From contig JAPPFH010000157.1 in the NCBI GenBank assembly GCA_028875185.1, positions 1-54,481 of the forward strand: a stretch of 54,481 bases of DNA, given 5' to 3'. Position 1 is the stretch's first letter; each line of letters opens with the position of its first letter. The notes below the pieces were generated by a model. That model was not told where the DNA came from and did no database searches. It was given only the letters and a program-made list of their open reading frames with translations. Positions 1 to 54,481 of the stretch are shown here, piece by piece. The DNA comes from Chloroflexota bacterium. Its GTDB lineage: Bacteria > Chloroflexota > Anaerolineae > Aggregatilineales > Phototrophicaceae. The position numbers and the translations under genes are program-made.

Positions 1-1
1 C

Positions 2-829
2 TTTTTCTCCATTCTCCTAGTATATTTGCTTTTCAATTACTTACTTGCGCTTACTGGGATTAATCTACAAGATGCAAATGTAGTAATCAATTATGATCTG
101 GCATGGACTCCGGATGTAATCATTCAGCGAGCTGGCCGCATCATGCGTTTCTGGAAAGAGCCGAGGCAAGTTCACATTTATGCTTTTGTTGGCGTCTTCG
201 AGGAAGACGATCCGGTACTACCCTATGACGCCAGTGGTGTCTCCAGGCAACTTGAATCTTTAACGGCGCGAAGCAACGAGGCGCAGGAAATAGTAGAGAT
301 TCCGATTTTGCCTGAAGATGAACATCAGCGGATAACTTCTTTGGGCATATTTAGCAGGGTGACGCTAGCCGACTTGGGAGAGTTAGATGCGACAGAGGTA
401 GAGGATTATTCGGGTGGTTCGCCATTCCTTAAACACATCACAGCGATGATCCAGAATCAGCAACTTGTGGACAATCTCAGGGATGATATCAGTAGCGCGA
501 AACAGTATGAAGGCGAGCATGAAATTGTCTATCTCTTGATCCGTCACCAAGACGAGTTTGAATGGCTAGTATTCAATGTATCCTTGAATCAATCCGAAGA
601 ATGGAGCAATGATAAATTGTTTGAAGCTATTGCTTGTGATGCGGATGAATCGGTAGCCGTGGTTGATAAGGAAACATTGGAAACCGTTGCTCAATCAATG
701 CGCAATGATTGGTGCAAGCGAAATAGTGTTCGGCCGAACGAAGTCGAACGAATATGTGCAATGTATCTCAAGCCAAGAAACAATGAAGATAGCTTAAATG
801 ATTTGGTAAGGATTAACGCAGTCGCCTAA
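2..829 (+). CDS. Superfamily 2 helicase, C-terminal fragment (5' end outside window)
   Basis: The first recognisable residues are GINLQDANVVINYD, followed by QRAGRIMRF. These are the late motif V and motif VI (arginine finger) of SNF2/DEAD-like superfamily 2 helicases that are often part of phage-defence or restriction systems. About 200 residues follow that I do not recognise as a domain. The reading frame stays open to the window edge, with a TTG at 26 as the only possible internal start. The roughly 16 residues before GINLQ are hydrophobic and do not resemble the usual motif V lead-in, so the upstream join may be disrupted. The gene is AT-richer than the rest of the window, which suggests horizontal transfer. 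The helicase call is firm; the system it belongs to is unknown. Confidence 0.75.
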   Translation, partial: FFSILLVYLLFNYLLALTGINLQDANVVINYDLAWTPDVIIQRAGRIMRFWKEPRQVHIYAFVGVFEEDDPVLPYDASGVSRQLESLTARSNEAQEIVEIPILPEDEHQRITSLGIFSRVTLADLGELDATEVEDYSGGSPFLKHITAMIQNQQLVDNLRDDISSAKQYEGEHEIVYLLIRHQDEFEWLVFNVSLNQSEEWSNDKLFEAIACDADESVAVVDKETLETVAQSMRNDWCKRNSVRPNEVERICAMYLKPRNNEDSLNDLVRINAVA

Positions 830-874
830 AAGGATATTGAAGTTTCGCTTGCTCCGATTCTGTACAATCATAGC

Positions 875-903
875 TTGACTTTATGCTCCATTGGATGTAT
901 TCT
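875..903 (+). promoter_or_regulatory. Promoter of the tRNA-Glu gene
   Basis: TTGACT (875-880) and TATTCT (898-903) are separated by exactly 17 bases. Predicted transcription would start near 910, seven bases before the mature tRNA. This is a strong vegetative-type promoter by sequence. Confidence 0.7.
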
Positions 904-916
904 GCGCGGGCTGGAT

Positions 917-989
917 GGCCCCTTCGTCTAGCGGCCTAGGATGCCACCCTTTCAAGGTGGAGACACGGGTTCGAGTCCCGTAGGGGCTA
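917..989 (+). tRNA. tRNA-Glu (anticodon UUC)
   Basis: A full cloverleaf can be drawn. The acceptor arm is 917-923 with 982-988, including a G-U first pair. The anticodon stem is CCACC (944-948) with GGTGG (956-960) around a seven-base loop holding TTC at 951-953. The T arm is ACGGG/CCCGT with loop TTCGAGT. The 3' CCA is not encoded. A promoter lies just upstream and a hairpin terminator just downstream, so it is probably a single-gene unit. Its position next to an AT-rich helicase fragment would also suit an integration site, although no integrase or attachment repeat was seen. Confidence 0.96.
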
Positions 990-1008
990 CAACTGGCGCG
1001 ATTCGCAT

Positions 1009-1039
1009 AAAGCCCTTCACATCATTGGTGAAGGGTTTT
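1009..1039 (+). terminator. Intrinsic terminator after tRNA-Glu
   Basis: CCCTTCAC (1013-1020) pairs with GTGAAGGG (1028-1035) around a seven-base loop, followed by TTTT; A-rich bases upstream (1009-1012) extend the stem. The symmetry means it could also end transcription of the minus-strand dehydrogenase that stops at 1123. Confidence 0.8.
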
Positions 1040-1122
1040 GCTTTGATGGCGAAGTCATTACGCCACGCTTGACTAGACTGCTCATGTTTCGTCGAAGGCT
1101 TGACCCAAGGCGGCGTCAAGTT

Positions 1123-2181
1123 TTAGCTGCTTAAATCGACAGCGAACTTGATAAGCGCGTTGGGATCTTCGATGATGTGGTGGAAGACGCCTGTCGCATC
1201 GTCAAGGCTCTCATAAACGCGGTTGATTAAGCCCTGAGCTTTGAGCCTGTCCTGCCGCATCATGGATAAGATTGTTTCGCCGACCCGACGGTTGTTCCAA
1301 TGCGGATAACCTCGCGTTTCATGCCAGCCGCCGCAGCCATTCGGCACGATCATCGTGAGGTTGTTCATATGCCATTCTCTGCCAAGGAAGAGGTCGTGCG
1401 CTTCGCCCTGGTAGAAGCCAGCGGAGCAAATCGTCCCGTTGAATCGCACGCTGGAGATGGCTGTGCTCAAGCCGGGGTAGACGCCGGTCAACTCAATGCA
1501 GACATCGACGCCCATGTCGCCAGTTAAATCACGAATAGCCAAGGCGACATCGCCGTCGCTCGGGTCGAGGGTATGATCCGCCCCATACTGGCGCGCCATT
1601 GCTCGGCGTTGTGGCAAGAAATCTACGGCGATTAGCGTTTCCGCGCCAGCCGATTTGGCGATGCTCACCGCCAGCAGACCCAGCGCGCCTAGCCCGATTA
1701 CAGCGACGCGGTCGCCATAGCGAATCTTGGAATCGCGGACGCAATGAATGGATACTTGAGCCGGTTCCATGCACAGCGCGATCAGGGGGTCGAGCTCGCC
1801 TGGATCCCAGAGCCAGTCTTCATGCGCCACATTGGTTTCGCGGATGTCCATCAGCCCAACCACAGTATCGCCGACGGCGAAACGTGTAACGCCCGCGCCT
1901 ACCGCTTCGACAGTGCCATAGCCGCTGGTGCCCGTCCCCCAAGGCTCTTTGGGGCTGGGGCGCCGCCCCCAGCTAGCGTCATCGGAGTCAATAAATAGCC
2001 GGCGCTTGCTGTCATAGCGCTTGCCTTCGAAATTGCGACCATCAAACATGGCGAAGGTCGTCCCATGTTTACCGGAGGCGATTTCTGTGCGCACCAAGAC
2101 TTCGTTATCTCCCAGTGGGTCATCCTCGTATTCGAGAACGCTGGCTTCATGCATTCCAGTTACCGCGAGTCGACGGGGCAT
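1123..2181 (-). CDS. Medium-chain dehydrogenase/reductase (zinc-binding dehydrogenase family)
   Basis: The 352 residues have the two-domain MDR plan: an N-terminal GroES-like part with GTGTSGYGTV around residue 82, then a Rossmann domain with VIGLGALGLLA near residue 160 for NAD(P). LCMEPAQVSIH matches the conserved family stretch that precedes the cofactor domain. The usual catalytic Cys of the GxCGSDxH motif is absent (here SGKHGTTF), as is the four-cysteine structural zinc loop, so zinc independence is likely. Substrate is unknown; a polyol or sugar-derived alcohol would fit the region. The ATG start has an AAAGGA site eight bases upstream and a strong promoter at 2254-2282. Confidence 0.85.
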   Translation of the reverse strand: MPRRLAVTGMHEASVLEYEDDPLGDNEVLVRTEIASGKHGTTFAMFDGRNFEGKRYDSKRRLFIDSDDASWGRRPSPKEPWGTGTSGYGTVEAVGAGVTRFAVGDTVVGLMDIRETNVAHEDWLWDPGELDPLIALCMEPAQVSIHCVRDSKIRYGDRVAVIGLGALGLLAVSIAKSAGAETLIAVDFLPQRRAMARQYGADHTLDPSDGDVALAIRDLTGDMGVDVCIELTGVYPGLSTAISSVRFNGTICSAGFYQGEAHDLFLGREWHMNNLTMIVPNGCGGWHETRGYPHWNNRRVGETILSMMRQDRLKAQGLINRVYESLDDATGVFHHIIEDPNALIKFAVDLSS

Positions 2182-2253
2182 TACAATTTTCCTTTCGCGG
2201 ACAGCGCCGCAGTTTTAGTCTCATTGAGCGACAAGGCTCCCGAGTTGCGCGAA

Positions 2254-2282
2254 ATTATAGACAATAGATTGGGAATTGACAA
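2254..2282 (-). promoter_or_regulatory. Promoter of the MDR dehydrogenase gene
   Basis: On the minus strand, TTGTCA (2282-2277) and a perfect TATAAT (2259-2254) are 17 bases apart. The leader to the ATG at 2181 would be about 66 bases. Confidence 0.7.
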
Positions 2283-2332
2283 AAAGTGACCGGGCTTTGC
2301 GTACTGTATCCCTTTCGGATGCAACAAAAGAC

Positions 2333-2804
2333 TTTACCACCGAGTACACTGAGAAAATATGAGGCCACCGAGAATCAAATGCGAAATATGCGGTTTCTTT
2401 GTGTCCTTCGCGCCTTTGTGGCGAGACTGAATTTGGCTGATTGAAATTCAACCGAATTCGAGCCATCACCGATAATCGGGAGTGGTGAAATTGATGATAT
2501 GGACTTAGCGCATTCATATCAAGATTGTGTGTACGGGCGAGCCGGTGGCTCGTCCCCTCAATACCCTCGGTGTCCTCGGTGGTAAAAAAACCATTACAGA
2601 GTTTGGAATTATTGCATATCCATAATTCACCACTCCCCGATATCTTGGGAGTGGTAAAAATCGCGGTTACACACTGATAAGACGGTGTAGGGGCGACCTA
2701 CTAGGTCGCCCGAATTTCTTTGTGTAACGCGGGCGGCATTATATGCCGCCCCTACATTGTTGTCAAACTGGGTAGCTCATATCCGCAATATTCACCACTC
2801 CCCA
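2333..2804. repeat. Repeat-rich spacer with several short repeat families
   Basis: No convincing gene lies between 2182 and 2941. The spacer holds: a 12-bp inverted pair TTTACCACCGAG (2333-2344) and CTCGGTGGTAAA (2575-2586); a TTCTTTGTGTCCTTCG-type element (2394-2422), resembling, from memory, widespread intergenic repeats; three copies of a TTCACCACTCCC word (2478-2489 inverted, 2626-2638, 2791-2803); a hairpin CCACTCCC/GGGAGTGG (2630-2637 with 2647-2654); and a degenerate GGGCGAGCC hairpin (2535-2555). It looks like a landing site for short repeats. Confidence 0.6.
2686..2756. repeat. Pair of inverted GTAGGGGCG hairpin repeats
   Basis: Two members of the family lie head to head. Copy one (2686-2711, plus) has arms GGGCGACCT and AGGTCGCCC; copy two (2731-2756, minus) has arms GGGCGGCAT and ATGCCGCCC. 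The outer TGTAGGGGCG and CGCCCCTACA ends also pair, so the whole 71 bases can form one cruciform. Confidence 0.8.
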
Positions 2805-2817
2805 ATACCTTCGTTGT

Positions 2818-2846
2818 TTGACAGCGAATAGGATGTGGGCTAGATT
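2818..2846 (+). promoter_or_regulatory. Promoter of the GH127 gene
   Basis: TTGACA (2818-2823) and TAGATT (2841-2846) are 17 bases apart, giving a predicted start near 2853. That leaves only about five bases before the ATG at 2858, which supports a translation start further downstream at 2942. Confidence 0.6.
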
Positions 2847-2941
2847 ACGGGGAATAGATGCTCGACTGCCGCAATTCGCGCAAGGCAGGCGGCGCATCGC
2901 TTATGCTACAGTTTCAAGGGCTTCAAATCAGGGGGTTGCCG

Positions 2942-4897
2942 ATGCATGCGGAATCTGCGGAACGTCATCGTCCGGTTCCACTTAACCGGGTCGCAATCAG
3001 AGGCGGCTTCTGGGGCGAGCGGCAAGCGGTGAACCGCGAGGTGACGATCCCGGCGATTTACCAGAAGCTGGAAGAGACGGGGCGCGTGGCTTCTTGGGCG
3101 ATGGAGGGTCCTGCTGATCCCCCGCCTTCCCACGAGCGGATCGGCGTGCGCGTATTTTGGGATTCGGATTCCGGCAAGTGGTTGGAATCGGCCGCCTACA
3201 GCCTCGCCACCCATCCCGACGCCGAACTTGAAGCGACTGCCGACGCGCTGATTGACGCCATCGAGAGCGCCCAATTCGACGACGGCTACCTCAATACATA
3301 CTTTCCGGTGCATTTCCCCGAAGGGCAGTGGGCTAATCTGCGCGACAGTCACGAGATGTATAACGCCGGGCATCTGATGGAAGCGGCGGTCGCCTACCAT
3401 CAAGCGACCGGCAAGCGCAAATTGCTTGATGCGCTCGCGCGCTTTGCAGATCATATTGCCGCTACCTTCGGTATCGAAGACGGCAAACGGCGCGGTTACC
3501 CGGGCCACCCGGAAATCGAACTGGCGCTGGTCAAGATGTACCGCGAAACTGGCGAGCAACGCTTTTTGGATTTGGCTTCTTACCTAGTCGACGAGCGCGG
3601 ACAGGCGCCGCACTATTTTGATCAAGAGTCCTATGATCGTGGCGAGAGCCCCGATAGCTACTGGGCGCGGACTTACCGTTATTGCCAGGCGCATTTGCCC
3701 TTGCGCGAGCAAACCGAGGCCAACGGTCACTCCGTGCGCGCCTGCTATCTCTACGCCGGCATCGCCGATGTGGCGCTGGAGACCGGCGACGAAAGCCTGC
3801 TGAGATTGTCGCGCGTTCTCTGGGACGACCTGACGCGGCATCAGATGTATGTGCATGGCGGGGTGGGTCCTTCGCATCATAACGAGGGCTTCACCTTCGC
3901 CTACGATATGCCGACCGAGACCGCCTACTGCGAAACCTGCGCCGCCATCGCCCTGGCTTTTTGGGCGCATCGCATGTTCCATCTCGATCCCGATAGCCGC
4001 TACATTGATATCATGGAGCTTGCCATCTATAACTCGTCGTTGAGCGGGCTTTCGCAGGCCGGCGACGAGTTCTTTTACGCCAATCCGCTGGCGGCTTATC
4101 CGGGCGTCAACCCGCAAGGCCGCTGGCACGAAAACATGGAAAACGGGCATCATTGTCGCACGCCTTGGTTTCACTGCCCGTGCTGCCCGCCAAACATCTC
4201 ACGCCTGATCGCGAGCATCGGCGATTACGCCTATTCGCAGGCGGGCGATCGCGTATACGTCCAGATGTATCACGATAACTCGGTGACTCTGGATGTTGGT
4301 GGTGGGGAGATTCTGCTTGTCCAAAAGACGCAATACCCCTGGGATGGCAGCATTCGCATAAACGTGAATACCGTCCAGCCTGCCAAATTTGAACTGGCGC
4401 TGCGCATTCCCGATTGGTGCTACAGTTATCAGCTATCGGTCAACGGCGCGGCGCAGACGTCCTCAACTGAGCGCGGCTATGTCATCTCGTCGCGCGAATG
4501 GTCAGAAGGTGACATGGTGGAGTTGACGCTGGAGATGCCAGTCGAGCGCGTCATGCCGCATCCGAGCATCCGGCAGACCGCCGGTCAAATTGCGCTGCAG
4601 CGCGGACCGCTGGTTTACTGTCTCGAAGAAGTCGACAACGGAGCGCGCTTGGCGAATGTTTGCATTCCGGCAGATGCCGCGCTGGATGCGGCTTTTGACA
4701 GCGAGCTCTTAGGCGGCGTCTCGGTGATTTCCGGGCAGGCGCTTCGCATTGAGCCAGCTGTGGAAAGCGCAGCGCTTTATCGTCACCACAGCCAAACGGG
4801 ATATAATGAAACGGCATTCACATTCAAGGCGATTCCCTATTACCTGTGGGCGAATCGTGATCTGGGCGAGATGCGTGTCTGGATTCGCTCAAGCTAG
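2942..4897 (+). CDS. Beta-L-arabinofuranosidase, glycoside hydrolase family 127
   Basis: Removes terminal beta-L-arabinofuranose from arabino-oligosaccharides. The protein begins in family fashion with PVPLNRVAIRGGFWGER and continues with an alpha/alpha-barrel. The family's zinc and catalytic residues are visible: ETAYCETC supplies the acid/base Glu and a zinc Cys, and CPCCPPN supplies the nucleophile Cys and the neighbouring zinc Cys. The C terminus (MRVWIRSS) is complete. I chose the ATG at 2942 because CAGGGGG lies just upstream and because the family starts here; ATGs at 2858 and 2903 are in frame. It has no signal peptide, so it probably acts in the cytoplasm on imported sugars. A GH51 enzyme at 23461 acts on the alpha anomer. 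Confidence 0.9.
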   Translation: MHAESAERHRPVPLNRVAIRGGFWGERQAVNREVTIPAIYQKLEETGRVASWAMEGPADPPPSHERIGVRVFWDSDSGKWLESAAYSLATHPDAELEATADALIDAIESAQFDDGYLNTYFPVHFPEGQWANLRDSHEMYNAGHLMEAAVAYHQATGKRKLLDALARFADHIAATFGIEDGKRRGYPGHPEIELALVKMYRETGEQRFLDLASYLVDERGQAPHYFDQESYDRGESPDSYWARTYRYCQAHLPLREQTEANGHSVRACYLYAGIADVALETGDESLLRLSRVLWDDLTRHQMYVHGGVGPSHHNEGFTFAYDMPTETAYCETCAAIALAFWAHRMFHLDPDSRYIDIMELAIYNSSLSGLSQAGDEFFYANPLAAYPGVNPQGRWHENMENGHHCRTPWFHCPCCPPNISRLIASIGDYAYSQAGDRVYVQMYHDNSVTLDVGGGEILLVQKTQYPWDGSIRINVNTVQPAKFELALRIPDWCYSYQLSVNGAAQTSSTERGYVISSREWSEGDMVELTLEMPVERVMPHPSIRQTAGQIALQRGPLVYCLEEVDNGARLANVCIPADAALDAAFDSELLGGVSVISGQALRIEPAVESAALYRHHSQTGYNETAFTFKAIPYYLWANRDLGEMRVWIRSS

Positions 4898-4899
4898 AT

Positions 4900-5832
4900 T
4901 GGTGTAGCTCAACCTGGGTCGCGCCGCACTTCTACTACAATGCCGAAATGTTCGAAGCCGAAGGCATCACGCCGCCCGGTTTCCAGGACGACGAGATCTG
5001 GGAATGGGAAGAGTTTCTCGAAATTAGCCGGATATTCACCAAAGACAGCGCCGGAAGACATCCGGACCAGGCTGGCTTCGACAGCGACGACATCGTGCAG
5101 TGGGGTACCTCTTGGCCCTACTGGTGGTTTCCTATCGGCGTCGCCCCGCATTTGAACGGCGGTGAATTCATCACCGAAGACGGCTTGTTCGCCCTTGATA
5201 CCCCGGAGGCGATGGAAGGTTTGCAGCGTATTGGGGATTTGGTGCACAAGCATCATGTGGCGCCGCGCGGCGCTTCCTTTGAAAGCCTGGGCATGAACAA
5301 CACGCAGATGATTGATAGCGGCCGTCTGGCGATGGCGGTCGATGGCTCCTGGGCGCTGTCCTGGATGAATCCATCGATGATGAGCGTCGAGATGGGCACA
5401 GGCGCCCTGCCCAAGATGCGGGAAGAGCCTGCCAACCTCATGGTCGCGCATTTTCATTCCGTGCTTTCCTCCTCCGAACATAAGGAAGAAGCCTGGCGCT
5501 GGGTGCGCTTCCTGGCGACGCCCTTTTACCAGCAACATTTCTGCAAGGTCGGCTTATGGATCCCCAATCAGACAGCCATGCTGACGGAAGAGGGCTTGGA
5601 GACCTGGATTCGCGAGGGCATTCATCCGCCGAATTATTCGCAGTTTGCCACCGATTTCCTGCCGAAGTACGGTAAAGCTTTGGAATTCCCGCCCGGTTAC
5701 CAAGAAGCGGCGAATGACTATATCGGCCCGGCTTTTGAGGCGCTTGGCAACGGTGCGATAGCGGCTGATATCTTCCCGGACGCGGTGCGCTCGGCGAACG
5801 AAGTCTTGATGATCGCTAAAGAAGAGTTGTAG
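4900..5832 (+). pseudogene. Sugar ABC transporter binding protein lacking its N-terminal third
   Basis: The frame reads WCSSTWVAPHFYYNAEMF from 4900 on, a segment normally found around residue 130-150 of CUT1-type sugar-binding proteins, and continues through the second lobe to EVLMIAKEEL. About 310 residues remain of a usual 420-450. The signal peptide, lipobox region and first lobe are missing, and the similarity begins two bases after the GH127 stop codon. An ATG at 4948 could start translation, but the product could not be exported or bind sugar normally. The two permeases downstream are intact. A deletion that joined GH127 to this gene is the simplest reading; an assembly join cannot be excluded. 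Confidence 0.75.
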
Positions 5833-5892
5833 GTTGCGGCTCGCCGCGCCACAGGCAGGCGGCGGCACGACCACAAAGTCGCATACAGTGTG

Positions 5893-5924
5893 AGAGCGGT
5901 GGGGTATAAAGCCCCTGCCGCTCT
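5893..5924 (+). other. Hairpin between binding-protein remnant and first permease
   Basis: AGAGCGG-T-GGGG (5893-5904) pairs with CCCC-TG-CCGCTCT (5912-5924), with no T run after it. It could slow RNA decay or partly end transcription after the binding-protein gene, as in mal operons. Confidence 0.55.
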
Positions 5925-5959
5925 AAATGTTGCTAAATTTCTCTGTTGGTAAAGCGACG

Positions 5960-6910
5960 ATGGCGGCATTACCCTCGGATCAAAATATCGGCCAGGGTTT
6001 CTGGCTTACGCGTCAATATAATCGCCTGAGCTTGAAACAGCGGCGCACGCTCGTGGGCTACGTATTCATCTTGCCCTTCATTTTGGGCTTTCTGTTCTGG
6101 TGGCTGGGGCCGGCGCTCGTCGCGGGCCACCTAACGATGCACAAGTGGAACTTCTTATCCGCGCCGCGTTTTGTTGGCTTGTTCAATTTCAACAAAATGC
6201 TCAATGACCCAATTCTGGCGCAGAGCCTCAGGATCACGGTTATTTTCTCGGCGATTTCGGTGCCGCTGGGTTTGGTATTTGCATTTTTTCTCGCCAATTT
6301 GATCAACGCGAAGTTCCGCTTTATCGCCATCTTCCGCACGATTTATTTCCTGCCCAGCATCGTGCCGGCGGTCGCCAACGCGATTCTTTGGGCTTGGCTC
6401 TTCAATACGGAATTCGGCTTGATCAATTATGTCATTCGCTCCTTTGGCGGTCCCAAGATCGGCTGGCTGCAAGACCCCAATTGGGTGATGCTGGCATTTG
6501 TCATTCTGACCATCTGGGGCGTCGGCGGTTCAATGATCATCTTCCTGGCCGGCTTGCAAGGCATCCCGCAGATATTTTTTGAAGCGGCAGAGATTGATGG
6601 CGCCGGCCGTTGGCAGCGCCTGCGCCATGTCACCTTGCCAATGATGTCGCCGATTATCTTCTTCAATCTGGTAATCGGTTTCATTAGTTCATTTCAAGTC
6701 TTTGTGAGCGCGCTCTTGATCACCGACGGCGGGCCGCAGCGGGCGACGCTGTTTCTGGTGCTGTATATCTGGCGTTCGGCTTTTGAAAGCCAAAAGATGG
6801 GTTATGCCGCGGTGCTCTCCTGGCTGCTCTTCGCGATCCTGATGGTGCTGTCGTTTATTGTTTTCCGCTACATTGGCTCGCGCGTCTATTATGAGAATCC
6901 GGGAGAATAG
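5960..6910 (+). CDS. Sugar ABC transporter permease, MalF/UgpA type
   Basis: Inner-membrane subunit of a CUT1 carbohydrate importer. Six hydrophobic segments are visible, beginning with [14 protein letters not shown]. The cytoplasmic EAA loop that docks the ATPase reads [20 protein letters not shown] near the middle of the C-terminal half. I place the start at 5960, because an ATG at 5927 lies right against the hairpin ending at 5924 and adds only eleven non-conserved residues; neither has a clear ribosome site. It follows the damaged binding-protein gene and precedes the second permease by 11 bases. No ATPase gene is present, so a shared MsmK-like ATPase is presumed. Confidence 0.88.
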
Positions 6911-6921
6911 GAGCGAAACTC

Positions 6922-7806
6922 GTGGGGTTTAGCGAGAATCCAGCCGAATTCGTCGAATCGCGGCGCAGTCTGAAGTCATACGGTGATATTCTGTTTCATT
7001 GGCTGACGGTATTCCTGCTGGTGTTTTTCGCCGTGGTGATGATCACGCCCTTTATCTGGCTGTTCTCCAGCTCGCTGAAAACTCAGATCAACATTTTCCA
7101 ATATCCGCCGCAGCTTATTCCTGATCCGGTCATGCCGGAGAATTTCGTTCGCGCGATGACATACAAGCCCTTCGGCATTTATTTTCGGAACACGATTCTC
7201 GTCGCCGGTCTTAACGTGATCGCCGTTGTTTTCACATCATCTTTCTGCGCCTACGGTTTCGCGCGGATGCGTTTTCCAGGCCGTGACTTCTGGTTCGGCA
7301 TCGTGATGGCGACGCTCTTCCTGCCTTACGCCGTGCTGTTGGTGCCGAGCTTCATTGTGTTTTCACGCTTGGGCTGGATTGATACCTTTCTGCCCCTGGT
7401 CGTACCGCCGTTTTTCGGCGGCGGCGCCTTCAACATCTTTCTCATGCGGCAATTCTTCCGGACGATACCGGAGGAGATCGCCGATGCCGCGCGCATCGAC
7501 GGCTGCAGCGAATTCGGCGTCTATTGGCGCATCATGCTGCCCTTGTCCAAGCCGGCGCTAATCACCATTGGCATCTTCACCTTCCTCTTCGCCTGGAACG
7601 ATCTTATCGGTCCGCTCACCTACCTGCGGTCGACCGAAAACTTCACGATTGCGGTCGGCATCGCCTCCTTCCGCAGCCAAACAGATATCAGCTGGGATCT
7701 GCAATTGGCGGCGTCCACAGCCGTGACCTTGCCAGTGATCGCGCTCTTCTTCCTGGCGCAGCGCTACTTTATTCAGGGTGTGGTGATGACCGGGCTAAAG
7801 GGCTAA
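6922..7806 (+). CDS. Sugar ABC transporter permease, MalG/UgpE type
   Basis: Partner of the upstream permease. The 294 residues contain six hydrophobic stretches and the EAA loop [19 protein letters not shown]. It starts with GTG eight bases after AGGAG, and ends with the typical GLKG tail of this family (VVMTGLKG). The gene converges on livF with an eight-base gap and no obvious terminator. Because the binding-protein gene of this set is truncated, the transporter may be inactive or may use a binding protein encoded elsewhere. Confidence 0.9.
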
Positions 7807-7814
7807 GGGAGTGA

Positions 7815-8516
7815 TTAAGCCCAGAACGCCTTCTCAAGATCTGTGAATTCTGACGGCGGACCCTCGAACTTGTTGCGTCCCAGCTCGAGCACGTAGACGT
7901 AATCGGCAATTTTCAGCGCTTCGCGGATTTCTTGATCGACCAGCAGGATGGTCAAGCCTTCTTCATCGCGAAGCGCGACAAGCATCTCGTATACTTCTTC
8001 GCTGAGCAGCTTCGCTAAACCGGCTGTTGGTTCATCAACGAGAATCACTTCGGGGTCGGTCATAAGCGTGCGGCCGATTTCCACCATGCGCTGTTGCCCG
8101 CCGGAGAGGTTGCCAGCGTGGTCATGCTGCTTTTCGCGGAGGATGGGAAAGCGATTGAAGTTGTCTTCAATCTTGCTCTCGATGCGTTTCTTGTCCTTCT
8201 GGAAAGTCCAGGCGCCCAGCATGAGATTTTCCCGCACGCTCATATGCTTGAAGACGCCGGGCTGCTGTGGAATATAGCTGATGCCGAGATCGATCAAACG
8301 GTGCGTCGCTGTGCCGGTGACATCGTCGCCGTTGAGCAGCACTTGGCCGCTATGAGGCTTGAGGAAGCCGTAGACTGCCTTCAGCAGCGTGGATTTGCCG
8401 ACGCCGTTGGCGCCAAGGATCGTGGTCAGTTTGCCGGTCTGCGCCGTAAGGCTCAACCCGCGCAGGATATGCAGGTCTTCGTAGTAGCCGACGTAGAGGT
8501 CTCTGATTTCGAGCAT
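7815..8516 (-). CDS. livF: Branched-chain amino acid/amide ABC transporter ATP-binding protein LivF
   Basis: One of the two ATPases driving a HAAT-type importer. Walker A is GANGVGKST (about residue 36), the ABC signature is LSGGQQ, and Walker B is VILVDEP. The 233-residue length and the IADYVYVLELGR segment are typical of LivF rather than LivG. Its ATG abuts the livG stop with no gap, so the two are translationally coupled. It is the last gene of the five-gene minus-strand operon. Confidence 0.93.
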   Translation of the reverse strand: MLEIRDLYVGYYEDLHILRGLSLTAQTGKLTTILGANGVGKSTLLKAVYGFLKPHSGQVLLNGDDVTGTATHRLIDLGISYIPQQPGVFKHMSVRENLMLGAWTFQKDKKRIESKIEDNFNRFPILREKQHDHAGNLSGGQQRMVEIGRTLMTDPEVILVDEPTAGLAKLLSEEVYEMLVALRDEEGLTILLVDQEIREALKIADYVYVLELGRNKFEGPPSEFTDLEKAFWA

Positions 8517-9251
8517 TTAGTCGTCCTCATCGTGGCCCAGATAAGCGTCAATCACGGCGGGATCGTTTCGCACTGCGCTCGGCTCGCCATCGGCGATCAC
8601 GGCGCCATGATGCAGCACAATCAAGCGCTCGCTCAGTTCAAAGACGGCGCCCATATTGTGGCTGATGAATATGATCGCTTTGCCATCTTCGTGGACGCGA
8701 TGGATGTAGTTGGTGATTGTATCCTGCAAGCGCGGGTGCACGCCCGCGAAAGGCTCGTCCAGGATGATGACAGCTGGGTCGAGCATCAGCAGCCGGCCCA
8801 ATTCCAGCAGCTTGCGTTGGCCGCCACTGAGGGCGCGGCTCAGTTCATTGGTGAGATGATCGATAGTAAGCAATGTCAGAATCTCGTGGGCGCGCGCTTC
8901 CAGTTTGGCGCGGCTGGCGCGGGGATCATGCGCCAAGCCTGGCACCATCATATTTTCCATGACGGTCATGCGGCCGAGCGCGCGCGTAATTTGAAAGGTG
9001 CGGCCCAGCCCCGCGCGCGTCACATCGTAGGGCGGGTGGCCGTCAATGCGCCGGCCGTTGAGATAAATCGTGCCGCTGCTGGGCTTGAGCATGCCGCTCA
9101 TCAGGTTGGTTAACGTGGTTTTGCCTGCGCCGTTGGGGCCGATCATGCCGATCAGTTCCGGCTCGCTGACGCTGAATGACACATGATCCACCGCTTGCAA
9201 GCCGCCGAAGCGTTTGGAGACCTTATTCAATTCCAGGTGGATTTCACTCAT
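8517..9251 (-). CDS. livG: Branched-chain amino acid/amide ABC transporter ATP-binding protein LivG
   Basis: Second ATPase of the importer. Walker A is GPNGAGKTT, the signature LSGGQRK, and Walker B VIILDEP followed by FAGVHP, a LivG trait. I chose the second ATG of a tandem pair at 9251, which has GAGG six bases upstream and overlaps the livM stop by eight bases; the first ATG at 9254 is equally possible. Usual family length (244 residues). It pairs with LivF to energise LivH and LivM. Confidence 0.93.
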   Translation of the reverse strand: MSEIHLELNKVSKRFGGLQAVDHVSFSVSEPELIGMIGPNGAGKTTLTNLMSGMLKPSSGTIYLNGRRIDGHPPYDVTRAGLGRTFQITRALGRMTVMENMMVPGLAHDPRASRAKLEARAHEILTLLTIDHLTNELSRALSGGQRKLLELGRLLMLDPAVIILDEPFAGVHPRLQDTITNYIHRVHEDGKAIIFISHNMGAVFELSERLIVLHHGAVIADGEPSAVRNDPAVIDAYLGHDEDD

Positions 9252-10413
9252 CATCCGCCTCAGTTGGCGCTGCGCCCTCGTCATCATCGCTTTCGCGTAT
9301 GGAGACCGTCTCCTTCATCGCGATGTCGCGGCCGCTGAACCAGGTGATGATGGGGTAGAGCAAGCCGTTGCGCATGTACCGCAAGGTGAACACCATCACC
9401 ACGCCGAAGAGAGCAAAGCGCCAGTAACCGGTATCCCAAACGAAGGCGTCTGAACCATCGGCGGTTGTCAAACCAAAGGGCAGGCTGATCACCACTTGTC
9501 GCATCGCCTCCAGCAGGTAGCGCGATATGAAGGCGCCGGCGGCCGCCCCGATCAAGCTCTCCATGCCGCCAATAACGGCGTAGGCGATGATCAGCGACAT
9601 TTGCAGGATTTCCAGCTGCTCGGGGATGATGCGCTCGGAGCCGACATCGCTGTAAAAGATGGCACCGGCGAAGCCGACGATCATGCTGGTGAAGACGAAG
9701 ACCAGGATCTTGTAGCGCACGACATTGACGCCAAGGGCGGAAGCGGCGTCTTCATCTTCGCGCATCGCCCGCAGGAATAAGCCGATGGGCGAGTTCGCCA
9801 CCCAATACAGCGCCAGCAAGCAGACGATCAGCAAACCGAACATCAAGTAGTATTCGACCTGGCGCGCGGCGTTGACATCGGCGATTTGCAGCAGCGGGCG
9901 CAGCGACAAGCCGTTGGAGCCGCCGGTGTAGTCATATTCGGTCAACATTATGATTCGGAACAACTCGGAGAAGGCGATGGTGAATAGCGCCAGATAAGCC
10001 GAGCGCAGCCGCAGCAGCAGCCAGCCGATCACCAGCCCAACAGCGCCGGCGGCAACGGTGCCGATGATGATGGCGCCAAGCGACGAGATCGATTCCGGCG
10101 TAATATTGACGCCCAGCATGGCGAAGGCGACGCCATCGCGGGCGATCAAGCCGGCGACATAAGCGCCGATGCCCATGAATGCCATATGCCCGAAGGAAAA
10201 CTGCCCGGCGATGCCCGCCAGCAGCGCCCAGCTAGAAGACATGATGGCGTAGAAGAAGCCGCTTATGAATACGGTCTTCGCGTAGTTGGATTGCGAGGTA
10301 TCGTTGGGAAACCAGAGGAAGAATGCTATGATCAGGGCGATCATCAGATAACCCAGTTTGCGTCGGCCGATGCCGCTGTCGATGGCGCGCTCAAAGCGTC
10401 TGAAGGCTAGCAT
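9244..10413 (-). CDS. livM: Branched-chain amino acid/amide ABC transporter permease LivM
   Basis: Membrane subunit with about ten hydrophobic segments. The family stretch LAGIAGQFSFGHMAFMGIGAY is seen in part near residue 65, and MREDEDAASALGVNV matches the conserved cytoplasmic loop. The ATG at 10413 is two bases past the livH stop; longer readings upstream only overlap livH in another frame and are arginine-rich, so they were not used. The acidic C-terminal tail (SDDDEGAAPTEADDE) is longer than usual. The product has 389 residues. Confidence 0.92.
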   Translation of the reverse strand: MLAFRRFERAIDSGIGRRKLGYLMIALIIAFFLWFPNDTSQSNYAKTVFISGFFYAIMSSSWALLAGIAGQFSFGHMAFMGIGAYVAGLIARDGVAFAMLGVNITPESISSLGAIIIGTVAAGAVGLVIGWLLLRLRSAYLALFTIAFSELFRIIMLTEYDYTGGSNGLSLRPLLQIADVNAARQVEYYLMFGLLIVCLLALYWVANSPIGLFLRAMREDEDAASALGVNVVRYKILVFVFTSMIVGFAGAIFYSDVGSERIIPEQLEILQMSLIIAYAVIGGMESLIGAAAGAFISRYLLEAMRQVVISLPFGLTTADGSDAFVWDTGYWRFALFGVVMVFTLRYMRNGLLYPIITWFSGRDIAMKETVSIRESDDDEGAAPTEADDE

Positions 10414-10415
10414 GA

Positions 10416-11963
10416 TTAATGCTGCTCCCGGCCAAAGAGCCCAGTCGGTTTCAGCAGCAGTACGAGCGCGAAAATCACCAGGGCGAAGGCTTCTTTGTAG
10501 GCGGCGCCGCGGCTGGGATCCGGGTGGCAGCCTGCGCCGAGCGCTTCGACGATGCCAACGATGATGCCGCCAGCCAACGCGCCGGGCACCGAGCCCAAGC
10601 CGCCCAGCACCACGATCACATAAGAGCGGCCGACCATCTCGGCGCCGACCCAGGGCACCCAATTGAATATCGGAATCAGCGCCGCGCCGGACATCGCCGC
10701 CAACATTGAGCCCATGGCGAAAGACAGCGTATTCATATTGGTCGGATTGATGCCGGTGACGGCGGCCGCTTGGCGGTCCTGGCTGGTAGCGCGCAAGGCG
10801 CGTCCGGTCCAGGAACGCTGCAAGAAATAAAGCAGCGCGAAAATAAGCGCGACGCCAACCACCATAGCAAAGGCGCGGTCGCCAATAATATGGATAGGTC
10901 CAAAGAAGACTTCATCATTAAAGTGAAATCTATCCAGCGTGAATCGGCGGATCTGAATGAAGCGGTCGGTCTTCTGCGGGAAGGGACCGGCGATCGCCAA
11001 GGTGGTGTATTCAAGGAAGAAGCCGAAGCCAAAGGTAATCAAGATAGCGTATTCGGAGACGCGTTCGATCAGCCCTTCGTGCATCGGCTTGAGAAAAACC
11101 CGCTCGAATATGGCGCCCATGACGAAGACGATGACCGCGGCGACCGGGATGCCCCAGATCGGGTTAACGCTGACTTCTGTGCCGGTCAGTTCGCTCAGGA
11201 CATTGCCGGCGTGAAGCAAAAAATAGAAGGAAAAATAACCGCCGACCATATAAAGCTGGCCATGGGCGAAACTGACGACGCCTTGAACCGAGTAGATCAG
11301 CGTCAGCCCGACCGCCATCAGTGAATAGATGCAGCCGATGACGATGCCGTTGGCTGTTTGCTGCGTCAAGTAGGTGGCGGCATAAGGGAGCGCAACACAG
11401 GGGTTTGCCGGGTTTTGGATGGCGAAGAGGGCATAGATCTGCCAAGCGCCCAGCGCGCCAAGGCTAATCATCCAGTCGCGGTTGACCTTTGGCACGGTCT
11501 TCCACATCAAGCCGAAGATCAACGGACCGATGGCGAAGCCGCCCAATGCAGCGGCGGTTAGCGCATTCTGGTCATCCGCTTCGAGATCGCGGTAATGGCG
11601 CGGGATGAAATACGCGGCCAGCGCCGCCCATAACGGACCAGCGAGCAGCAGCCAAAGGGCTGCGGGCAAATTCGGATCGACGATGCGCGCAAGCACTTGA
11701 GACGATAGGAAGACCGTCAGCACGACGCCGAGCGTCAGGGACGAGCGCCGAATCAGGGTCGGCTCGAGGTAGAACAATCCCAGGCCCACTGGACCCAAAG
11801 CAAAGCCGCCGACCAGTCCGGCGATTTTCAGAGTCGTGGCTGGGACTTGCTCTTTTTCCCCGCGCCCCTGGTTCACACCGGGGAGAATGAACAGACCGAC
11901 GGTTGCCCAGAGCGGACCGGCGAGCAGCAGCCATAGAACAAAGAGCGTGTCTTCAATGACCAT
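10416..11963 (-). CDS. livH: Branched-chain amino acid ABC transporter permease LivH with a duplicated N-terminal membrane extension
   Basis: The canonical LivH core begins near residue 197 (LTQQTANGIVIGCIYSLMAVG) with the conserved VVSFAHGQLYMVGGY and ends with LLKPTGLFG. Normal LivH is about 290-300 residues; this protein has 515. The extra ~195 residues hold two copies of a membrane module: LWLLLAGPLWA at 10-20 and again at 103-113, then GGFALGP (52-58) and GGFAIGP (141-147). The copies are alike at DNA level too. A start at 11963 has AAGAGG upstream. The extension could be a regulatory or partner-binding membrane domain; its function is unknown. Confidence 0.9.
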   Translation of the reverse strand: MVIEDTLFVLWLLLAGPLWATVGLFILPGVNQGRGEKEQVPATTLKIAGLVGGFALGPVGLGLFYLEPTLIRRSSLTLGVVLTVFLSSQVLARIVDPNLPAALWLLLAGPLWAALAAYFIPRHYRDLEADDQNALTAAALGGFAIGPLIFGLMWKTVPKVNRDWMISLGALGAWQIYALFAIQNPANPCVALPYAATYLTQQTANGIVIGCIYSLMAVGLTLIYSVQGVVSFAHGQLYMVGGYFSFYFLLHAGNVLSELTGTEVSVNPIWGIPVAAVIVFVMGAIFERVFLKPMHEGLIERVSEYAILITFGFGFFLEYTTLAIAGPFPQKTDRFIQIRRFTLDRFHFNDEVFFGPIHIIGDRAFAMVVGVALIFALLYFLQRSWTGRALRATSQDRQAAAVTGINPTNMNTLSFAMGSMLAAMSGAALIPIFNWVPWVGAEMVGRSYVIVVLGGLGSVPGALAGGIIVGIVEALGAGCHPDPSRGAAYKEAFALVIFALVLLLKPTGLFGREQH

Positions 11964-12069
11964 GCGAATCTGCCTCTTCGATTAAGGCAGTGGGTGAGCG
12001 AGGCGCCCACCCGACAATTTATCGGCGCTTGCGCTAGAAGCTGGCTAGCCGCAAGCTATTCTGATTTCG

Positions 12070-13407
12070 CTAGGGCGAAGTTCCCGGCGCGATATAGCTC
12101 GAACCGTGGGTCTGATAGACAACTGGGAAAATCACCGCGGCATCAAGCGAGCTTTGCCCTTGCTCGAAGTATTGCATCATGGTGACGACCGGGTCGGGCC
12201 ACTGATGCCACATGAATGCCGGCGTGCCTTCCGGCAAATCGGGATTGTGATTGCCGTACTCGAAGTAGTAGCGCCCCTGAGACAGGTCAAGATCGGTGGT
12301 TTCGATCGCCGCGACGATCGCCGCGCCATCGCTCATTGAGCCGGCGCGCGCCATGCCGTCCGCTATGATCCACACCGCATCATACGAAGCCATCGCGTAA
12401 CTGGGAACGATATCCTCGAATTCTTCAAAGTAGGCTTCGTTCAATTCAACCGCCGTATCACTGAAGAGGCTCGGGATGATGCCGACGCGGTTGAAAGCGC
12501 AGTAGTTGCCATCGGGCACGTTCTGCCAATACTGCTCGGATTGGAAGGCGACTTGGTTGGTGACGCAGATCGTGTCTTCAGTTGGGGCGATGCCCAACTC
12601 AGCCATCTGCTGTGTGAGATTGAACGACGTCTCACCGGTAACGATGACGCGAACGACATCCGGTGTTTCGGCGCTCGCCTGGATGCGGCTGAGGATCGGG
12701 ACGAAGTCTTCCGTGCCCAATTCAACGTTTATCTGGGTTACGGTCGCGCCGGCCGCTTCAAAGCGCGCCAATTCATCCGCCGCGGCCGGTTGACCGTAGT
12801 CCGTGTTTTCGGCGATGATGACGACATTGCCTACGCCCAGGTCGAGCAGCCAGTCAACCACGACGCTGCCGACCATTGAACTGGCGGGCGAAACCCGGAA
12901 TACGTGATCGACGCCGTCAGCATTCCGTGGCGGCCTGCCATCATATTCCATAATGCCATTGGCGCTGACGTTGTCGTTCCAGGGCTCGGAGAAGACGGTC
13001 GGTATCCTGTTCTCGTCCAGCATGCCCATAGTCGCCAAGCCGACGGCGCTGTGATAGACGCCAGTAACGGCATCAACCTCGTCCTCGAGGATGAAGCGCT
13101 CGACTACCGCTTGGCCGCGTTCGGGGCTGCCTTCCGAATCGCCGATGACTATTTCAATCGCATAGTTGACGCCGTCAATCGCAACGCCGCAAGCCGCGTT
13201 GATATCGTCGGCGGCGCGGTTAATCGCCCAAGACATGGCAACGCCACCGGCGACCGTGCCCGGCGCTGACAGCGGCACGAGGCCGCCAATCTTGATGCTG
13301 TCTTCTGCAAACTCGCAGTGACCGTCAGCGTAGACCGCACCCGTCGGAAGCAGGGCGGTCAGCGCCAACAGCGCTAAGATGCTAATGAACAAAGAAATGC
13401 GTTTCAT
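12070..13407 (-). CDS. Branched-chain amino acid/amide ABC transporter substrate-binding protein
   Basis: Periplasmic-type receptor (Peripla_BP_6, LivK-like) that delivers ligand to LivH/LivM. A clear signal peptide (MKRISLFISILALLALTALLP) with cleavage near YA-DG precedes IKIGGLVPLSAPG, the usual first strand. Signature segments include GVYHSAVGLATMG and AMASYDAVWIIADG. The ATG at 13407 has GGAGG seven bases upstream; an ATG-rich extension to 13443 is not supported. Three cysteine pairs could form disulphides. First gene of the operon, 106 bases before livH, with a promoter and a possible operator upstream. The ligand cannot be deduced; urea, amides and amino acids are all used by this family. 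Confidence 0.9.
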   Translation of the reverse strand: MKRISLFISILALLALTALLPTGAVYADGHCEFAEDSIKIGGLVPLSAPGTVAGGVAMSWAINRAADDINAACGVAIDGVNYAIEIVIGDSEGSPERGQAVVERFILEDEVDAVTGVYHSAVGLATMGMLDENRIPTVFSEPWNDNVSANGIMEYDGRPPRNADGVDHVFRVSPASSMVGSVVVDWLLDLGVGNVVIIAENTDYGQPAAADELARFEAAGATVTQINVELGTEDFVPILSRIQASAETPDVVRVIVTGETSFNLTQQMAELGIAPTEDTICVTNQVAFQSEQYWQNVPDGNYCAFNRVGIIPSLFSDTAVELNEAYFEEFEDIVPSYAMASYDAVWIIADGMARAGSMSDGAAIVAAIETTDLDLSQGRYYFEYGNHNPDLPEGTPAFMWHQWPDPVVTMMQYFEQGQSSLDAAVIFPVVYQTHGSSYIAPGTSP

Positions 13408-13525
13408 GACATTTTCCTCCAGAAACATAATCAGATGCATCACTGCGGACCGAAGCCGCAGATCGATACCGTGTCAACATTAATCGGACACCGGGCTCGG
13501 CGCACACTGGATTTGCCTTGGCCGG

Positions 13526-13540
13526 ATGCGTCTAACGCAT
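13526..13540 (-). promoter_or_regulatory. Possible operator at the liv operon start site
   Basis: A perfect inverted repeat, ATGCGT-CTA-ACGCAT, lies just downstream of the -10 box of the liv promoter, over the expected transcription start. The position suits a repressor site. Confidence 0.35.
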
Positions 13541-13544
13541 ATTA

Positions 13545-13573
13545 AGGTTAACTTGCGCGCAACTTTGTGTCAA
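13545..13573 (-). promoter_or_regulatory. Promoter of the liv operon
   Basis: Minus strand TTGACA (13573-13568) and TAACCT (13550-13545) are 17 bases apart. The -35 is perfect, the -10 weak, which would suit an activated or repressed promoter. The leader would be about 130 bases. Confidence 0.5.
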
Positions 13574-13661
13574 GCAAGAGCGAGATTGATACAGGGGCAA
13601 TCCGCCCAAGGCAATTGCATCAAAATCATTTCGCGCCGATCTCCGTCTAAAAATGTGAAAT

Positions 13662-13734
13662 TGTAGGGGCGTCTCGTGAGACGCCCGTGAAAATAGTCGA
13701 CAAATATCGGGCGTTTCCGCGAAACGCCCCTACA
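13662..13734. repeat. Pair of inverted GTAGGGGCG hairpin repeats
   Basis: Copy one (13662-13686, plus) has arms GGGCGTCTC and GAGACGCCC; copy two (13709-13734, minus) has arms GGGCGTTTC and GAAACGCCC. As at 2686, the two copies are head to head about 22 bases apart. They sit between the divergent liv and oligopeptide promoters. The rest of the 13408-13954 spacer shows only those promoters. Confidence 0.8.
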
Positions 13735-13813
13735 GAATTACGAAAGTTGTGGGGAAATAGTTGATTTCAGCGTCATTTCAATTTGATGCGATTGCCCTGG
13801 CAATCCGCCCAAT

Positions 13814-13842
13814 TTGACAGCGTTTGGCGCGCGCGGTATATT
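13814..13842 (+). promoter_or_regulatory. Promoter of the oligopeptide transporter operon
   Basis: TTGACA (13814-13819) and TATATT (13837-13842) are 17 bases apart, an almost consensus promoter. The leader to the ATG at 13955 would be about 105 bases and contains short inverted repeats (for example GGCGATCGCC near 13876). Confidence 0.7.
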
Positions 13843-13954
13843 TTCCTGACGCAATCCGCGCCTTTTGATTTCGGCGATCGCCATTTGATCGATCGACGCG
13901 AAGCGCTGCGGCTTGCGTTTTCAGATACCAGTTTGAATAGAAAGGAATTGCAGG

Positions 13955-15475
13955 ATGAAGAGCGTGAAAATGATCGGTCCCCTTGTGCTGCTTGTCGCCC
14001 TTGTGGTGGGCATCAGCCTGTCGACTTCGGCGCAGATGTCCGAGCAGGTGCTGCAATCGGCGCACGATGCGGAATGGACGGGATTGGATCCGCATGTCGC
14101 CAGCACAGTCTCGAGCTTCTACGTATTGGCTAATGTTGTCGAATCGTTGACCACCAACAACGACAACATCGAATTGACGCCGCTGCTCGCCACCGATTGG
14201 TCGCAATCAGACGATGGACTCACCTGGACCTTCAATCTGCGCGAAGGCGTTCAATTCTCCAATGGCGAGGCGCTGACATCGGAGCACGTCGTCTTTTCGA
14301 TGAATCGCATTATTAATCCCGAAACTGGCTCGGGCCGCGTCGCCTCGGTCGGTGGTCCTGATGCGGTTTGGGAGGCGGTAGACAGCCATACAGTCAGTGT
14401 GACGACGCCGGAACAGAATGCGATTTTGCCGGTGCTGCTTGCGGCGCGCTCCACCGCGGTCGTTCATCCGGACAGCGTGGATGAAAACGGCGTGATTGTC
14501 GTGCCTATCGGTACCGGACCGTTCACAGTAGAAGACCTCGACGGCACGATCAGCATGACCCTGGTCAAGAATGAGGATTACTGGCAAGAAGGCTTGCCCC
14601 TGCTGGATGCTGTCGAAATCACGGTCATCCAGGAAGAGGCGGCGCGCGAAGCGGCTTTGCTCGGCGGCGAGGTCGATTTTGTGACCAGCGTCGCGCCGCA
14701 ATCCGTGCAGGCTTTGCAAGACAATCCCGATGTCAATATGCTCGTATCGCCAGCGCTGGCCTACAAGTACATTGGCTTGAATTTGACGCGCGAGCCTTTC
14801 GACGACCCCCGTGTGCGGCAAGCGATCGCTTACGCCATCAACCGCGATGATCTCTGCGCCGCCGGTGACTTTGGTTTGTGCACGCCGCTTTACGGCGGTC
14901 CAATTGATACCGGCAGCCCTTGGCACTTCGACTACGCGCCATACTCTTACGACCCGGACAAGGCGAGGGCGCTGCTGGCGGAAGCGGGATTGGCTGACGG
15001 ATTCGAGATGGAACTGATGCCTACATCAACCTATCAGGACACGGTGCGCCAGGCGCAGGTCTTGCAGGCACAATTGGGCGCGGTCGGCATCAGGACCACC
15101 ATCAACGCGCCCGAGTGGGCTGAATGGCTGGAGCTTGAAGGCAATTACCGCTATGACGGCTATATCTGCAGCTGGAACGGCTTGGTGGATGTCGAGCATT
15201 ACTTCTACTTGCAGCATCGTACGGATGAAGTCTTCAATTTCACCGGCTACAGCAATCCTGATTTTGACGCATTAGTCGAGCAGGGGCGGCAGGTATCCGG
15301 CTTCGATGAACGCTACGCCATCTACGAACAGGCGAACCAAATCCTGGTGGACGCGGTGCCCTATGTCTACTTCTACAACCCGGCTTTCACACGCGCGATG
15401 AGCCCGAGGGTGCAAGGCTATGTCTTGCGCTCGGACAATCAGAACCTCTACATGAATACCTATCTCGAAGGCTAA
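13955..15475 (+). CDS. Oligopeptide/dipeptide-type ABC transporter substrate-binding protein
   Basis: SBP_bac_5 family receptor for peptides or similar solutes. A signal peptide (about residues 1-27, ending STSAQ) is followed by LDPHVASTVSSF and the family segment GLTWTFNLREGVQFSNGEALTSEHV (seen as split motifs). NREDYW-like VKNEDYWQEG, the IGLNL strand and DPRVRQAIAYAINRDDL are all typical. The 506-residue length is normal. AAGGA lies upstream of the ATG. It heads a plus-strand series with two permeases, and hairpins follow its stop. The S9 peptidase further down supports peptides as ligands. Confidence 0.92.
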   Translation: MKSVKMIGPLVLLVALVVGISLSTSAQMSEQVLQSAHDAEWTGLDPHVASTVSSFYVLANVVESLTTNNDNIELTPLLATDWSQSDDGLTWTFNLREGVQFSNGEALTSEHVVFSMNRIINPETGSGRVASVGGPDAVWEAVDSHTVSVTTPEQNAILPVLLAARSTAVVHPDSVDENGVIVVPIGTGPFTVEDLDGTISMTLVKNEDYWQEGLPLLDAVEITVIQEEAAREAALLGGEVDFVTSVAPQSVQALQDNPDVNMLVSPALAYKYIGLNLTREPFDDPRVRQAIAYAINRDDLCAAGDFGLCTPLYGGPIDTGSPWHFDYAPYSYDPDKARALLAEAGLADGFEMELMPTSTYQDTVRQAQVLQAQLGAVGIRTTINAPEWAEWLELEGNYRYDGYICSWNGLVDVEHYFYLQHRTDEVFNFTGYSNPDFDALVEQGRQVSGFDERYAIYEQANQILVDAVPYVYFYNPAFTRAMSPRVQGYVLRSDNQNLYMNTYLEG

Positions 15476-15480
15476 CTGCT

Positions 15481-15543
15481 TTGCGGGCGCGATTTGGACC
15501 GACCAATTCGCGCCCGCAATCCCCCTCAGATGACGCTCATCTG
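15481..15543 (+). other. Two hairpins between binding-protein and permease genes
   Basis: TTGCGGGCGCGA (15481-15492) pairs perfectly with TCGCGCCCGCAA (15508-15519), with an inner TTGG/CCAA helix. A second, perfect hairpin CAGATGA-CGC-TCATCTG follows at 15527-15543. There is no T run. They may protect the upstream transcript and reduce permease expression. Confidence 0.65.
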
Positions 15544-15563
15544 ATGCGCGAGGGACGCTCGAT

Positions 15564-16511
15564 TTGAATTATCAATACGTCGCGCAACGTTTGCTCTTGG
15601 CATTGGTTGTTGTGCTCGGCATCACCTTTGTCGTCTTCATGATTATGCAGATCGTCCCTGGCGATCCGGCGCGGGTGATTTTGGGTCCCTACGCCAGCGC
15701 TGAATCAGTCGCCGGCTTGCGCGATCGCCTTGGCCTCGACCGTCCTTTTTTTGAGCAGTATTTGACTTGGCTGTCCAAGGCGGCGCGCGGCGATTTTGGG
15801 CAGAGCCTGCTGAACGGGCAGGATGTAAGCGCGCAGTTGCTCGGTCGCATTGGTCCCTCGTTTGAACTGGCGATGGTCTCACTGGTAATTGGCTTGGTGA
15901 TCGCTTTTCCAATCGGCATCATTTCCGCGCTCAAGCCCGGCAGCGCCATTGACATTATGGCGACCATATTCAGCCAGATTGGGGTGTCTGTCCCCTCATT
16001 TTGGATGGGCATCCTGCTAATTATCATTTTCTCGCTGAATCTGGAATTGCTGCCGCCCAGCGGTTATACGCCGATCGGGGAGGACGCCGGCGATTGGCTG
16101 GCGCATATCATCCTGCCCGCCTTCACCGCCGGTTTCGTCAGCGCCTCAATCCAGACGCGCTTCATCCGCAGCGCCATGCTCGATGTACTCAACGCCAATT
16201 ATGTGCAGACGGCGCGCGCCAAGGGCTTGACCGAACGCACTGTCGTCATGCGTCACGCGCTGCGCAACGCCCTGATCAATATCGTCACCATCATCGGCTT
16301 GCAGATCACCGCCCTGTTCAGCGGCATCGTCATTGTCGAGGTGGTCTTTTCTTGGCCCGGGCTGGGACGGCTGGCGTTCAACGCGGTGGAAGAGCGTGAT
16401 TATCCACTGCTGCAAGGCGCGGTGATGGTGGTGGCGATCATGGTCACACTGGTCAATTTATTTGTCGATCTCTTATATTTTCTGCTCGATCCGCGGATTG
16501 AATACGCCTAA
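15564..16511 (+). CDS. Oligopeptide ABC transporter permease, DppB/OppB type
   Basis: Membrane subunit. The N terminus (YVAQRLLLALVVVLGITFVVF) and IVPGDPARVILG are hallmarks of DppB proteins. The EAA-like loop reads NYVQTARAKGLTERTVVMRH around residue 213, followed by ALRNALINIVTIIG. It ends LLDPRIEY, as expected. Translation appears to begin at TTG 15564, behind GAGGGA; no better in-frame start keeps the first membrane helix. Six segments and 315 residues match the family. The ATPase partners DppD and DppF are not in the window. Confidence 0.92.
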   Translation: MNYQYVAQRLLLALVVVLGITFVVFMIMQIVPGDPARVILGPYASAESVAGLRDRLGLDRPFFEQYLTWLSKAARGDFGQSLLNGQDVSAQLLGRIGPSFELAMVSLVIGLVIAFPIGIISALKPGSAIDIMATIFSQIGVSVPSFWMGILLIIIFSLNLELLPPSGYTPIGEDAGDWLAHIILPAFTAGFVSASIQTRFIRSAMLDVLNANYVQTARAKGLTERTVVMRHALRNALINIVTIIGLQITALFSGIVIVEVVFSWPGLGRLAFNAVEERDYPLLQGAVMVVAIMVTLVNLFVDLLYFLLDPRIEYA

Positions 16512-16526
16512 ACGAAAGAGACGCCT

Positions 16527-17429
16527 GTGGAAAGCCCAGGGCTCATAACCATTCGCAGAGACGTTACCGACGCGCCACTGGGACCGGTTAATACGCTTTG
16601 GCGCGACGCCTTTCGCCGCCTGCTGCGTCATCGGCTGGCGATGTTTGGGGCGCTGGTGCTGTTAGTCGTCGCGGTGATGGGCATCTTTGGCCCGGCGATT
16701 ACGCCCTATGATCCCAACGGCATGGACTTTGCCGATCGCTTCGCCAATCCGTCGTTGGAGCATTGGATGGGCACGGATGACTTCGGACGCGATATCTTTT
16801 CGCGCGTTGTCGTGGGCGCGCGCGTTTCGCTGCAGGTTGGGTTCATTGCTGTCAGTGTGGCGACTATCGTTGGCACTGGGCTCGGCTTGATCGCAGGCTA
16901 TAGCACGCGTCTTACCGATGAGGTCATCATGCGGGCGATGGATGTGCTCTACGCCTTTCCGGCGATTCTGCTGGCGATTGCGATTATGGCGGCGCTGGGC
17001 AAGGGCATTGGCAACGCCATGATTGCTATCGGCATTGTTTATATCCCCATATTCGCGCGGATTGCGCGTGGCGCCGTGCTGGGCATACGCAATGAAGAAT
17101 TCATCATCGCGGCGCGGGCGATGGGCGCTGGCGATATTCGCATCCTCTTGACCCACGTTTTGCCCAACGTGCTTTCGCCGATCATTGTTGAGATTACGCT
17201 CAGTCTTGCCTTCGCAATTCTCGCCGAAGCGGCGCTGAGTTTCTTTGGCTTGGGCACGCAGCCGCCGGACCCCAGCTGGGGAAGAATGCTGTCTGAAGGG
17301 CGGGCATTCTTCCGGCAATCGGGCTGGATGGGCGTCTTCCCCGGTTTGGCAATCTTCTTCACGGTGATGGGTTTCAATTTCCTCGGCGATGGGCTGAGAG
17401 ATGCGCTTGACCCTAAGCTTCGGCGCTAG
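16527..17429 (+). CDS. Oligopeptide ABC transporter permease, DppC/OppC type
   Basis: Second permease. The segment HWMGTDDFGRDIFSRVVVGARVSL is the DppC/OppC signature (shown here in overlapping short motifs: HWMGTDDFGRD, FSRVVVGAR), and EEFIIAARAMGAGDIRIL is the EAA loop. The C terminus FNFLGDGLRDALDPKLRR is complete. It starts with GTG at 16527, 15 bases after the first permease. Its last 29 bases overlap the start of the next gene, so the series is probably one transcript. Confidence 0.92.
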   Translation: MESPGLITIRRDVTDAPLGPVNTLWRDAFRRLLRHRLAMFGALVLLVVAVMGIFGPAITPYDPNGMDFADRFANPSLEHWMGTDDFGRDIFSRVVVGARVSLQVGFIAVSVATIVGTGLGLIAGYSTRLTDEVIMRAMDVLYAFPAILLAIAIMAALGKGIGNAMIAIGIVYIPIFARIARGAVLGIRNEEFIIAARAMGAGDIRILLTHVLPNVLSPIIVEITLSLAFAILAEAALSFFGLGTQPPDPSWGRMLSEGRAFFRQSGWMGVFPGLAIFFTVMGFNFLGDGLRDALDPKLRR

Positions 17430-19659
17430 CATTGGCGGGCTGCCGGCGCGGCGATTGCTGGGTACGGCGATCTTGTCGGCGGGCGCTCTGCTCCTGGAAA
17501 TCGCCTTGACGCGGCTAGTGTCGCTGATCTTTTTCCCGCCCTATGTCTTCCTCATACTATCGGTTGCGATTCTCGGCATCAGCATTGGCGCCGCCATCGC
17601 AGCGCTGCGTCCGGCATTAGCGGGGCGGATAGGGCTGGCGCGCGGCAGCGCGGCCGGGGCGCTGGCTGCATTATGGCTGCCGTTCTTTGTCGTCTTCGGC
17701 CGCCCCGTTGACCTGCAAATTCTGCTGTTAATCTTTATGGCGCTCCCCTACGTCTGTTTCGGTCTGGTAATTTCTACCCTGTTCGGCGCGCATGCTCAAG
17801 CAAGCCGCGTCCTCTATATGGGCGACCTAGTCGGCGCTGGCTGTGGCGCGCTCTTGGCGATTCCGCTTCTGAACCGGTTTGGCGCAGTAGACACGATAAT
17901 GCTGGCGGCTCTGGGTTTTTCGGCTGCGGCGTTTTATTTTGCCACTGGGCGTGATCGCTATATCGCCATCAGCTGTTTTGGCATCTGCGGCGTCGCCTTC
18001 GCCGCTAATGTGAGCAGCCCAAAGCTGGAAGTTGATCCGGCAATGCTGGCGAAAGAAAAACCGATCGTGGGCGTCTTGTCCGCTGGCGGCAGAGTCTTGG
18101 AGACGCGCTGGGACGCCTTCGCCCGCACTGATATGGTTGATCCCGGCGCTGGACGCCCGCTGCGGATTTATGTCGATGGCGGGGCTGCCTCGGTCATGCC
18201 GGCGGAAGCGGCAAGAAAAGAACTCTTGAGCGATATTGGTTTCTTCCCCTTTGCCACCGAGCAGCCCGAAAGCGTCTTCATCATTGGTCCCGGCGCTGGG
18301 CTGGATGTGTTCTTCGCCTTGCGGAGCGGCGCGCAGCGCATATCCGCCGTCGAGGTTAATGGCGCCAGCGTGGAGTTGGTTGAGGCTTGGCGTGGCTACA
18401 CTGGCGCGCTTTACGACCGAAGCGAGGTGAACGTCATCATTGATGATGGCCGCAGCGCGCTTCGGCGGTCACAGGAAAAGTATGACTTGATCTATCTCTC
18501 GCAGGTGGTGACGCTGGCGGCGGAACGCGGCGGATACGCCTTAAGCGAAAATACAGTTTACACCGCAGAAGCCTTCTCCGATTACCTGGATCATCTTGAT
18601 GAAGGTGGGCAAATCGCCTTGAAGCTCTATGACGAGGTCACCTTGACGCGCGCCGTATCAACTGCGCTCGCGGCATTGCGCGGCACTGGGCTGGACGACC
18701 AGAGAGCGCTGAATCATTTGATGGCTTTCATCGACAGCGGGAACAGCCCGCCGGCGCCCCTGCTTCTCATCAGCGCGACCGCTTTTAGCGAAGACGACTC
18801 GCTGGTTCTGGGCGCGATCGCTCGCGATGTTGGATTCACGCCCGTGTTGTTGCCGCATATCTTGGTACAGCCGCCGCTGGATGTGGTCGCCAGCGGCGCC
18901 GAATCGTTTAATGAGATTATCGCGCGCTCGGAAGCGGACATATCACCGGCGACTGATGATAAGCCTTACTTCTTCCAGTTTGAGCGGGGCATTCCAGCCA
19001 GCCTAAGCCAGCCTTTTGCCTTGGCGCTGGCGGCAGTCCTTGCCGCGATGCTGGTGGTTGCGATGCGGTTGCGGCGCGGCGCGGGACGGGCGCAGCGCGG
19101 TTATCCGCTCTTATTCGCCATGTTGGGCTTCGGTTTCATTGCGCTGGAGATTTATGCCATACAGCAGACGCGGCTCTTTCTCGGTCATCCGACGATCGCA
19201 ATTACACTGGTTCTCGTCACCTTTCTTGTTGGCGGCGGCGTCGGCAGCGGACTGAGCCAGTTGGCGGCGAGTGAATTGATTGAGCGCCGTCCGCAGTTGG
19301 CGACGGCGGCAGTGGTTATACTGTCCATAATGTGGAGCTGGCTCTGGTCCCCGCTCAGTGCATATTTCCTCGCTGAGGGTCTCGCGGCGCGCGGCCTTAT
19401 TGCGGTGCTCTCGCTACTGCCGCTGGCGCTGCTTATGGGCCTGCCGTTTCCGCAAGCTTTGAAGTTTGTTGGCATTGAGGGGGGGAACCAGGTGGCGGTC
19501 GCCTGGAGCATAAACGGTTTGATGACCGTCGTTGGCTCGATCGCCGCGGTCGTATTGTCAGTCACAGTTGGGTTCAGCGCCGTGTTATGGCTTGGCGCCG
19601 GCGCCTATGCCGTGGCGACCATAGTTCTGGCCTATGTTCACCGGCAGGAGGGAGCATGA
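17401..19659 (+). CDS. Membrane-embedded spermidine-synthase-like protein
   Basis: The 752 residues divide into an N-terminal block of about six membrane helices (20-205), a central class I methyltransferase-like/spermidine-synthase fold (about 275-490), and a C-terminal membrane block (about 540-750). The central part keeps the SAM-type glycine loop (FIIGPGAGLDVFF) and the acidic SAVEVN strand end. The Asp that spermidine synthases use for aminopropyl transfer is replaced (DLIYLSQVV where (V/I)xxDxxDP is usual). So aminopropyl transfer is doubtful. The start at 17401 overlaps the permease gene by 29 bases; its stop overlaps the next start (ATGA). The substrate is unknown. Confidence 0.75.
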   Translation: MRLTLSFGASIGGLPARRLLGTAILSAGALLLEIALTRLVSLIFFPPYVFLILSVAILGISIGAAIAALRPALAGRIGLARGSAAGALAALWLPFFVVFGRPVDLQILLLIFMALPYVCFGLVISTLFGAHAQASRVLYMGDLVGAGCGALLAIPLLNRFGAVDTIMLAALGFSAAAFYFATGRDRYIAISCFGICGVAFAANVSSPKLEVDPAMLAKEKPIVGVLSAGGRVLETRWDAFARTDMVDPGAGRPLRIYVDGGAASVMPAEAARKELLSDIGFFPFATEQPESVFIIGPGAGLDVFFALRSGAQRISAVEVNGASVELVEAWRGYTGALYDRSEVNVIIDDGRSALRRSQEKYDLIYLSQVVTLAAERGGYALSENTVYTAEAFSDYLDHLDEGGQIALKLYDEVTLTRAVSTALAALRGTGLDDQRALNHLMAFIDSGNSPPAPLLLISATAFSEDDSLVLGAIARDVGFTPVLLPHILVQPPLDVVASGAESFNEIIARSEADISPATDDKPYFFQFERGIPASLSQPFALALAAVLAAMLVVAMRLRRGAGRAQRGYPLLFAMLGFGFIALEIYAIQQTRLFLGHPTIAITLVLVTFLVGGGVGSGLSQLAASELIERRPQLATAAVVILSIMWSWLWSPLSAYFLAEGLAARGLIAVLSLLPLALLMGLPFPQALKFVGIEGGNQVAVAWSINGLMTVVGSIAAVVLSVTVGFSAVLWLGAGAYAVATIVLAYVHRQEGA

Positions 19660-21467
19660 CCTTCGAATCGAGTTCGGAAATCACTGCGTTAATTGTGTCG
19701 CTGGCTCGAATCGGTCGCTGCTGGTCGCCGTCGTTTGCGCCTGATGGCGACGAGTTGGCCTTCATCAGCGACTTGACTGGAAAGCCGCAGGTTTGGCGGA
19801 TGCCGGCCGCGGGTGGATTTCCCTCTGCGGTGACCGCCTTTGACGAGCAAGTTTCGCTCGTGATTTGGTCGCCGGACGGCCGCTGGCTCGCCGTCGAATC
19901 CGCGCCGGGCGGCGGCATGAATTCGCAAATCGATATCGTCCGTCCTGATGGGAGTGACCGCCGGCGCTTGACCGCGGGCGGCAGCAGCAACAACTGGCTG
20001 GGCGCTTGGACAAAGGATGGGCGAAGCCTCTTGTACTCGTCGAATCAAGAATCGGCGGATACGATGGAGTGCTTTCGCATAACGCTCGATACCGGCGCCA
20101 CTGAAAAGCTGACGAGCGCGGGCGGTACAACTGTGATCGAAGACAGCAGTGCAGACGGCGCGCGACTGCTCATCAAGCGCGTCGCCTATCGTGGCGACAA
20201 CAACTTGTATCTGTTGGAGACTAGCAGCGGAGGCGAGCGGCTGCTGACGGCGCACGACCCGCCCGCCAGCTTTGAGAACGCGCGCTTTTCGCACGATGAG
20301 CGGGCTGTTTTCGCCATTTCCAATCAAGATACCGACATGGCTTGCCTTTGCCGATTGTCGCTGGCGCCGGGCTCAAAATGGGAAATCGCGCGCGCTCGCG
20401 CCGACGCCGAGCTGGCCGAATTCGCGCTGAGCAGGCATGGAGGGCTGGCGGCGCTAGTCTGGAATATCGCCGGACAAAATGAACTGGAACTGGTTGCGTT
20501 GGCGAACGAAATGGAAGGGCAGCTAATTGAACTGCCGGGCGAGATTATCGAATCGCTGCGCTTCTCCCCCGATGGATCGACGCTGGCGCTGTGCCTTTCG
20601 GGCGCGCGCGCGCCGCAAGATATCTGGCGGCTGAATATCGACAGCTGCGGAACGCGGCAATTGACGCGCAGCCCGCATGTCGGCGTGAATCTTGAGCAAC
20701 TGGTCGGCGCCCGTCTGCTCAAGTATCGCGCCCATGATGACTTGCCCTTGAGCGGATGGCATTATACGCCGCGGCTTGGCGACGCCCCTTATCCGACGGT
20801 CTTAAGTTTCCATGGCGGGCCCGAAGGGCAGGAGCAGCCACGTTTTCGCTACGATTATCAAGCCTTGCTGGCGCAAGGGATCGCTGTCTTCGCGCCAAAC
20901 GTCCGTGGCTCATCAGGCTTTGGGCTGCGCTTCGTGAATCTGGACAATGGCGCGCTGCGCTTCCACGCGATACAAGACATCGCCACGACAGCGCAGTTTC
21001 TTGTAGAGAGCGGCTTTGCCGACCCCGGCCGCCTGGGCATCATGGGCGGCTCATACGGCGGTTACATGACGATGGCGGGCTTGGCGCATTATCCGGACCT
21101 GTTTGCCGCCGGTGTTAATCTCTATGGCGTCGTTAATTTCAAGACTTTCTTCGAGCTTACGGAACCCTGGATGGCGAGCGTCTCCAAAATTGAATATGGC
21201 GATCCGGAGACGGAAGGCTGCTTGTTAGAGGCGCTTTCGCCTATCCACAAACTGGATCGGGTTAGGGCGCCGACGCTGGTGCTGCACGGCGCGAACGACA
21301 CCAACGTACCGGTCCACGAAGCGGAGCAGGTCGTCGCAGCGCTGCGAGCGCGCGATGTGCCGGTGGAGTATATTTTATTTCCCGATGAGGGACACGGGTT
21401 CACCAACGAGCGCAATCGCATTACAGCCGCCGCTGCCATAGTCAACTGGTTCGCCAAGACCCTTTAG
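19656..21467 (+). CDS. S9 family peptidase (prolyl oligopeptidase/acylaminoacyl-peptidase type)
   Basis: Serine peptidase acting on short peptides. The N-terminal half is a beta-propeller with WSPDG, WTKDG and FSPDG repeats that restrict access to small substrates. The C-terminal alpha/beta-hydrolase domain has the nucleophile in GIMGGSYGGYMT, the Asp in HGANDTNVPV and the His in DEGHGFTNE. No signal peptide is seen, so it should be cytoplasmic. The ATG at 19656 overlaps the previous stop (ATGA) and follows AGGAGGG, which settles the start; 603 residues is usual. Its place behind a peptide transporter suggests it degrades imported peptides. Confidence 0.92.
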   Translation: MTFESSSEITALIVSLARIGRCWSPSFAPDGDELAFISDLTGKPQVWRMPAAGGFPSAVTAFDEQVSLVIWSPDGRWLAVESAPGGGMNSQIDIVRPDGSDRRRLTAGGSSNNWLGAWTKDGRSLLYSSNQESADTMECFRITLDTGATEKLTSAGGTTVIEDSSADGARLLIKRVAYRGDNNLYLLETSSGGERLLTAHDPPASFENARFSHDERAVFAISNQDTDMACLCRLSLAPGSKWEIARARADAELAEFALSRHGGLAALVWNIAGQNELELVALANEMEGQLIELPGEIIESLRFSPDGSTLALCLSGARAPQDIWRLNIDSCGTRQLTRSPHVGVNLEQLVGARLLKYRAHDDLPLSGWHYTPRLGDAPYPTVLSFHGGPEGQEQPRFRYDYQALLAQGIAVFAPNVRGSSGFGLRFVNLDNGALRFHAIQDIATTAQFLVESGFADPGRLGIMGGSYGGYMTMAGLAHYPDLFAAGVNLYGVVNFKTFFELTEPWMASVSKIEYGDPETEGCLLEALSPIHKLDRVRAPTLVLHGANDTNVPVHEAEQVVAALRARDVPVEYILFPDEGHGFTNERNRITAAAAIVNWFAKTL

Positions 21468-21573
21468 CGCTTGCGCTCGAGGGAGGATAGCTGTGGTATT
21501 CGACTGCTTGCGCGCGACAGATTTGCTAAGATGTAAGTGTGACCAGCGCTAAAATAAGGAAGAGGTCGAAACA

Positions 21574-22407
21574 ATGAGTGAGATGACGATTGGCTGTGCC
21601 TTGTGGACCTTGGGCGCGACGCCGGATGTGGCGGCGCTGGCGCGTCAGATGGAGATCGCGGCCGAGATAGGCTGCGCATCGGTACAGCCCTGGATCGTGA
21701 ATGTGGAGTACGATCCGTGCATACTGGATCCCGAAGTGGGGTCGGCGGAAGATCGGCGCGAAGTGCGGCGAATCGCCGAATCGCTGGGGCTGTCGTTCAG
21801 CGGCTTCTGCGCGCAGCTGCAAGGGGCGGTCACTTGGGGCGGCCTTGAGGAGAGCGAAGGCTTGCAGTGGCGGATCGACAAGACGAAGCAGGCGCTGGAC
21901 ACCACGGCTGAATTGGGCGGAAATGTTGTGACGACGCACGCCGGCGTTCTGCCGGAGGACAAGTTGGATCCAGCATACGAGATCCTGCTGAGGTCGGTTG
22001 GCGAGATTGCCGAGCACGGCGCGAAGGTGGGTGTGTATTTCGCGCTTGAAACTGGGCAGGAGACGCCAAAGGCGCTGGGCGACTTCATTGACGAGATCGG
22101 CAATCCCTGGCTCAAAGTGAATTACGATCCCTGCAACTTGCTGCGATTCGGCTCGGAAGCGGGCACGATCCAAGGTGTGCGCATCCTCGGCGACAAAATC
22201 ATCCACACTCACGCCAAAGATTGGAATCCGGCGACGATGGGTGCGACCTGCGGCGAAGGGCTGGTGCCTTGGGACGGCTACATTCAGGCATTGCGCGACA
22301 TCGCTTATAGCGGCGTCCTGGCGATAGAAGACGAGACCGGCAACGAAAACATGATTGAGTCGATCGGGCGCAGTTACGCCTTTTTGCAAGGATTTCTCGA
22401 TGCTTAA
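21574..22407 (+). CDS. Sugar phosphate isomerase/epimerase family TIM-barrel protein
   Basis: AP_endonuc_2 family (xylose isomerase-like barrel). The usual metal ligands can be placed: Glu in YFALETGQET, Asp in VNYDPCNLL, His in THAKDW and Glu in LAIEDETG. Such proteins isomerise or epimerise keto sugars or inositol intermediates. The 277-residue length is normal. AGGAAGAGG precedes the ATG. Its last eight bases overlap the next gene, a Gfo/Idh/MocA oxidoreductase, a very common partnership in sugar and cyclitol breakdown. Confidence 0.88.
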   Translation: MSEMTIGCALWTLGATPDVAALARQMEIAAEIGCASVQPWIVNVEYDPCILDPEVGSAEDRREVRRIAESLGLSFSGFCAQLQGAVTWGGLEESEGLQWRIDKTKQALDTTAELGGNVVTTHAGVLPEDKLDPAYEILLRSVGEIAEHGAKVGVYFALETGQETPKALGDFIDEIGNPWLKVNYDPCNLLRFGSEAGTIQGVRILGDKIIHTHAKDWNPATMGATCGEGLVPWDGYIQALRDIAYSGVLAIEDETGNENMIESIGRSYAFLQGFLDA

Positions 22408-23449
22408 CATCGGCATTCTGGGCGCTGGCGGCATCGCCGCCTTGAGCCACTTGCCGGAGATTGGCGCGGTCGACGGCATGCGCGTGACCCACTTATGCGG
22501 ACGCCGGGAGCGGCGTCTGCGCCTGCTCTGCGAGCGCTTTGATGTGCCGCGTTATTCGACGAATTGGGGGGACCTGCTGGATGATGACGACCTGGACGCT
22601 GTCATAGTCTCTTTGCCGCATCCGCTGCGAGCCGAAGCCGGATTGGCCGTGCTCAAGCGCGGGCTTCATCTGTTCATGCAGAAACCGCTTTGCACATCGA
22701 TCGATGAGGCGAATCAACTGGTTAGCGCCAGCGCATCGCGACCTGGGCAAGTGGTTTATTGCCGGCCTTCTTTTGACGCGGCAGTCTACGAAATGCGACG
22801 ACAATTGGAAGTCGGCGCAATTGGCGCTGTCTCGGGCGCGCTCGCGCGGCACAGCCACGGCGGGCCCGAGATCTATTACACCGAGGTGGCTGACGCCTTC
22901 GAAGAGCCTCGCCTGGAAAACGACCTTTGGTTTTACAATGCCGATGCAGCCGGCGGCGGCGCGCTAATCGACATGGGCGTCTACTCAATCGCCAATTTGG
23001 TCGCGATTTTGGGCAAGGTTGATTCGGTAACGGCGCGCATGACAACCGTGGACAAACCGACAGCGCTGGAGGATACGGCAACGCTGATTCTGGAATTCGC
23101 CAATGGGGCGTTGGCGACCGCGGAAACCGGCTGGTGCGATCCAGCGCGCTCATCGTACTTGCGCGCGCATGGCACGGCAGGAAAGCTCGTTTTGCGTGGC
23201 GATGCTATCGATTACATTCGCCCCAGTTCGTACGAGCGCGAATGGGCGGCGCCGCTAATTGATGAGATTGTCCCAGCGCCGATCCCCAATCAGCATGAAG
23301 AATGGCGGCGCTGCATCGAAAACGGCGAACAGCCGGAAATCTCGAACCTGTGGCTGGCGCGCCACGTCAGCGAAATCATGCTCGCCGCTGTCCGGTCGAA
23401 CGCAGACGGTCGGCGCGTCGCGATTCGCTCGGCGCCGCGGATTAACTAG
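22400..23449 (+). CDS. Gfo/Idh/MocA family oxidoreductase
   Basis: NAD(P)-dependent dehydrogenase of sugars or cyclitols. The Rossmann motif is GILGAGGIA at residues 5-13. The catalytic-lysine motif reads MQKPLCT where EKP is usual, so the Glu has become Gln while the Lys remains. The C-terminal domain has GGGALIDMGVYSI, the segment that supplies the conserved Asp and neighbouring substrate residues. The ATG at 22400 overlaps the stop of the isomerase gene (ATGCTTAA) and has AAGGA upstream, so I did not use an earlier in-frame start. It converges on the GH51 gene with an 11-base gap. Confidence 0.9.
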   Translation: MLNIGILGAGGIAALSHLPEIGAVDGMRVTHLCGRRERRLRLLCERFDVPRYSTNWGDLLDDDDLDAVIVSLPHPLRAEAGLAVLKRGLHLFMQKPLCTSIDEANQLVSASASRPGQVVYCRPSFDAAVYEMRRQLEVGAIGAVSGALARHSHGGPEIYYTEVADAFEEPRLENDLWFYNADAAGGGALIDMGVYSIANLVAILGKVDSVTARMTTVDKPTALEDTATLILEFANGALATAETGWCDPARSSYLRAHGTAGKLVLRGDAIDYIRPSSYEREWAAPLIDEIVPAPIPNQHEEWRRCIENGEQPEISNLWLARHVSEIMLAAVRSNADGRRVAIRSAPRIN

Positions 23450-23460
23450 CGCCTGACCTT

Positions 23461-24969
23461 TTACAGTTCGACGCCCAGCGCTGTGAAGGAGAGCGGCGGC
23501 AAGCTCATCTGCGCGGCGCCGTCAATTATTCTTGGCGCGTAAATGGCCTGCGTCGTCACGTGATTGGGATCTTCCCAACTGTTATAGGCTTTGGGGTCAT
23601 TGCCCGATAACTGCTGCGCCGAACTTATCCTCTTGGGCGCGACATCCCCCCAGCAGATCTCGATGGGAATGCGCTCGGTCAAACTGCGATTGACGACAAA
23701 TATCGCGTGCTCGCCGGCCGCTTCATCGTAAGATGCGGAAACATCAAGCAGGGGCATATCGCCAAACTGCTTGGTCTCGTAGCGCGGCGCGTCGACGAGC
23801 AAGTCGAGCGAGTTGCCGCTCGCCATTTGGCTGAACATAAGCAGCGGATAGAAGGTCGTTTGCTTGAGTACATTGTCGCGGGTGGTCAAAATCGGCGCGA
23901 TGACATTGACGATTTGGGCGATGCAGGCGATCTTCAGCACATCGGCGCGGCGCAGGAAGACGTTCAGCCATTGCGCGACCACGAGCGCGTCTTCGAGGTT
24001 GTAGACCTCTTCAATAAGATGCGGCGCTTCCGTCCAGCCGCCTCGCCTATCCGCGGTTTCGCGCGCCTTGTACCAGACATTCCACTCGTCCCAGGAGAGG
24101 TAGACATCGTGTTTTGAACGGGTTTTGGCTTTGACGTAACGCAGAACCGCCGCGACTGTGTCGACATAATCTTCAAATTCGGCGCTAAGCGCGAGGAAGC
24201 TCGGCGTATCATCTTCGATGTTGTTAGCGTAATAATGCATGGAGTGGTATTGCACTAGGTCCCAACAAAGCTCCAAACCGATCCGATCCCATTCGGGATA
24301 AGTCGGCATTAGCGAGCTCGACGAGCCGCAGAGCACTAGCTCGACCGAGTCATCATGCAGGCGCATGAGTTTGGCCGCTTCCCGCGCCTTCTTGCCGTAA
24401 TCGATCGCGTCAAGGTGGCCGATCTGCCAAGGTCCGTCCATCTCGTTGCCCAGGCACCAATACTTGACGCCGTATGGGGCTTCACAGCCGTTTGACACGC
24501 GCATATTGGCGTATTGCGTCCCGGCGGGCGCGTTGCAGTATTCGACCAGATTGGCGGCGTCTTGAATCGTCCCCGTGCCCAGATTGACCGCCAGCATCGG
24601 CTCACTATCGATTTCGCGGCAGAAGCGAATGAATTCGTCGGCGCCGAAGTGATTGCTCTCGATCGATTGCCAGGCGAGTTCACGCCGAGCGGGCCGCTGG
24701 TCTTTCGGCCCGATGCCATCTTCCCAGCGATAACCGCTGACGAAGTTGCCGCCGGGGTAACGCATCGAGCGAAAGTTCAATTCGCGCAGCGCCGCCAGCA
24801 CATCTTCACGCAATCCCTTATCGTTGGCTTGAGGTGACGTTGGGTCGTAGATGCCCCCGTAAATACAGCGCCCCAAGTGTTCGGCGAATCCGCTGAAGAG
24901 CAGCGGCGATATCTCGCTGATGACGCGCTTGCTGTCGATAAGGATTCGGGCGGATTTTGGATCGCTCAT
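23461..24969 (-). CDS. Alpha-L-arabinofuranosidase, glycoside hydrolase family 51
   Basis: Releases alpha-L-arabinofuranose from arabinan and arabinoxylan fragments. The TIM barrel shows the acid/base Glu in [10 protein letters not shown] and the nucleophile Glu in [20 protein letters not shown] and HLGRCIYGG are family hallmarks. A beta-sandwich follows, ending [12 protein letters not shown]. The 502-residue length is typical and there is no signal peptide, so it is intracellular. GAGAGGAA precedes the ATG. Together with the GH127 enzyme at 2942 it would handle both anomers of arabinofuranose. Confidence 0.93.
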
Positions 24970-25104
24970 GCCGCATTCCTCTCTATAGAGTCAACTCATT
25001 ACAATTTGCTTGCCCGCTTTCGAGGAGGTCAAGCTTCAATTCAAGCTCGTTGGACTAATGCCCCAAGCTAAGGGCGGCGGCGCGTTTTCCGGCAGTGTGA
25101 CTGG

Positions 25105-27579
25105 TCAACTGCCTGATGACAGATCAAGCGTTGAAGCGCCCCAAATGTCGCGATTGTATTCCGCAATCGTCCGATCGGACGAGAAAAAGCCTGAACGCGC
25201 CGCGTTGAGGATCGACATCGTCGTCCAACGTTCGATATCGGCGTATGCTTCATCCACTTTGCCCTGGCATGCGAGATAATCGGCGAAATCGGCGCAGAGC
25301 ATATACTCGTCATGATAGACCAGCGAGTCGACAATTGGGCGGAAGACGCTGGTATCGCCGCCGGAGAACTGGCCGGAGACGATCCAGTCGATCGCGGCGC
25401 GCAGGTCGCTGTTTGCGTCGATGGTGGCGCGCGGATCGTAGCCGCTTGCTTTGGCGGCGAATACATCTTCGGTCGTCAAGCCGAATAGGAAAAAGTTCTC
25501 AGCGCCGACGCGTTCGCGGATCTCGATATTAGCGCCATCCAGCGTGCCGATGGTCAGGGCGCCATTGAGAGCGAACTTCATATTTCCGGTGCCGGACGCT
25601 TCCTTGCCAGCCAGCGAGATTTGCTCAGAAATATCGGCGGCGGGATAGATCAGCTGGCCCGCGGTGACGTTGAAGTTGGGAATGAAGACGACGCGCAGCC
25701 GGTCGGCGCTGACCGGATCGCGATTGACCACATCAGCCACCGAGTTTATCAGCTTGATAATCAGCTTCGCCATGTAATAGCCGGGCGCGGCTTTGGCGCC
25801 GAAAATGAACGTTTTGGGCGCTTGCTCCGCATTTGGATCCAGCTTCAATTGCTGATAGAGATGAATAATATGCAAGGTCTTGAGGAGCTGCCGTTTATAT
25901 TCATGCAGCCGTTTGACCATAATGTCGAAGAGCGAGTCTGTGTTGATGGCCAAGCCGCAGCGATCTTCGATGTATTCGGCCAATTGCTGCTTGTTGGCTT
26001 TCTTCATTTGGCGCCAGGCGATGCGGAAGTCTGGATCGTCGACAAAATCTTCCAGGCGCGCAAGCTGGTCCAGGTCCGTCAGCCATCCATCGCCGATTCG
26101 CTCTGTAATCAATTCCGAAAGAATCGGATTCGCCAAACGCATGAAGCGGCGAGGCGTAACGCCATTAGTCTTGTTGCCGAATTTCTCTGGCCAAAGCGCG
26201 GCAAAATCTGGGAAGACATGCGATTGCAGCAGGTCGGATTGCAGCTCGGCAACGCCATTGATGGAATAACTGCCGATGCAAGCGAGGTTCGCCATGCGCA
26301 CTTGTTTTTCCGCGCTCTCTTCAATGATCGACATACGTTCAATCCGCCCGATATCATTGGGGAAGGTCATACGTGCGGAATCCAGAAAGCGGTGGTTGAT
26401 CTCGTAGATGATTTCGAGATGGCGCGGCAGCGCCTTTTCCATTAGCCAAACGGGCCACTTCTCCAGCGCTTCGGGCAGCAAGGTATGCTGGGTCGAGGCG
26501 AATGTCCGCGTGGTGATGCTCCAGGCGCGCTCCCAATCAAGCAGGTATAGATCGACCAGCAAGCGCAAGAATTCGGCGATAGCGATGACCGGATGCGAAT
26601 CGTTTAGGTGGATAACCGCCACGTTGGGCAGTTCATCCCATTCCACATTCTTGATCTTGAAACGCTTGATTATGTTGTCCAGCGAGCAGGCGACGAAGAA
26701 ATACTGCTGTTTGAGGCGCAGTTCCTTGCCTTGCGGCGTGTTGTCATTGGGATAGAGCACTTTGGTGACATTCTCGGAACTGGTCTTCTGTTCAACCGCC
26801 CGCGAATAATCGCCGACATCGAAGAGCTGCAAGTCGAATTCGCGGGTGGCGCGCGCGCTCCAGAGCCGCAGCATATTGACGGTCTTGGTCTTGTAGCCGG
26901 GCACGAGCGTGTGATAAGGCTGGCCCATGATCGTCTGCCCCGGGCGCCATCGAACGCGGTAATTGCCATCGCCGTCGGTGTAGCTCTCGGTGCAGCCGCC
27001 GAAGCCGACCTCGACCATGTCGTCCGGCTGGGGAAACTCCCAGGGATTGCCGTAATAGAGCCACTCATCGGGACTTTCGATCTGCCAGCCATCGCTGAAG
27101 GACTGGCGGAATATGCCATATTCGTAACGTATGCCGTAGCCAACAGCGGGAATGTTCAAGGTCGCAAGGGAATCCATGAAGCAGGCGGAAAGCCTTCCCA
27201 AACCGCCATTGCCCAAGCCCGGTTCAATATCGAGCTGGCAGAGTTCAGCCAAGTCAAGGTTGTGGCGCTGCATGGTGTCCTGCGCCAGCGCGAAGGTATC
27301 GGTGTATAGCAGGTTCTTCTCGAGCTGCTGGCCGATCAGGTATTCGGCTGAAAGGTAATAGACGAATTTGGGATTCTGCCGGAAATAGCAATCGACGTTT
27401 TGCTGCCAGTTGTACATCATGTAATCGCGGACGGTATGAGCGAGGGCGAAATACAGATCATGCTGGGTCGCCGTATAAATGGCTTGACCGCGGGTGTAAT
27501 AGAGATTGTCGCGGAAAGCTTGGTCAAAGGCTTCTTGGGAATGTTTAACTTCAGTGATGTTCTCGAAGTCCGCTATCAC
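25105..27579 (-). CDS. glgP: Glycogen/maltodextrin phosphorylase (GT35)
   Basis: Phosphorolyses alpha-1,4-glucan to glucose 1-phosphate. The pyridoxal-phosphate lysine lies in [20 protein letters not shown] (partly quoted), preceded by [29 protein letters not shown] and [16 protein letters not shown]-type segments are characteristic. The 824 residues match bacterial GlgP. The GTG start at 27579 has GGAGG about ten bases upstream. It stands alone on the minus strand, divergent from a sulfatase gene. The 135-base spacer to the GH51 gene has a weak hairpin (GGCAGT/ACTGCC) but no clear terminator. Confidence 0.96.
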
Positions 27580-27776
27580 GATTCTTTATCCTCCAAATGG
27601 GGAGCAGCGCTCCACGGCGTCGGTCGCGTCAATGTGAGCGTTAGCGCTGCTGCCTGCGCACACAATCCACCTATCATAACAGCGCCTGTTGCATTTTGCC
27701 TACAACTTTGCCTTTTCGCCAGGCGGCCGCCACCGCGCTACAATAACGCAGGCGCAGTTCAAGCGAGGGGCATCCG

Positions 27777-29192
27777 ATGAAACGTCCGAATATCCTGCTT
27801 GTTTACACTGATCAGCAGCGCTGGGATGCGCTGGGCGTCAACGGCAATGGCGAAATCATCAGTCCCAACCTCGATGCGCTGGCGGCGCGCGGCACGAACT
27901 TCAGCCGCCATTTTGTCCAGAATCCGGTTTGCATGCCCAGCCGCGTCAGCATGCTTTCGAGCCAGTACCCCTCGACTCTGCGCATCACGCACATGGGCGT
28001 GCCAGTGCCACAAGACCTGATGACCCTGCCGCGCCTGCTCAAGCAGTACGGCTATCGAACAGCGAACATCGGCAAGCTGCACTTTCTGCCGCACGCCAAT
28101 CGCGATCATCGGCAGCCGCATCCGTCCTATGGCTTCGATGTGCTGGAGGTCGCTGACGAACCTGGCGTTTACGAAGACGCGTATCGCGCCTGGGTGCGGC
28201 GACAGGCGCCCGATCAGATGGACGCTATCAGCGCCGGGCTGCCGCCGAATACGAGCGTCTGGCAGCGGGCGATGGGCATTGACGACGGCATTAAGCATCG
28301 TGGCGAGCCGCAGGGGCGGCATGACTTCAAACGGGCGATTCCTTTCGCCGCCGATGATCATCTGACTTACAGCGCCTTCGTCGGAGCGCGGACGACCGAA
28401 TTCATTGAAGCGGCGGGCGCCGAACCATTTTTCTGTATCGCCAGCTTTTACTCGCCTCACGCGCCTTGGATCGCGCCACAAACGTATCTCGACATGTATG
28501 ACGCGAATGGACTTTCGCTGCCGGAATATCCGGCGGAGATCGATAGGCGGCGGCCCGCCGATCCGAATGCCCTATGCTCCGATGAGCAGTTGCGCTCGGC
28601 GAAGCAAGGCTACTACGCGATGATCAGCGAGGTTGATTATTATGTCGGGCGGATCCTGGATGCGCTCGACAAGACCGGCAAACGGGAGGAAACGATCATT
28701 GTTTTCACCTCGGATCATGGCGAATGGCTGGGCGATCACTTGCGCTTCGGCAAGGGTTACCCGGCGGACGATGCCGTAAGCCGGGTTCCACTCATCATAT
28801 CGGCGCCCGGCGCGCCGGAAGCGCGCCAATACGATGGCATCGTCGAAGCGGTCGATATCGTGCCGACGCTGCTGGAGTTGGCGGCCATTCAGACTCCACC
28901 ATTTATGCAGGGCGAAAGCCTGGCGAACTTAATTATGGGCCAAGACGTACGCCGAAAACGCGCCGCCTTGACGGAAGGGACGGGTTGGAAAAGCCTGCGC
29001 ATTCCGCGGTTTCGGTATTTGATTCATGCTGACGGGCGGGAGAGTCTTTGGGATCTCGCGCTTGATCCGGGCGCATACCATGACCTGGCCGAAGAACCCG
29101 GCTATGAAGGCGAACTTACAGCATGCCGCCGATATCTGCTGACGCGGCTGCTGGAGATGGAGCGCCCGCGCGAGCGGACTTGGACCTACTAG
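27777..29192 (+). CDS. Type I sulfatase (arylsulfatase family, formylglycine dependent)
   Basis: Hydrolyses sulfate esters. The site for conversion to formylglycine is Cys52 in PVCMPSRVSML, a standard CxPSR motif. Calcium ligands are seen at VYTDQQR near the N terminus and FTSDHGEWLGD further on. The 471-residue length is usual. The protein starts straight at the core with no signal peptide, which is unusual because most bacterial sulfatases are exported. The activating enzyme (FGE or anSME) is not in this window. A GAGGGG site precedes the ATG. Its stop overlaps the convergent DapA-family gene by four bases. Confidence 0.92.
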   Translation: MKRPNILLVYTDQQRWDALGVNGNGEIISPNLDALAARGTNFSRHFVQNPVCMPSRVSMLSSQYPSTLRITHMGVPVPQDLMTLPRLLKQYGYRTANIGKLHFLPHANRDHRQPHPSYGFDVLEVADEPGVYEDAYRAWVRRQAPDQMDAISAGLPPNTSVWQRAMGIDDGIKHRGEPQGRHDFKRAIPFAADDHLTYSAFVGARTTEFIEAAGAEPFFCIASFYSPHAPWIAPQTYLDMYDANGLSLPEYPAEIDRRRPADPNALCSDEQLRSAKQGYYAMISEVDYYVGRILDALDKTGKREETIIVFTSDHGEWLGDHLRFGKGYPADDAVSRVPLIISAPGAPEARQYDGIVEAVDIVPTLLELAAIQTPPFMQGESLANLIMGQDVRRKRAALTEGTGWKSLRIPRFRYLIHADGRESLWDLALDPGAYHDLAEEPGYEGELTACRRYLLTRLLEMERPRERTWTY

Positions 29193-30103
29193 CCAAGCGT
29201 TTCGAACGGGTATTCGGCAATTGCGTATTCAGCCACCAAGGACCATAGCGCTTCAACTGCGCGAATATCATCGGCGTCCAGGCTAATCTTCTGGGGGTCG
29301 CGGACGAAAGGCGAATTCAAGACGCCGCGCCGCCACATAAGGTACTTGTGAAAAGACACGCCGTATACAGTCGCGTAGTTTAGCAGCGGCAGCAGGCGAT
29401 AACTGATGCGCTCAGCCCGCTCGATGTCGCCAGCGCGATATAGATTGTAAATCTGGACTTGCGCATCGACCAAGCCGCCGGCTGGCATATTGCCACAGGC
29501 GCCGCGCTTCAGCTCGTCCACAAGATACGACCCATTTGCGCCGCCAAAAACGCCAGCGCAATTGCCCGAATCAAGCGCGATAATCTGGCTGATGTGCTGC
29601 AAAATCGGATTTGTCTCTTCCTTGATGTAGAGAATATTGTCTTCAATAGCCAGCAGCTCGACCAGCTCACGCGGGGACAGCGGCGTGCCTATTGGCGCGG
29701 GCGCGTTCTGAATGATCAGCGGGCGCTCAAATTGCGCCAGCGCCCGGTAATATTCGCGCAGGTCCAGCTTTGATGCTTTTCGCAGGTAAGGCGGCATCGC
29801 CATCAACGCTGTTGCGTCGTGCTTGCAGGCATGTTCGGCGAATTCAAGCGCGATCCGCTGGTTCAGCCCTTGCACGCCGACGATGAAGGGGGCGCGCCCG
29901 GCGATGGCGTCGCTGGCGAATTCGACCACCTGATGGCGCTCGGCATCGCTGAGCGTGAAGAACTCGCTGGCGAGCGCCGGCGTGACCAATCCATGTACGC
30001 CAGCCGCCATACAGAATTCGATTTGCTTGGCGAAGCTCTCCCAATCGATGGCGCCGCCGTCGTCAAAGGGCGTCTGCAGAATTTGATAGATGCCGGCTAA
30101 CAC
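29189..30103 (-). CDS. DapA/N-acetylneuraminate lyase family aldolase
   Basis: Class I aldolase or dehydratase of the DHDPS superfamily, 304 residues. The Schiff-base lysine lies in LYIKEETN. Other active-site positions differ from true dihydrodipicolinate synthase: the GTTGE loop is ALASEF, and the Tyr of YNxP is replaced (IIQNAPAP). It is therefore unlikely to make dihydrodipicolinate and may cleave or dehydrate a sugar-acid-derived keto acid. A GTG start follows GGAGG by eight bases. The enolase-superfamily gene starts 234 bases away in the other direction, and such dehydratase-aldolase pairs are common in sugar-acid pathways. Confidence 0.85.
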   Translation of the reverse strand: MLAGIYQILQTPFDDGGAIDWESFAKQIEFCMAAGVHGLVTPALASEFFTLSDAERHQVVEFASDAIAGRAPFIVGVQGLNQRIALEFAEHACKHDATALMAMPPYLRKASKLDLREYYRALAQFERPLIIQNAPAPIGTPLSPRELVELLAIEDNILYIKEETNPILQHISQIIALDSGNCAGVFGGANGSYLVDELKRGACGNMPAGGLVDAQVQIYNLYRAGDIERAERISYRLLPLLNYATVYGVSFHKYLMWRRGVLNSPFVRDPQKISLDADDIRAVEALWSLVAEYAIAEYPFETLG

Positions 30104-30172
30104 GAATACTGCCTCCTGCCCCTGAAAGAGCGCCTATTTCGCGAATACGATTCTTCAAAACTATCGAATGTA

Positions 30173-30272
30173 TGTAGGGGCGAGCCGCTGGCTCGCCTGC
30201 CATCCCGCGTTTTCAGAAGCGGGCGACCCATAGGCTTGCCCATACGATATGCATATTATACTGCCCCCTACA
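30173..30272. repeat. GTAGGGGCG hairpin repeat with degenerate second copy
   Basis: A plus copy (30173-30197) has arms GGCGAGCC and GGCTCGCC. A degenerate hairpin GGGCGACCC/GGCTTGCCC follows (30221-30241), and a CCCCCTACA end (30264-30272) closes the unit. It lies in the 233-base spacer between divergent genes, where I find no convincing promoter. Confidence 0.65.
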
Positions 30273-30336
30273 GGTTTGCGTTAAACTCGTGATTATGCGT
30301 CGTTCGCCAATTTCGAAATGAGTGGAGGCACGAGTC

Positions 30337-31491
30337 ATGAGCATCAGCAAGGTCGAGGCGATACCGGTACGCATCAAGCGCGAAGAAGCCTACCTTGGCG
30401 ACATACCCAAAGCCGCTGATCCAGCGGCTTACTTCACACGCCCACCGTATCGCGCGCTTTATTCCGCTAATTTTGAGACCGCGTTCGTCAAGATTACGAC
30501 TGCGGATGGCTTAATCGGCTGGGGCGAGGCGCTGGCGCCGGTCGCGCCGGAGGTTGTCTGCACGATTATCGAGCAGCTGCTGGCGCCCGTGCTGCTAGGA
30601 CGCGATCCGCTAGATGGCAACGTGCTGTGGAACGTCATGTATGACCTCATGCGCGAGCGCGGCTATTACGGCGGTTTCATGCTGGACGCCATCAGCGCTT
30701 GCGATACGGCACTGTGGGATCTTCGCGGAAAACTGCTGGATCAGCCGGTATTCAAGCTGCTGGGCGGCGCCTATCACGAGCGCGTGCCTTGCTATGTGTC
30801 TGGGCTGCCGCGCCCGACTGCGGAAGAACGGGCGGGGCTGGCGCTGGACTATGTGGAGCGCGGCTTTAACGCGTTTAAGCTGGCGGCTGGTCACGGCGTG
30901 GCGGAAGATGCCGCCAGTGTTCGGTCGTTGCGCGGCGCATTGGGCGCGGAGGCCAACCTGCTGCTGGATGCGCACTGGGTTTATTCGCTGGATGAGGCGG
31001 TGCAGTTGGGGCATGCGCTGATGGAATTGGGCGTCGGCTTTTTTGAGGCGCCGATCAACCCGGAGGACGTGGAATCACATGCGCGGCTGGCGGCGGCCGT
31101 GGCTGTACCCGTCGCACACGGTGAAACCGAACGCACACGCTATCAATTTCAGCCTTGGTTGATGCGGAAAGCGGCTGATATCTTGCAGCCCGATGTCGGG
31201 CGCGCCGGCATCTCGGAGACCATCAAGATCGCGGCGATGGCGGAAGCCTTCAATGTGAAGATGGCGCCGCATCTGAGCGTGGGCTTGGGCGTGTGCATCG
31301 CGGCGACGATTCACGCAGCGGCGGCGATTCCTAATCTCTATTTGCTGGAATATCAGCCGCCGGTCTTCGAAATCGCAAACCTGCTGCTCAAATCACCGCT
31401 GATCTGCGAGGCCGGCTATTATGAGATTCCGCCGGGAGTCGGGCTCGGCGTCGAGATTGATGAAGAGCGTCTGAGCGCGCTTCAGGCGTAG
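30337..31491 (+). CDS. Enolase superfamily, mandelate racemase/muconate lactonizing enzyme type
   Basis: Acid-sugar dehydratase or racemase. The capping domain is followed by a barrel with metal ligands Asp (LLLDAHW), Glu (FFEAPI) and Glu (AHGETE), and a late His (MAPHLSVG). DAISACDTALWDLRGK is a family hallmark. The KxK motif on the second strand is FKLAAG here, so the second lysine, the usual base, is absent. The ATG at 30337 has GGAGG eight bases upstream, better than a GTG at 30322; the product has 384 residues. It overlaps the convergent PhyH gene by ten bases. Confidence 0.88.
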   Translation: MSISKVEAIPVRIKREEAYLGDIPKAADPAAYFTRPPYRALYSANFETAFVKITTADGLIGWGEALAPVAPEVVCTIIEQLLAPVLLGRDPLDGNVLWNVMYDLMRERGYYGGFMLDAISACDTALWDLRGKLLDQPVFKLLGGAYHERVPCYVSGLPRPTAEERAGLALDYVERGFNAFKLAAGHGVAEDAASVRSLRGALGAEANLLLDAHWVYSLDEAVQLGHALMELGVGFFEAPINPEDVESHARLAAAVAVPVAHGETERTRYQFQPWLMRKAADILQPDVGRAGISETIKIAAMAEAFNVKMAPHLSVGLGVCIAATIHAAAAIPNLYLLEYQPPVFEIANLLLKSPLICEAGYYEIPPGVGLGVEIDEERLSALQA

Positions 31492-32318
31492 CGGCTGCGG
31501 GCTAATCCCGGTATGAGCGGCGGATTCGGGCGCGCGATTTGCAGGCGCTCGGGCGTCAGGCGCGCGGCCAACTCTTCCGATACCTGGTAACCAAAGCGGA
31601 AGTTGCCCCAGGATGGACCGTAACGGAATACGATGATGCGTCGCTCGCCGGGATTGACTCGTTCAGCCGAGCCATGGCAGAGCGCGTCGACAAAAAGGAG
31701 CGCATCGCCGGCGTCCATGTAAATGTTTAGCGCGCCTTCGACGTGGTCAACCGATGCGACCTCCTGGCCCATGCCGTGTTTGCCCTCGTCGGGGTGGGGG
31801 AAATGCGCTTTGTGGCTGGCGGGCACGACCATCGTGTTGCCATCGCCCGGTCCGATGTCGGTCAGCGCCATCAAAATATTGATCTGCCCGCAATGGAAGC
31901 GGCCGTTATAGTAGCGGAACTGGGTGCGTTTGGTGCCCTCGTGTCCGCCGGAGTGCAAGCCGATCGCCTCGCCAGGTCCGCGGATATTGGCGAAGCACTC
32001 ATCAATGAAAAGGGGACCATGATTGTAATCGAAGCTGTCGGCGCCACCAACGAAATACTTGACCTTTTCGACCCACGACGGGTGGTCGATCAGCTTTTCG
32101 AAGGGCTCGCCGCCTTCGTAGATTTGCTGCAAATTCACGCCATCGTCATCCCCGTAGGTATGACCGTGCACATAGCCCTTCCATTCGCCCGCCTGCATCG
32201 GCAGCAGCGCGTCAATGGCGGCGTTGATATCGGCGACCTCCTGTTTTGGCAGCGCGCCTTTCAGCACTAGAAAGCCGTTGAGATCGAAAAAGTAGCGTTC
32301 GCGTTCCGTAACCTGCAT
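31482..32318 (-). CDS. Phytanoyl-CoA dioxygenase (PhyH) family protein, second copy
   Basis: Fe(II)/2-oxoglutarate oxygenase fold of 278 residues. Typical segments are YFFDLNGFLVLKGAL at the start, CGQINILMALTDIGPGDGNTMVVPASHK in the core (in shorter motifs: ALTDIGPGDG, VPASHK), and LCHGSAERVNPGERRI with the distal His and the 2-oxoglutarate Arg. The HxD iron motif is not obvious; the matching place reads LHSGGHEG. So iron binding may differ. The ATG at 32318 follows AAGGGA; a longer in-frame reading lacks similarity. It is the last gene of the eight-gene minus-strand cluster. Confidence 0.83.
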   Translation of the reverse strand: MQVTERERYFFDLNGFLVLKGALPKQEVADINAAIDALLPMQAGEWKGYVHGHTYGDDDGVNLQQIYEGGEPFEKLIDHPSWVEKVKYFVGGADSFDYNHGPLFIDECFANIRGPGEAIGLHSGGHEGTKRTQFRYYNGRFHCGQINILMALTDIGPGDGNTMVVPASHKAHFPHPDEGKHGMGQEVASVDHVEGALNIYMDAGDALLFVDALCHGSAERVNPGERRIIVFRYGPSWGNFRFGYQVSEELAARLTPERLQIARPNPPLIPGLARSRYA

Positions 32319-32343
32319 CAATCGTCGTCCCTTCTTATCCCGA

Positions 32344-34632
32344 CTATTCGTAACAGTGTAACGCAAAGACTGCCGCCGGCGCATCGCCCTGGCTAGCGAT
32401 AATTTCGACCTGCAGGCGATCGGTTTCGATCGGCTCATCGAATTCGAATCGGTTGACGGTTTGGTGATTGTCCATTACTTCGGCGAGCAGCGCGCCTTCG
32501 CCATCGCGCAGCCGATAATGTTTGACGGCGAAGGGCATGACGTCTTCCGGATGACCTCGGGTCACGGTTTCCATGGCGTGGTCGAAGTCGGTGTCGAACA
32601 TCAGCGTCACGCGGCTGATTGACTGGGGCGCGATCCATTGGATATCCAGGGTCGGCGCTTCATCGTCGGGATCGGCAACCCAGGCGTTGACCTCGGCCAC
32701 CGGGCGCGCCAGACCATTGCAGACGTTTTGCGGGTCAAAGCCGTTGATCGGCGGGGAGAAGGTCATCGCCATATTCTGTCCCTCGGGGCGGCGTGGGGGC
32801 GTCCAGAATTCGAAGGCTTCGACGCCGATGTCTTCGTAGGGAATTTGATCACGCCAATATTGCAGCGCGATCAAGCCAGTTACGCGCATATCGCTAAGAT
32901 GCAGACGCAGAGCCGGATTCTCCATGACGCAGACGAAAATGTAGCGCGAATCATCGATTAGCTGGTCAAAGTCCAACTCAATTAATTGATTGTCGCCGGC
33001 GGGCAAGTCGACACTTAGCGTCGACAGAATGACGTCGGGCGTGTGATTGTCCCGTTTCGAGCTCATTCGAAGCTGCGCCGCCAGTCGCGTATCTTGCGCC
33101 GCGTCGACCGTGACGGTCATACGGGGCACGCGACCACGCTGCAAGGGCAGCATCTGGGCGTACGGGCGTTCGAGCGCTAGCCGCGGACCATCATCCGGTA
33201 GCGATTCCAGGCAGAGCTTGCTGGAGGCGGTTACGGTGGCTTGCCGGACGAGGTTTGCTTCGTCATCCAAGCGGAATTGCGGGATGTAACCGCCGACGCG
33301 CTGCAAATCGCGCTGCAAGAGTTTGACGTTTTCCGGCTCGGCGATGGCGCGCGGCAGCAAGTTTCGCTGAATGCAATGCGCCGCCGCCATGCCGACCGAT
33401 TGCGCCGCGCAAGCCAGCGTCAGCATCACCCGCGTCGAACCGAAAGCCACGTGCGAAGCGCTCATGATGCGGCCGGTGATGAAGAGGTTACGGATGTTCT
33501 TGCTGTACTGACTGCGGTAGGGCACTTGATAGACGCCTTTGGCGTGCCATTGATCGCAGCCGGGCAGCTCGCTGAAGACGCCGTCAGCCGGATGCAGATC
33601 AATCGACCAGCCGCCAAACGAGATGGCGTCGTAGTGTTGGCGCTGCTCGATAACATCCTGCTGAATCATCATAGTGTCGCCTTCGAAGCGCCGGCTCTCG
33701 CGCTTGCCGGGGATCTGCCCGACGAATTCCAGCGTCAGCGTCTCGGCATCGGGAAATTCGCCCGAGTTCTTGATGTAATTCCAGACGCCGTAGACGACCT
33801 TCCACAATTGCCATTTGATGGTCTCGGTTTCGTGCACGGTGTCCAGCCTGCCGCCATATTCGATCCACCACAATCGGCAGCCGTCGATGGCTGTGTTGAA
33901 GCTGCGGAAGCGCGGGATCTGCGTGATGTCTTCCAGCGCGTAATTGGGCGGCACAAATTTGACGGGCGCGCCGATGTCTTTGGTGTAGAAGTAAATCGAA
34001 TGTCCCAGCAAATAGCCGTACTCTTCGCTCGGCGCAAACTTCTCACCGAATTCCGCGCTGGCTTCGGCGCCCATGCGAAAGGCGGCGCCCGCTTGGAAGG
34101 CGACGATGCCATCGCCGGAGGCATCGCAGAAGAGCGGGGCATAGAGTTCATATTGCGTCGAGTTTTGGCTGCAGAAGGCGGTGACCGATTCGATCGTTTC
34201 GCCGTCGGATTTGCTGACGCTGACGGCGGCGGTGTTGAGCAGAAGGGTGATGTTCGATTCATCGGAAACTTTCTCAAGCAGCACGGTGTCGAAAATTAGC
34301 GAATTGCCTTCTTTGTTGCGGTACATATTCTCGACCAGGATTTCGTCGATGACACCGCCTTCGCGCGCCCAGCGGTTGTTGTTGTTCATATGCGAAGTCG
34401 CGCCCAGCGCCCAAAGACGGACTTCGCTGCTGGCGTTGCCGCCGAGGACGGGGCGATCCTGCACCAGCGCGACTTTGATGCCGGCGCGCGCCGCGGTGAT
34501 CGCCGCGCAGGTTCCCGCCAGCCCGCCGCCGACGATGACCAGATCGCTGTCGATGCGTATGGTCTTCGGGGCGCGCGCCGCAGCTGAATAGGGCTCGCTC
34601 AGCATTCTTGGAATCTGATTGTCTTGTTTCAT
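32344..34632 (-). CDS. FAD-dependent oxidoreductase with C-terminal sandwich domain
   Basis: A 762-residue member of the FAD_oxidored family (PF12831). The dinucleotide motif is LVIVGGGLAGTCAAI at about residues 31-45, followed by GGNASSEVRLW, a signature of this family. FITGRIMSASHVAFGSTRVM carries the second FAD-binding segment. The last ~280 residues form a probable beta-sandwich, seen in many Planctomycetota and Chloroflexota homologues. No signal peptide. The start follows AGGGAAAG. Relatives are annotated only generally and the substrate is unknown; placement between two PhyH genes suggests oxidation of the same molecule. Confidence 0.88.
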   Translation of the reverse strand: MKQDNQIPRMLSEPYSAAARAPKTIRIDSDLVIVGGGLAGTCAAITAARAGIKVALVQDRPVLGGNASSEVRLWALGATSHMNNNNRWAREGGVIDEILVENMYRNKEGNSLIFDTVLLEKVSDESNITLLLNTAAVSVSKSDGETIESVTAFCSQNSTQYELYAPLFCDASGDGIVAFQAGAAFRMGAEASAEFGEKFAPSEEYGYLLGHSIYFYTKDIGAPVKFVPPNYALEDITQIPRFRSFNTAIDGCRLWWIEYGGRLDTVHETETIKWQLWKVVYGVWNYIKNSGEFPDAETLTLEFVGQIPGKRESRRFEGDTMMIQQDVIEQRQHYDAISFGGWSIDLHPADGVFSELPGCDQWHAKGVYQVPYRSQYSKNIRNLFITGRIMSASHVAFGSTRVMLTLACAAQSVGMAAAHCIQRNLLPRAIAEPENVKLLQRDLQRVGGYIPQFRLDDEANLVRQATVTASSKLCLESLPDDGPRLALERPYAQMLPLQRGRVPRMTVTVDAAQDTRLAAQLRMSSKRDNHTPDVILSTLSVDLPAGDNQLIELDFDQLIDDSRYIFVCVMENPALRLHLSDMRVTGLIALQYWRDQIPYEDIGVEAFEFWTPPRRPEGQNMAMTFSPPINGFDPQNVCNGLARPVAEVNAWVADPDDEAPTLDIQWIAPQSISRVTLMFDTDFDHAMETVTRGHPEDVMPFAVKHYRLRDGEGALLAEVMDNHQTVNRFEFDEPIETDRLQVEIIASQGDAPAAVFALHCYE

Positions 34633-34672
34633 GATGCGCTTTCCCTAAGAGATTCTCTGCTTGGTCAGCCGC

Positions 34673-35524
34673 TCAGTGTCCTTGGCGATCCCGCTCTATG
34701 CCATGTTTTTCGCACCATTCATCCAGTGGATTGTAGCCGCCGCCCGGCTGAAACTCGGGCGTCTCATCAATTTCTTCACCAACAAGATATTTCTCAATGT
34801 CGCTGAGCTTATTCAGCAATGAAAGCTCTTGCTTGACAAAATCCATCGGCTTAAGCCAACGGTAGCAGTAGCCGATCATGACGCATTTGCGAGTGATGTC
34901 GCTGAAGTTTGGCGCGCCGGCGTGCCAGGTGCGGTACTCGAAAATGACGCAATCGCCAGGATTGAGCTGGGGTTCTATCGCCGTTGCCGGATCGGTCTCG
35001 CCCTCGGGAATCTCGATACTCTCTTTAAGCCGATTGCTGCCCGCCGCCAGCATCGTGACGCCCGAGTTCGGCTCGCTCAAATCGGTTAGGTAGAAGGCGC
35101 ATTTCAAGCCCAGGCGCGGATAATTATCTTGGCCCAAATCAAGCTGCGTACGGCCGCCATCGCGATGCCAGCCGGGCCGCCGAACGCTGTCGGGTGTTCC
35201 CGGCGGGTCTGGATGCCGATAGATGAGATGGCTGGTCGAAAGCTGCAAATTCGAACCCAGCAGTTGAATCACCAGCGGCAGGGTGACATCGTTGGTCAAG
35301 AGCGGGATGAAGGCATCGTCCATCACAATGCAATTGCGGAAGCCGTCGTAGAATTCGCTGGTCTGGTAGCGATTGACGCGCGCATCGGTGGCGATCAGTC
35401 GGTCGCCCGCTTCAATGAGCCGGCTGACTGAATCTTCGTCAAGCGCGTTGCGAACGATCAAATAGCCATCGTCGCGGAATTGCTGTCGCTGATCTTCTGT
35501 CAGTTTGGTAAATCCGTTGATCAT
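34673..35524 (-). CDS. Phytanoyl-CoA dioxygenase (PhyH) family protein, first copy
   Basis: Non-haem iron oxygenase, 283 residues. Here the facial triad is complete: WHRDGG gives HxD, WHAGAPN gives the distal His, and RKCVMIGY probably provides the 2-oxoglutarate arginine. The N terminus (QRQQFRDDGYLIVRNAL) is typical. AGGTGG precedes the ATG. It is 35 bases after the unknown gene and 40 before the FAD oxidoreductase in the same operon. Relatives hydroxylate lipids, methyl groups or small metabolites, so oxidative removal of a side group from the imported substrate is possible. Confidence 0.9.
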   Translation of the reverse strand: MINGFTKLTEDQRQQFRDDGYLIVRNALDEDSVSRLIEAGDRLIATDARVNRYQTSEFYDGFRNCIVMDDAFIPLLTNDVTLPLVIQLLGSNLQLSTSHLIYRHPDPPGTPDSVRRPGWHRDGGRTQLDLGQDNYPRLGLKCAFYLTDLSEPNSGVTMLAAGSNRLKESIEIPEGETDPATAIEPQLNPGDCVIFEYRTWHAGAPNFSDITRKCVMIGYCYRWLKPMDFVKQELSLLNKLSDIEKYLVGEEIDETPEFQPGGGYNPLDEWCEKHGIERDRQGH

Positions 35525-35559
35525 TATTGTCCACCTGCTTCATTCGTTGTTGGAATTCA

Positions 35560-36945
35560 TTAAGTATATGTGAAATAGGCTGTGGCCACACTATCATTCT
35601 TGCTGCGCAAGCGAACCCAATGGGCGCTGTAGCCGGCGGGAAAGACGTGAAAGGCATAACTGTCTGGCGCCACATCGAATGTGTCGTAGATCATCCACTT
35701 GCCGTTGCCGAGGAAATCGACTTCAAGCGCGAAGCGCGCGGGCGAGGCGCCGCCGTTGGCCAGGTGCAGCGCTTTTTTGTCAAAGCCGGTCATCAGATAG
35801 GGGTCGGAGATTTCACCGGCGCTGACCTCATCTTCCCACCAGACGCCGCCCCAGCCAGCCGGTTTGCCAAAGCGCCAAAGATCGTCAGTCTTACCGAAAT
35901 ACAAGCCCGATTGCGGCTCGCCCGCCAGGTGATTGGCGCCGCCGTGCGGGCTGGCATTATCGGCGCCGAGCACGAGCATGCCGCGATACGCGCAAAAATC
36001 GCCGTGCACCCAGAGATGAGTCGAGATTGGGCGGACGCCCCAGATATGATTGTCGTAAGCCCAGGTCGAAAGCTCGTAAAACATGCCGTGGCAATCCATG
36101 ATGAAGCGCTCATGATCAACCTCGCGGATGCGGGGCCACTCGGTCTGCCACATGTGATCGAAACAGTGGCTGGCTTTGGGCAGGCGATAGCGCTTCCATT
36201 CGCCGTTGGCTTCAGTGTAGACCTGGAGGATCGCCGAGCGCTTGTCCCAGCCCATAGCGAAGATCGTGCCGGCGAAGTCCCCGCGTCCGTTTACTTCAAT
36301 AAAGGGATTGCGCTCGATAATGGTCCAGCGCTCGCCGTCCCATTCCGCCAGCCGACCAGCCGCTTCGATGCCTTTGAAGTCGCGCTCGTCATAGCTGTTG
36401 TTGGCGACTACGACGCGGCCGAAATTGCTGTATGCCGCTTTGAAGTGCGCATACTCGTGATCGGGTACGCCGAGCTCGATGGTGAGATCGGCGAGAAAGC
36501 GCGTCTCCAAGGTGTGGACATTCAGCTCATAAAATTCGCCTTCCATGCCCAGCATGTAGACCAGGTTCCGCTGGTCGCTGAGGTGGCGCGTGGTTGAGCA
36601 GATCCGCACCTCGAGCAGATCCTCGACTGTGCGGACCTTGCCCTCGGCATCAATGACGTGCGGTCCGATGATTAGCTGGTTTGATTCCCAATGCGCCATA
36701 CGGTTGGTGTATGTGCCGACAGCGCTGGCGGGATGTTTCTCCATCTCCAACTCATGGTTGATGGTATAGAGTCCAGTGCCGACGCCGCTGGCGGATTTAT
36801 GCGAGACGTAAGTGACAATCCAGAGCGCCCCCGCCCAAGCCATCATTGCGCCGACGCCGCATTCCGTGCGCGGCGGACCGAGCTCGGCGGTCAGCGCCAG
36901 ATGGGGAAATACGCCGCTCGCGTTCAAATGCTGACCTGCTGCCAT
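35560..36945 (-). CDS. Unrecognised 461-residue protein, possibly a beta-propeller
   Basis: I do not recognise a named family. The protein is rich in Trp, Tyr and Gly with short repeating strand-like stretches (LAEWDGERW, FYELNVHTLE, MFYELSTWAYDNH, GLYFGKTDDLWRFG), which suggests a propeller of several blades. It has no signal peptide and no membrane segment. Several conserved-looking His/Asp sites (DHEYAHFK, SHCFDHMWQTEW, VHGDFCAYRG) could bind metal or ligand. Its ATG overlaps the end of the upstream sulfatase gene by 22 bases, so both are probably made together. A role in handling the same substrate is inferred from position only. Confidence 0.7.
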   Translation of the reverse strand: MAAGQHLNASGVFPHLALTAELGPPRTECGVGAMMAWAGALWIVTYVSHKSASGVGTGLYTINHELEMEKHPASAVGTYTNRMAHWESNQLIIGPHVIDAEGKVRTVEDLLEVRICSTTRHLSDQRNLVYMLGMEGEFYELNVHTLETRFLADLTIELGVPDHEYAHFKAAYSNFGRVVVANNSYDERDFKGIEAAGRLAEWDGERWTIIERNPFIEVNGRGDFAGTIFAMGWDKRSAILQVYTEANGEWKRYRLPKASHCFDHMWQTEWPRIREVDHERFIMDCHGMFYELSTWAYDNHIWGVRPISTHLWVHGDFCAYRGMLVLGADNASPHGGANHLAGEPQSGLYFGKTDDLWRFGKPAGWGGVWWEDEVSAGEISDPYLMTGFDKKALHLANGGASPARFALEVDFLGNGKWMIYDTFDVAPDSYAFHVFPAGYSAHWVRLRSKNDSVATAYFTYT

Positions 36946-38252
36946 GGTTGCTCGCTTTCTTTAGCCCTTAGTTCAAGCGCGTCTGTCCTGGATGGAGCGA
37001 GAACGCGATCGCGCCAATCGCTCAGCGCCTTTTGCAAGGTCGCCTGGATGCCGCCACAATCGCAATCATCAAGGCGATTGTCCAATTCGTATGGATCGCC
37101 GCCGATATCATAGAGCGCGGCTGGCTTAAGCGTTCTGCCCTCTGTTGCCAGCTTCCAGGATTGCGTAGTGGCGCAGAAATTTTGATATTCGCTGATGACA
37201 ATGCGATCGTGGATTGCAGCGCCGCCTTCGATTTGCCCTTTGAGCGAATCGCCCTCGGCCGCTTGCGGCGGATCGACGCCGGCGTAATCGAGCAGGGTCG
37301 GCATCAGATCTACCGTCGCGGCGAGCTGAAGGGTTCTTCGCCCAGTCGCTTGCGCTGGCGCCCGCGCGATCAGCGGCACATGCAGCGATTCCTCGAACAT
37401 CACGCCCTTGCCAAACAAACCATGAGCGCCCGCCATTTCGCCATGATCGGATGTGAATACGACCAGGGTATTCTCGCGCAGGTTCAGTTCGTCCAGCCCG
37501 CGCAGCAAGCGTCCGAAGGCGGCGTCAAGGTGGCTGATCTCGCCAAAGTAGAGCCGGCGGAATGTCGCTGCGTCATAGTTGGCGTTCCAGTTTGGCATAT
37601 CGTACCAGGCGGCTCCATCGGCATTCGCTTCGATGCAAAGGTCGTGATCGCGGTAAAGCTCCAGAAACTCGGGCGGTGGCGCGCAGGGCGGGTGTGGCGC
37701 TTGATAGGACAGGAACATGAAGAAAGGATTAGGGTCGTTCGCCGCATGTGTCAACTCATGGAGGGCGATATCAGTCAGGGCATCGGTCTCATGGCCGGGC
37801 ATCTCGATTGGCTCGTGCGGGTCATCGCGCCAGATCAAGCCGGCATGATGATCGATATGATGACTCTCCCAGCCAATGAAGTGCTGAAAGCCGGCGCGCT
37901 GATTCGGTGGCGCCCAGCGGTTCTCTTGCGGGGCGCCGCTCAAATGCCATTTGCCAATGTAGCGCGTCGTATAGCCGGCCGCATTCAGCTGGTCTGCGAG
38001 GCTTGGCGCATCAGCCGGATAAGACTGCCCGTTACTCAGAATACCGGTCTGCGATGGATAGCGCCCGCTGAGCAGGCAGCCTCGGTAAGGCGTGCAAACT
38101 GGCGATGTGGTGATGGCTCGCTCGAAGACCGTGCTTTCCGCGGCGAAACGGTCGAGATGCGGCGCCCGCGCAATTGGGTGGCCATACAGGGGCAGCCAGC
38201 GCGCGCCCAGTTGATCGACCAGCACGAAGAGGATGTTCGGTCGCGAAGCCAT
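36924..38252 (-). CDS. Type I sulfatase with CTPYR active-site motif
   Basis: A 442-residue sulfatase. Cys53 lies in SPVCTPYRGCLL, which satisfies CxPxR for formylglycine formation although Tyr replaces the usual Ser or Ala. Metal sites are seen in FVLVDQLGARW and FTSDHGEMAGAHG. GKWHLSG carries the conserved lysine and histidine. No signal peptide, so desulfation probably follows uptake by the adjacent ABC transporter. It starts 11 bases after the permease and runs 22 bases into the next gene. Its substrate is unknown. Confidence 0.92.
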   Translation of the reverse strand: MASRPNILFVLVDQLGARWLPLYGHPIARAPHLDRFAAESTVFERAITTSPVCTPYRGCLLSGRYPSQTGILSNGQSYPADAPSLADQLNAAGYTTRYIGKWHLSGAPQENRWAPPNQRAGFQHFIGWESHHIDHHAGLIWRDDPHEPIEMPGHETDALTDIALHELTHAANDPNPFFMFLSYQAPHPPCAPPPEFLELYRDHDLCIEANADGAAWYDMPNWNANYDAATFRRLYFGEISHLDAAFGRLLRGLDELNLRENTLVVFTSDHGEMAGAHGLFGKGVMFEESLHVPLIARAPAQATGRRTLQLAATVDLMPTLLDYAGVDPPQAAEGDSLKGQIEGGAAIHDRIVISEYQNFCATTQSWKLATEGRTLKPAALYDIGGDPYELDNRLDDCDCGGIQATLQKALSDWRDRVLAPSRTDALELRAKESEQPWQQVSI

Positions 38253-38263
38253 CGCCGCGATTC

Positions 38264-39148
38264 TCAGCCTTTCATGCCGGAGAGATTGGCGCCCTGGATA
38301 AACTGCTTTTGGAACAGGAAGAAGACGATTAGTACTGGCATGACCATGAGCACGGAGGCCGCCATCTGCTGGTTGTAGATGCCGCCTTGACCGGGCAGCG
38401 ATGTAAACTTGTATAGACCGATAGCGAGCGTATGCAGGTCCGGGTCTTTCAGGTAGATCAGGGGACCGAGGAAATCGTTCCAGCTATTTTGGAAGCTTAA
38501 TATGGCGATGACGACGATGGCGGGTTTGGCGAGCGGGATCATCACCTGGGTAAAGATGCGGAACTCGCTGGCGCCATCGATCTTGGCCGCGTCAAGCAAG
38601 TCCTGCGGAATACCGAGGAAGAATTGACGGCAGATAAAAATGTAAAAGGCGTTGCCAAAAAAGTTCGGGACGATCAAGGGGTAGAAGGTGTCGATCCAGC
38701 CGATGGCGTCGTAGGCGGCATACACCGGTATCAGGCGCACGGCGAAGGGCAGCATCAGCGTCGCCAGCAGAATCAGGAAGAGCGTATCTCTGTAGGGGAA
38801 GCGGAAACGGGCGAAGCCATAAGCCACCAGCGTACAGGATCCGATGTCGCCGAATAGCGAGAAGATCGTGATGATCATGGTGTTGCGGAAGGTGGTGCCG
38901 AACTTCCAGAATTTCAGCGCGTCGGTGTAGTTTTCCGGCTGCCACACACGCGGAATCCACTCGACCGGGAAGACGCCGACCTGCTCAAGCGGCATGAATG
39001 AGGACATGAACATCCAGAACAAGGGCGCGATGAACCAGAGGCTCATGAAAACAAGTATGCCGTAGAGGAGAATGCGACCGATGATTTGCGTCGCGCGCGT
39101 GAGCGCGTCGCTGCGCCGGTTGGCGGATGGCGTCGAAATTGCGGACAT
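38264..39148 (-). CDS. Sugar ABC transporter permease, MalG type
   Basis: CUT1 importer membrane subunit with six hydrophobic segments and the EAA loop LLDAAKIDGASEFRIFTQVM. It ends GANLSGMKG, as usual. The ATG at 39148 has GGAGG ten bases upstream; a GTG one codon earlier is also possible. The spacing to the upstream permease stop is a few bases only, so they are coupled. The set with the binding protein at 40294 is complete except for the ATPase. Confidence 0.92.
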   Translation of the reverse strand: MSAISTPSANRRSDALTRATQIIGRILLYGILVFMSLWFIAPLFWMFMSSFMPLEQVGVFPVEWIPRVWQPENYTDALKFWKFGTTFRNTMIITIFSLFGDIGSCTLVAYGFARFRFPYRDTLFLILLATLMLPFAVRLIPVYAAYDAIGWIDTFYPLIVPNFFGNAFYIFICRQFFLGIPQDLLDAAKIDGASEFRIFTQVMIPLAKPAIVVIAILSFQNSWNDFLGPLIYLKDPDLHTLAIGLYKFTSLPGQGGIYNQQMAASVLMVMPVLIVFFLFQKQFIQGANLSGMKG

Positions 39149-39153
39149 CACTG

Positions 39154-40116
39154 CTAATCCTCCGCGCCTTGATAAAAGACCCAGCGCTGCGATGAGGCGA
39201 CGATGACCGCGGTGAAGGCGAAAATAATCATGAACAGGATCCAGGCCAGCGCCGATGAATAACCCATTTGTGGCGGGAGGTATTGAAATGCGTGGTCAAA
39301 CAGATGCAAAACATAAGTTCGCGTCGCATCGCGCGGGGCGCCGCCAGTCATTATGAACACCTGGGTGAAGACTTGAAACGCGCCGATGATATTGATGAGC
39401 ACGTTAAGGTAGATTGTCGGCGTCATCAGCGGGATGGTGACGCGCCATAAACGCTGCGCCATGTTGGCGCCGTCAATCTTTGCCGCGTCGTAATACTCCT
39501 CCGGGATGCCTTGCAATCCCGCCAGGAAGATCACCATTGTCACACCGACCCAAGTCGTGCTCATGACTAGAAAAGCAAGCATGGCAAAATCGGGGTCGGC
39601 GAACCAGCGGATGCGCGATATGCCAAAGAATCCCAGGAACCAGTTCAGCAAGCCGGCCCGGGCATTGAGCACGTAAAGCCAAACAATCGAGAGCGCTACG
39701 ATTGGCACGACCGAGGGCACATAGAAGAGCGTGCGCCACAAGCCAAGGAAGCGCACCTTGGTGTTGAGCAGCAGAGCGAGGGCGAATCCCAGCAAGATGC
39801 GAATCGCGACCGAGCCGCCAACGTAAACGGCGGTGTTTCTAAGCGACTTTAGAAAGAGCGGATCATCGGTAAAGATGTGCTGGTAATGCTCAAAGCCGAC
39901 CCATTTCGGCGGAGCGACGATATTGTATTTGGTAAAGCTCAACACAAACGAAGCGACGAATGGAAACAGCGCAAAGAGCAAAACGCCAATGAACCAGGGG
40001 GCGATGAAGAGAAAGCCGAACTTGGCTTCGCGTTTGCGTATAGGAGAGAGATCGCTCCAACGTTCTCGCTTCCGCCCGCGCAAGGCGCTGAATTGCGAAC
40101 CAAATGCTGTCGCCAT
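39154..40116 (-). CDS. Sugar ABC transporter permease, MalF type
   Basis: Partner permease, 320 residues, with FLFIAPWFIGVLLFALFP as first segment (quoted in part) and the EAA loop YYDAAKIDGANMAQRLWRVTIP. I prefer the ATG at 40116, which follows GGGGAG at a spacing of five; a GTG two codons upstream is also in frame. Between it and the binding-protein gene are two hairpin repeats and a further hairpin, which probably lower permease expression relative to the receptor. Confidence 0.92.
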   Translation of the reverse strand: MATAFGSQFSALRGRKRERWSDLSPIRKREAKFGFLFIAPWFIGVLLFALFPFVASFVLSFTKYNIVAPPKWVGFEHYQHIFTDDPLFLKSLRNTAVYVGGSVAIRILLGFALALLLNTKVRFLGLWRTLFYVPSVVPIVALSIVWLYVLNARAGLLNWFLGFFGISRIRWFADPDFAMLAFLVMSTTWVGVTMVIFLAGLQGIPEEYYDAAKIDGANMAQRLWRVTIPLMTPTIYLNVLINIIGAFQVFTQVFIMTGGAPRDATRTYVLHLFDHAFQYLPPQMGYSSALAWILFMIIFAFTAVIVASSQRWVFYQGAED

Positions 40117-40136
40117 TCCCACTCCCCGTCGAAATC

Positions 40137-40221
40137 TGTAGGGGCGAGACTCGTCTCGCCCTCCCGTCCCTCACGTCTCCACCAGCGTCGAAATCTGTAG
40201 GGGCGATTCTGTGAATCGCCC
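40137..40221. repeat. Tandem pair of GTAGGGGCG hairpin repeats
   Basis: Two plus-orientation copies lie 59 bases apart: arms GGGCGAGAC/GTCTCGCCC (40137-40161) and GGGCGATTC/GAATCGCCC (40196-40221). Both are preceded by the same CGTCGAAATC, so this looks like a tandem duplication in which the inner stem then diverged in both arms together. Confidence 0.8.
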
Positions 40222-40245
40222 GCCCGCTAGGTGGGTGAACAGAAG

Positions 40246-40284
40246 AAAAGGGGCCGGGGCATCCAGCGACGCCCCAACCCTTTG
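40246..40284 (-). terminator. Hairpin after the binding-protein gene, possible partial terminator
   Basis: On the minus strand AAAGGG-TT-GGGGC pairs with GCCCC-GG-CCCCTTTT, followed by CTTCTGTT. It sits ten bases after the binding-protein stop and could stop part of the transcripts before the permeases. Confidence 0.5.
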
Positions 40285-40293
40285 CGTGTCGAC

Positions 40294-41622
40294 TTAGCCG
40301 TATTCTTCCCAGAAGGCGTCGAGCAGCGCTTGGATTTCCGCTTCGGCGCTGGCGAGCGCGTCTTCGATTGCGCTATCGCCGAAGAGCACATCTTCCACCA
40401 TGCGGCCAATGATCTGGTTGGCTTCTGGCTGCACTGGCGAGACCGGCACCAGATAATCCTGCGCGGCTACGCCCAAGAGCGCTTCCGCCCGCGGATGCAC
40501 AACGCCATCCTTCTCATAGCCGTTGCATTCCACCAGCGGCGAGGGGCGCTGCTGCTGCTGGATAAACCAACATGCGCCATCGCCTTCGACCTCGGTGGTA
40601 ATCCACTTGACCAACTTCCAGGCTTCATCCGGGTGCGCGGCATTCTTGGGGATCATATAGCCCCAACCACCATGCGCGGAGCCCCGCCGGTCGGCGCTGC
40701 CATTCGGTCCAAAGGGGATGGGCGCGACATCGTAATTGAGATTCTCGGCATGCGCTTCCACCTGGAATAGCGTCCAGGAGCCGTTGATCTCCATTGACAC
40801 CAGACCTTGGATCAGCGGACCTTGGTCAAATTCGCCCGCCATTTCCCAGAAGGCGTTGACTTCTTCAATGCCGTAATTGATCTCGGCCATGGCTTGCATG
40901 AACTCGAGCGTTTGCGCGCCGGCTTCGTTATTGATGGTGATGGTGCGCAGATCTGGCGCTATCCAGTCGCCACCATTGGCATTCAGCCAGGTCAGGAATG
41001 CGCCAGCGCCACTGGTCGACTGCGCGTTCAAGCCGATGCGCTCCAGGAAGCTGCCATCGCCGATGCGCAAAGTTTCCGCCGCCTCAAGCATCTCGTCCCA
41101 GGTTTCGGGGAAGCTCTCGATGCCTGCTTCGGCGAAGTGGTCGGTGTTGTACCAGACGATGTTGTAAGCGCCGCCGCCAGGCAGGGGCAGCAGCCAGGTC
41201 TTGCCATTGAACTGGGTGCCGGCGAATTCCGAGGCGTGGAAAATGGCCGGGTCGACGCCGTCAGCCGCCATATAATCGTCCAGCGGGATGATAGATTCGG
41301 TTGCGGCGAAGAAGGGCAGGTCTTGCCGGCCAAACATCGTCACATCGGGCGGGTTGCCAGCGGCGATCGCGGCCAGCAGGTTTTGCAAGCGATTGTCCCA
41401 GGGCAAGAAGACGATATCGACGCAGATGCCGGGGTGGGCATCTTCAAAAGCGGCGACTTGATGTTCTTGCAGCGGGATGCGGTTGCCGCCCCAGTGATGC
41501 CAATAGGTCAGCGTGACATCGCCTTCGCAGTCAGGGTTTTGCGCCGACGCCGTCATTGACAGCGGCACTAGCGCGAGGATGACCACCAAAATTGCCAGCA
41601 GGAGTGTCCGTTTCCTAAACAC
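40294..41622 (-). CDS. Sugar ABC transporter substrate-binding protein
   Basis: Extracellular receptor of the CUT1 importer. The signal peptide (about residues 1-27, ending TASAQ) is followed by VTLTYWHHWGG, the usual first strand. VDIVFLPWDNRLQNLLAAIAAGNPPDV and VWYNTDHFAEAGI are family hallmarks (shorter motifs: AAGNPPDV, WYNTDHFAEAG). GTG at 41622 follows AAAGGA. Two Cys pairs may form disulphides. It heads the minus-strand cluster with two permeases, sulfatase, unknown protein, PhyH, FAD oxidoreductase and PhyH. The ligand is probably a sulfated oligosaccharide or related small molecule, by context. Confidence 0.93.
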   Translation of the reverse strand: MFRKRTLLLAILVVILALVPLSMTASAQNPDCEGDVTLTYWHHWGGNRIPLQEHQVAAFEDAHPGICVDIVFLPWDNRLQNLLAAIAAGNPPDVTMFGRQDLPFFAATESIIPLDDYMAADGVDPAIFHASEFAGTQFNGKTWLLPLPGGGAYNIVWYNTDHFAEAGIESFPETWDEMLEAAETLRIGDGSFLERIGLNAQSTSGAGAFLTWLNANGGDWIAPDLRTITINNEAGAQTLEFMQAMAEINYGIEEVNAFWEMAGEFDQGPLIQGLVSMEINGSWTLFQVEAHAENLNYDVAPIPFGPNGSADRRGSAHGGWGYMIPKNAAHPDEAWKLVKWITTEVEGDGACWFIQQQQRPSPLVECNGYEKDGVVHPRAEALLGVAAQDYLVPVSPVQPEANQIIGRMVEDVLFGDSAIEDALASAEAEIQALLDAFWEEYG

Positions 41623-41884
41623 AAGATTGTCCTTTCATTAGTGGAATCGGTCGGAAAAGATTGTCAAATGAAAAAAAGGCCGTATGCCATCAGGCTGGTG
41701 AGACCGATGATTGCAGATCTGGCTACACCTTGTCGTTCTCCACAATAAATATCCAGATGCGCCAGTACTTTGCAGCCGTTCTGCAACCGGCGCTTCGGCG
41801 AATTGCGCGCAATTTGGACGCTGCCGAAAATTCAGCGCTTAATATAATAATTTTTCGCTTGACCTGCAATGAAGAATTGTTTGC

Positions 41885-42676
41885 CTAGGGTGTCAGCCAG
41901 GCGCGATGCATGGCGCGCATCAAGACATCGCGGCTCTCACTGAGGGCTCTCGCTGGGTTCGCGAGCGCCGGGTTGAGCTCCAGGCTGAGCGCGCCCGCGT
42001 AAGCAATTGCCTTTAATGCGCGCAGCGTCGCCACAAGCGATTCATCGGTCATCACGCCGTCGAGCAGCGACCAGTGGAGGTCGCTAATGCCATCGTTATC
42101 GTCCAGGTGGACGTAGCCCAATTTGTCTCCCGCATTGATGATGACGGTTTCGGGATCCTCGCCCGACATTTGAATATGTCCGCTGTCATATAGCAGGTAG
42201 AGATTTTCCTGATCGACTTGCCGAATGAATTCGAGCGCGCCGCCAGCTGTGGCCAGCGCTGTACCGGGAAAGTGCTCAATGGCCAGTTTTATCCCGTTTT
42301 CTGCGGCGGCATCCGCCAGCCGGGCGACTGAACGGCGATAGCGGCCGATGCGGTCGGGCGCGGCGTCGGCGCCCGGAATGATGTAGACCGTTTCAGCGCC
42401 AATGTCGGCCGCGTGTTCAATTGCCGCGATAACATGGTCGACCGCGCGCTGGCGCAGATTTGGCTCGGCGTGATCAAGCGCGGCGCCCGCGGGCATAGCG
42501 AAAGAAGCGCCGATGCAGGAGACGCGCAGACCCAGCTCTTGCGCCAGCAGCCGGCTCTCGAGCGAACGCTGATGCGTCGGCTGGATGTCAAAATTGTCGA
42601 AGCCGATTTCGCGTACCTGGCGCAGCGTGTCGATTTCGGACTCGCTTATTGCCCAAATGCAGCAGGCGATCTTCAT
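41885..42676 (-). CDS. Sugar phosphate isomerase/epimerase family protein
   Basis: TIM-barrel protein of the AP_endonuc_2 family, 263 residues. Metal ligands are seen as Glu in LAIEHFPG, Asp in LLYDSGHI, His in GYVHLDDND and Glu in LSLELNP. I take the ATG at 42676, with AAGGG nine bases upstream; an ATG at 42685 lies directly on that site. The gene has its own promoter, which shares its -35 region with the divergent SDR gene. The 262-base spacer to the binding-protein gene (41623-41884) holds no other gene. The substrate is unknown. Confidence 0.87.
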
Positions 42677-42710
42677 CTGTTTCATCCCTTCGCTGGCGTC
42701 AGCGAGACCG

Positions 42711-42739
42711 ATGGTAGCGCATCGAATTCGACTTGTCAC
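42711..42739 (-). promoter_or_regulatory. Promoter of the isomerase/epimerase gene
   Basis: Minus strand GTGACA (42739-42734) and TACCAT (42716-42711), 17 bases apart. Its -35 overlaps the -35 of the divergent SDR promoter almost completely. Confidence 0.5.
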
Positions 42740-42761
42740 GATTTGACCAGCGGACTACACT
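42733..42761 (+). promoter_or_regulatory. Promoter of the SDR-amidase group
   Basis: TTGTCA (42733-42738) and TACACT (42756-42761), 17 bases apart; predicted start near 42768, with AGGAGG and the ATG at 42791 following. Confidence 0.55.
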
Positions 42762-42790
42762 TGGGCGGCATCACAGAGCGAGGAGGAGCA

Positions 42791-43543
42791 ATGGAACGGC
42801 GGATTGCATTGATCACGGGGGCTGGCTCCGGCATTGGTCGCGTCTCAGCGCTGGCGCTTTGGCGAGAAGGCTGGTCGCTGGCTTTGGCTGGCCGGCGCGA
42901 GGAAGCCTTGCGTGAGACCTTTGCCATGAGCCGGGTTGGCGATGATCGCGCGCTTGTCGTGCCCACCGATGTTAGCGATCGCGAGGCGGTCGAACGTCTC
43001 TTTGCGGCGGTCAAAGATCGCTTTGGACGGCTGGATCTGCTATTCAACAATGCAGGCATGAGCGCGCCCGGCGTCCCGCTGGAAGACCTGCCGGCGGAGG
43101 CTTGGAAAAACGTCATCGGCGTAAATCTGACGGGCGCCTTCTGGTGTCTGCAAGAGGCATTCAGATTGATGAAGGCGCAAGACCCGCAAGGCGGGCGAAT
43201 CATCAACAACGGTTCAATCTCAGCCCATGTGCCGCGGCCGAATTCGGCAGCCTATACCGCGTCCAAACACGCGCTCACCGGTTTGACCAGAGCAGCATCG
43301 CTAGACGGGCGCGCTTTTGATATCGCTTGTGGTCAGATCGACATCGGCAACGCGCGCACCGAGATGTCCGAACGCATGCAAAGCAAGCTCGAGCGCGCGA
43401 AAGGCGCAGCCGCGGTTGAGCCGCAAATGGACGCGCGCCATGTGGCCGACGCCGTAGTTTATATGGCGAATCTGCCGCTCTCAGTCAACGTACCCTTTAT
43501 CACCGTGATGGCGAATGGCATGCCATACATCGGGCGAGGTTGA
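42791..43543 (+). CDS. Short-chain dehydrogenase/reductase
   Basis: NAD(P)-dependent oxidoreductase, 250 residues. Cofactor motif TGAGSGIG at residues 10-17, NNAG near 90, and catalytic Ser-Tyr-Lys in GSISAHVP and YTASK. The start is fixed by AGGAGG five bases before the ATG; open frame further upstream is antisense to the isomerase. The substrate cannot be deduced. The amidase gene follows after six bases, so they are cotranscribed. Confidence 0.92.
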
Positions 43544-43549
43544 TGCGCT

Positions 43550-44968
43550 ATGAGCGAACTGGTATGGAAGACAGCGGTTGAATTGGCGGCGCTGATAAAG
43601 CGGGGCGAGGTCTCGGCTACAGAAGTGCTGGGCGCGCATCTGGAGCAAATTGACGCGCTGAATCCGGAATTGAACGCCATCGTCACCTACTTGCCGGAAA
43701 TGGCGCTCGAGCTGGCGCGGGGGGCGGATGAGAAACAGGCGCGCGGCGACGAGCTTGGCGTATTGCATGGCTTGCCGATCGCGCACAAGGATGCAAACGA
43801 GACCAAGGGCATCCGCACAACGATGGGCTCCCCCGTTTACCGCGATTATATTCCGGCATCGGATGATCTGATTATTGAGCGCTTGAAACAGGCTGGCTGC
43901 ATTACGCTGGGCAAGACAAACGTGCCCGAATTCGGCGCCGGCTCGCATACATTCAATCGCGTCTTCGGCGCCACGCGCAATCCCTACGATTTGCGCCGCA
44001 CCTGTGGCGGCAGCAGCGGCGGCGCGGCGGTGGCGCTGGCGGCTGGCATGATCCCCATTGCCGATGGCAGCGATCTAGGCGGCTCCCTGCGCAATCCTGC
44101 CAGCTTCTGCAACGTGGTCGGCTTTCGGCCCACGCCCGGCCGCGTGCCCAAATTTCCGGCATCAAACGCCTGGGAGCGTCTCGGCGTCGACGGACCGATG
44201 GGGCGCACGGTGCAAGATGTCGCGCTGATGCTTCAGGCGATCGCCGGTTACGATCCGCGCGCGCCGATTTCGCTGGGCGAAGAGGCGTCCGTCTTCGCCG
44301 AAAATCTCGCGCGTGACTTCGACGGCGTGAAGATCGCTTACAGCCCGGATCTCGGTCAATTGCCGGTCGATCCCAGTGTGACGGGCACAATAGAAAAACA
44401 GCTGCCGATATTCAGCGCCCTGGGCTGTCATCTCGAATGGGCGGCGCCTGATTTCCGCGATGCCTACGAGATCTTCCAAACCCTGCGCGCCTGGTCTTTC
44501 GAATTGAGCTTCAGCGAGCGCTTTGCCGAATTCGGCGAGGACCAGTTCAAAGAGACGATCCGCTGGAATGTCGCGCAGGGGGTAGGCTTGAGCGCGGCGC
44601 AGATCAGCCGGACCGAAGCAAAGCGAAGCGAACTCTTTCATCGCGTTCGCGAATTTCTCGAAATTCATGAGTTTCTGCTGCTGCCGACGGCGCAGGTTCC
44701 GCCTTTCCTGCTGGAGTGGGAGTATCCGACGCAGATCAACGGTATTGAAATGGAGACCTATATCGACTGGATGATGAGCTGCGCCTTCATCACTGTGACG
44801 GAATTGCCGGCGATTTCCGTTCCTTGCGGCTTCACCGACGACGGCTTGCCGGTCGGTTTACAGATTGTCGGGCGGCCGCGCAGTGACTTGTCGGTATTGC
44901 AACTTGCGTACGCCTTCCAGGAATCGACGCGCTTTTATCAGCGGAAGCCGCCAATATGTAAATTGTAG
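43550..44968 (+). CDS. Amidase (amidase signature family)
   Basis: Hydrolyses amide bonds. The Ser-cisSer-Lys triad is visible: Lys in GLPIAHKDANE, cis-Ser in TCGGSSGGAAVALAAG and the nucleophile Ser in DLGGSLRNPASF. ELAALIKRGEVSATEVL is the usual start. The 472-residue length is normal. Unlike GatA, no GatB or GatC lies nearby, so a metabolic amidase is more likely. Its stop codon TAG lies inside a GTAGGGGCG repeat. The permease gene that follows may be in the same transcript. Confidence 0.9.
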   Translation: MSELVWKTAVELAALIKRGEVSATEVLGAHLEQIDALNPELNAIVTYLPEMALELARGADEKQARGDELGVLHGLPIAHKDANETKGIRTTMGSPVYRDYIPASDDLIIERLKQAGCITLGKTNVPEFGAGSHTFNRVFGATRNPYDLRRTCGGSSGGAAVALAAGMIPIADGSDLGGSLRNPASFCNVVGFRPTPGRVPKFPASNAWERLGVDGPMGRTVQDVALMLQAIAGYDPRAPISLGEEASVFAENLARDFDGVKIAYSPDLGQLPVDPSVTGTIEKQLPIFSALGCHLEWAAPDFRDAYEIFQTLRAWSFELSFSERFAEFGEDQFKETIRWNVAQGVGLSAAQISRTEAKRSELFHRVREFLEIHEFLLLPTAQVPPFLLEWEYPTQINGIEMETYIDWMMSCAFITVTELPAISVPCGFTDDGLPVGLQIVGRPRSDLSVLQLAYAFQESTRFYQRKPPICKL

Positions 44969-45080
44969 GGGCGAGACTTGTCTCGCCCTCTTCCTATCGA
45001 TATGCGGCACTAGGGCGACCCAAGGGTCGCTCCTACACGCGTCATCTACTTCGGCGGGTGGCACAAGTCTCGCCCCTACA
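44964..45080. repeat. Cluster of three GTAGGGGCG repeats between amidase and permease genes
   Basis: A perfect plus copy (44964-44988, arms GGGCGAGAC/GTCTCGCCC) provides the amidase stop codon. A minus copy with one mismatch (45013-45036, arms GGGCGACCC/GGGTCGCTC) and a degenerate minus copy (45059-45080) follow. Confidence 0.75.
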
Positions 45081-45103
45081 CGCTTTGGCGCGGGAGCATT
45101 GAT

Positions 45104-46663
45104 TTGGAATTAAATCTCGTCAATTGGCTGCTGGCGCTTTCGCCGGTGCTCGCCGTGCTGATTCTCATGGTTGGCGCGGGTTGGGGCGGCAGTCGAGCGG
45201 GGTCGGCCGGTCTACTGGCGGCCTTGGCGCTGGCGCTGACGGCATTTGGCGGCGATGCCAATCTGGCGCTGGTGGCTGTCGGCAAGTCGGTACTGCTGGC
45301 GATTGATGTGCTTTACATTGTGTGGATGGCTTTATTCTTCTACAACGTCACCAATGAAGCGGGCGCCGTCGCATTGATTGGCCTAAGCCTGCCTCGCCTC
45401 ACAGCGGACCGCGCCGCCCAGAGCCTGCTCATCAGTTGGGTATTCGTGTCGCTTTTGCAAGGCGTCGGCGGTTTCGGCGTGCCGGTGGCGGTCGTCGCGC
45501 CCTTGCTTGTTGGCTTGGGCTACACGGCGACGCAATCGGTGATCATGGCCTCACTAGGTCATGGCTGGGCGGTGACCTTCGGTTCGCTGGGCACGTCCTT
45601 CGTCGCCTTGACCGCGGTCACCGGCTTGCCGGGCGAGGCGCTGGCGCACGACGCCGCCTTGATCCTGGGCTTGGCTTGTTTGATCAGCGGAGCGCTGGTT
45701 GCTTATGTCAGCGCTGGCTGGAGCGGTTTCCTGCGCTCGATTCCCTTGCTGGCGTTTGTGGGCGCGGCGATGGGCTTGACGCAGTGGTGGATCGCCACCA
45801 ATGGCATCTGGACATTGGGCTCGACATCGGGCGCGCTGGCGGGCGCGTTTGTGGGTGTGCTTTACGTGCTGTCGCCCTTGCATCAAGGAAGAACCAAAGG
45901 TGCAGACGCGGCCCCTGACGAGAGCGGCCGCAGCCTCGCGCTGGCTTTGGCGGCATATGGCATCTTGCTGGTCTTGGCATTCGCGGTGAATCTGATAGAG
46001 CCGCTGGAAAAAGTAATGGACAGCGCCTTGATCCAAGTTGACTTCCCGGCGGTGTCGACATCGCTCGGCTGGGTTGTGCCAGCGGAGAGCGGGCGCGCGA
46101 TCAGCGTTTTCGGTCATGCGGGCGCCATTTTATTTTATGCCGGCCTGATCGCTTTTCTGATTTATCGCGTGGCGGGATATTTCGATAGCCCGACGGTGTG
46201 GTCCGAGATTTGGCGCAAGGTGAGTCGCTCGGCTTTGAAAAGCACTGTATCGATTTTGGCGCTGGTGGCGATGGCATCACTGATGACCCATAGTGGCATG
46301 ACCCAAATAATCGCGCGCGGCATCAGCGAGACCTTCGACGCCGACATTTATCCCCTATTCGCGCCCTTTATTGGCACGCTCGGCGCCATTATGACCGGCA
46401 GCAATACCAATTCCAATGTTGTCTTTGGCGCTTTACAGCAGGAGACGGCGACTCTCCTTGCTTTGAGCGCGCCGATTGTTTTGGCCGGGCAGACCGCGGG
46501 CGCGTCGCTCGGCAGCGTGCTGGCGCCAGCCAAAATTATCGTCGGTTGCAGCACCGTCGGGCTGAGCGGGCAAGAGGGTCCGGTGATTCGGCGCATGCTG
46601 CTGCTCGGCTTGATCCCGGTGGTCTTTGTGGCTCTATTCACATTCGCGCGTCTTGCCTTTTAG
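45104..46663 (+). CDS. L-lactate permease (LctP) family transporter
   Basis: Membrane protein of 519 residues with about 13 hydrophobic segments. Family marks are VGGFGVPVAVVAPLLVGLG, LMTHSGMTQ and the discontinuous-helix region GSNTNSNVVFGALQ, followed by GASLGSVLAPAKIIVG. Members move lactate, glycolate or related hydroxy acids with protons. Translation appears to begin at TTG 45104, behind CGGGAG; a later ATG would cut the first helix. Its neighbours (SDR, amidase) suggest uptake of a small organic acid, but the substrate is inference. Confidence 0.85.
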   Translation: MELNLVNWLLALSPVLAVLILMVGAGWGGSRAGSAGLLAALALALTAFGGDANLALVAVGKSVLLAIDVLYIVWMALFFYNVTNEAGAVALIGLSLPRLTADRAAQSLLISWVFVSLLQGVGGFGVPVAVVAPLLVGLGYTATQSVIMASLGHGWAVTFGSLGTSFVALTAVTGLPGEALAHDAALILGLACLISGALVAYVSAGWSGFLRSIPLLAFVGAAMGLTQWWIATNGIWTLGSTSGALAGAFVGVLYVLSPLHQGRTKGADAAPDESGRSLALALAAYGILLVLAFAVNLIEPLEKVMDSALIQVDFPAVSTSLGWVVPAESGRAISVFGHAGAILFYAGLIAFLIYRVAGYFDSPTVWSEIWRKVSRSALKSTVSILALVAMASLMTHSGMTQIIARGISETFDADIYPLFAPFIGTLGAIMTGSNTNSNVVFGALQQETATLLALSAPIVLAGQTAGASLGSVLAPAKIIVGCSTVGLSGQEGPVIRRMLLLGLIPVVFVALFTFARLAF

Positions 46664-46672
46664 GATCTGTAG

Positions 46673-47145
46673 GGCTTGTCCGGTACTCGACGTTGGGCGC
46701 GCATTGCTGCCCCCATCCCCGAAGGTCTATGTCTACGTGACCCGGCCCCTTGCCGTAGTGCAGTGTCTACGCGCACCCCACAAGGAGGGAAGGGGAGTTT
46801 TCCAGCGTCTTCGCGCAATTTAAGCCCCTCCCTCTTCATGGCTGACGACAGGACAGGTTTAATCCGATTGGCTATGGATGCTTCGATGTGCCAATCACAA
46901 GCAACTCCAAGTGCGAAAATTGTAGGGGCGACTCGGTGAGTCGCCCGACGGAGCGCAAAAGATGTAGGGGCGACCCAGTGGGTCGCCCGAAAAAAGCCCA
47001 AGAAAACACGTAATTTGCGACGAAACTCTGCTCGCCGCAAACCTGTCCTGTCCTCAGCTCTTCATCGGGGAGGGGTTTGGGGTGGGGGTATGCGGGCAAT
47101 TTGCTTCATGAGTATCCTGATTTGCCAACCAGTACCGGACAAGCC
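46673..47145. repeat. Nested imperfect inverted repeat, about 470 bp
   Basis: The 534-base spacer 46664-47197 has no gene. Its ends are a perfect 15-bp inverted pair GGCTTGTCCGGTACT (46673-46687 with 47131-47145). A second inverted pair, GACAGGACAGGTTT (46847-46860 with 47039-47052), lies inside, flanked by related CCCCTCCC/CTTCAT words. The left half is about 80 bases longer because of added segments. Two GTAGGGGCG copies occupy the centre. It resembles a non-coding, MITE-like palindromic element, but no target duplication is apparent. Confidence 0.6.
46921..46988. repeat. Tandem pair of GTAGGGGCG hairpin repeats
   Basis: Two plus copies 42 bases apart: arms GGGCGACTC/GAGTCGCCC (46921-46946) and GGGCGACCC/GGGTCGCCC (46963-46988), in the middle of the larger inverted repeat. 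Confidence 0.8.
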
Positions 47146-47146
47146 T

Positions 47147-47171
47147 TGTAGGGGCGGGTTTTGGCTCGCCC
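47147..47171. repeat. Single GTAGGGGCG hairpin repeat
   Basis: Arms GGGCGGGTT and GGCTCGCCC pair with three G-U contacts. It abuts the right end of the palindromic element and lies 27 bases from the TPP-enzyme stop. Confidence 0.65.
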
Positions 47172-47197
47172 GCTTCCGCCAACACATCCTCCTCCCG

Positions 47198-48814
47198 CTA
47201 TCGCACTGTAGTGGGATAGCCAGCCGGGTCAATCATCACATCAAGCAGAAACGGCGCATTGAGGGACAGCCAACTGCGGATTGCTTCGCCGCAATCTTCT
47301 CGAGAGGCGATTTTGCGATAAGCGATACCATACGCTTTCGCGATGTACTCGTAGTCGGGGTTGGTGAATGCGGTGCCGAAAGCCGGGCGCCCGCGCCGGA
47401 TTTGAGCCGAGCGAATCAGGTCCAGCGCCGAATCATTCATCAGCGCTATCAGCACGGGAAGCTGCCGCTCCGTCAGTAATCCCAGCTCGCCCAGCGCCAT
47501 CGCCAGCCCGGCGTCGCCGGTGATGCAGACGACTGGCGCCCCACTCGTTTCGGCTGCGGCAATCGCGCTGCTTAAACCGAATCCCATCGCCGAGAGCCCA
47601 TTGGATACGAAGTAGCGATTCGGCATACGCGCCGGCCACTCCAACGCGGCGAGTATTTTATGCGAGCCGACATCGGTGGTCAGCGTGATGTCGTCGCTTG
47701 TGTTTTCACGCAGTGACGCCAGGAACTCCTGTGGCAGAATCCGACCTTGCGCCGGCATCGGCAGCTTGCGCCGGGCAAGTCCAGCGCGGAACCGTTGCAC
47801 CCTTTGCGATCCCCAATCAATCGCGGTTTGGGCTTTGGCGGCGCCAATTGCGTCTAGCGTCTCGGAGATGTTTCCGACAAGCTCCAAATCGCTGGCGATT
47901 TGCGGGTCATGATTCTGCCATTCGGCAATCCAAATCAGCGGCTTCTTGTAATCCCAAGGCTTGACCAACTCGACCACGTCAAAGCCGATGGCGATGATGG
48001 AGTCGGCTTCGTCTAGGAACTCGTACACCGGATCGTCGCGCGTCAAGCCGATGGCGCCGGCGAAGAGCGGATGATTCGCCGAGAGCGCGCCTTTGCTCTT
48101 GGGCGTGTCGATGACCGGCGCGCCAAGCGACTCGGCCAATCGACGAAGCTGAAGATAGGGTCGGCTGGGCTCTAAGCCTAGCCCGACAATGATGACCGGT
48201 TTCGCCTTATCAGCCAACAGTTTGCGTGCCGCGCCAATATGACTTGAGTCTACCGAGCATTCACCGTGACCTATCGGGGCGGCCGTTCGGTCGCTCGCCA
48301 TCCCACCCGCGGCCGGCATAACTTGCTTCGCGATGCGATTGTGAATGCTGATATGTACCGGACCCGGGCGATCCGCCCGCATCAGCGCTATCGCCTGCTG
48401 GATGGTTTCAGCGGCGTTTTCAGCGATCAGCTCGGCGCTGAGTTTGCAGATCGGATCGAAGACGGCGCCCAGGTCAATGACTTGATGTGTATGCTTGCCA
48501 AGGGATTCTCTATCGTTCGCGGCGGTGATGAGCATAACCGGCGCGCGGTCGAGACAAGCGTGCGCCATGCCGGCGAACACATTGGCGGCGCCGGGACCCA
48601 GTGTCGCCAGCGCGACGCCGATACCCCCGGTGAGGCGCGCATCGGTGGCCGCCATGAAGCAGGCGCTGCTTTCGTTCTTGACCAGGATGAAGTCCATCCC
48701 TTGGCGGCGCAGCGCATCAAGGATCTCGACATTTTCGCCTCCCGGCAGCCCGTAAACGCGTTGGACGCCCGCTATCGCTAGCTGGTCGGCAAAGGATTCG
48801 GCGACTGTGGGCAT
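47198..48814 (-). CDS. Thiamine pyrophosphate-dependent enzyme, acetolactate synthase-like
   Basis: Three-domain TPP enzyme of 538 residues. The catalytic Glu lies in LVKNESSACF, and LATLGPGAANVFAG marks the N-terminal domain. The diphosphate-binding motif GDAGLAMALGELGLL ends about 27 residues later in MNDSAL. IlvB proper has a longer C-terminal region and a regulatory partner; neither is here, so a catabolic 2-keto-acid decarboxylase or acetolactate synthase-like enzyme is more likely. It is divergent from an aminotransferase, and both promoters sit in 48849-48899. This pairing suggests shared handling of a keto or amino acid. Confidence 0.88.
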   Translation of the reverse strand: MPTVAESFADQLAIAGVQRVYGLPGGENVEILDALRRQGMDFILVKNESSACFMAATDARLTGGIGVALATLGPGAANVFAGMAHACLDRAPVMLITAANDRESLGKHTHQVIDLGAVFDPICKLSAELIAENAAETIQQAIALMRADRPGPVHISIHNRIAKQVMPAAGGMASDRTAAPIGHGECSVDSSHIGAARKLLADKAKPVIIVGLGLEPSRPYLQLRRLAESLGAPVIDTPKSKGALSANHPLFAGAIGLTRDDPVYEFLDEADSIIAIGFDVVELVKPWDYKKPLIWIAEWQNHDPQIASDLELVGNISETLDAIGAAKAQTAIDWGSQRVQRFRAGLARRKLPMPAQGRILPQEFLASLRENTSDDITLTTDVGSHKILAALEWPARMPNRYFVSNGLSAMGFGLSSAIAAAETSGAPVVCITGDAGLAMALGELGLLTERQLPVLIALMNDSALDLIRSAQIRRGRPAFGTAFTNPDYEYIAKAYGIAYRKIASREDCGEAIRSWLSLNAPFLLDVMIDPAGYPTTVR

Positions 48815-48848
48815 CTATCTGTTCCTCGCGCGCTCGCATCGAAACGTG

Positions 48849-48876
48849 ATTATGCCCTTTCGCGTCCTCCTGTCAA
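48849..48876 (-). promoter_or_regulatory. Promoter of the TPP-enzyme gene
   Basis: Minus strand TTGACA (48876-48871) and CATAAT (48854-48849), 16 bases apart; only one mismatch to consensus in twelve bases. The leader would be about 28 bases. Confidence 0.7.
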
Positions 48877-48899
48877 AGGGGCGGCGGAGCGGGTACAAT
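48870..48899 (+). promoter_or_regulatory. Promoter of the aminotransferase gene
   Basis: CTGTCA (48870-48875) and TACAAT (48894-48899), 18 bases apart. The -35 overlaps that of the divergent TPP-enzyme promoter. Confidence 0.5.
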
Positions 48900-48947
48900 A
48901 TGGCGCGTCCAGCCAGCAGCGCGGTTAGCCGAAAATCTGGGGGAGCG

Positions 48948-50189
48948 ATGACCTTCCTAAGCGTCGCCAAATCGGGCACATTGAGCCTGCATGAAAAGTC
49001 GCGCGCTTTGGAAGCTGCCGGGCGCGTGGTTTACAAGTTTGGATTTGGCGAATCACCTTTTCCACCGCCGCGCCGGGTACAAGATGCTCTGCGAGACGCG
49101 GCGAAGCGCAAGGATTACACCGATGTAGCCGGGCTCCCTCAATTGCGCGAAAGGGTCGCCGCATTTCACCAAGAAGCGGACGGCTATCCGATCCGACCCG
49201 ACCAGGTCCTGATCGCGCCCGGCACAAAGCCGCTGCTGCACAACATCATGCGCGCCTTTCAAAGGGCTGAGGTTTATTTGCCGTGTCCTTCCTGGGTCTC
49301 TTATGCGCCGCAAGCCCGTCTAGCCGGGCATGAGGTTATTGGCCTTCCGACCTCATACGAGGGGCGCTGGCGCGTATCGCCCGATGCGCTTGCGCGCGCG
49401 CTCCTGCGCGGCGAGCCGGACCGGCAGAAGCTGATTGTCTTGAATTATCCGGGCAATCCAGATGGCTTGTCATACTGTTATGATGCGCTGGCGGCATTGA
49501 GCCCAGTTTTGCGCAAGTACGGCGTCTGGGTGATTTCGGATGAGATTTACGCGCTGCTGCATCATAGGGGCCAGCACGTCTCCCTGGCGCAGTTGTATCC
49601 GGAGCGGACGCTGGTCACGACCGGTCTTTCGAAGTGGTGCGGCGCCGGCGGCTGGCGATTGGGCGCGCTGATCCTGCCGCCAAATGCGCCAAAGGCTCTG
49701 TATGGCGCGCTCGTCGGCTTGGGGTCGGAGACTTATTCTTGCGCGCCGGCGCCGATACAAGTTGCCGCGCTCGCTGCCTACTCGCTTGATGCTCAGTCGC
49801 ATGCATTTCTCGCGGCGCAGCGCCGAATACTGCGCGCTATTGGCTCGCTGATTCATAGTGCCTTGGCCGAGGCCGGCCTAAGGGCGCACGCGCCGGAGGG
49901 CGGCTTTTACCTGCTGCTGGACTTTAGCCCCTTTATCGAGCCACTCTTGGAGCGCGGAATTGAAAGCGGCAGCCAACTTTGCGAGCGACTGCTCGCCGAA
50001 ACCGGCGTGGCGCTTTTGCCGGGCGAGGCGTTCGGCTTGCCGGCTTCGTCCTACACGGCGCGCCTGGCTTATGTAGATTTTGCTGGAGAAGCAGCGCTGC
50101 GGGACGCGGACCGGATCGAATCGAGCGCGCCAATTCATGCGGCAAAGATGCTGCAAGGCATAAGCGCCTTGAGCGAGTGGCTCAGTTAG
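48948..50189 (+). CDS. Class I/II pyridoxal-phosphate aminotransferase
   Basis: Fold-type I aminotransferase, 413 residues. The PLP lysine lies in TTGLSKWCGAGGWRLG; VLNYPGNPDG gives the conserved Asn, ISDEIYALL the Asp and Tyr, and ARLAYVDF the C-terminal arginine that grips the substrate carboxylate. The ATG at 48948 follows GGGGGAG, so I did not use upstream in-frame starts. The amino donor is not predictable. Its stop overlaps that of the convergent TauE gene (TTAG). Confidence 0.9.
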   Translation: MTFLSVAKSGTLSLHEKSRALEAAGRVVYKFGFGESPFPPPRRVQDALRDAAKRKDYTDVAGLPQLRERVAAFHQEADGYPIRPDQVLIAPGTKPLLHNIMRAFQRAEVYLPCPSWVSYAPQARLAGHEVIGLPTSYEGRWRVSPDALARALLRGEPDRQKLIVLNYPGNPDGLSYCYDALAALSPVLRKYGVWVISDEIYALLHHRGQHVSLAQLYPERTLVTTGLSKWCGAGGWRLGALILPPNAPKALYGALVGLGSETYSCAPAPIQVAALAAYSLDAQSHAFLAAQRRILRAIGSLIHSALAEAGLRAHAPEGGFYLLLDFSPFIEPLLERGIESGSQLCERLLAETGVALLPGEAFGLPASSYTARLAYVDFAGEAALRDADRIESSAPIHAAKMLQGISALSEWLS

Positions 50190-50929
50190 CCGGAGAGCAA
50201 AAGATATGCGCTTAGAGCGGCGAGCGGGATCATCATCATTAATTCAAAGACTTGCTGATTGACGCGGTCGATTAGTTGACGCGCGACCAGCACCGCCGGC
50301 GGAATCAGCAGGAAGACCCAAGCGATGCGCAAGAGAAGTTCGTAATCGAATAAGTCGAGGGCGATAAAGCCCGGGACTTTGGTCAGGTTCATCACCGCGA
50401 AGAAGAGCGTGGTCGTGCCGACGAAACGGCGCGGCGTCATCTTCGGCTGCAAGAGCAGATAAGCGGTGAAGGGCGGCGCGCCAACATTGGCCAGCGTCGA
50501 ACCGAATCCGGACGCCCAGCCGGCGAAGTATCCGTGCCAGGTTCGCGGCTGATAAGCGAGCGATGCGAGGCGGTCACTGGCGATCTTGAAGCCAAGCGCG
50601 AGCAGAGTCAGGCAGCCGATGACACGTTTCAGCGTCGCCGCGTCGATGGCGTCCAGCACAAGCGCGCCCAGCAGAACGCCGAGCAGACCGGGCGCCAGCA
50701 TCAGGGCGATATAATGGCGATCCCATTGCCGCCAATAGAAGTAGAGAGCGAAAATGTCGGCGAAGATCAAGAGCGGCAGCACCAAGGCGACCGCGACCTG
50801 TGGCTCGAGGATCAAGGTCAAAAGGGGCACCGTCAGCGCAACCGGAACTGGTCCGCCAAGCCCACCCTTGGATAACCCGACCAGGATGCCGACTATCGTG
50901 AATAACACTACAATTTCAACGCTGGGCAT
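50186..50929 (-). CDS. TauE/SafE family sulfite/anion permease
   Basis: Membrane protein of 247 residues with about eight hydrophobic segments and the family's GLSKGGLGGP near the N terminus and GFGSTLANVGAPPFTAYLL in the second half (the GSTLANVGGP-type signature). Members export sulfite, sulfoacetate or similar anions. That would fit a region with two sulfatases and possible organosulfur breakdown, but the link is only inference. The ATG at 50929 is chosen because the first helix begins at once; longer frames add a non-similar, basic stretch. The ribosome site is weak. Confidence 0.85.
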   Translation of the reverse strand: MPSVEIVVLFTIVGILVGLSKGGLGGPVPVALTVPLLTLILEPQVAVALVLPLLIFADIFALYFYWRQWDRHYIALMLAPGLLGVLLGALVLDAIDAATLKRVIGCLTLLALGFKIASDRLASLAYQPRTWHGYFAGWASGFGSTLANVGAPPFTAYLLLQPKMTPRRFVGTTTLFFAVMNLTKVPGFIALDLFDYELLLRIAWVFLLIPPAVLVARQLIDRVNQQVFELMMMIPLAALSAYLLLSG

Positions 50930-50962
50930 GGACCGTGCTGTTCGACGCTGACGATACCCTAG

Positions 50963-50968
50963 ATTATA
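50963..50968 (-). promoter_or_regulatory. Possible -10 box for the TauE/SafE gene
   Basis: A perfect TATAAT on the minus strand lies about 34 bases before the ATG. The -35 at 17 bases (TCGCAT) is poor, so this is only a candidate. Confidence 0.35.
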
Positions 50969-51074
50969 TGACAGTCGGTTTCGGCATGCGAGGAAAGCTC
51001 GCTGGCGCCCTGCAAATTGATTGAGCGGCCGCCATTGCATGCGTAGGGCGGCATAATCAAACGGGACAGCGAAC

Positions 51075-51875
51075 GTGGATATCAAGCGACAAAACGAAGA
51101 GGGTCGTGAATTGTGGAACCGCAAGGCGCAATTCTGGGATGCGCTGCATGGCGACCGCGGAAACAGCTTCCACCGGCGGCTGATTGAACCGTCGGTACTG
51201 CAGTTGTTGGAGCTGCAAACCGGCGAAACCGTGCTCGATATCGGCTGCGGCAATGGCGCGCTGGCGCGGCGGCTGGCGGAGCAGGGCGCTCGCGTTACCG
51301 CGTTCGATTTCAGCGCGGAGCTGATTCGGCTGGCGAAAGCGCGGGACAGTGGCGGTGCGGCGGCGATCGCGTATCACGTCATGGACGCCACCGACGAAGC
51401 GGCGATGCTTGCGCTGGGCGCAGGCCGCTTTGATGCCCTTACTTGCGCCATGACCTTGATGGATATCCCGATTATCGATCCGCTCTTTCGCGCGGCGGCG
51501 CGCTTGCTTAGAGCCGATGGCCGCTTTGTCTTTTCCACGCAGCACCCGGCATTCAACTCCAACAATCCGATCTTTGTGCAAGAGAAGGAAGATCGCGCTG
51601 GTGTCGTCAGCAATCACTATGCGGTCAAGCTGCGCGCATATCTCGATCTGCCGCCGGTGAAGGGGGCGGGCGCGCCGGGCGAACCATCGCCGCATTATTA
51701 TTATCATCGCCCGCTGAGTGAACTGCTCGACGCCGCCTTCGCCGCTGGATTCGCGCTCGATGGTCTGCTTGAACCGGCTTTCACAGAGGAAGACGCGCCT
51801 CGATCAACAGGATTGAACTGGGAGAAGTTGCCACAGATTCCGCCGGTGCTTAGCGGCCGATTGCGGCTTGCATAA
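51075..51875 (+). CDS. Class I SAM-dependent methyltransferase
   Basis: The SAM-binding motif is VLDIGCGNGALARRLAEQG at about residue 56, followed by VTAFDFSAELI (acidic ribose-binding Asp) and ALTCAMTLMDIP (motif IV-like). 266 residues, typical of the UbiE/COQ5-like group. HYYYHRPLSELLDAAF is seen in many small-molecule methyltransferases. The substrate cannot be deduced. Its last ~170 bases overlap antisense with the B3/4-domain gene. Confidence 0.88.
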   Translation: MDIKRQNEEGRELWNRKAQFWDALHGDRGNSFHRRLIEPSVLQLLELQTGETVLDIGCGNGALARRLAEQGARVTAFDFSAELIRLAKARDSGGAAAIAYHVMDATDEAAMLALGAGRFDALTCAMTLMDIPIIDPLFRAAARLLRADGRFVFSTQHPAFNSNNPIFVQEKEDRAGVVSNHYAVKLRAYLDLPPVKGAGAPGEPSPHYYYHRPLSELLDAAFAAGFALDGLLEPAFTEEDAPRSTGLNWEKLPQIPPVLSGRLRLA

Positions 51876-52573
51876 ATCGCGGGATTGCCCGCATTAAGCG
51901 CGGCGGCATCAAGGCGCCCGCCGGCGTACTCCTCAAGCAGCGCGGTTAGATCTGCCAGCGCCTTTTCGATATCGCCTTGGCCGCCGGCGTGATGCGCTTC
52001 GACCGTGATGATTGCCTCGGTCGTGGATTCGCGCGAGGCGCTGGTCGCGCTTTGGCGCCAGCACCAGCGCCGCGCCACCACCATGTCATTCTCGTCGGAG
52101 AAGATTACTTCGCCTGCCACCGGATGCGCGATTTTGTCGCTGCCGAGGTCGGTGAAATGTTCGCTGCCGTCGGCGTAATGCACCGTGATTGGCAAAGCGA
52201 TCTGGCGCGTATCAAAGATGGCGACCGGCAGGCCATAGCGGATGCTCACCAGATTGCCGATATCCACTAGCGTATTGATGCACGGGATATCGCCTTTCTT
52301 GGTCAGGCGGCGCAGCAAGGATTCGGCGGCGCTGCGATACTTGGTCGGGGAAACGCCGAATGCGCTGATCGCCCGCCGCCAAGCATTGAGCGTCGGCAGC
52401 TCGCTCAAGGGCGTGGCGCCGATGCGCGTTTTCACCGACGCCTGCTCGTTCAGATAACGCTCGCGCAGGGCGTCCGGCGTCGGGGTATTGGTCAGGCCGC
52501 GCGCGACGATAACGCCAGACCTAAGCGCCGGATAGTTCTTAATAATTTGCGCATCGTATTGAAAGCTGGTCAT
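51704..52573 (-). CDS. B3/4 domain protein (phenylalanyl-tRNA synthetase beta-like domain)
   Basis: Residues about 60-225 form a B3/4 domain, the tRNA-editing-like fold found as stand-alone bacterial proteins. LVDIGNLVSIRYGLPVAIFD and AGEVIFSDENDMVVARRWCWRQS are characteristic. The family usually ends near LTALLEEYAGG (about residue 232). Here the frame continues for some 57 low-complexity residues (Ser/Ala/Asn/Pro-rich), antisense to the methyltransferase gene, so the natural stop may have been lost. The role of stand-alone B3/4 proteins is poorly known; D-aminoacyl or mischarged tRNA clearance is a proposal only. Its start is one base past the MFS stop. Confidence 0.8.
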   Translation of the reverse strand: MTSFQYDAQIIKNYPALRSGVIVARGLTNTPTPDALRERYLNEQASVKTRIGATPLSELPTLNAWRRAISAFGVSPTKYRSAAESLLRRLTKKGDIPCINTLVDIGNLVSIRYGLPVAIFDTRQIALPITVHYADGSEHFTDLGSDKIAHPVAGEVIFSDENDMVVARRWCWRQSATSASRESTTEAIITVEAHHAGGQGDIEKALADLTALLEEYAGGRLDAAALNAGNPAIYASRNRPLSTGGICGNFSQFNPVDRGASSSVKAGSSRPSSANPAAKAASSSSLSGR

Positions 52574-52574
52574 T

Positions 52575-53873
52575 TCAACCTCCGGCGGCTAATTCCTGCG
52601 AGACGGTCAGCGCGCGTGATTCATGCGTCTCAAGCAATTGCGCGATCCGCGCCCAGATCAATAGAGGCGCCAGCGACACCAGCGCCGCGCCGAAGACGAT
52701 CGCTTGGATGCCTTCGATCCCGGCTGCGTCAATTAAGACGCCGATGATGACGATGCCAATGCTCTGCACCAATTCGAATCCGGCGAAATCAAGCGAAAAG
52801 GCGCGCCCCAGATACTCATCGGGCACGACCTGCTGTATGATCACTGAGCTGTAGGTCCAGTTGATCGAGCCGCCCATCGCGCGCACAACAACGGCAAATA
52901 CCAGGAATTCCAACGAAGGCGCCAGCCCCCAAAGCAGCCAGCCAAGCGCCATTAGACCGAACCCGATGATAATCAGCCGGCGCAGGATGCTGACCGAACC
53001 ATCGCTGAATCGATTCGTGATTAGCGGACCGGCAATAGCGCCGAAGCCGAATGCCGCCCAGAGAATCGCCATCGATGTGATGCCCTGGTCACCCAGAATG
53101 AATACCTGCGTACCATAAATGATCAGCACCGTATCCGAGCTGGTGACGCTCAATCCCATTTTGACCAGCAGCGGCGCGCCCGCGCGCGGATGCTTCAGCA
53201 GAAAGCGAATGCCGTCGGCGAATGTACGCTGAGATTTGACTTTGACCTTGCGCGTTGTTTGATTGATCTCGGAACGGGGCGTCTCCGGTACCGCGATGGC
53301 GACCACCAGCAGCGCCGAGATGACAAAGGTCAGCGAATCTATCAGCAGCGCCGCCTGCGTGCCAAGGAGCTCGGCGACAAGACCGCCAGTGATAGCGCCG
53401 ATTGCCAGCATCGCCGACCAGGTCACGCTGCTCAGCGTGTTCCCAATGATCAACTGATGACGATAGAGGATGCTGGGCATGATCGCGTTACGCGCCGGCT
53501 CGAACAATGAAGAAACCATGAACTGGATGATGATGAATACATAGACCAGCGGCAGGTATTCCGGACCTTGCGTTGTGAAAAGCAAGCCAAGAACTGCGAG
53601 CGCGCGTAGAATATCACTGGCGATCAATAGGCGTTTGCGATCGAAGCGATCGGCCAACACGCCGGCCAAGGGACGCATCAAAAGCGGCGGGACAAGGCGG
53701 GCGATGAGAAAAGCGCTAACGGCGACGCCCTGGTTGCCGCTGCCTTCGGTATAAGACACGATCAGCGCGGAGATGACGATGGTGCTGAACCAATCGCCGA
53801 GCAGGCTGACGAGCTGCGCCGCCCACAATTTGGCGAAATCGCGGTTGCTGCTTAAGAGCTTGACGTATTCCAT
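52575..53873 (-). CDS. Major facilitator superfamily exporter (MFS_3, EntS-like)
   Basis: Twelve hydrophobic segments in 432 residues. The N terminus (FAKLWAAQLVSLLGDWFS) and GVLADRFDRKRLLIASD, with the MFS motif A, are typical of the MFS_3 group related to enterobactin and macrolide exporters. The ATG at 53873 is chosen because similarity begins immediately; a much longer in-frame extension is arginine-rich and unlike the family. The B3/4 gene follows directly and is probably cotranscribed. The exported compound is unknown. Confidence 0.88.
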   Translation of the reverse strand: MEYVKLLSSNRDFAKLWAAQLVSLLGDWFSTIVISALIVSYTEGSGNQGVAVSAFLIARLVPPLLMRPLAGVLADRFDRKRLLIASDILRALAVLGLLFTTQGPEYLPLVYVFIIIQFMVSSLFEPARNAIMPSILYRHQLIIGNTLSSVTWSAMLAIGAITGGLVAELLGTQAALLIDSLTFVISALLVVAIAVPETPRSEINQTTRKVKVKSQRTFADGIRFLLKHPRAGAPLLVKMGLSVTSSDTVLIIYGTQVFILGDQGITSMAILWAAFGFGAIAGPLITNRFSDGSVSILRRLIIIGFGLMALGWLLWGLAPSLEFLVFAVVVRAMGGSINWTYSSVIIQQVVPDEYLGRAFSLDFAGFELVQSIGIVIIGVLIDAAGIEGIQAIVFGAALVSLAPLLIWARIAQLLETHESRALTVSQELAAGG

Positions 53874-54032
53874 GCGTGTTTCCGATCGCGAATCGGTAGT
53901 GTACAGCACAACTGGGAACGATGCACGGCGGAAAGGCGCGCGGTCATTGGCGGGCTGCCCGCAGGCGTCCGGCGCGCGGTCAGCGAATTGAAGCAATTGC
54001 AAAATCAGCAAGGCTCTCGAAAGGAGACTGCG

Positions 54033-54428
54033 ATGGACGGTCTGCTTTATGTTGGGATGGGCGGCTTCTTTGGCGCCAACGCGCGTTATTTGCTTACGCT
54101 TTGGGTCGATGACGTGATGACGCTGCGCTGGGGTTCCTTCCCGTATGGGACCTTGTTTGTGAATGTCATCGGGTCGTTCGGGTTGGCTTTTTTGAGCGTC
54201 TGGTTCAGCGCCAAAACGGGCATGTCTCCGCAATTGCGGCTGCTCGCGGGCGCGGGTTTCTTCGGCGCGTTCACGACTTTTTCGACATTCGCTAATGATA
54301 GCATGGCGATGCTGCAGGGCGGCGCCACAGCCTCGTTTTTGCTCAATTTGTTATTGAACAACGCTTGCTGTTTGCTCGGCGTCGCGCTGGGCTTGTTGCT
54401 GGGGAATCGACTTTTTGGATTGACGTAG
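54033..54428 (+). CDS. crcB: Fluoride ion channel CrcB (Fluc)
   Basis: Small dual-topology membrane protein that lets fluoride leave the cell. The 131 residues contain four helices with GTLFVNVIGSF (conserved Asn) and FGAFTTFSTF, the fluoride-path motif. AAGGAGA lies five bases before the ATG at 54033. The usual fluoride riboswitch (crcB motif) could not be recognised in the 159-base spacer to the divergent MFS gene, which holds only a direct repeat GGCGCGCGGTCA.. near 53936 and 53970. A partner Fluc gene is not seen. Confidence 0.92.
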   Translation: MDGLLYVGMGGFFGANARYLLTLWVDDVMTLRWGSFPYGTLFVNVIGSFGLAFLSVWFSAKTGMSPQLRLLAGAGFFGAFTTFSTFANDSMAMLQGGATASFLLNLLLNNACCLLGVALGLLLGNRLFGLT

Positions 54429-54481
54429 GGAGTGGTGAATTTCATTGATAGCGCGACAAACCCCCATCCCCCGGCCCCTTG
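54428..54481. repeat. Short intergenic repeats at the right edge
   Basis: GGGAGTGGTGAA (54428-54439) is another copy of the TTCACCACTCCC family, overlapping the last base of crcB. It is followed by CCCCCATCCCCCGGCCCCTT, also present in split form near 46700. The window ends inside this repeat. Confidence 0.6.

Follow-up and report, generated by a model that had tools for sequence, protein, structure and literature searches.

What does an operon do that couples a sugar ABC importer to a sulfatase, two proteins of the PhyH oxygenase family, a flavoenzyme and an unnamed 461-residue protein (U461)? Such an operon lies on a 54,481-nucleotide contig of a Chloroflexota bacterium (the window, by which we mean this whole stretch of DNA; Table 1); its MAG and those of its relatives are, going by their names, presumably sponge-derived. 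The answer that we favor, with a probability of about 60%, is that the operon is catabolic: one class of glycan-derived sugar, often sulfated, would be degraded intracellularly by an oxidative route, with substrates and reactions that we infer.

An eight-gene operon and its conservation

The ORF list and a family search of the window place all eight ORFs on the minus strand; they run from the solute-binding protein (SBP) through permeases A and B, sulfatase, U461, PhyH1 and the FAD-dependent oxidoreductase (FAD enzyme) to PhyH2. This is the order given in a preliminary description of this DNA, and the short gaps or overlaps that it claimed are borne out by the coordinates (171, 2, 11, -22, 35, 40 and 25 bases in operon order), as are the gene identities by Pfam. 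The longest PhyH2 ORF extends to 32438, overlapping the FAD gene; comparison with the relatives of PhyH2 supports a start at 32318 (MQVTERER). The gap behind the SBP gene, described as repeat-filled, does hold two perfect copies of a 21-mer, the 18-base core of which occurs in 8 copies genome-wide; the gap stretch has a fold z-score of -1.8, and the region as a whole shows no excess over shuffles of either terminator-like sites (8 vs. a shuffle mean of 10.4) or promoter-like sites. The first three genes specify a carbohydrate ABC importer, with a sugar-type SBP (PF01547) and two BPD_transp_1 permeases (PF00528), which we take to be of the CUT1 type; none of the eight operon genes encodes an ATPase.

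Table 1. Features of the operon and its flanks, by position in the window
Feature	Coordinates	Strand	Family or other evidence
Second sulfatase, often syntenic	27777..29192	+	PF00884
DHDPS-family enzyme	29189..30103	-	PF00701; best PDB match L-2-keto-3-deoxyarabonate dehydratase
Enolase-superfamily (MR/MLE) protein, convergent neighbor	30337..31491	+	PF13378/PF02746
PhyH2, HxG replacing HxD	31482..32318	-	PF05721, E=4e-19
FAD-dependent oxidoreductase with C-terminal extension	32344..34632	-	PF12831, E=7e-90
PhyH1, PhyH-family 2OG oxygenase, HxD...H motif	34673..35524	-	PF05721, E=1e-16
U461, predicted beta-propeller	35560..36945	-	461 aa; model pLDDT 70.7
Type I sulfatase, optional operon member	36924..38252	-	PF00884, E=7e-56
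ABC permease B	38264..39151	-	PF00528; UgpE/GlcU-like, below NCBIfam cut-off
ABC permease A	39154..40122	-	PF00528; nearest NCBIfam models GlcT/UgpA, below cut-off
171-base gap	40123..40293	-	terminator-like hairpin 40251-40280; dispersed 21-mer copies at 40127 and 40186
SBP of sugar ABC importer (SBP_bac_1)	40294..41622	-	PF01547, E=4e-44
Xylose-isomerase-like TIM barrel	41885..42676	-	PF01261; upstream of operon, syntenic in genus loci

Could this arrangement reflect chance or an assembly artefact? Both are rejected because the same gene order recurs across many MAGs. The cluster is linked in 38 Chloroflexota loci; since most belong to one genus, they are not independent, and their shared order reflects one ancestry. 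This count excludes duplicate loci or genomes (L001, L042-L048) and non-Chloroflexota (L034-L037), and L049-L052 are reported apart; loci too near a contig start or end are dropped count by count, leaving 33, 35 or 27; a gene split into two matches (L008, L013, L021, L038) is counted once, and a short match before U461 in L018 is counted as a remnant. Alignment A1 comprises the window and 26 of 40 loci, L038 being excluded for stops and the remainder by choice. SBP, permease A and permease B precede U461, in this sequence, in all 33 loci long enough to show them, and a PhyH gene is next after U461 in 35/38 loci by the tabulated genes and beside it in 37/38 (in L029, the adjacent PhyH is 30% identical to PhyH1). 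The FAD enzyme is present in 36/38 and is followed by PhyH2 in 30/35, with PhyH2 missing from L033, L039 and L053. U461 itself is found in 33 of 34 genus genomes, as a single gene in each, and is in two pieces in one genome. The TIM barrel gene upstream is a possible further member of the operon.

The expectation that U461, the PF12831 enzyme and PhyH would co-occur thus holds for linkage in the 38 loci, but 7 of the 13 genomes of the class with an FAD match at E <= 1e-100 have no U461, which counts against a tight coupling of the two. FAD relatives in loci that lack U461 lie beside an ABC importer in L141 and L145, the latter with the order importer-URO-D-FAD, and in L143 and L144 a relative 35% identical to the FAD enzyme lies beside a relative (41-42%) of the window's GH51-type arabinofuranosidase. 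Three loci from other families of the Anaerolineae class (L049, L050 and L052) carry a LacI-SBP-permeases-U461-FAD core with neither sulfatase nor PhyH; in L051, U461 is at the contig end and no other gene of the set is visible.

The flavoenzyme and the putative sugar-acid genes

The FAD enzyme is a clear member of PF12831 (302.7 bits vs. a cut-off of 27, model positions 1-416), in which R311, E312, R315, D345, H347, H394 and R401 are invariant among nine sequences; in a PDB profile search, the 60 matches listed of 270 mainly cover the FAD-binding N-terminus. What would such an enzyme oxidize? The neighbors offer a clue. The enolase-superfamily protein is likely a sugar-acid dehydratase and the DHDPS-family enzyme likely acts on a 2-keto-3-deoxy sugar acid; both are probable pathway members. 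Arabinonate dehydratase, the best NCBIfam model for the enolase-superfamily protein, scores 200 bits vs. a cut-off of 650, and every match to sugar-acid NCBIfam models is below cut-off. In the window, both genes are located outside the operon, and their synteny with it may be a case of general conservation, as other flanking genes are also conserved. In L040, however, FAD (365-2647), DHDPS (2670-3575) and enolase (3596-4750) genes, 68%, 59% and 69% identical to those of the window, follow U461 on a single strand, and this run points to sugar-acid catabolism. If one sugar had to be named, an arabinose-type pentose would be the first choice, at low confidence.

Optional modules: sulfatase, PhyH and URO-D

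The sulfatase combines PF00884 with the C-x-P-x-R signature of type I (formylglycine) enzymes, present as CTPYR as earlier noted, and no signal peptide is apparent by eye in its N-terminus (MASRPNILFVLVDQ). It sits in the operon slot in 24/35 loci and in another slot in 10, and an intact sulfatase is missing from 8/35 operons, which makes desulfation an optional step. The genome encodes 27 sulfatases and two FGE-type proteins. Choline-sulfatase, the best NCBIfam model for the operon enzyme, scores 212 bits vs. a cut-off of 433 and was not adopted. A homolog of the second sulfatase lies beyond DHDPS in 24 of the 27 loci that reach so far, the window included, and is absent from L019, L027 and L039.

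Both PhyH proteins pass the PF05721 cut-off and differ in their iron-binding motifs. PhyH1 retains the 2OG-Fe(II) signature, a HxD...H triad and the predicted 2OG-binding Arg, and these residues (H120, D122, H201 and R212) are shared by 40 or more of the 41 rows of an alignment that includes some duplicates. PhyH2 lacks the HxD/E...H metal triad: H122-S-G124-G125 is found in 30/30 PhyH2 sequences, whereas, by eye, 35 of the 38 PhyH domains in the genome have HxD and HxG recurs in one paralog. The closest PDB sequence to PhyH2 is 4xc9, named oxidase/hydroxylase and presumably HygX; the predicted PhyH2 model (pLDDT 39) is too poor for use. In L050 and L052, a URO-D protein fills the PhyH1 slot between U461 and FAD; its top scores are to methylcobamide:CoM methyltransferase models, far below cut-off, a hint that favors demethylation. 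Because the importer-U461-FAD operons of the three other-family loci lack PhyH, oxygen-dependent removal looks like an addition to the pathway rather than its core.

U461, a predicted beta-propeller

U461 has no Pfam match up to E 10, no NCBIfam match at E 0.01 and no PDB match by sequence or profile (up to E 1 and 10); known propeller CAZyme families are thus without a sequence or profile match to it in Pfam and PDB. Its AlphaFold2 model is moderate and propeller-like, with residues 257-314 below a pLDDT of 50. A Foldseek search of the PDB with this model returns many propellers, including YncE, WD-repeat and GH43-type proteins, at large rmsd and TM of ~0.2-0.4 by query length; with no clear family among them, a family assignment was dropped. 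Many charged positions are invariant in 33 sequences, Spirosoma included: E28, R82, H85, R105, R114, H121, E135, E140, H167, K169, E201, D234, R254, K257, E269, R272, R274, R305 and D316.

The family as proposed spans Chloroflexota, Planctomycetota, Bacteroidota and Alphaproteobacteria. Its settings vary: a SusC/SusD pair in Spirosoma, in which the relative's N-terminus is signal-peptide-like; a sugar-type ABC importer in three Alphaproteobacteria, with FAD, PhyH and sulfatase absent from the loci examined; and a nearby GH130 in a Phycisphaerales MAG. HMM searches of 20 Planctomycetota U461 loci find PhyH next to U461 in one (L121) and the importer and FAD enzyme in none.

A proposed route and its rivals

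How might these parts work together? The importer, to judge by its families and linkage, would take up a sugar or short glycan; the cytoplasmic sulfatase, variable in presence, would strip sulfate from sulfated ligands; and U461, given its contexts and conserved polar residues, may cleave or otherwise process the imported glycan. The likeliest product of the sugar oxidation that the flavoenzyme would then carry out is a lactone or a sugar acid, and the enolase-superfamily and DHDPS-family enzymes would dismantle the sugar acid via a 2-keto-3-deoxy acid, in keeping with the U461-FAD-DHDPS-enolase run of the relative. In the present lineage, PhyH1 may handle a substituent or modified position, and PhyH2 would carry out a non-standard related step or be non-catalytic. 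Compared with the pathway first proposed (import of the intact sulfated compound, desulfation, then oxidation by two 2OG oxygenases and a flavoenzyme), a linked unit of a sugar importer and cytoplasmic-looking enzymes, the sulfatase among them, stands; a fixed desulfation step does not, and only PhyH1 of the two PhyH proteins keeps the oxygenase motif. A bolder version is tentative and, taken as one joint claim, unlikely: U461 would be the founding member of a new beta-propeller enzyme family that processes glycans; the route would be oxidation-first, with the PF12831 flavoenzyme oxidizing the sugar; PhyH1 (using O2) and corrinoid-type URO-D would be interchangeable modules that remove a substituent; and the HxG PhyH would do AspH-like or halogenase-like iron chemistry on the sugar.

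Is U461 an enzyme at all? It could be a sugar-binding or sensory propeller in a plain oxidative sugar pathway, a doubtful reading with some points in its favor: the YncE and WD-repeat proteins among the Foldseek matches of its moderate model, the IclR-type regulators that adjoin U461 by HMM in L034, L121, L124, L128 and the three Alphaproteobacteria, and the L145 operon that does without it. The many invariant charged residues, which we judge to suit an active site, and the SusC/SusD-linked relative with its signal-peptide-like N-terminus argue against it. Oxidation-elimination routes for glycosides, described in gut bacteria, suggest another role: the FAD enzyme would oxidize C3 of a glycoside and U461 would cleave the 3-keto product by beta-elimination or hydrolysis. 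Proteins of cluster c9 near double-form U461 in Planctomycetota (L134, L135 and L140), one of which, immediately before U461 in L135, belongs to PF06439 (3-keto-disaccharide hydrolase), are consistent with this, as are the TIM barrel beside the window operon and GFO/IDH-like genes in L049 (a 28% match) and L035 (by eye only); yet Alphaproteobacteria have U461 by ABC importers without FAD, and the enolase-superfamily gene in the L040 run fits C1 oxidation better, making C3 oxidation quite improbable.

The remaining alternatives concern the modules. In one of them, sulfate must always come off first, and both PhyH proteins and the flavoenzyme then strip an O- or N-methyl or similar group in oxygen-dependent steps. 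This would explain the frequency of sulfatase in its slot and of PhyH beside U461, and URO-D in the PhyH1 slot might mirror a shift from corrinoid to oxygen in demethylation; however, the operons without intact sulfatase, the L049 operon with neither PhyH nor URO-D, and the missing HxD carboxylate of PhyH2 render it rather improbable. Less probable still is a halogenase-type role for PhyH2, as a non-heme-iron enzyme (HxG...H) that acts on a sugar. Its HxG, set against the HxD of most PhyH domains in the genome, does recall 2OG halogenases, which carry HXA/G...H; but the motif is not diagnostic because human AspH, also HXG...H, hydroxylates (both from the available text of PMC8252765). A halogenase has no obvious role in a catabolic operon, the name of 4xc9 points elsewhere, and the predicted model is too poor to help.

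If the oxidative reading is true, oxidation of sugar by a single shared pathway is a core trait of an entire genus, and glycan-enzyme activity can be tested for in a protein family that has no name yet and reaches into distant bacteria. Loci with and without the sulfatase, and with URO-D in place of PhyH1, form a natural series for finding the group that each module removes, and the HxG subfamily opens up direct tests of whether sugar catabolism uses non-canonical iron sites.

Comparison with known systems

Among the papers listed by a literature search, none covers exactly this eight-gene set, a weak negative that agrees with the preliminary description. A metabolic parallel is with non-phosphorylating oxidative sugar pathways, which pair a DHDPS-family enzyme with a sugar-acid dehydratase of the enolase type: here both genes are near FAD, and form one run with it in L040. 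Where the PF12831 flavoenzyme would stand here, those pathways usually have an NAD(P) dehydrogenase.

Ecological parallels come from sponge symbionts. The PhyH expansion of Poribacteria, a sponge-associated phylum, resembles the 38 domains of this genome, and the portion of PMC3909097 at hand describes no operon of the present make-up. Arylsulfatases are reported to be enriched in Anaerolineae and Caldilineae (PMC6306507, in part), and PMC5649159, in its accessible text, groups these two classes with Poribacteria and Spirochaetae, apparently the present guild. That text mentions PhyH 0 times and names no U461-like or PF12831 protein, and the sulfatase is optional in the present operon. What its available sections do make known already is that sponge symbionts carry recurrent clusters of arylsulfatase, ABC transporter and dehydrogenase genes, read as serving the use of sulfated sponge-matrix polysaccharides (Slaby et al., 2017); the operon described here has a similar gene make-up.

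Conservation and linkage of the operon

The operon, on contig C19 of a 4.37-Mb assembly, had been described as eight genes sharing the minus strand, and the open reading frames of the window bear this out in strand, order and spacing. Pfam families were confirmed for seven of the eight genes; the 461-residue protein, U461, has no match in Pfam up to E 10, nor in NCBIfam at E 0.01. A contig scan with U461 yielded 40 relatives, the nearest from Anaerolineae or Chloroflexi bacteria. A 22-base overlap joins the sulfatase and U461 genes; the gap behind the solute-binding protein (SBP) gene spans 171 bases and holds two copies of a dispersed repeat and a terminator-like hairpin. The 18-base core of this repeat occurs in eight exact copies genome-wide (reversed control: none).

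Features of the window, its genome (G000) and one compared locus
Feature	Position	Strand	Remark
Operon		minus	Order: SBP, two permeases, sulfatase, U461, PhyH1, PF12831 flavoenzyme (FAD), PhyH2
Dispersed repeat CGTCGAAATCTGTAGGGGCGA	window 40127-40147 and 40186-40206		Similar copy at 46914
Sugar ABC importer, further	window 2858-7806		Adjoining protein below cut-off for aceric acid hydrolase model
GH51-type arabinofuranosidase	window 23461-24969		ArfA, above cut-off
HxG paralogue of PhyH2	G000:C18:18831-19484 (L099)		29% identical to PhyH2; these two are the HxG PhyH domains of the genome
Second cluster	C80 (L096), about 500-14000		Span ~14 kb
Sulfatase-like remnant	L018, near 9873		Short, ahead of U461; sole sulfatase match in slot

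Is this set of genes held together elsewhere? The U461 gene is present, one per genome, in 33 of the 34 genomes of the window's genus (in G314 as two pieces) and in 8 of 298 sampled genomes of the class. The sole genus genome without it, G262 (completeness 94%), is likewise without a FAD match at E 1e-100; thus, the cluster may have been lost there. Gene order was tabulated by profile searches for 38 Chloroflexota loci (window, L002-L033, L038-L041 and L053), the majority from the window's genus, and U461 orthologues proved linked rather than scattered: importer genes lie ahead of U461 in all 33 loci that extend that far, the first tabulated gene behind U461 is PhyH in 35/38, FAD is found in 36/38 (L006 stops short of it; L041 is without it in the stretch covered), and PhyH2 follows FAD in 30/35 (exceptions: L031, L033, L039, L040 and L053). 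PhyH stands just ahead of U461 in L029 and L031, the L029 copy being only 30% identical to PhyH1; L040 begins inside U461, and no PhyH is seen there. In L029, L033 and L053 importer, sulfatase, U461, PhyH and FAD are still together despite different outer flanks, so the unit exceeds general synteny. In L038, the U461 gene carries inner stops and shows as two matches.

The sulfatase is less constant. Of 35 loci, 24 carry it in its slot and 10 leave that slot empty; in ten loci a sulfatase lies between U461 or PhyH1 and FAD, and profile searches of the flanks covered found none in L027 and L039. The preliminary description had the imported compound desulfated inside the cell: the occupied slots are in keeping with this, but desulfation as a fixed step does not hold, with 8/35 operons carrying no intact sulfatase. 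Removal of sulfate is therefore a variable add-on. The window genome encodes 27 sulfatases and two FGE-type proteins.

A probable older core and its partners

In other families of the class (L049, L050 and L052), LacI, SBP, two permeases and U461 accompany an FAD enzyme 39-45% identical to that of the window; the same profile searches found neither PhyH nor sulfatase at these loci. This set without PhyH looks like the older core. Between U461 and FAD, in the slot that PhyH1 takes in the window lineage, L050 and L052 carry a URO-D family protein (assigned by Pfam in L050 and by membership of the same cluster in L052). The NCBIfam models that fit it best are methylcobamide:CoM methyltransferases, with scores far under the cut-off (60 vs. 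244 bits in L050); the methyltransferase link is thus a lead only.

How tightly are FAD and U461 coupled? A search of the 298 class genomes with the window FAD gave matches at E <= 1e-100 in 13; six carry U461 and seven lack it (G055, G007, G043, G060, G088, G110 and G174), which is evidence against tight coupling. G110 (L145) has an importer, a URO-D protein and FAD in the absence of U461; in G055 (L141), a LacI-like gene, an ABC importer and FAD likewise occur without it, as judged by eye and tblastn. In the order of Paracoccus, U461 is found in 1/244 genomes, Paracoccus kondratievae itself. Of the two, FAD is thus the sugar enzyme with the wider spread, often but not always partnered by U461. 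In L143 and L144, FAD (35% identical) is accompanied by a relative of the window's arabinofuranosidase (41-42% identity).

The importer-FAD-PhyH-sulfatase theme is used twice in the window genome, because a cluster on C80 repeats it: an ABC importer, a PF12831 FAD, a PhyH gene (product 57% identical to PhyH1, HxD), a second FAD and a sulfatase.

PhyH1 and PhyH2

The motif of PhyH1 is the standard HxD...H; that of PhyH2 reads H-S-G-G-H in 30/30 sequences and lacks a carboxylate in the customary position. Among 38 PhyH domains of the genome inspected by eye, 35 are HxD, two HxG and one an unreadable fragment. Position 127 is not acidic in the C18 paralogue; hence the two HxG proteins share no nearby acid that would replace the ligand. 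The HxG motif is non-diagnostic, since a passage of PMC8252765 places it in both 2OG halogenases and the hydroxylase AspH.

U461 and a proposed pathway

U461 also occurs in three Alphaproteobacteria (L035-L037), in Spirosoma and in 40/392 sampled Planctomycetota genomes, where it takes either a single form (~470 residues) or a double one (at least 800); in the U461 tree, in which several nodes are weakly supported, the single forms are interspersed with others. The Spirosoma homologue (826 residues) has a signal-peptide-like N-terminus and lies behind a SusC/SusD pair. IclR-type regulators adjoin U461 in several loci, and one of 20 Planctomycetota loci (L121) joins IclR and U461 in a single run with a PhyH gene (product 37% identical to PhyH1, HxD). 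Given these contexts, a predicted beta-propeller fold of moderate quality and many invariant charged residues common to 33 sequences, including that of Spirosoma, we favor U461 as an enzyme acting on glycans; it is the part of the operon most worth following. Double-form relatives in L134, L135 and L140 share a stretch with large proteins of one cluster (c9); in L135 the c9 protein contains a 3-keto-disaccharide hydrolase domain.

In L040, U461 is followed on one strand by FAD, a DHDPS-family gene and an enolase-superfamily gene, the last three ~20 bases apart and their products 68%, 59% and 69% identical to the window proteins; in the window, the enolase gene is the convergent neighbor of the operon and the DHDPS gene adjoins it. 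The L040 run suggests that a sugar acid is being broken down. In the pathway that we infer, substrates and reactions alike, the importer would bring in a glycan-derived sugar, which could optionally be desulfated; U461 would process it, the flavoenzyme oxidize it, and the enolase- and DHDPS-family enzymes dismantle the resulting acid, while PhyH1, possibly also PhyH2, would deal with a substituent. The best single guess for the sugar, with a probability of about one in four, is an arabinose-type pentose, suggested by the best PDB match of DHDPS, the best, though sub-threshold, enolase model and the arabinofuranosidase beside FAD in L143/L144.

Relation to described clusters

A literature search found no paper on PhyH with sponge Chloroflexi, or on PhyH with Planctomycetes and sulfatase, and for PF12831 with polysaccharide and sulfatase none fitting the operon among the matches listed. 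A passage on Poribacteria reports a PhyH expansion (PMC3909097); one on sponge symbionts describes clusters in which sulfatase genes lie with those of ABC transporters and a dehydrogenase (PMC5649159), and a related passage appears in PMC6306507. Because such clusters are described and no matching paper was found, the window operon is regarded as a variant, not described before within that search, of a kind already described: in its genes it resembles the sulfatase, ABC transporter and dehydrogenase clusters of sponge symbionts.
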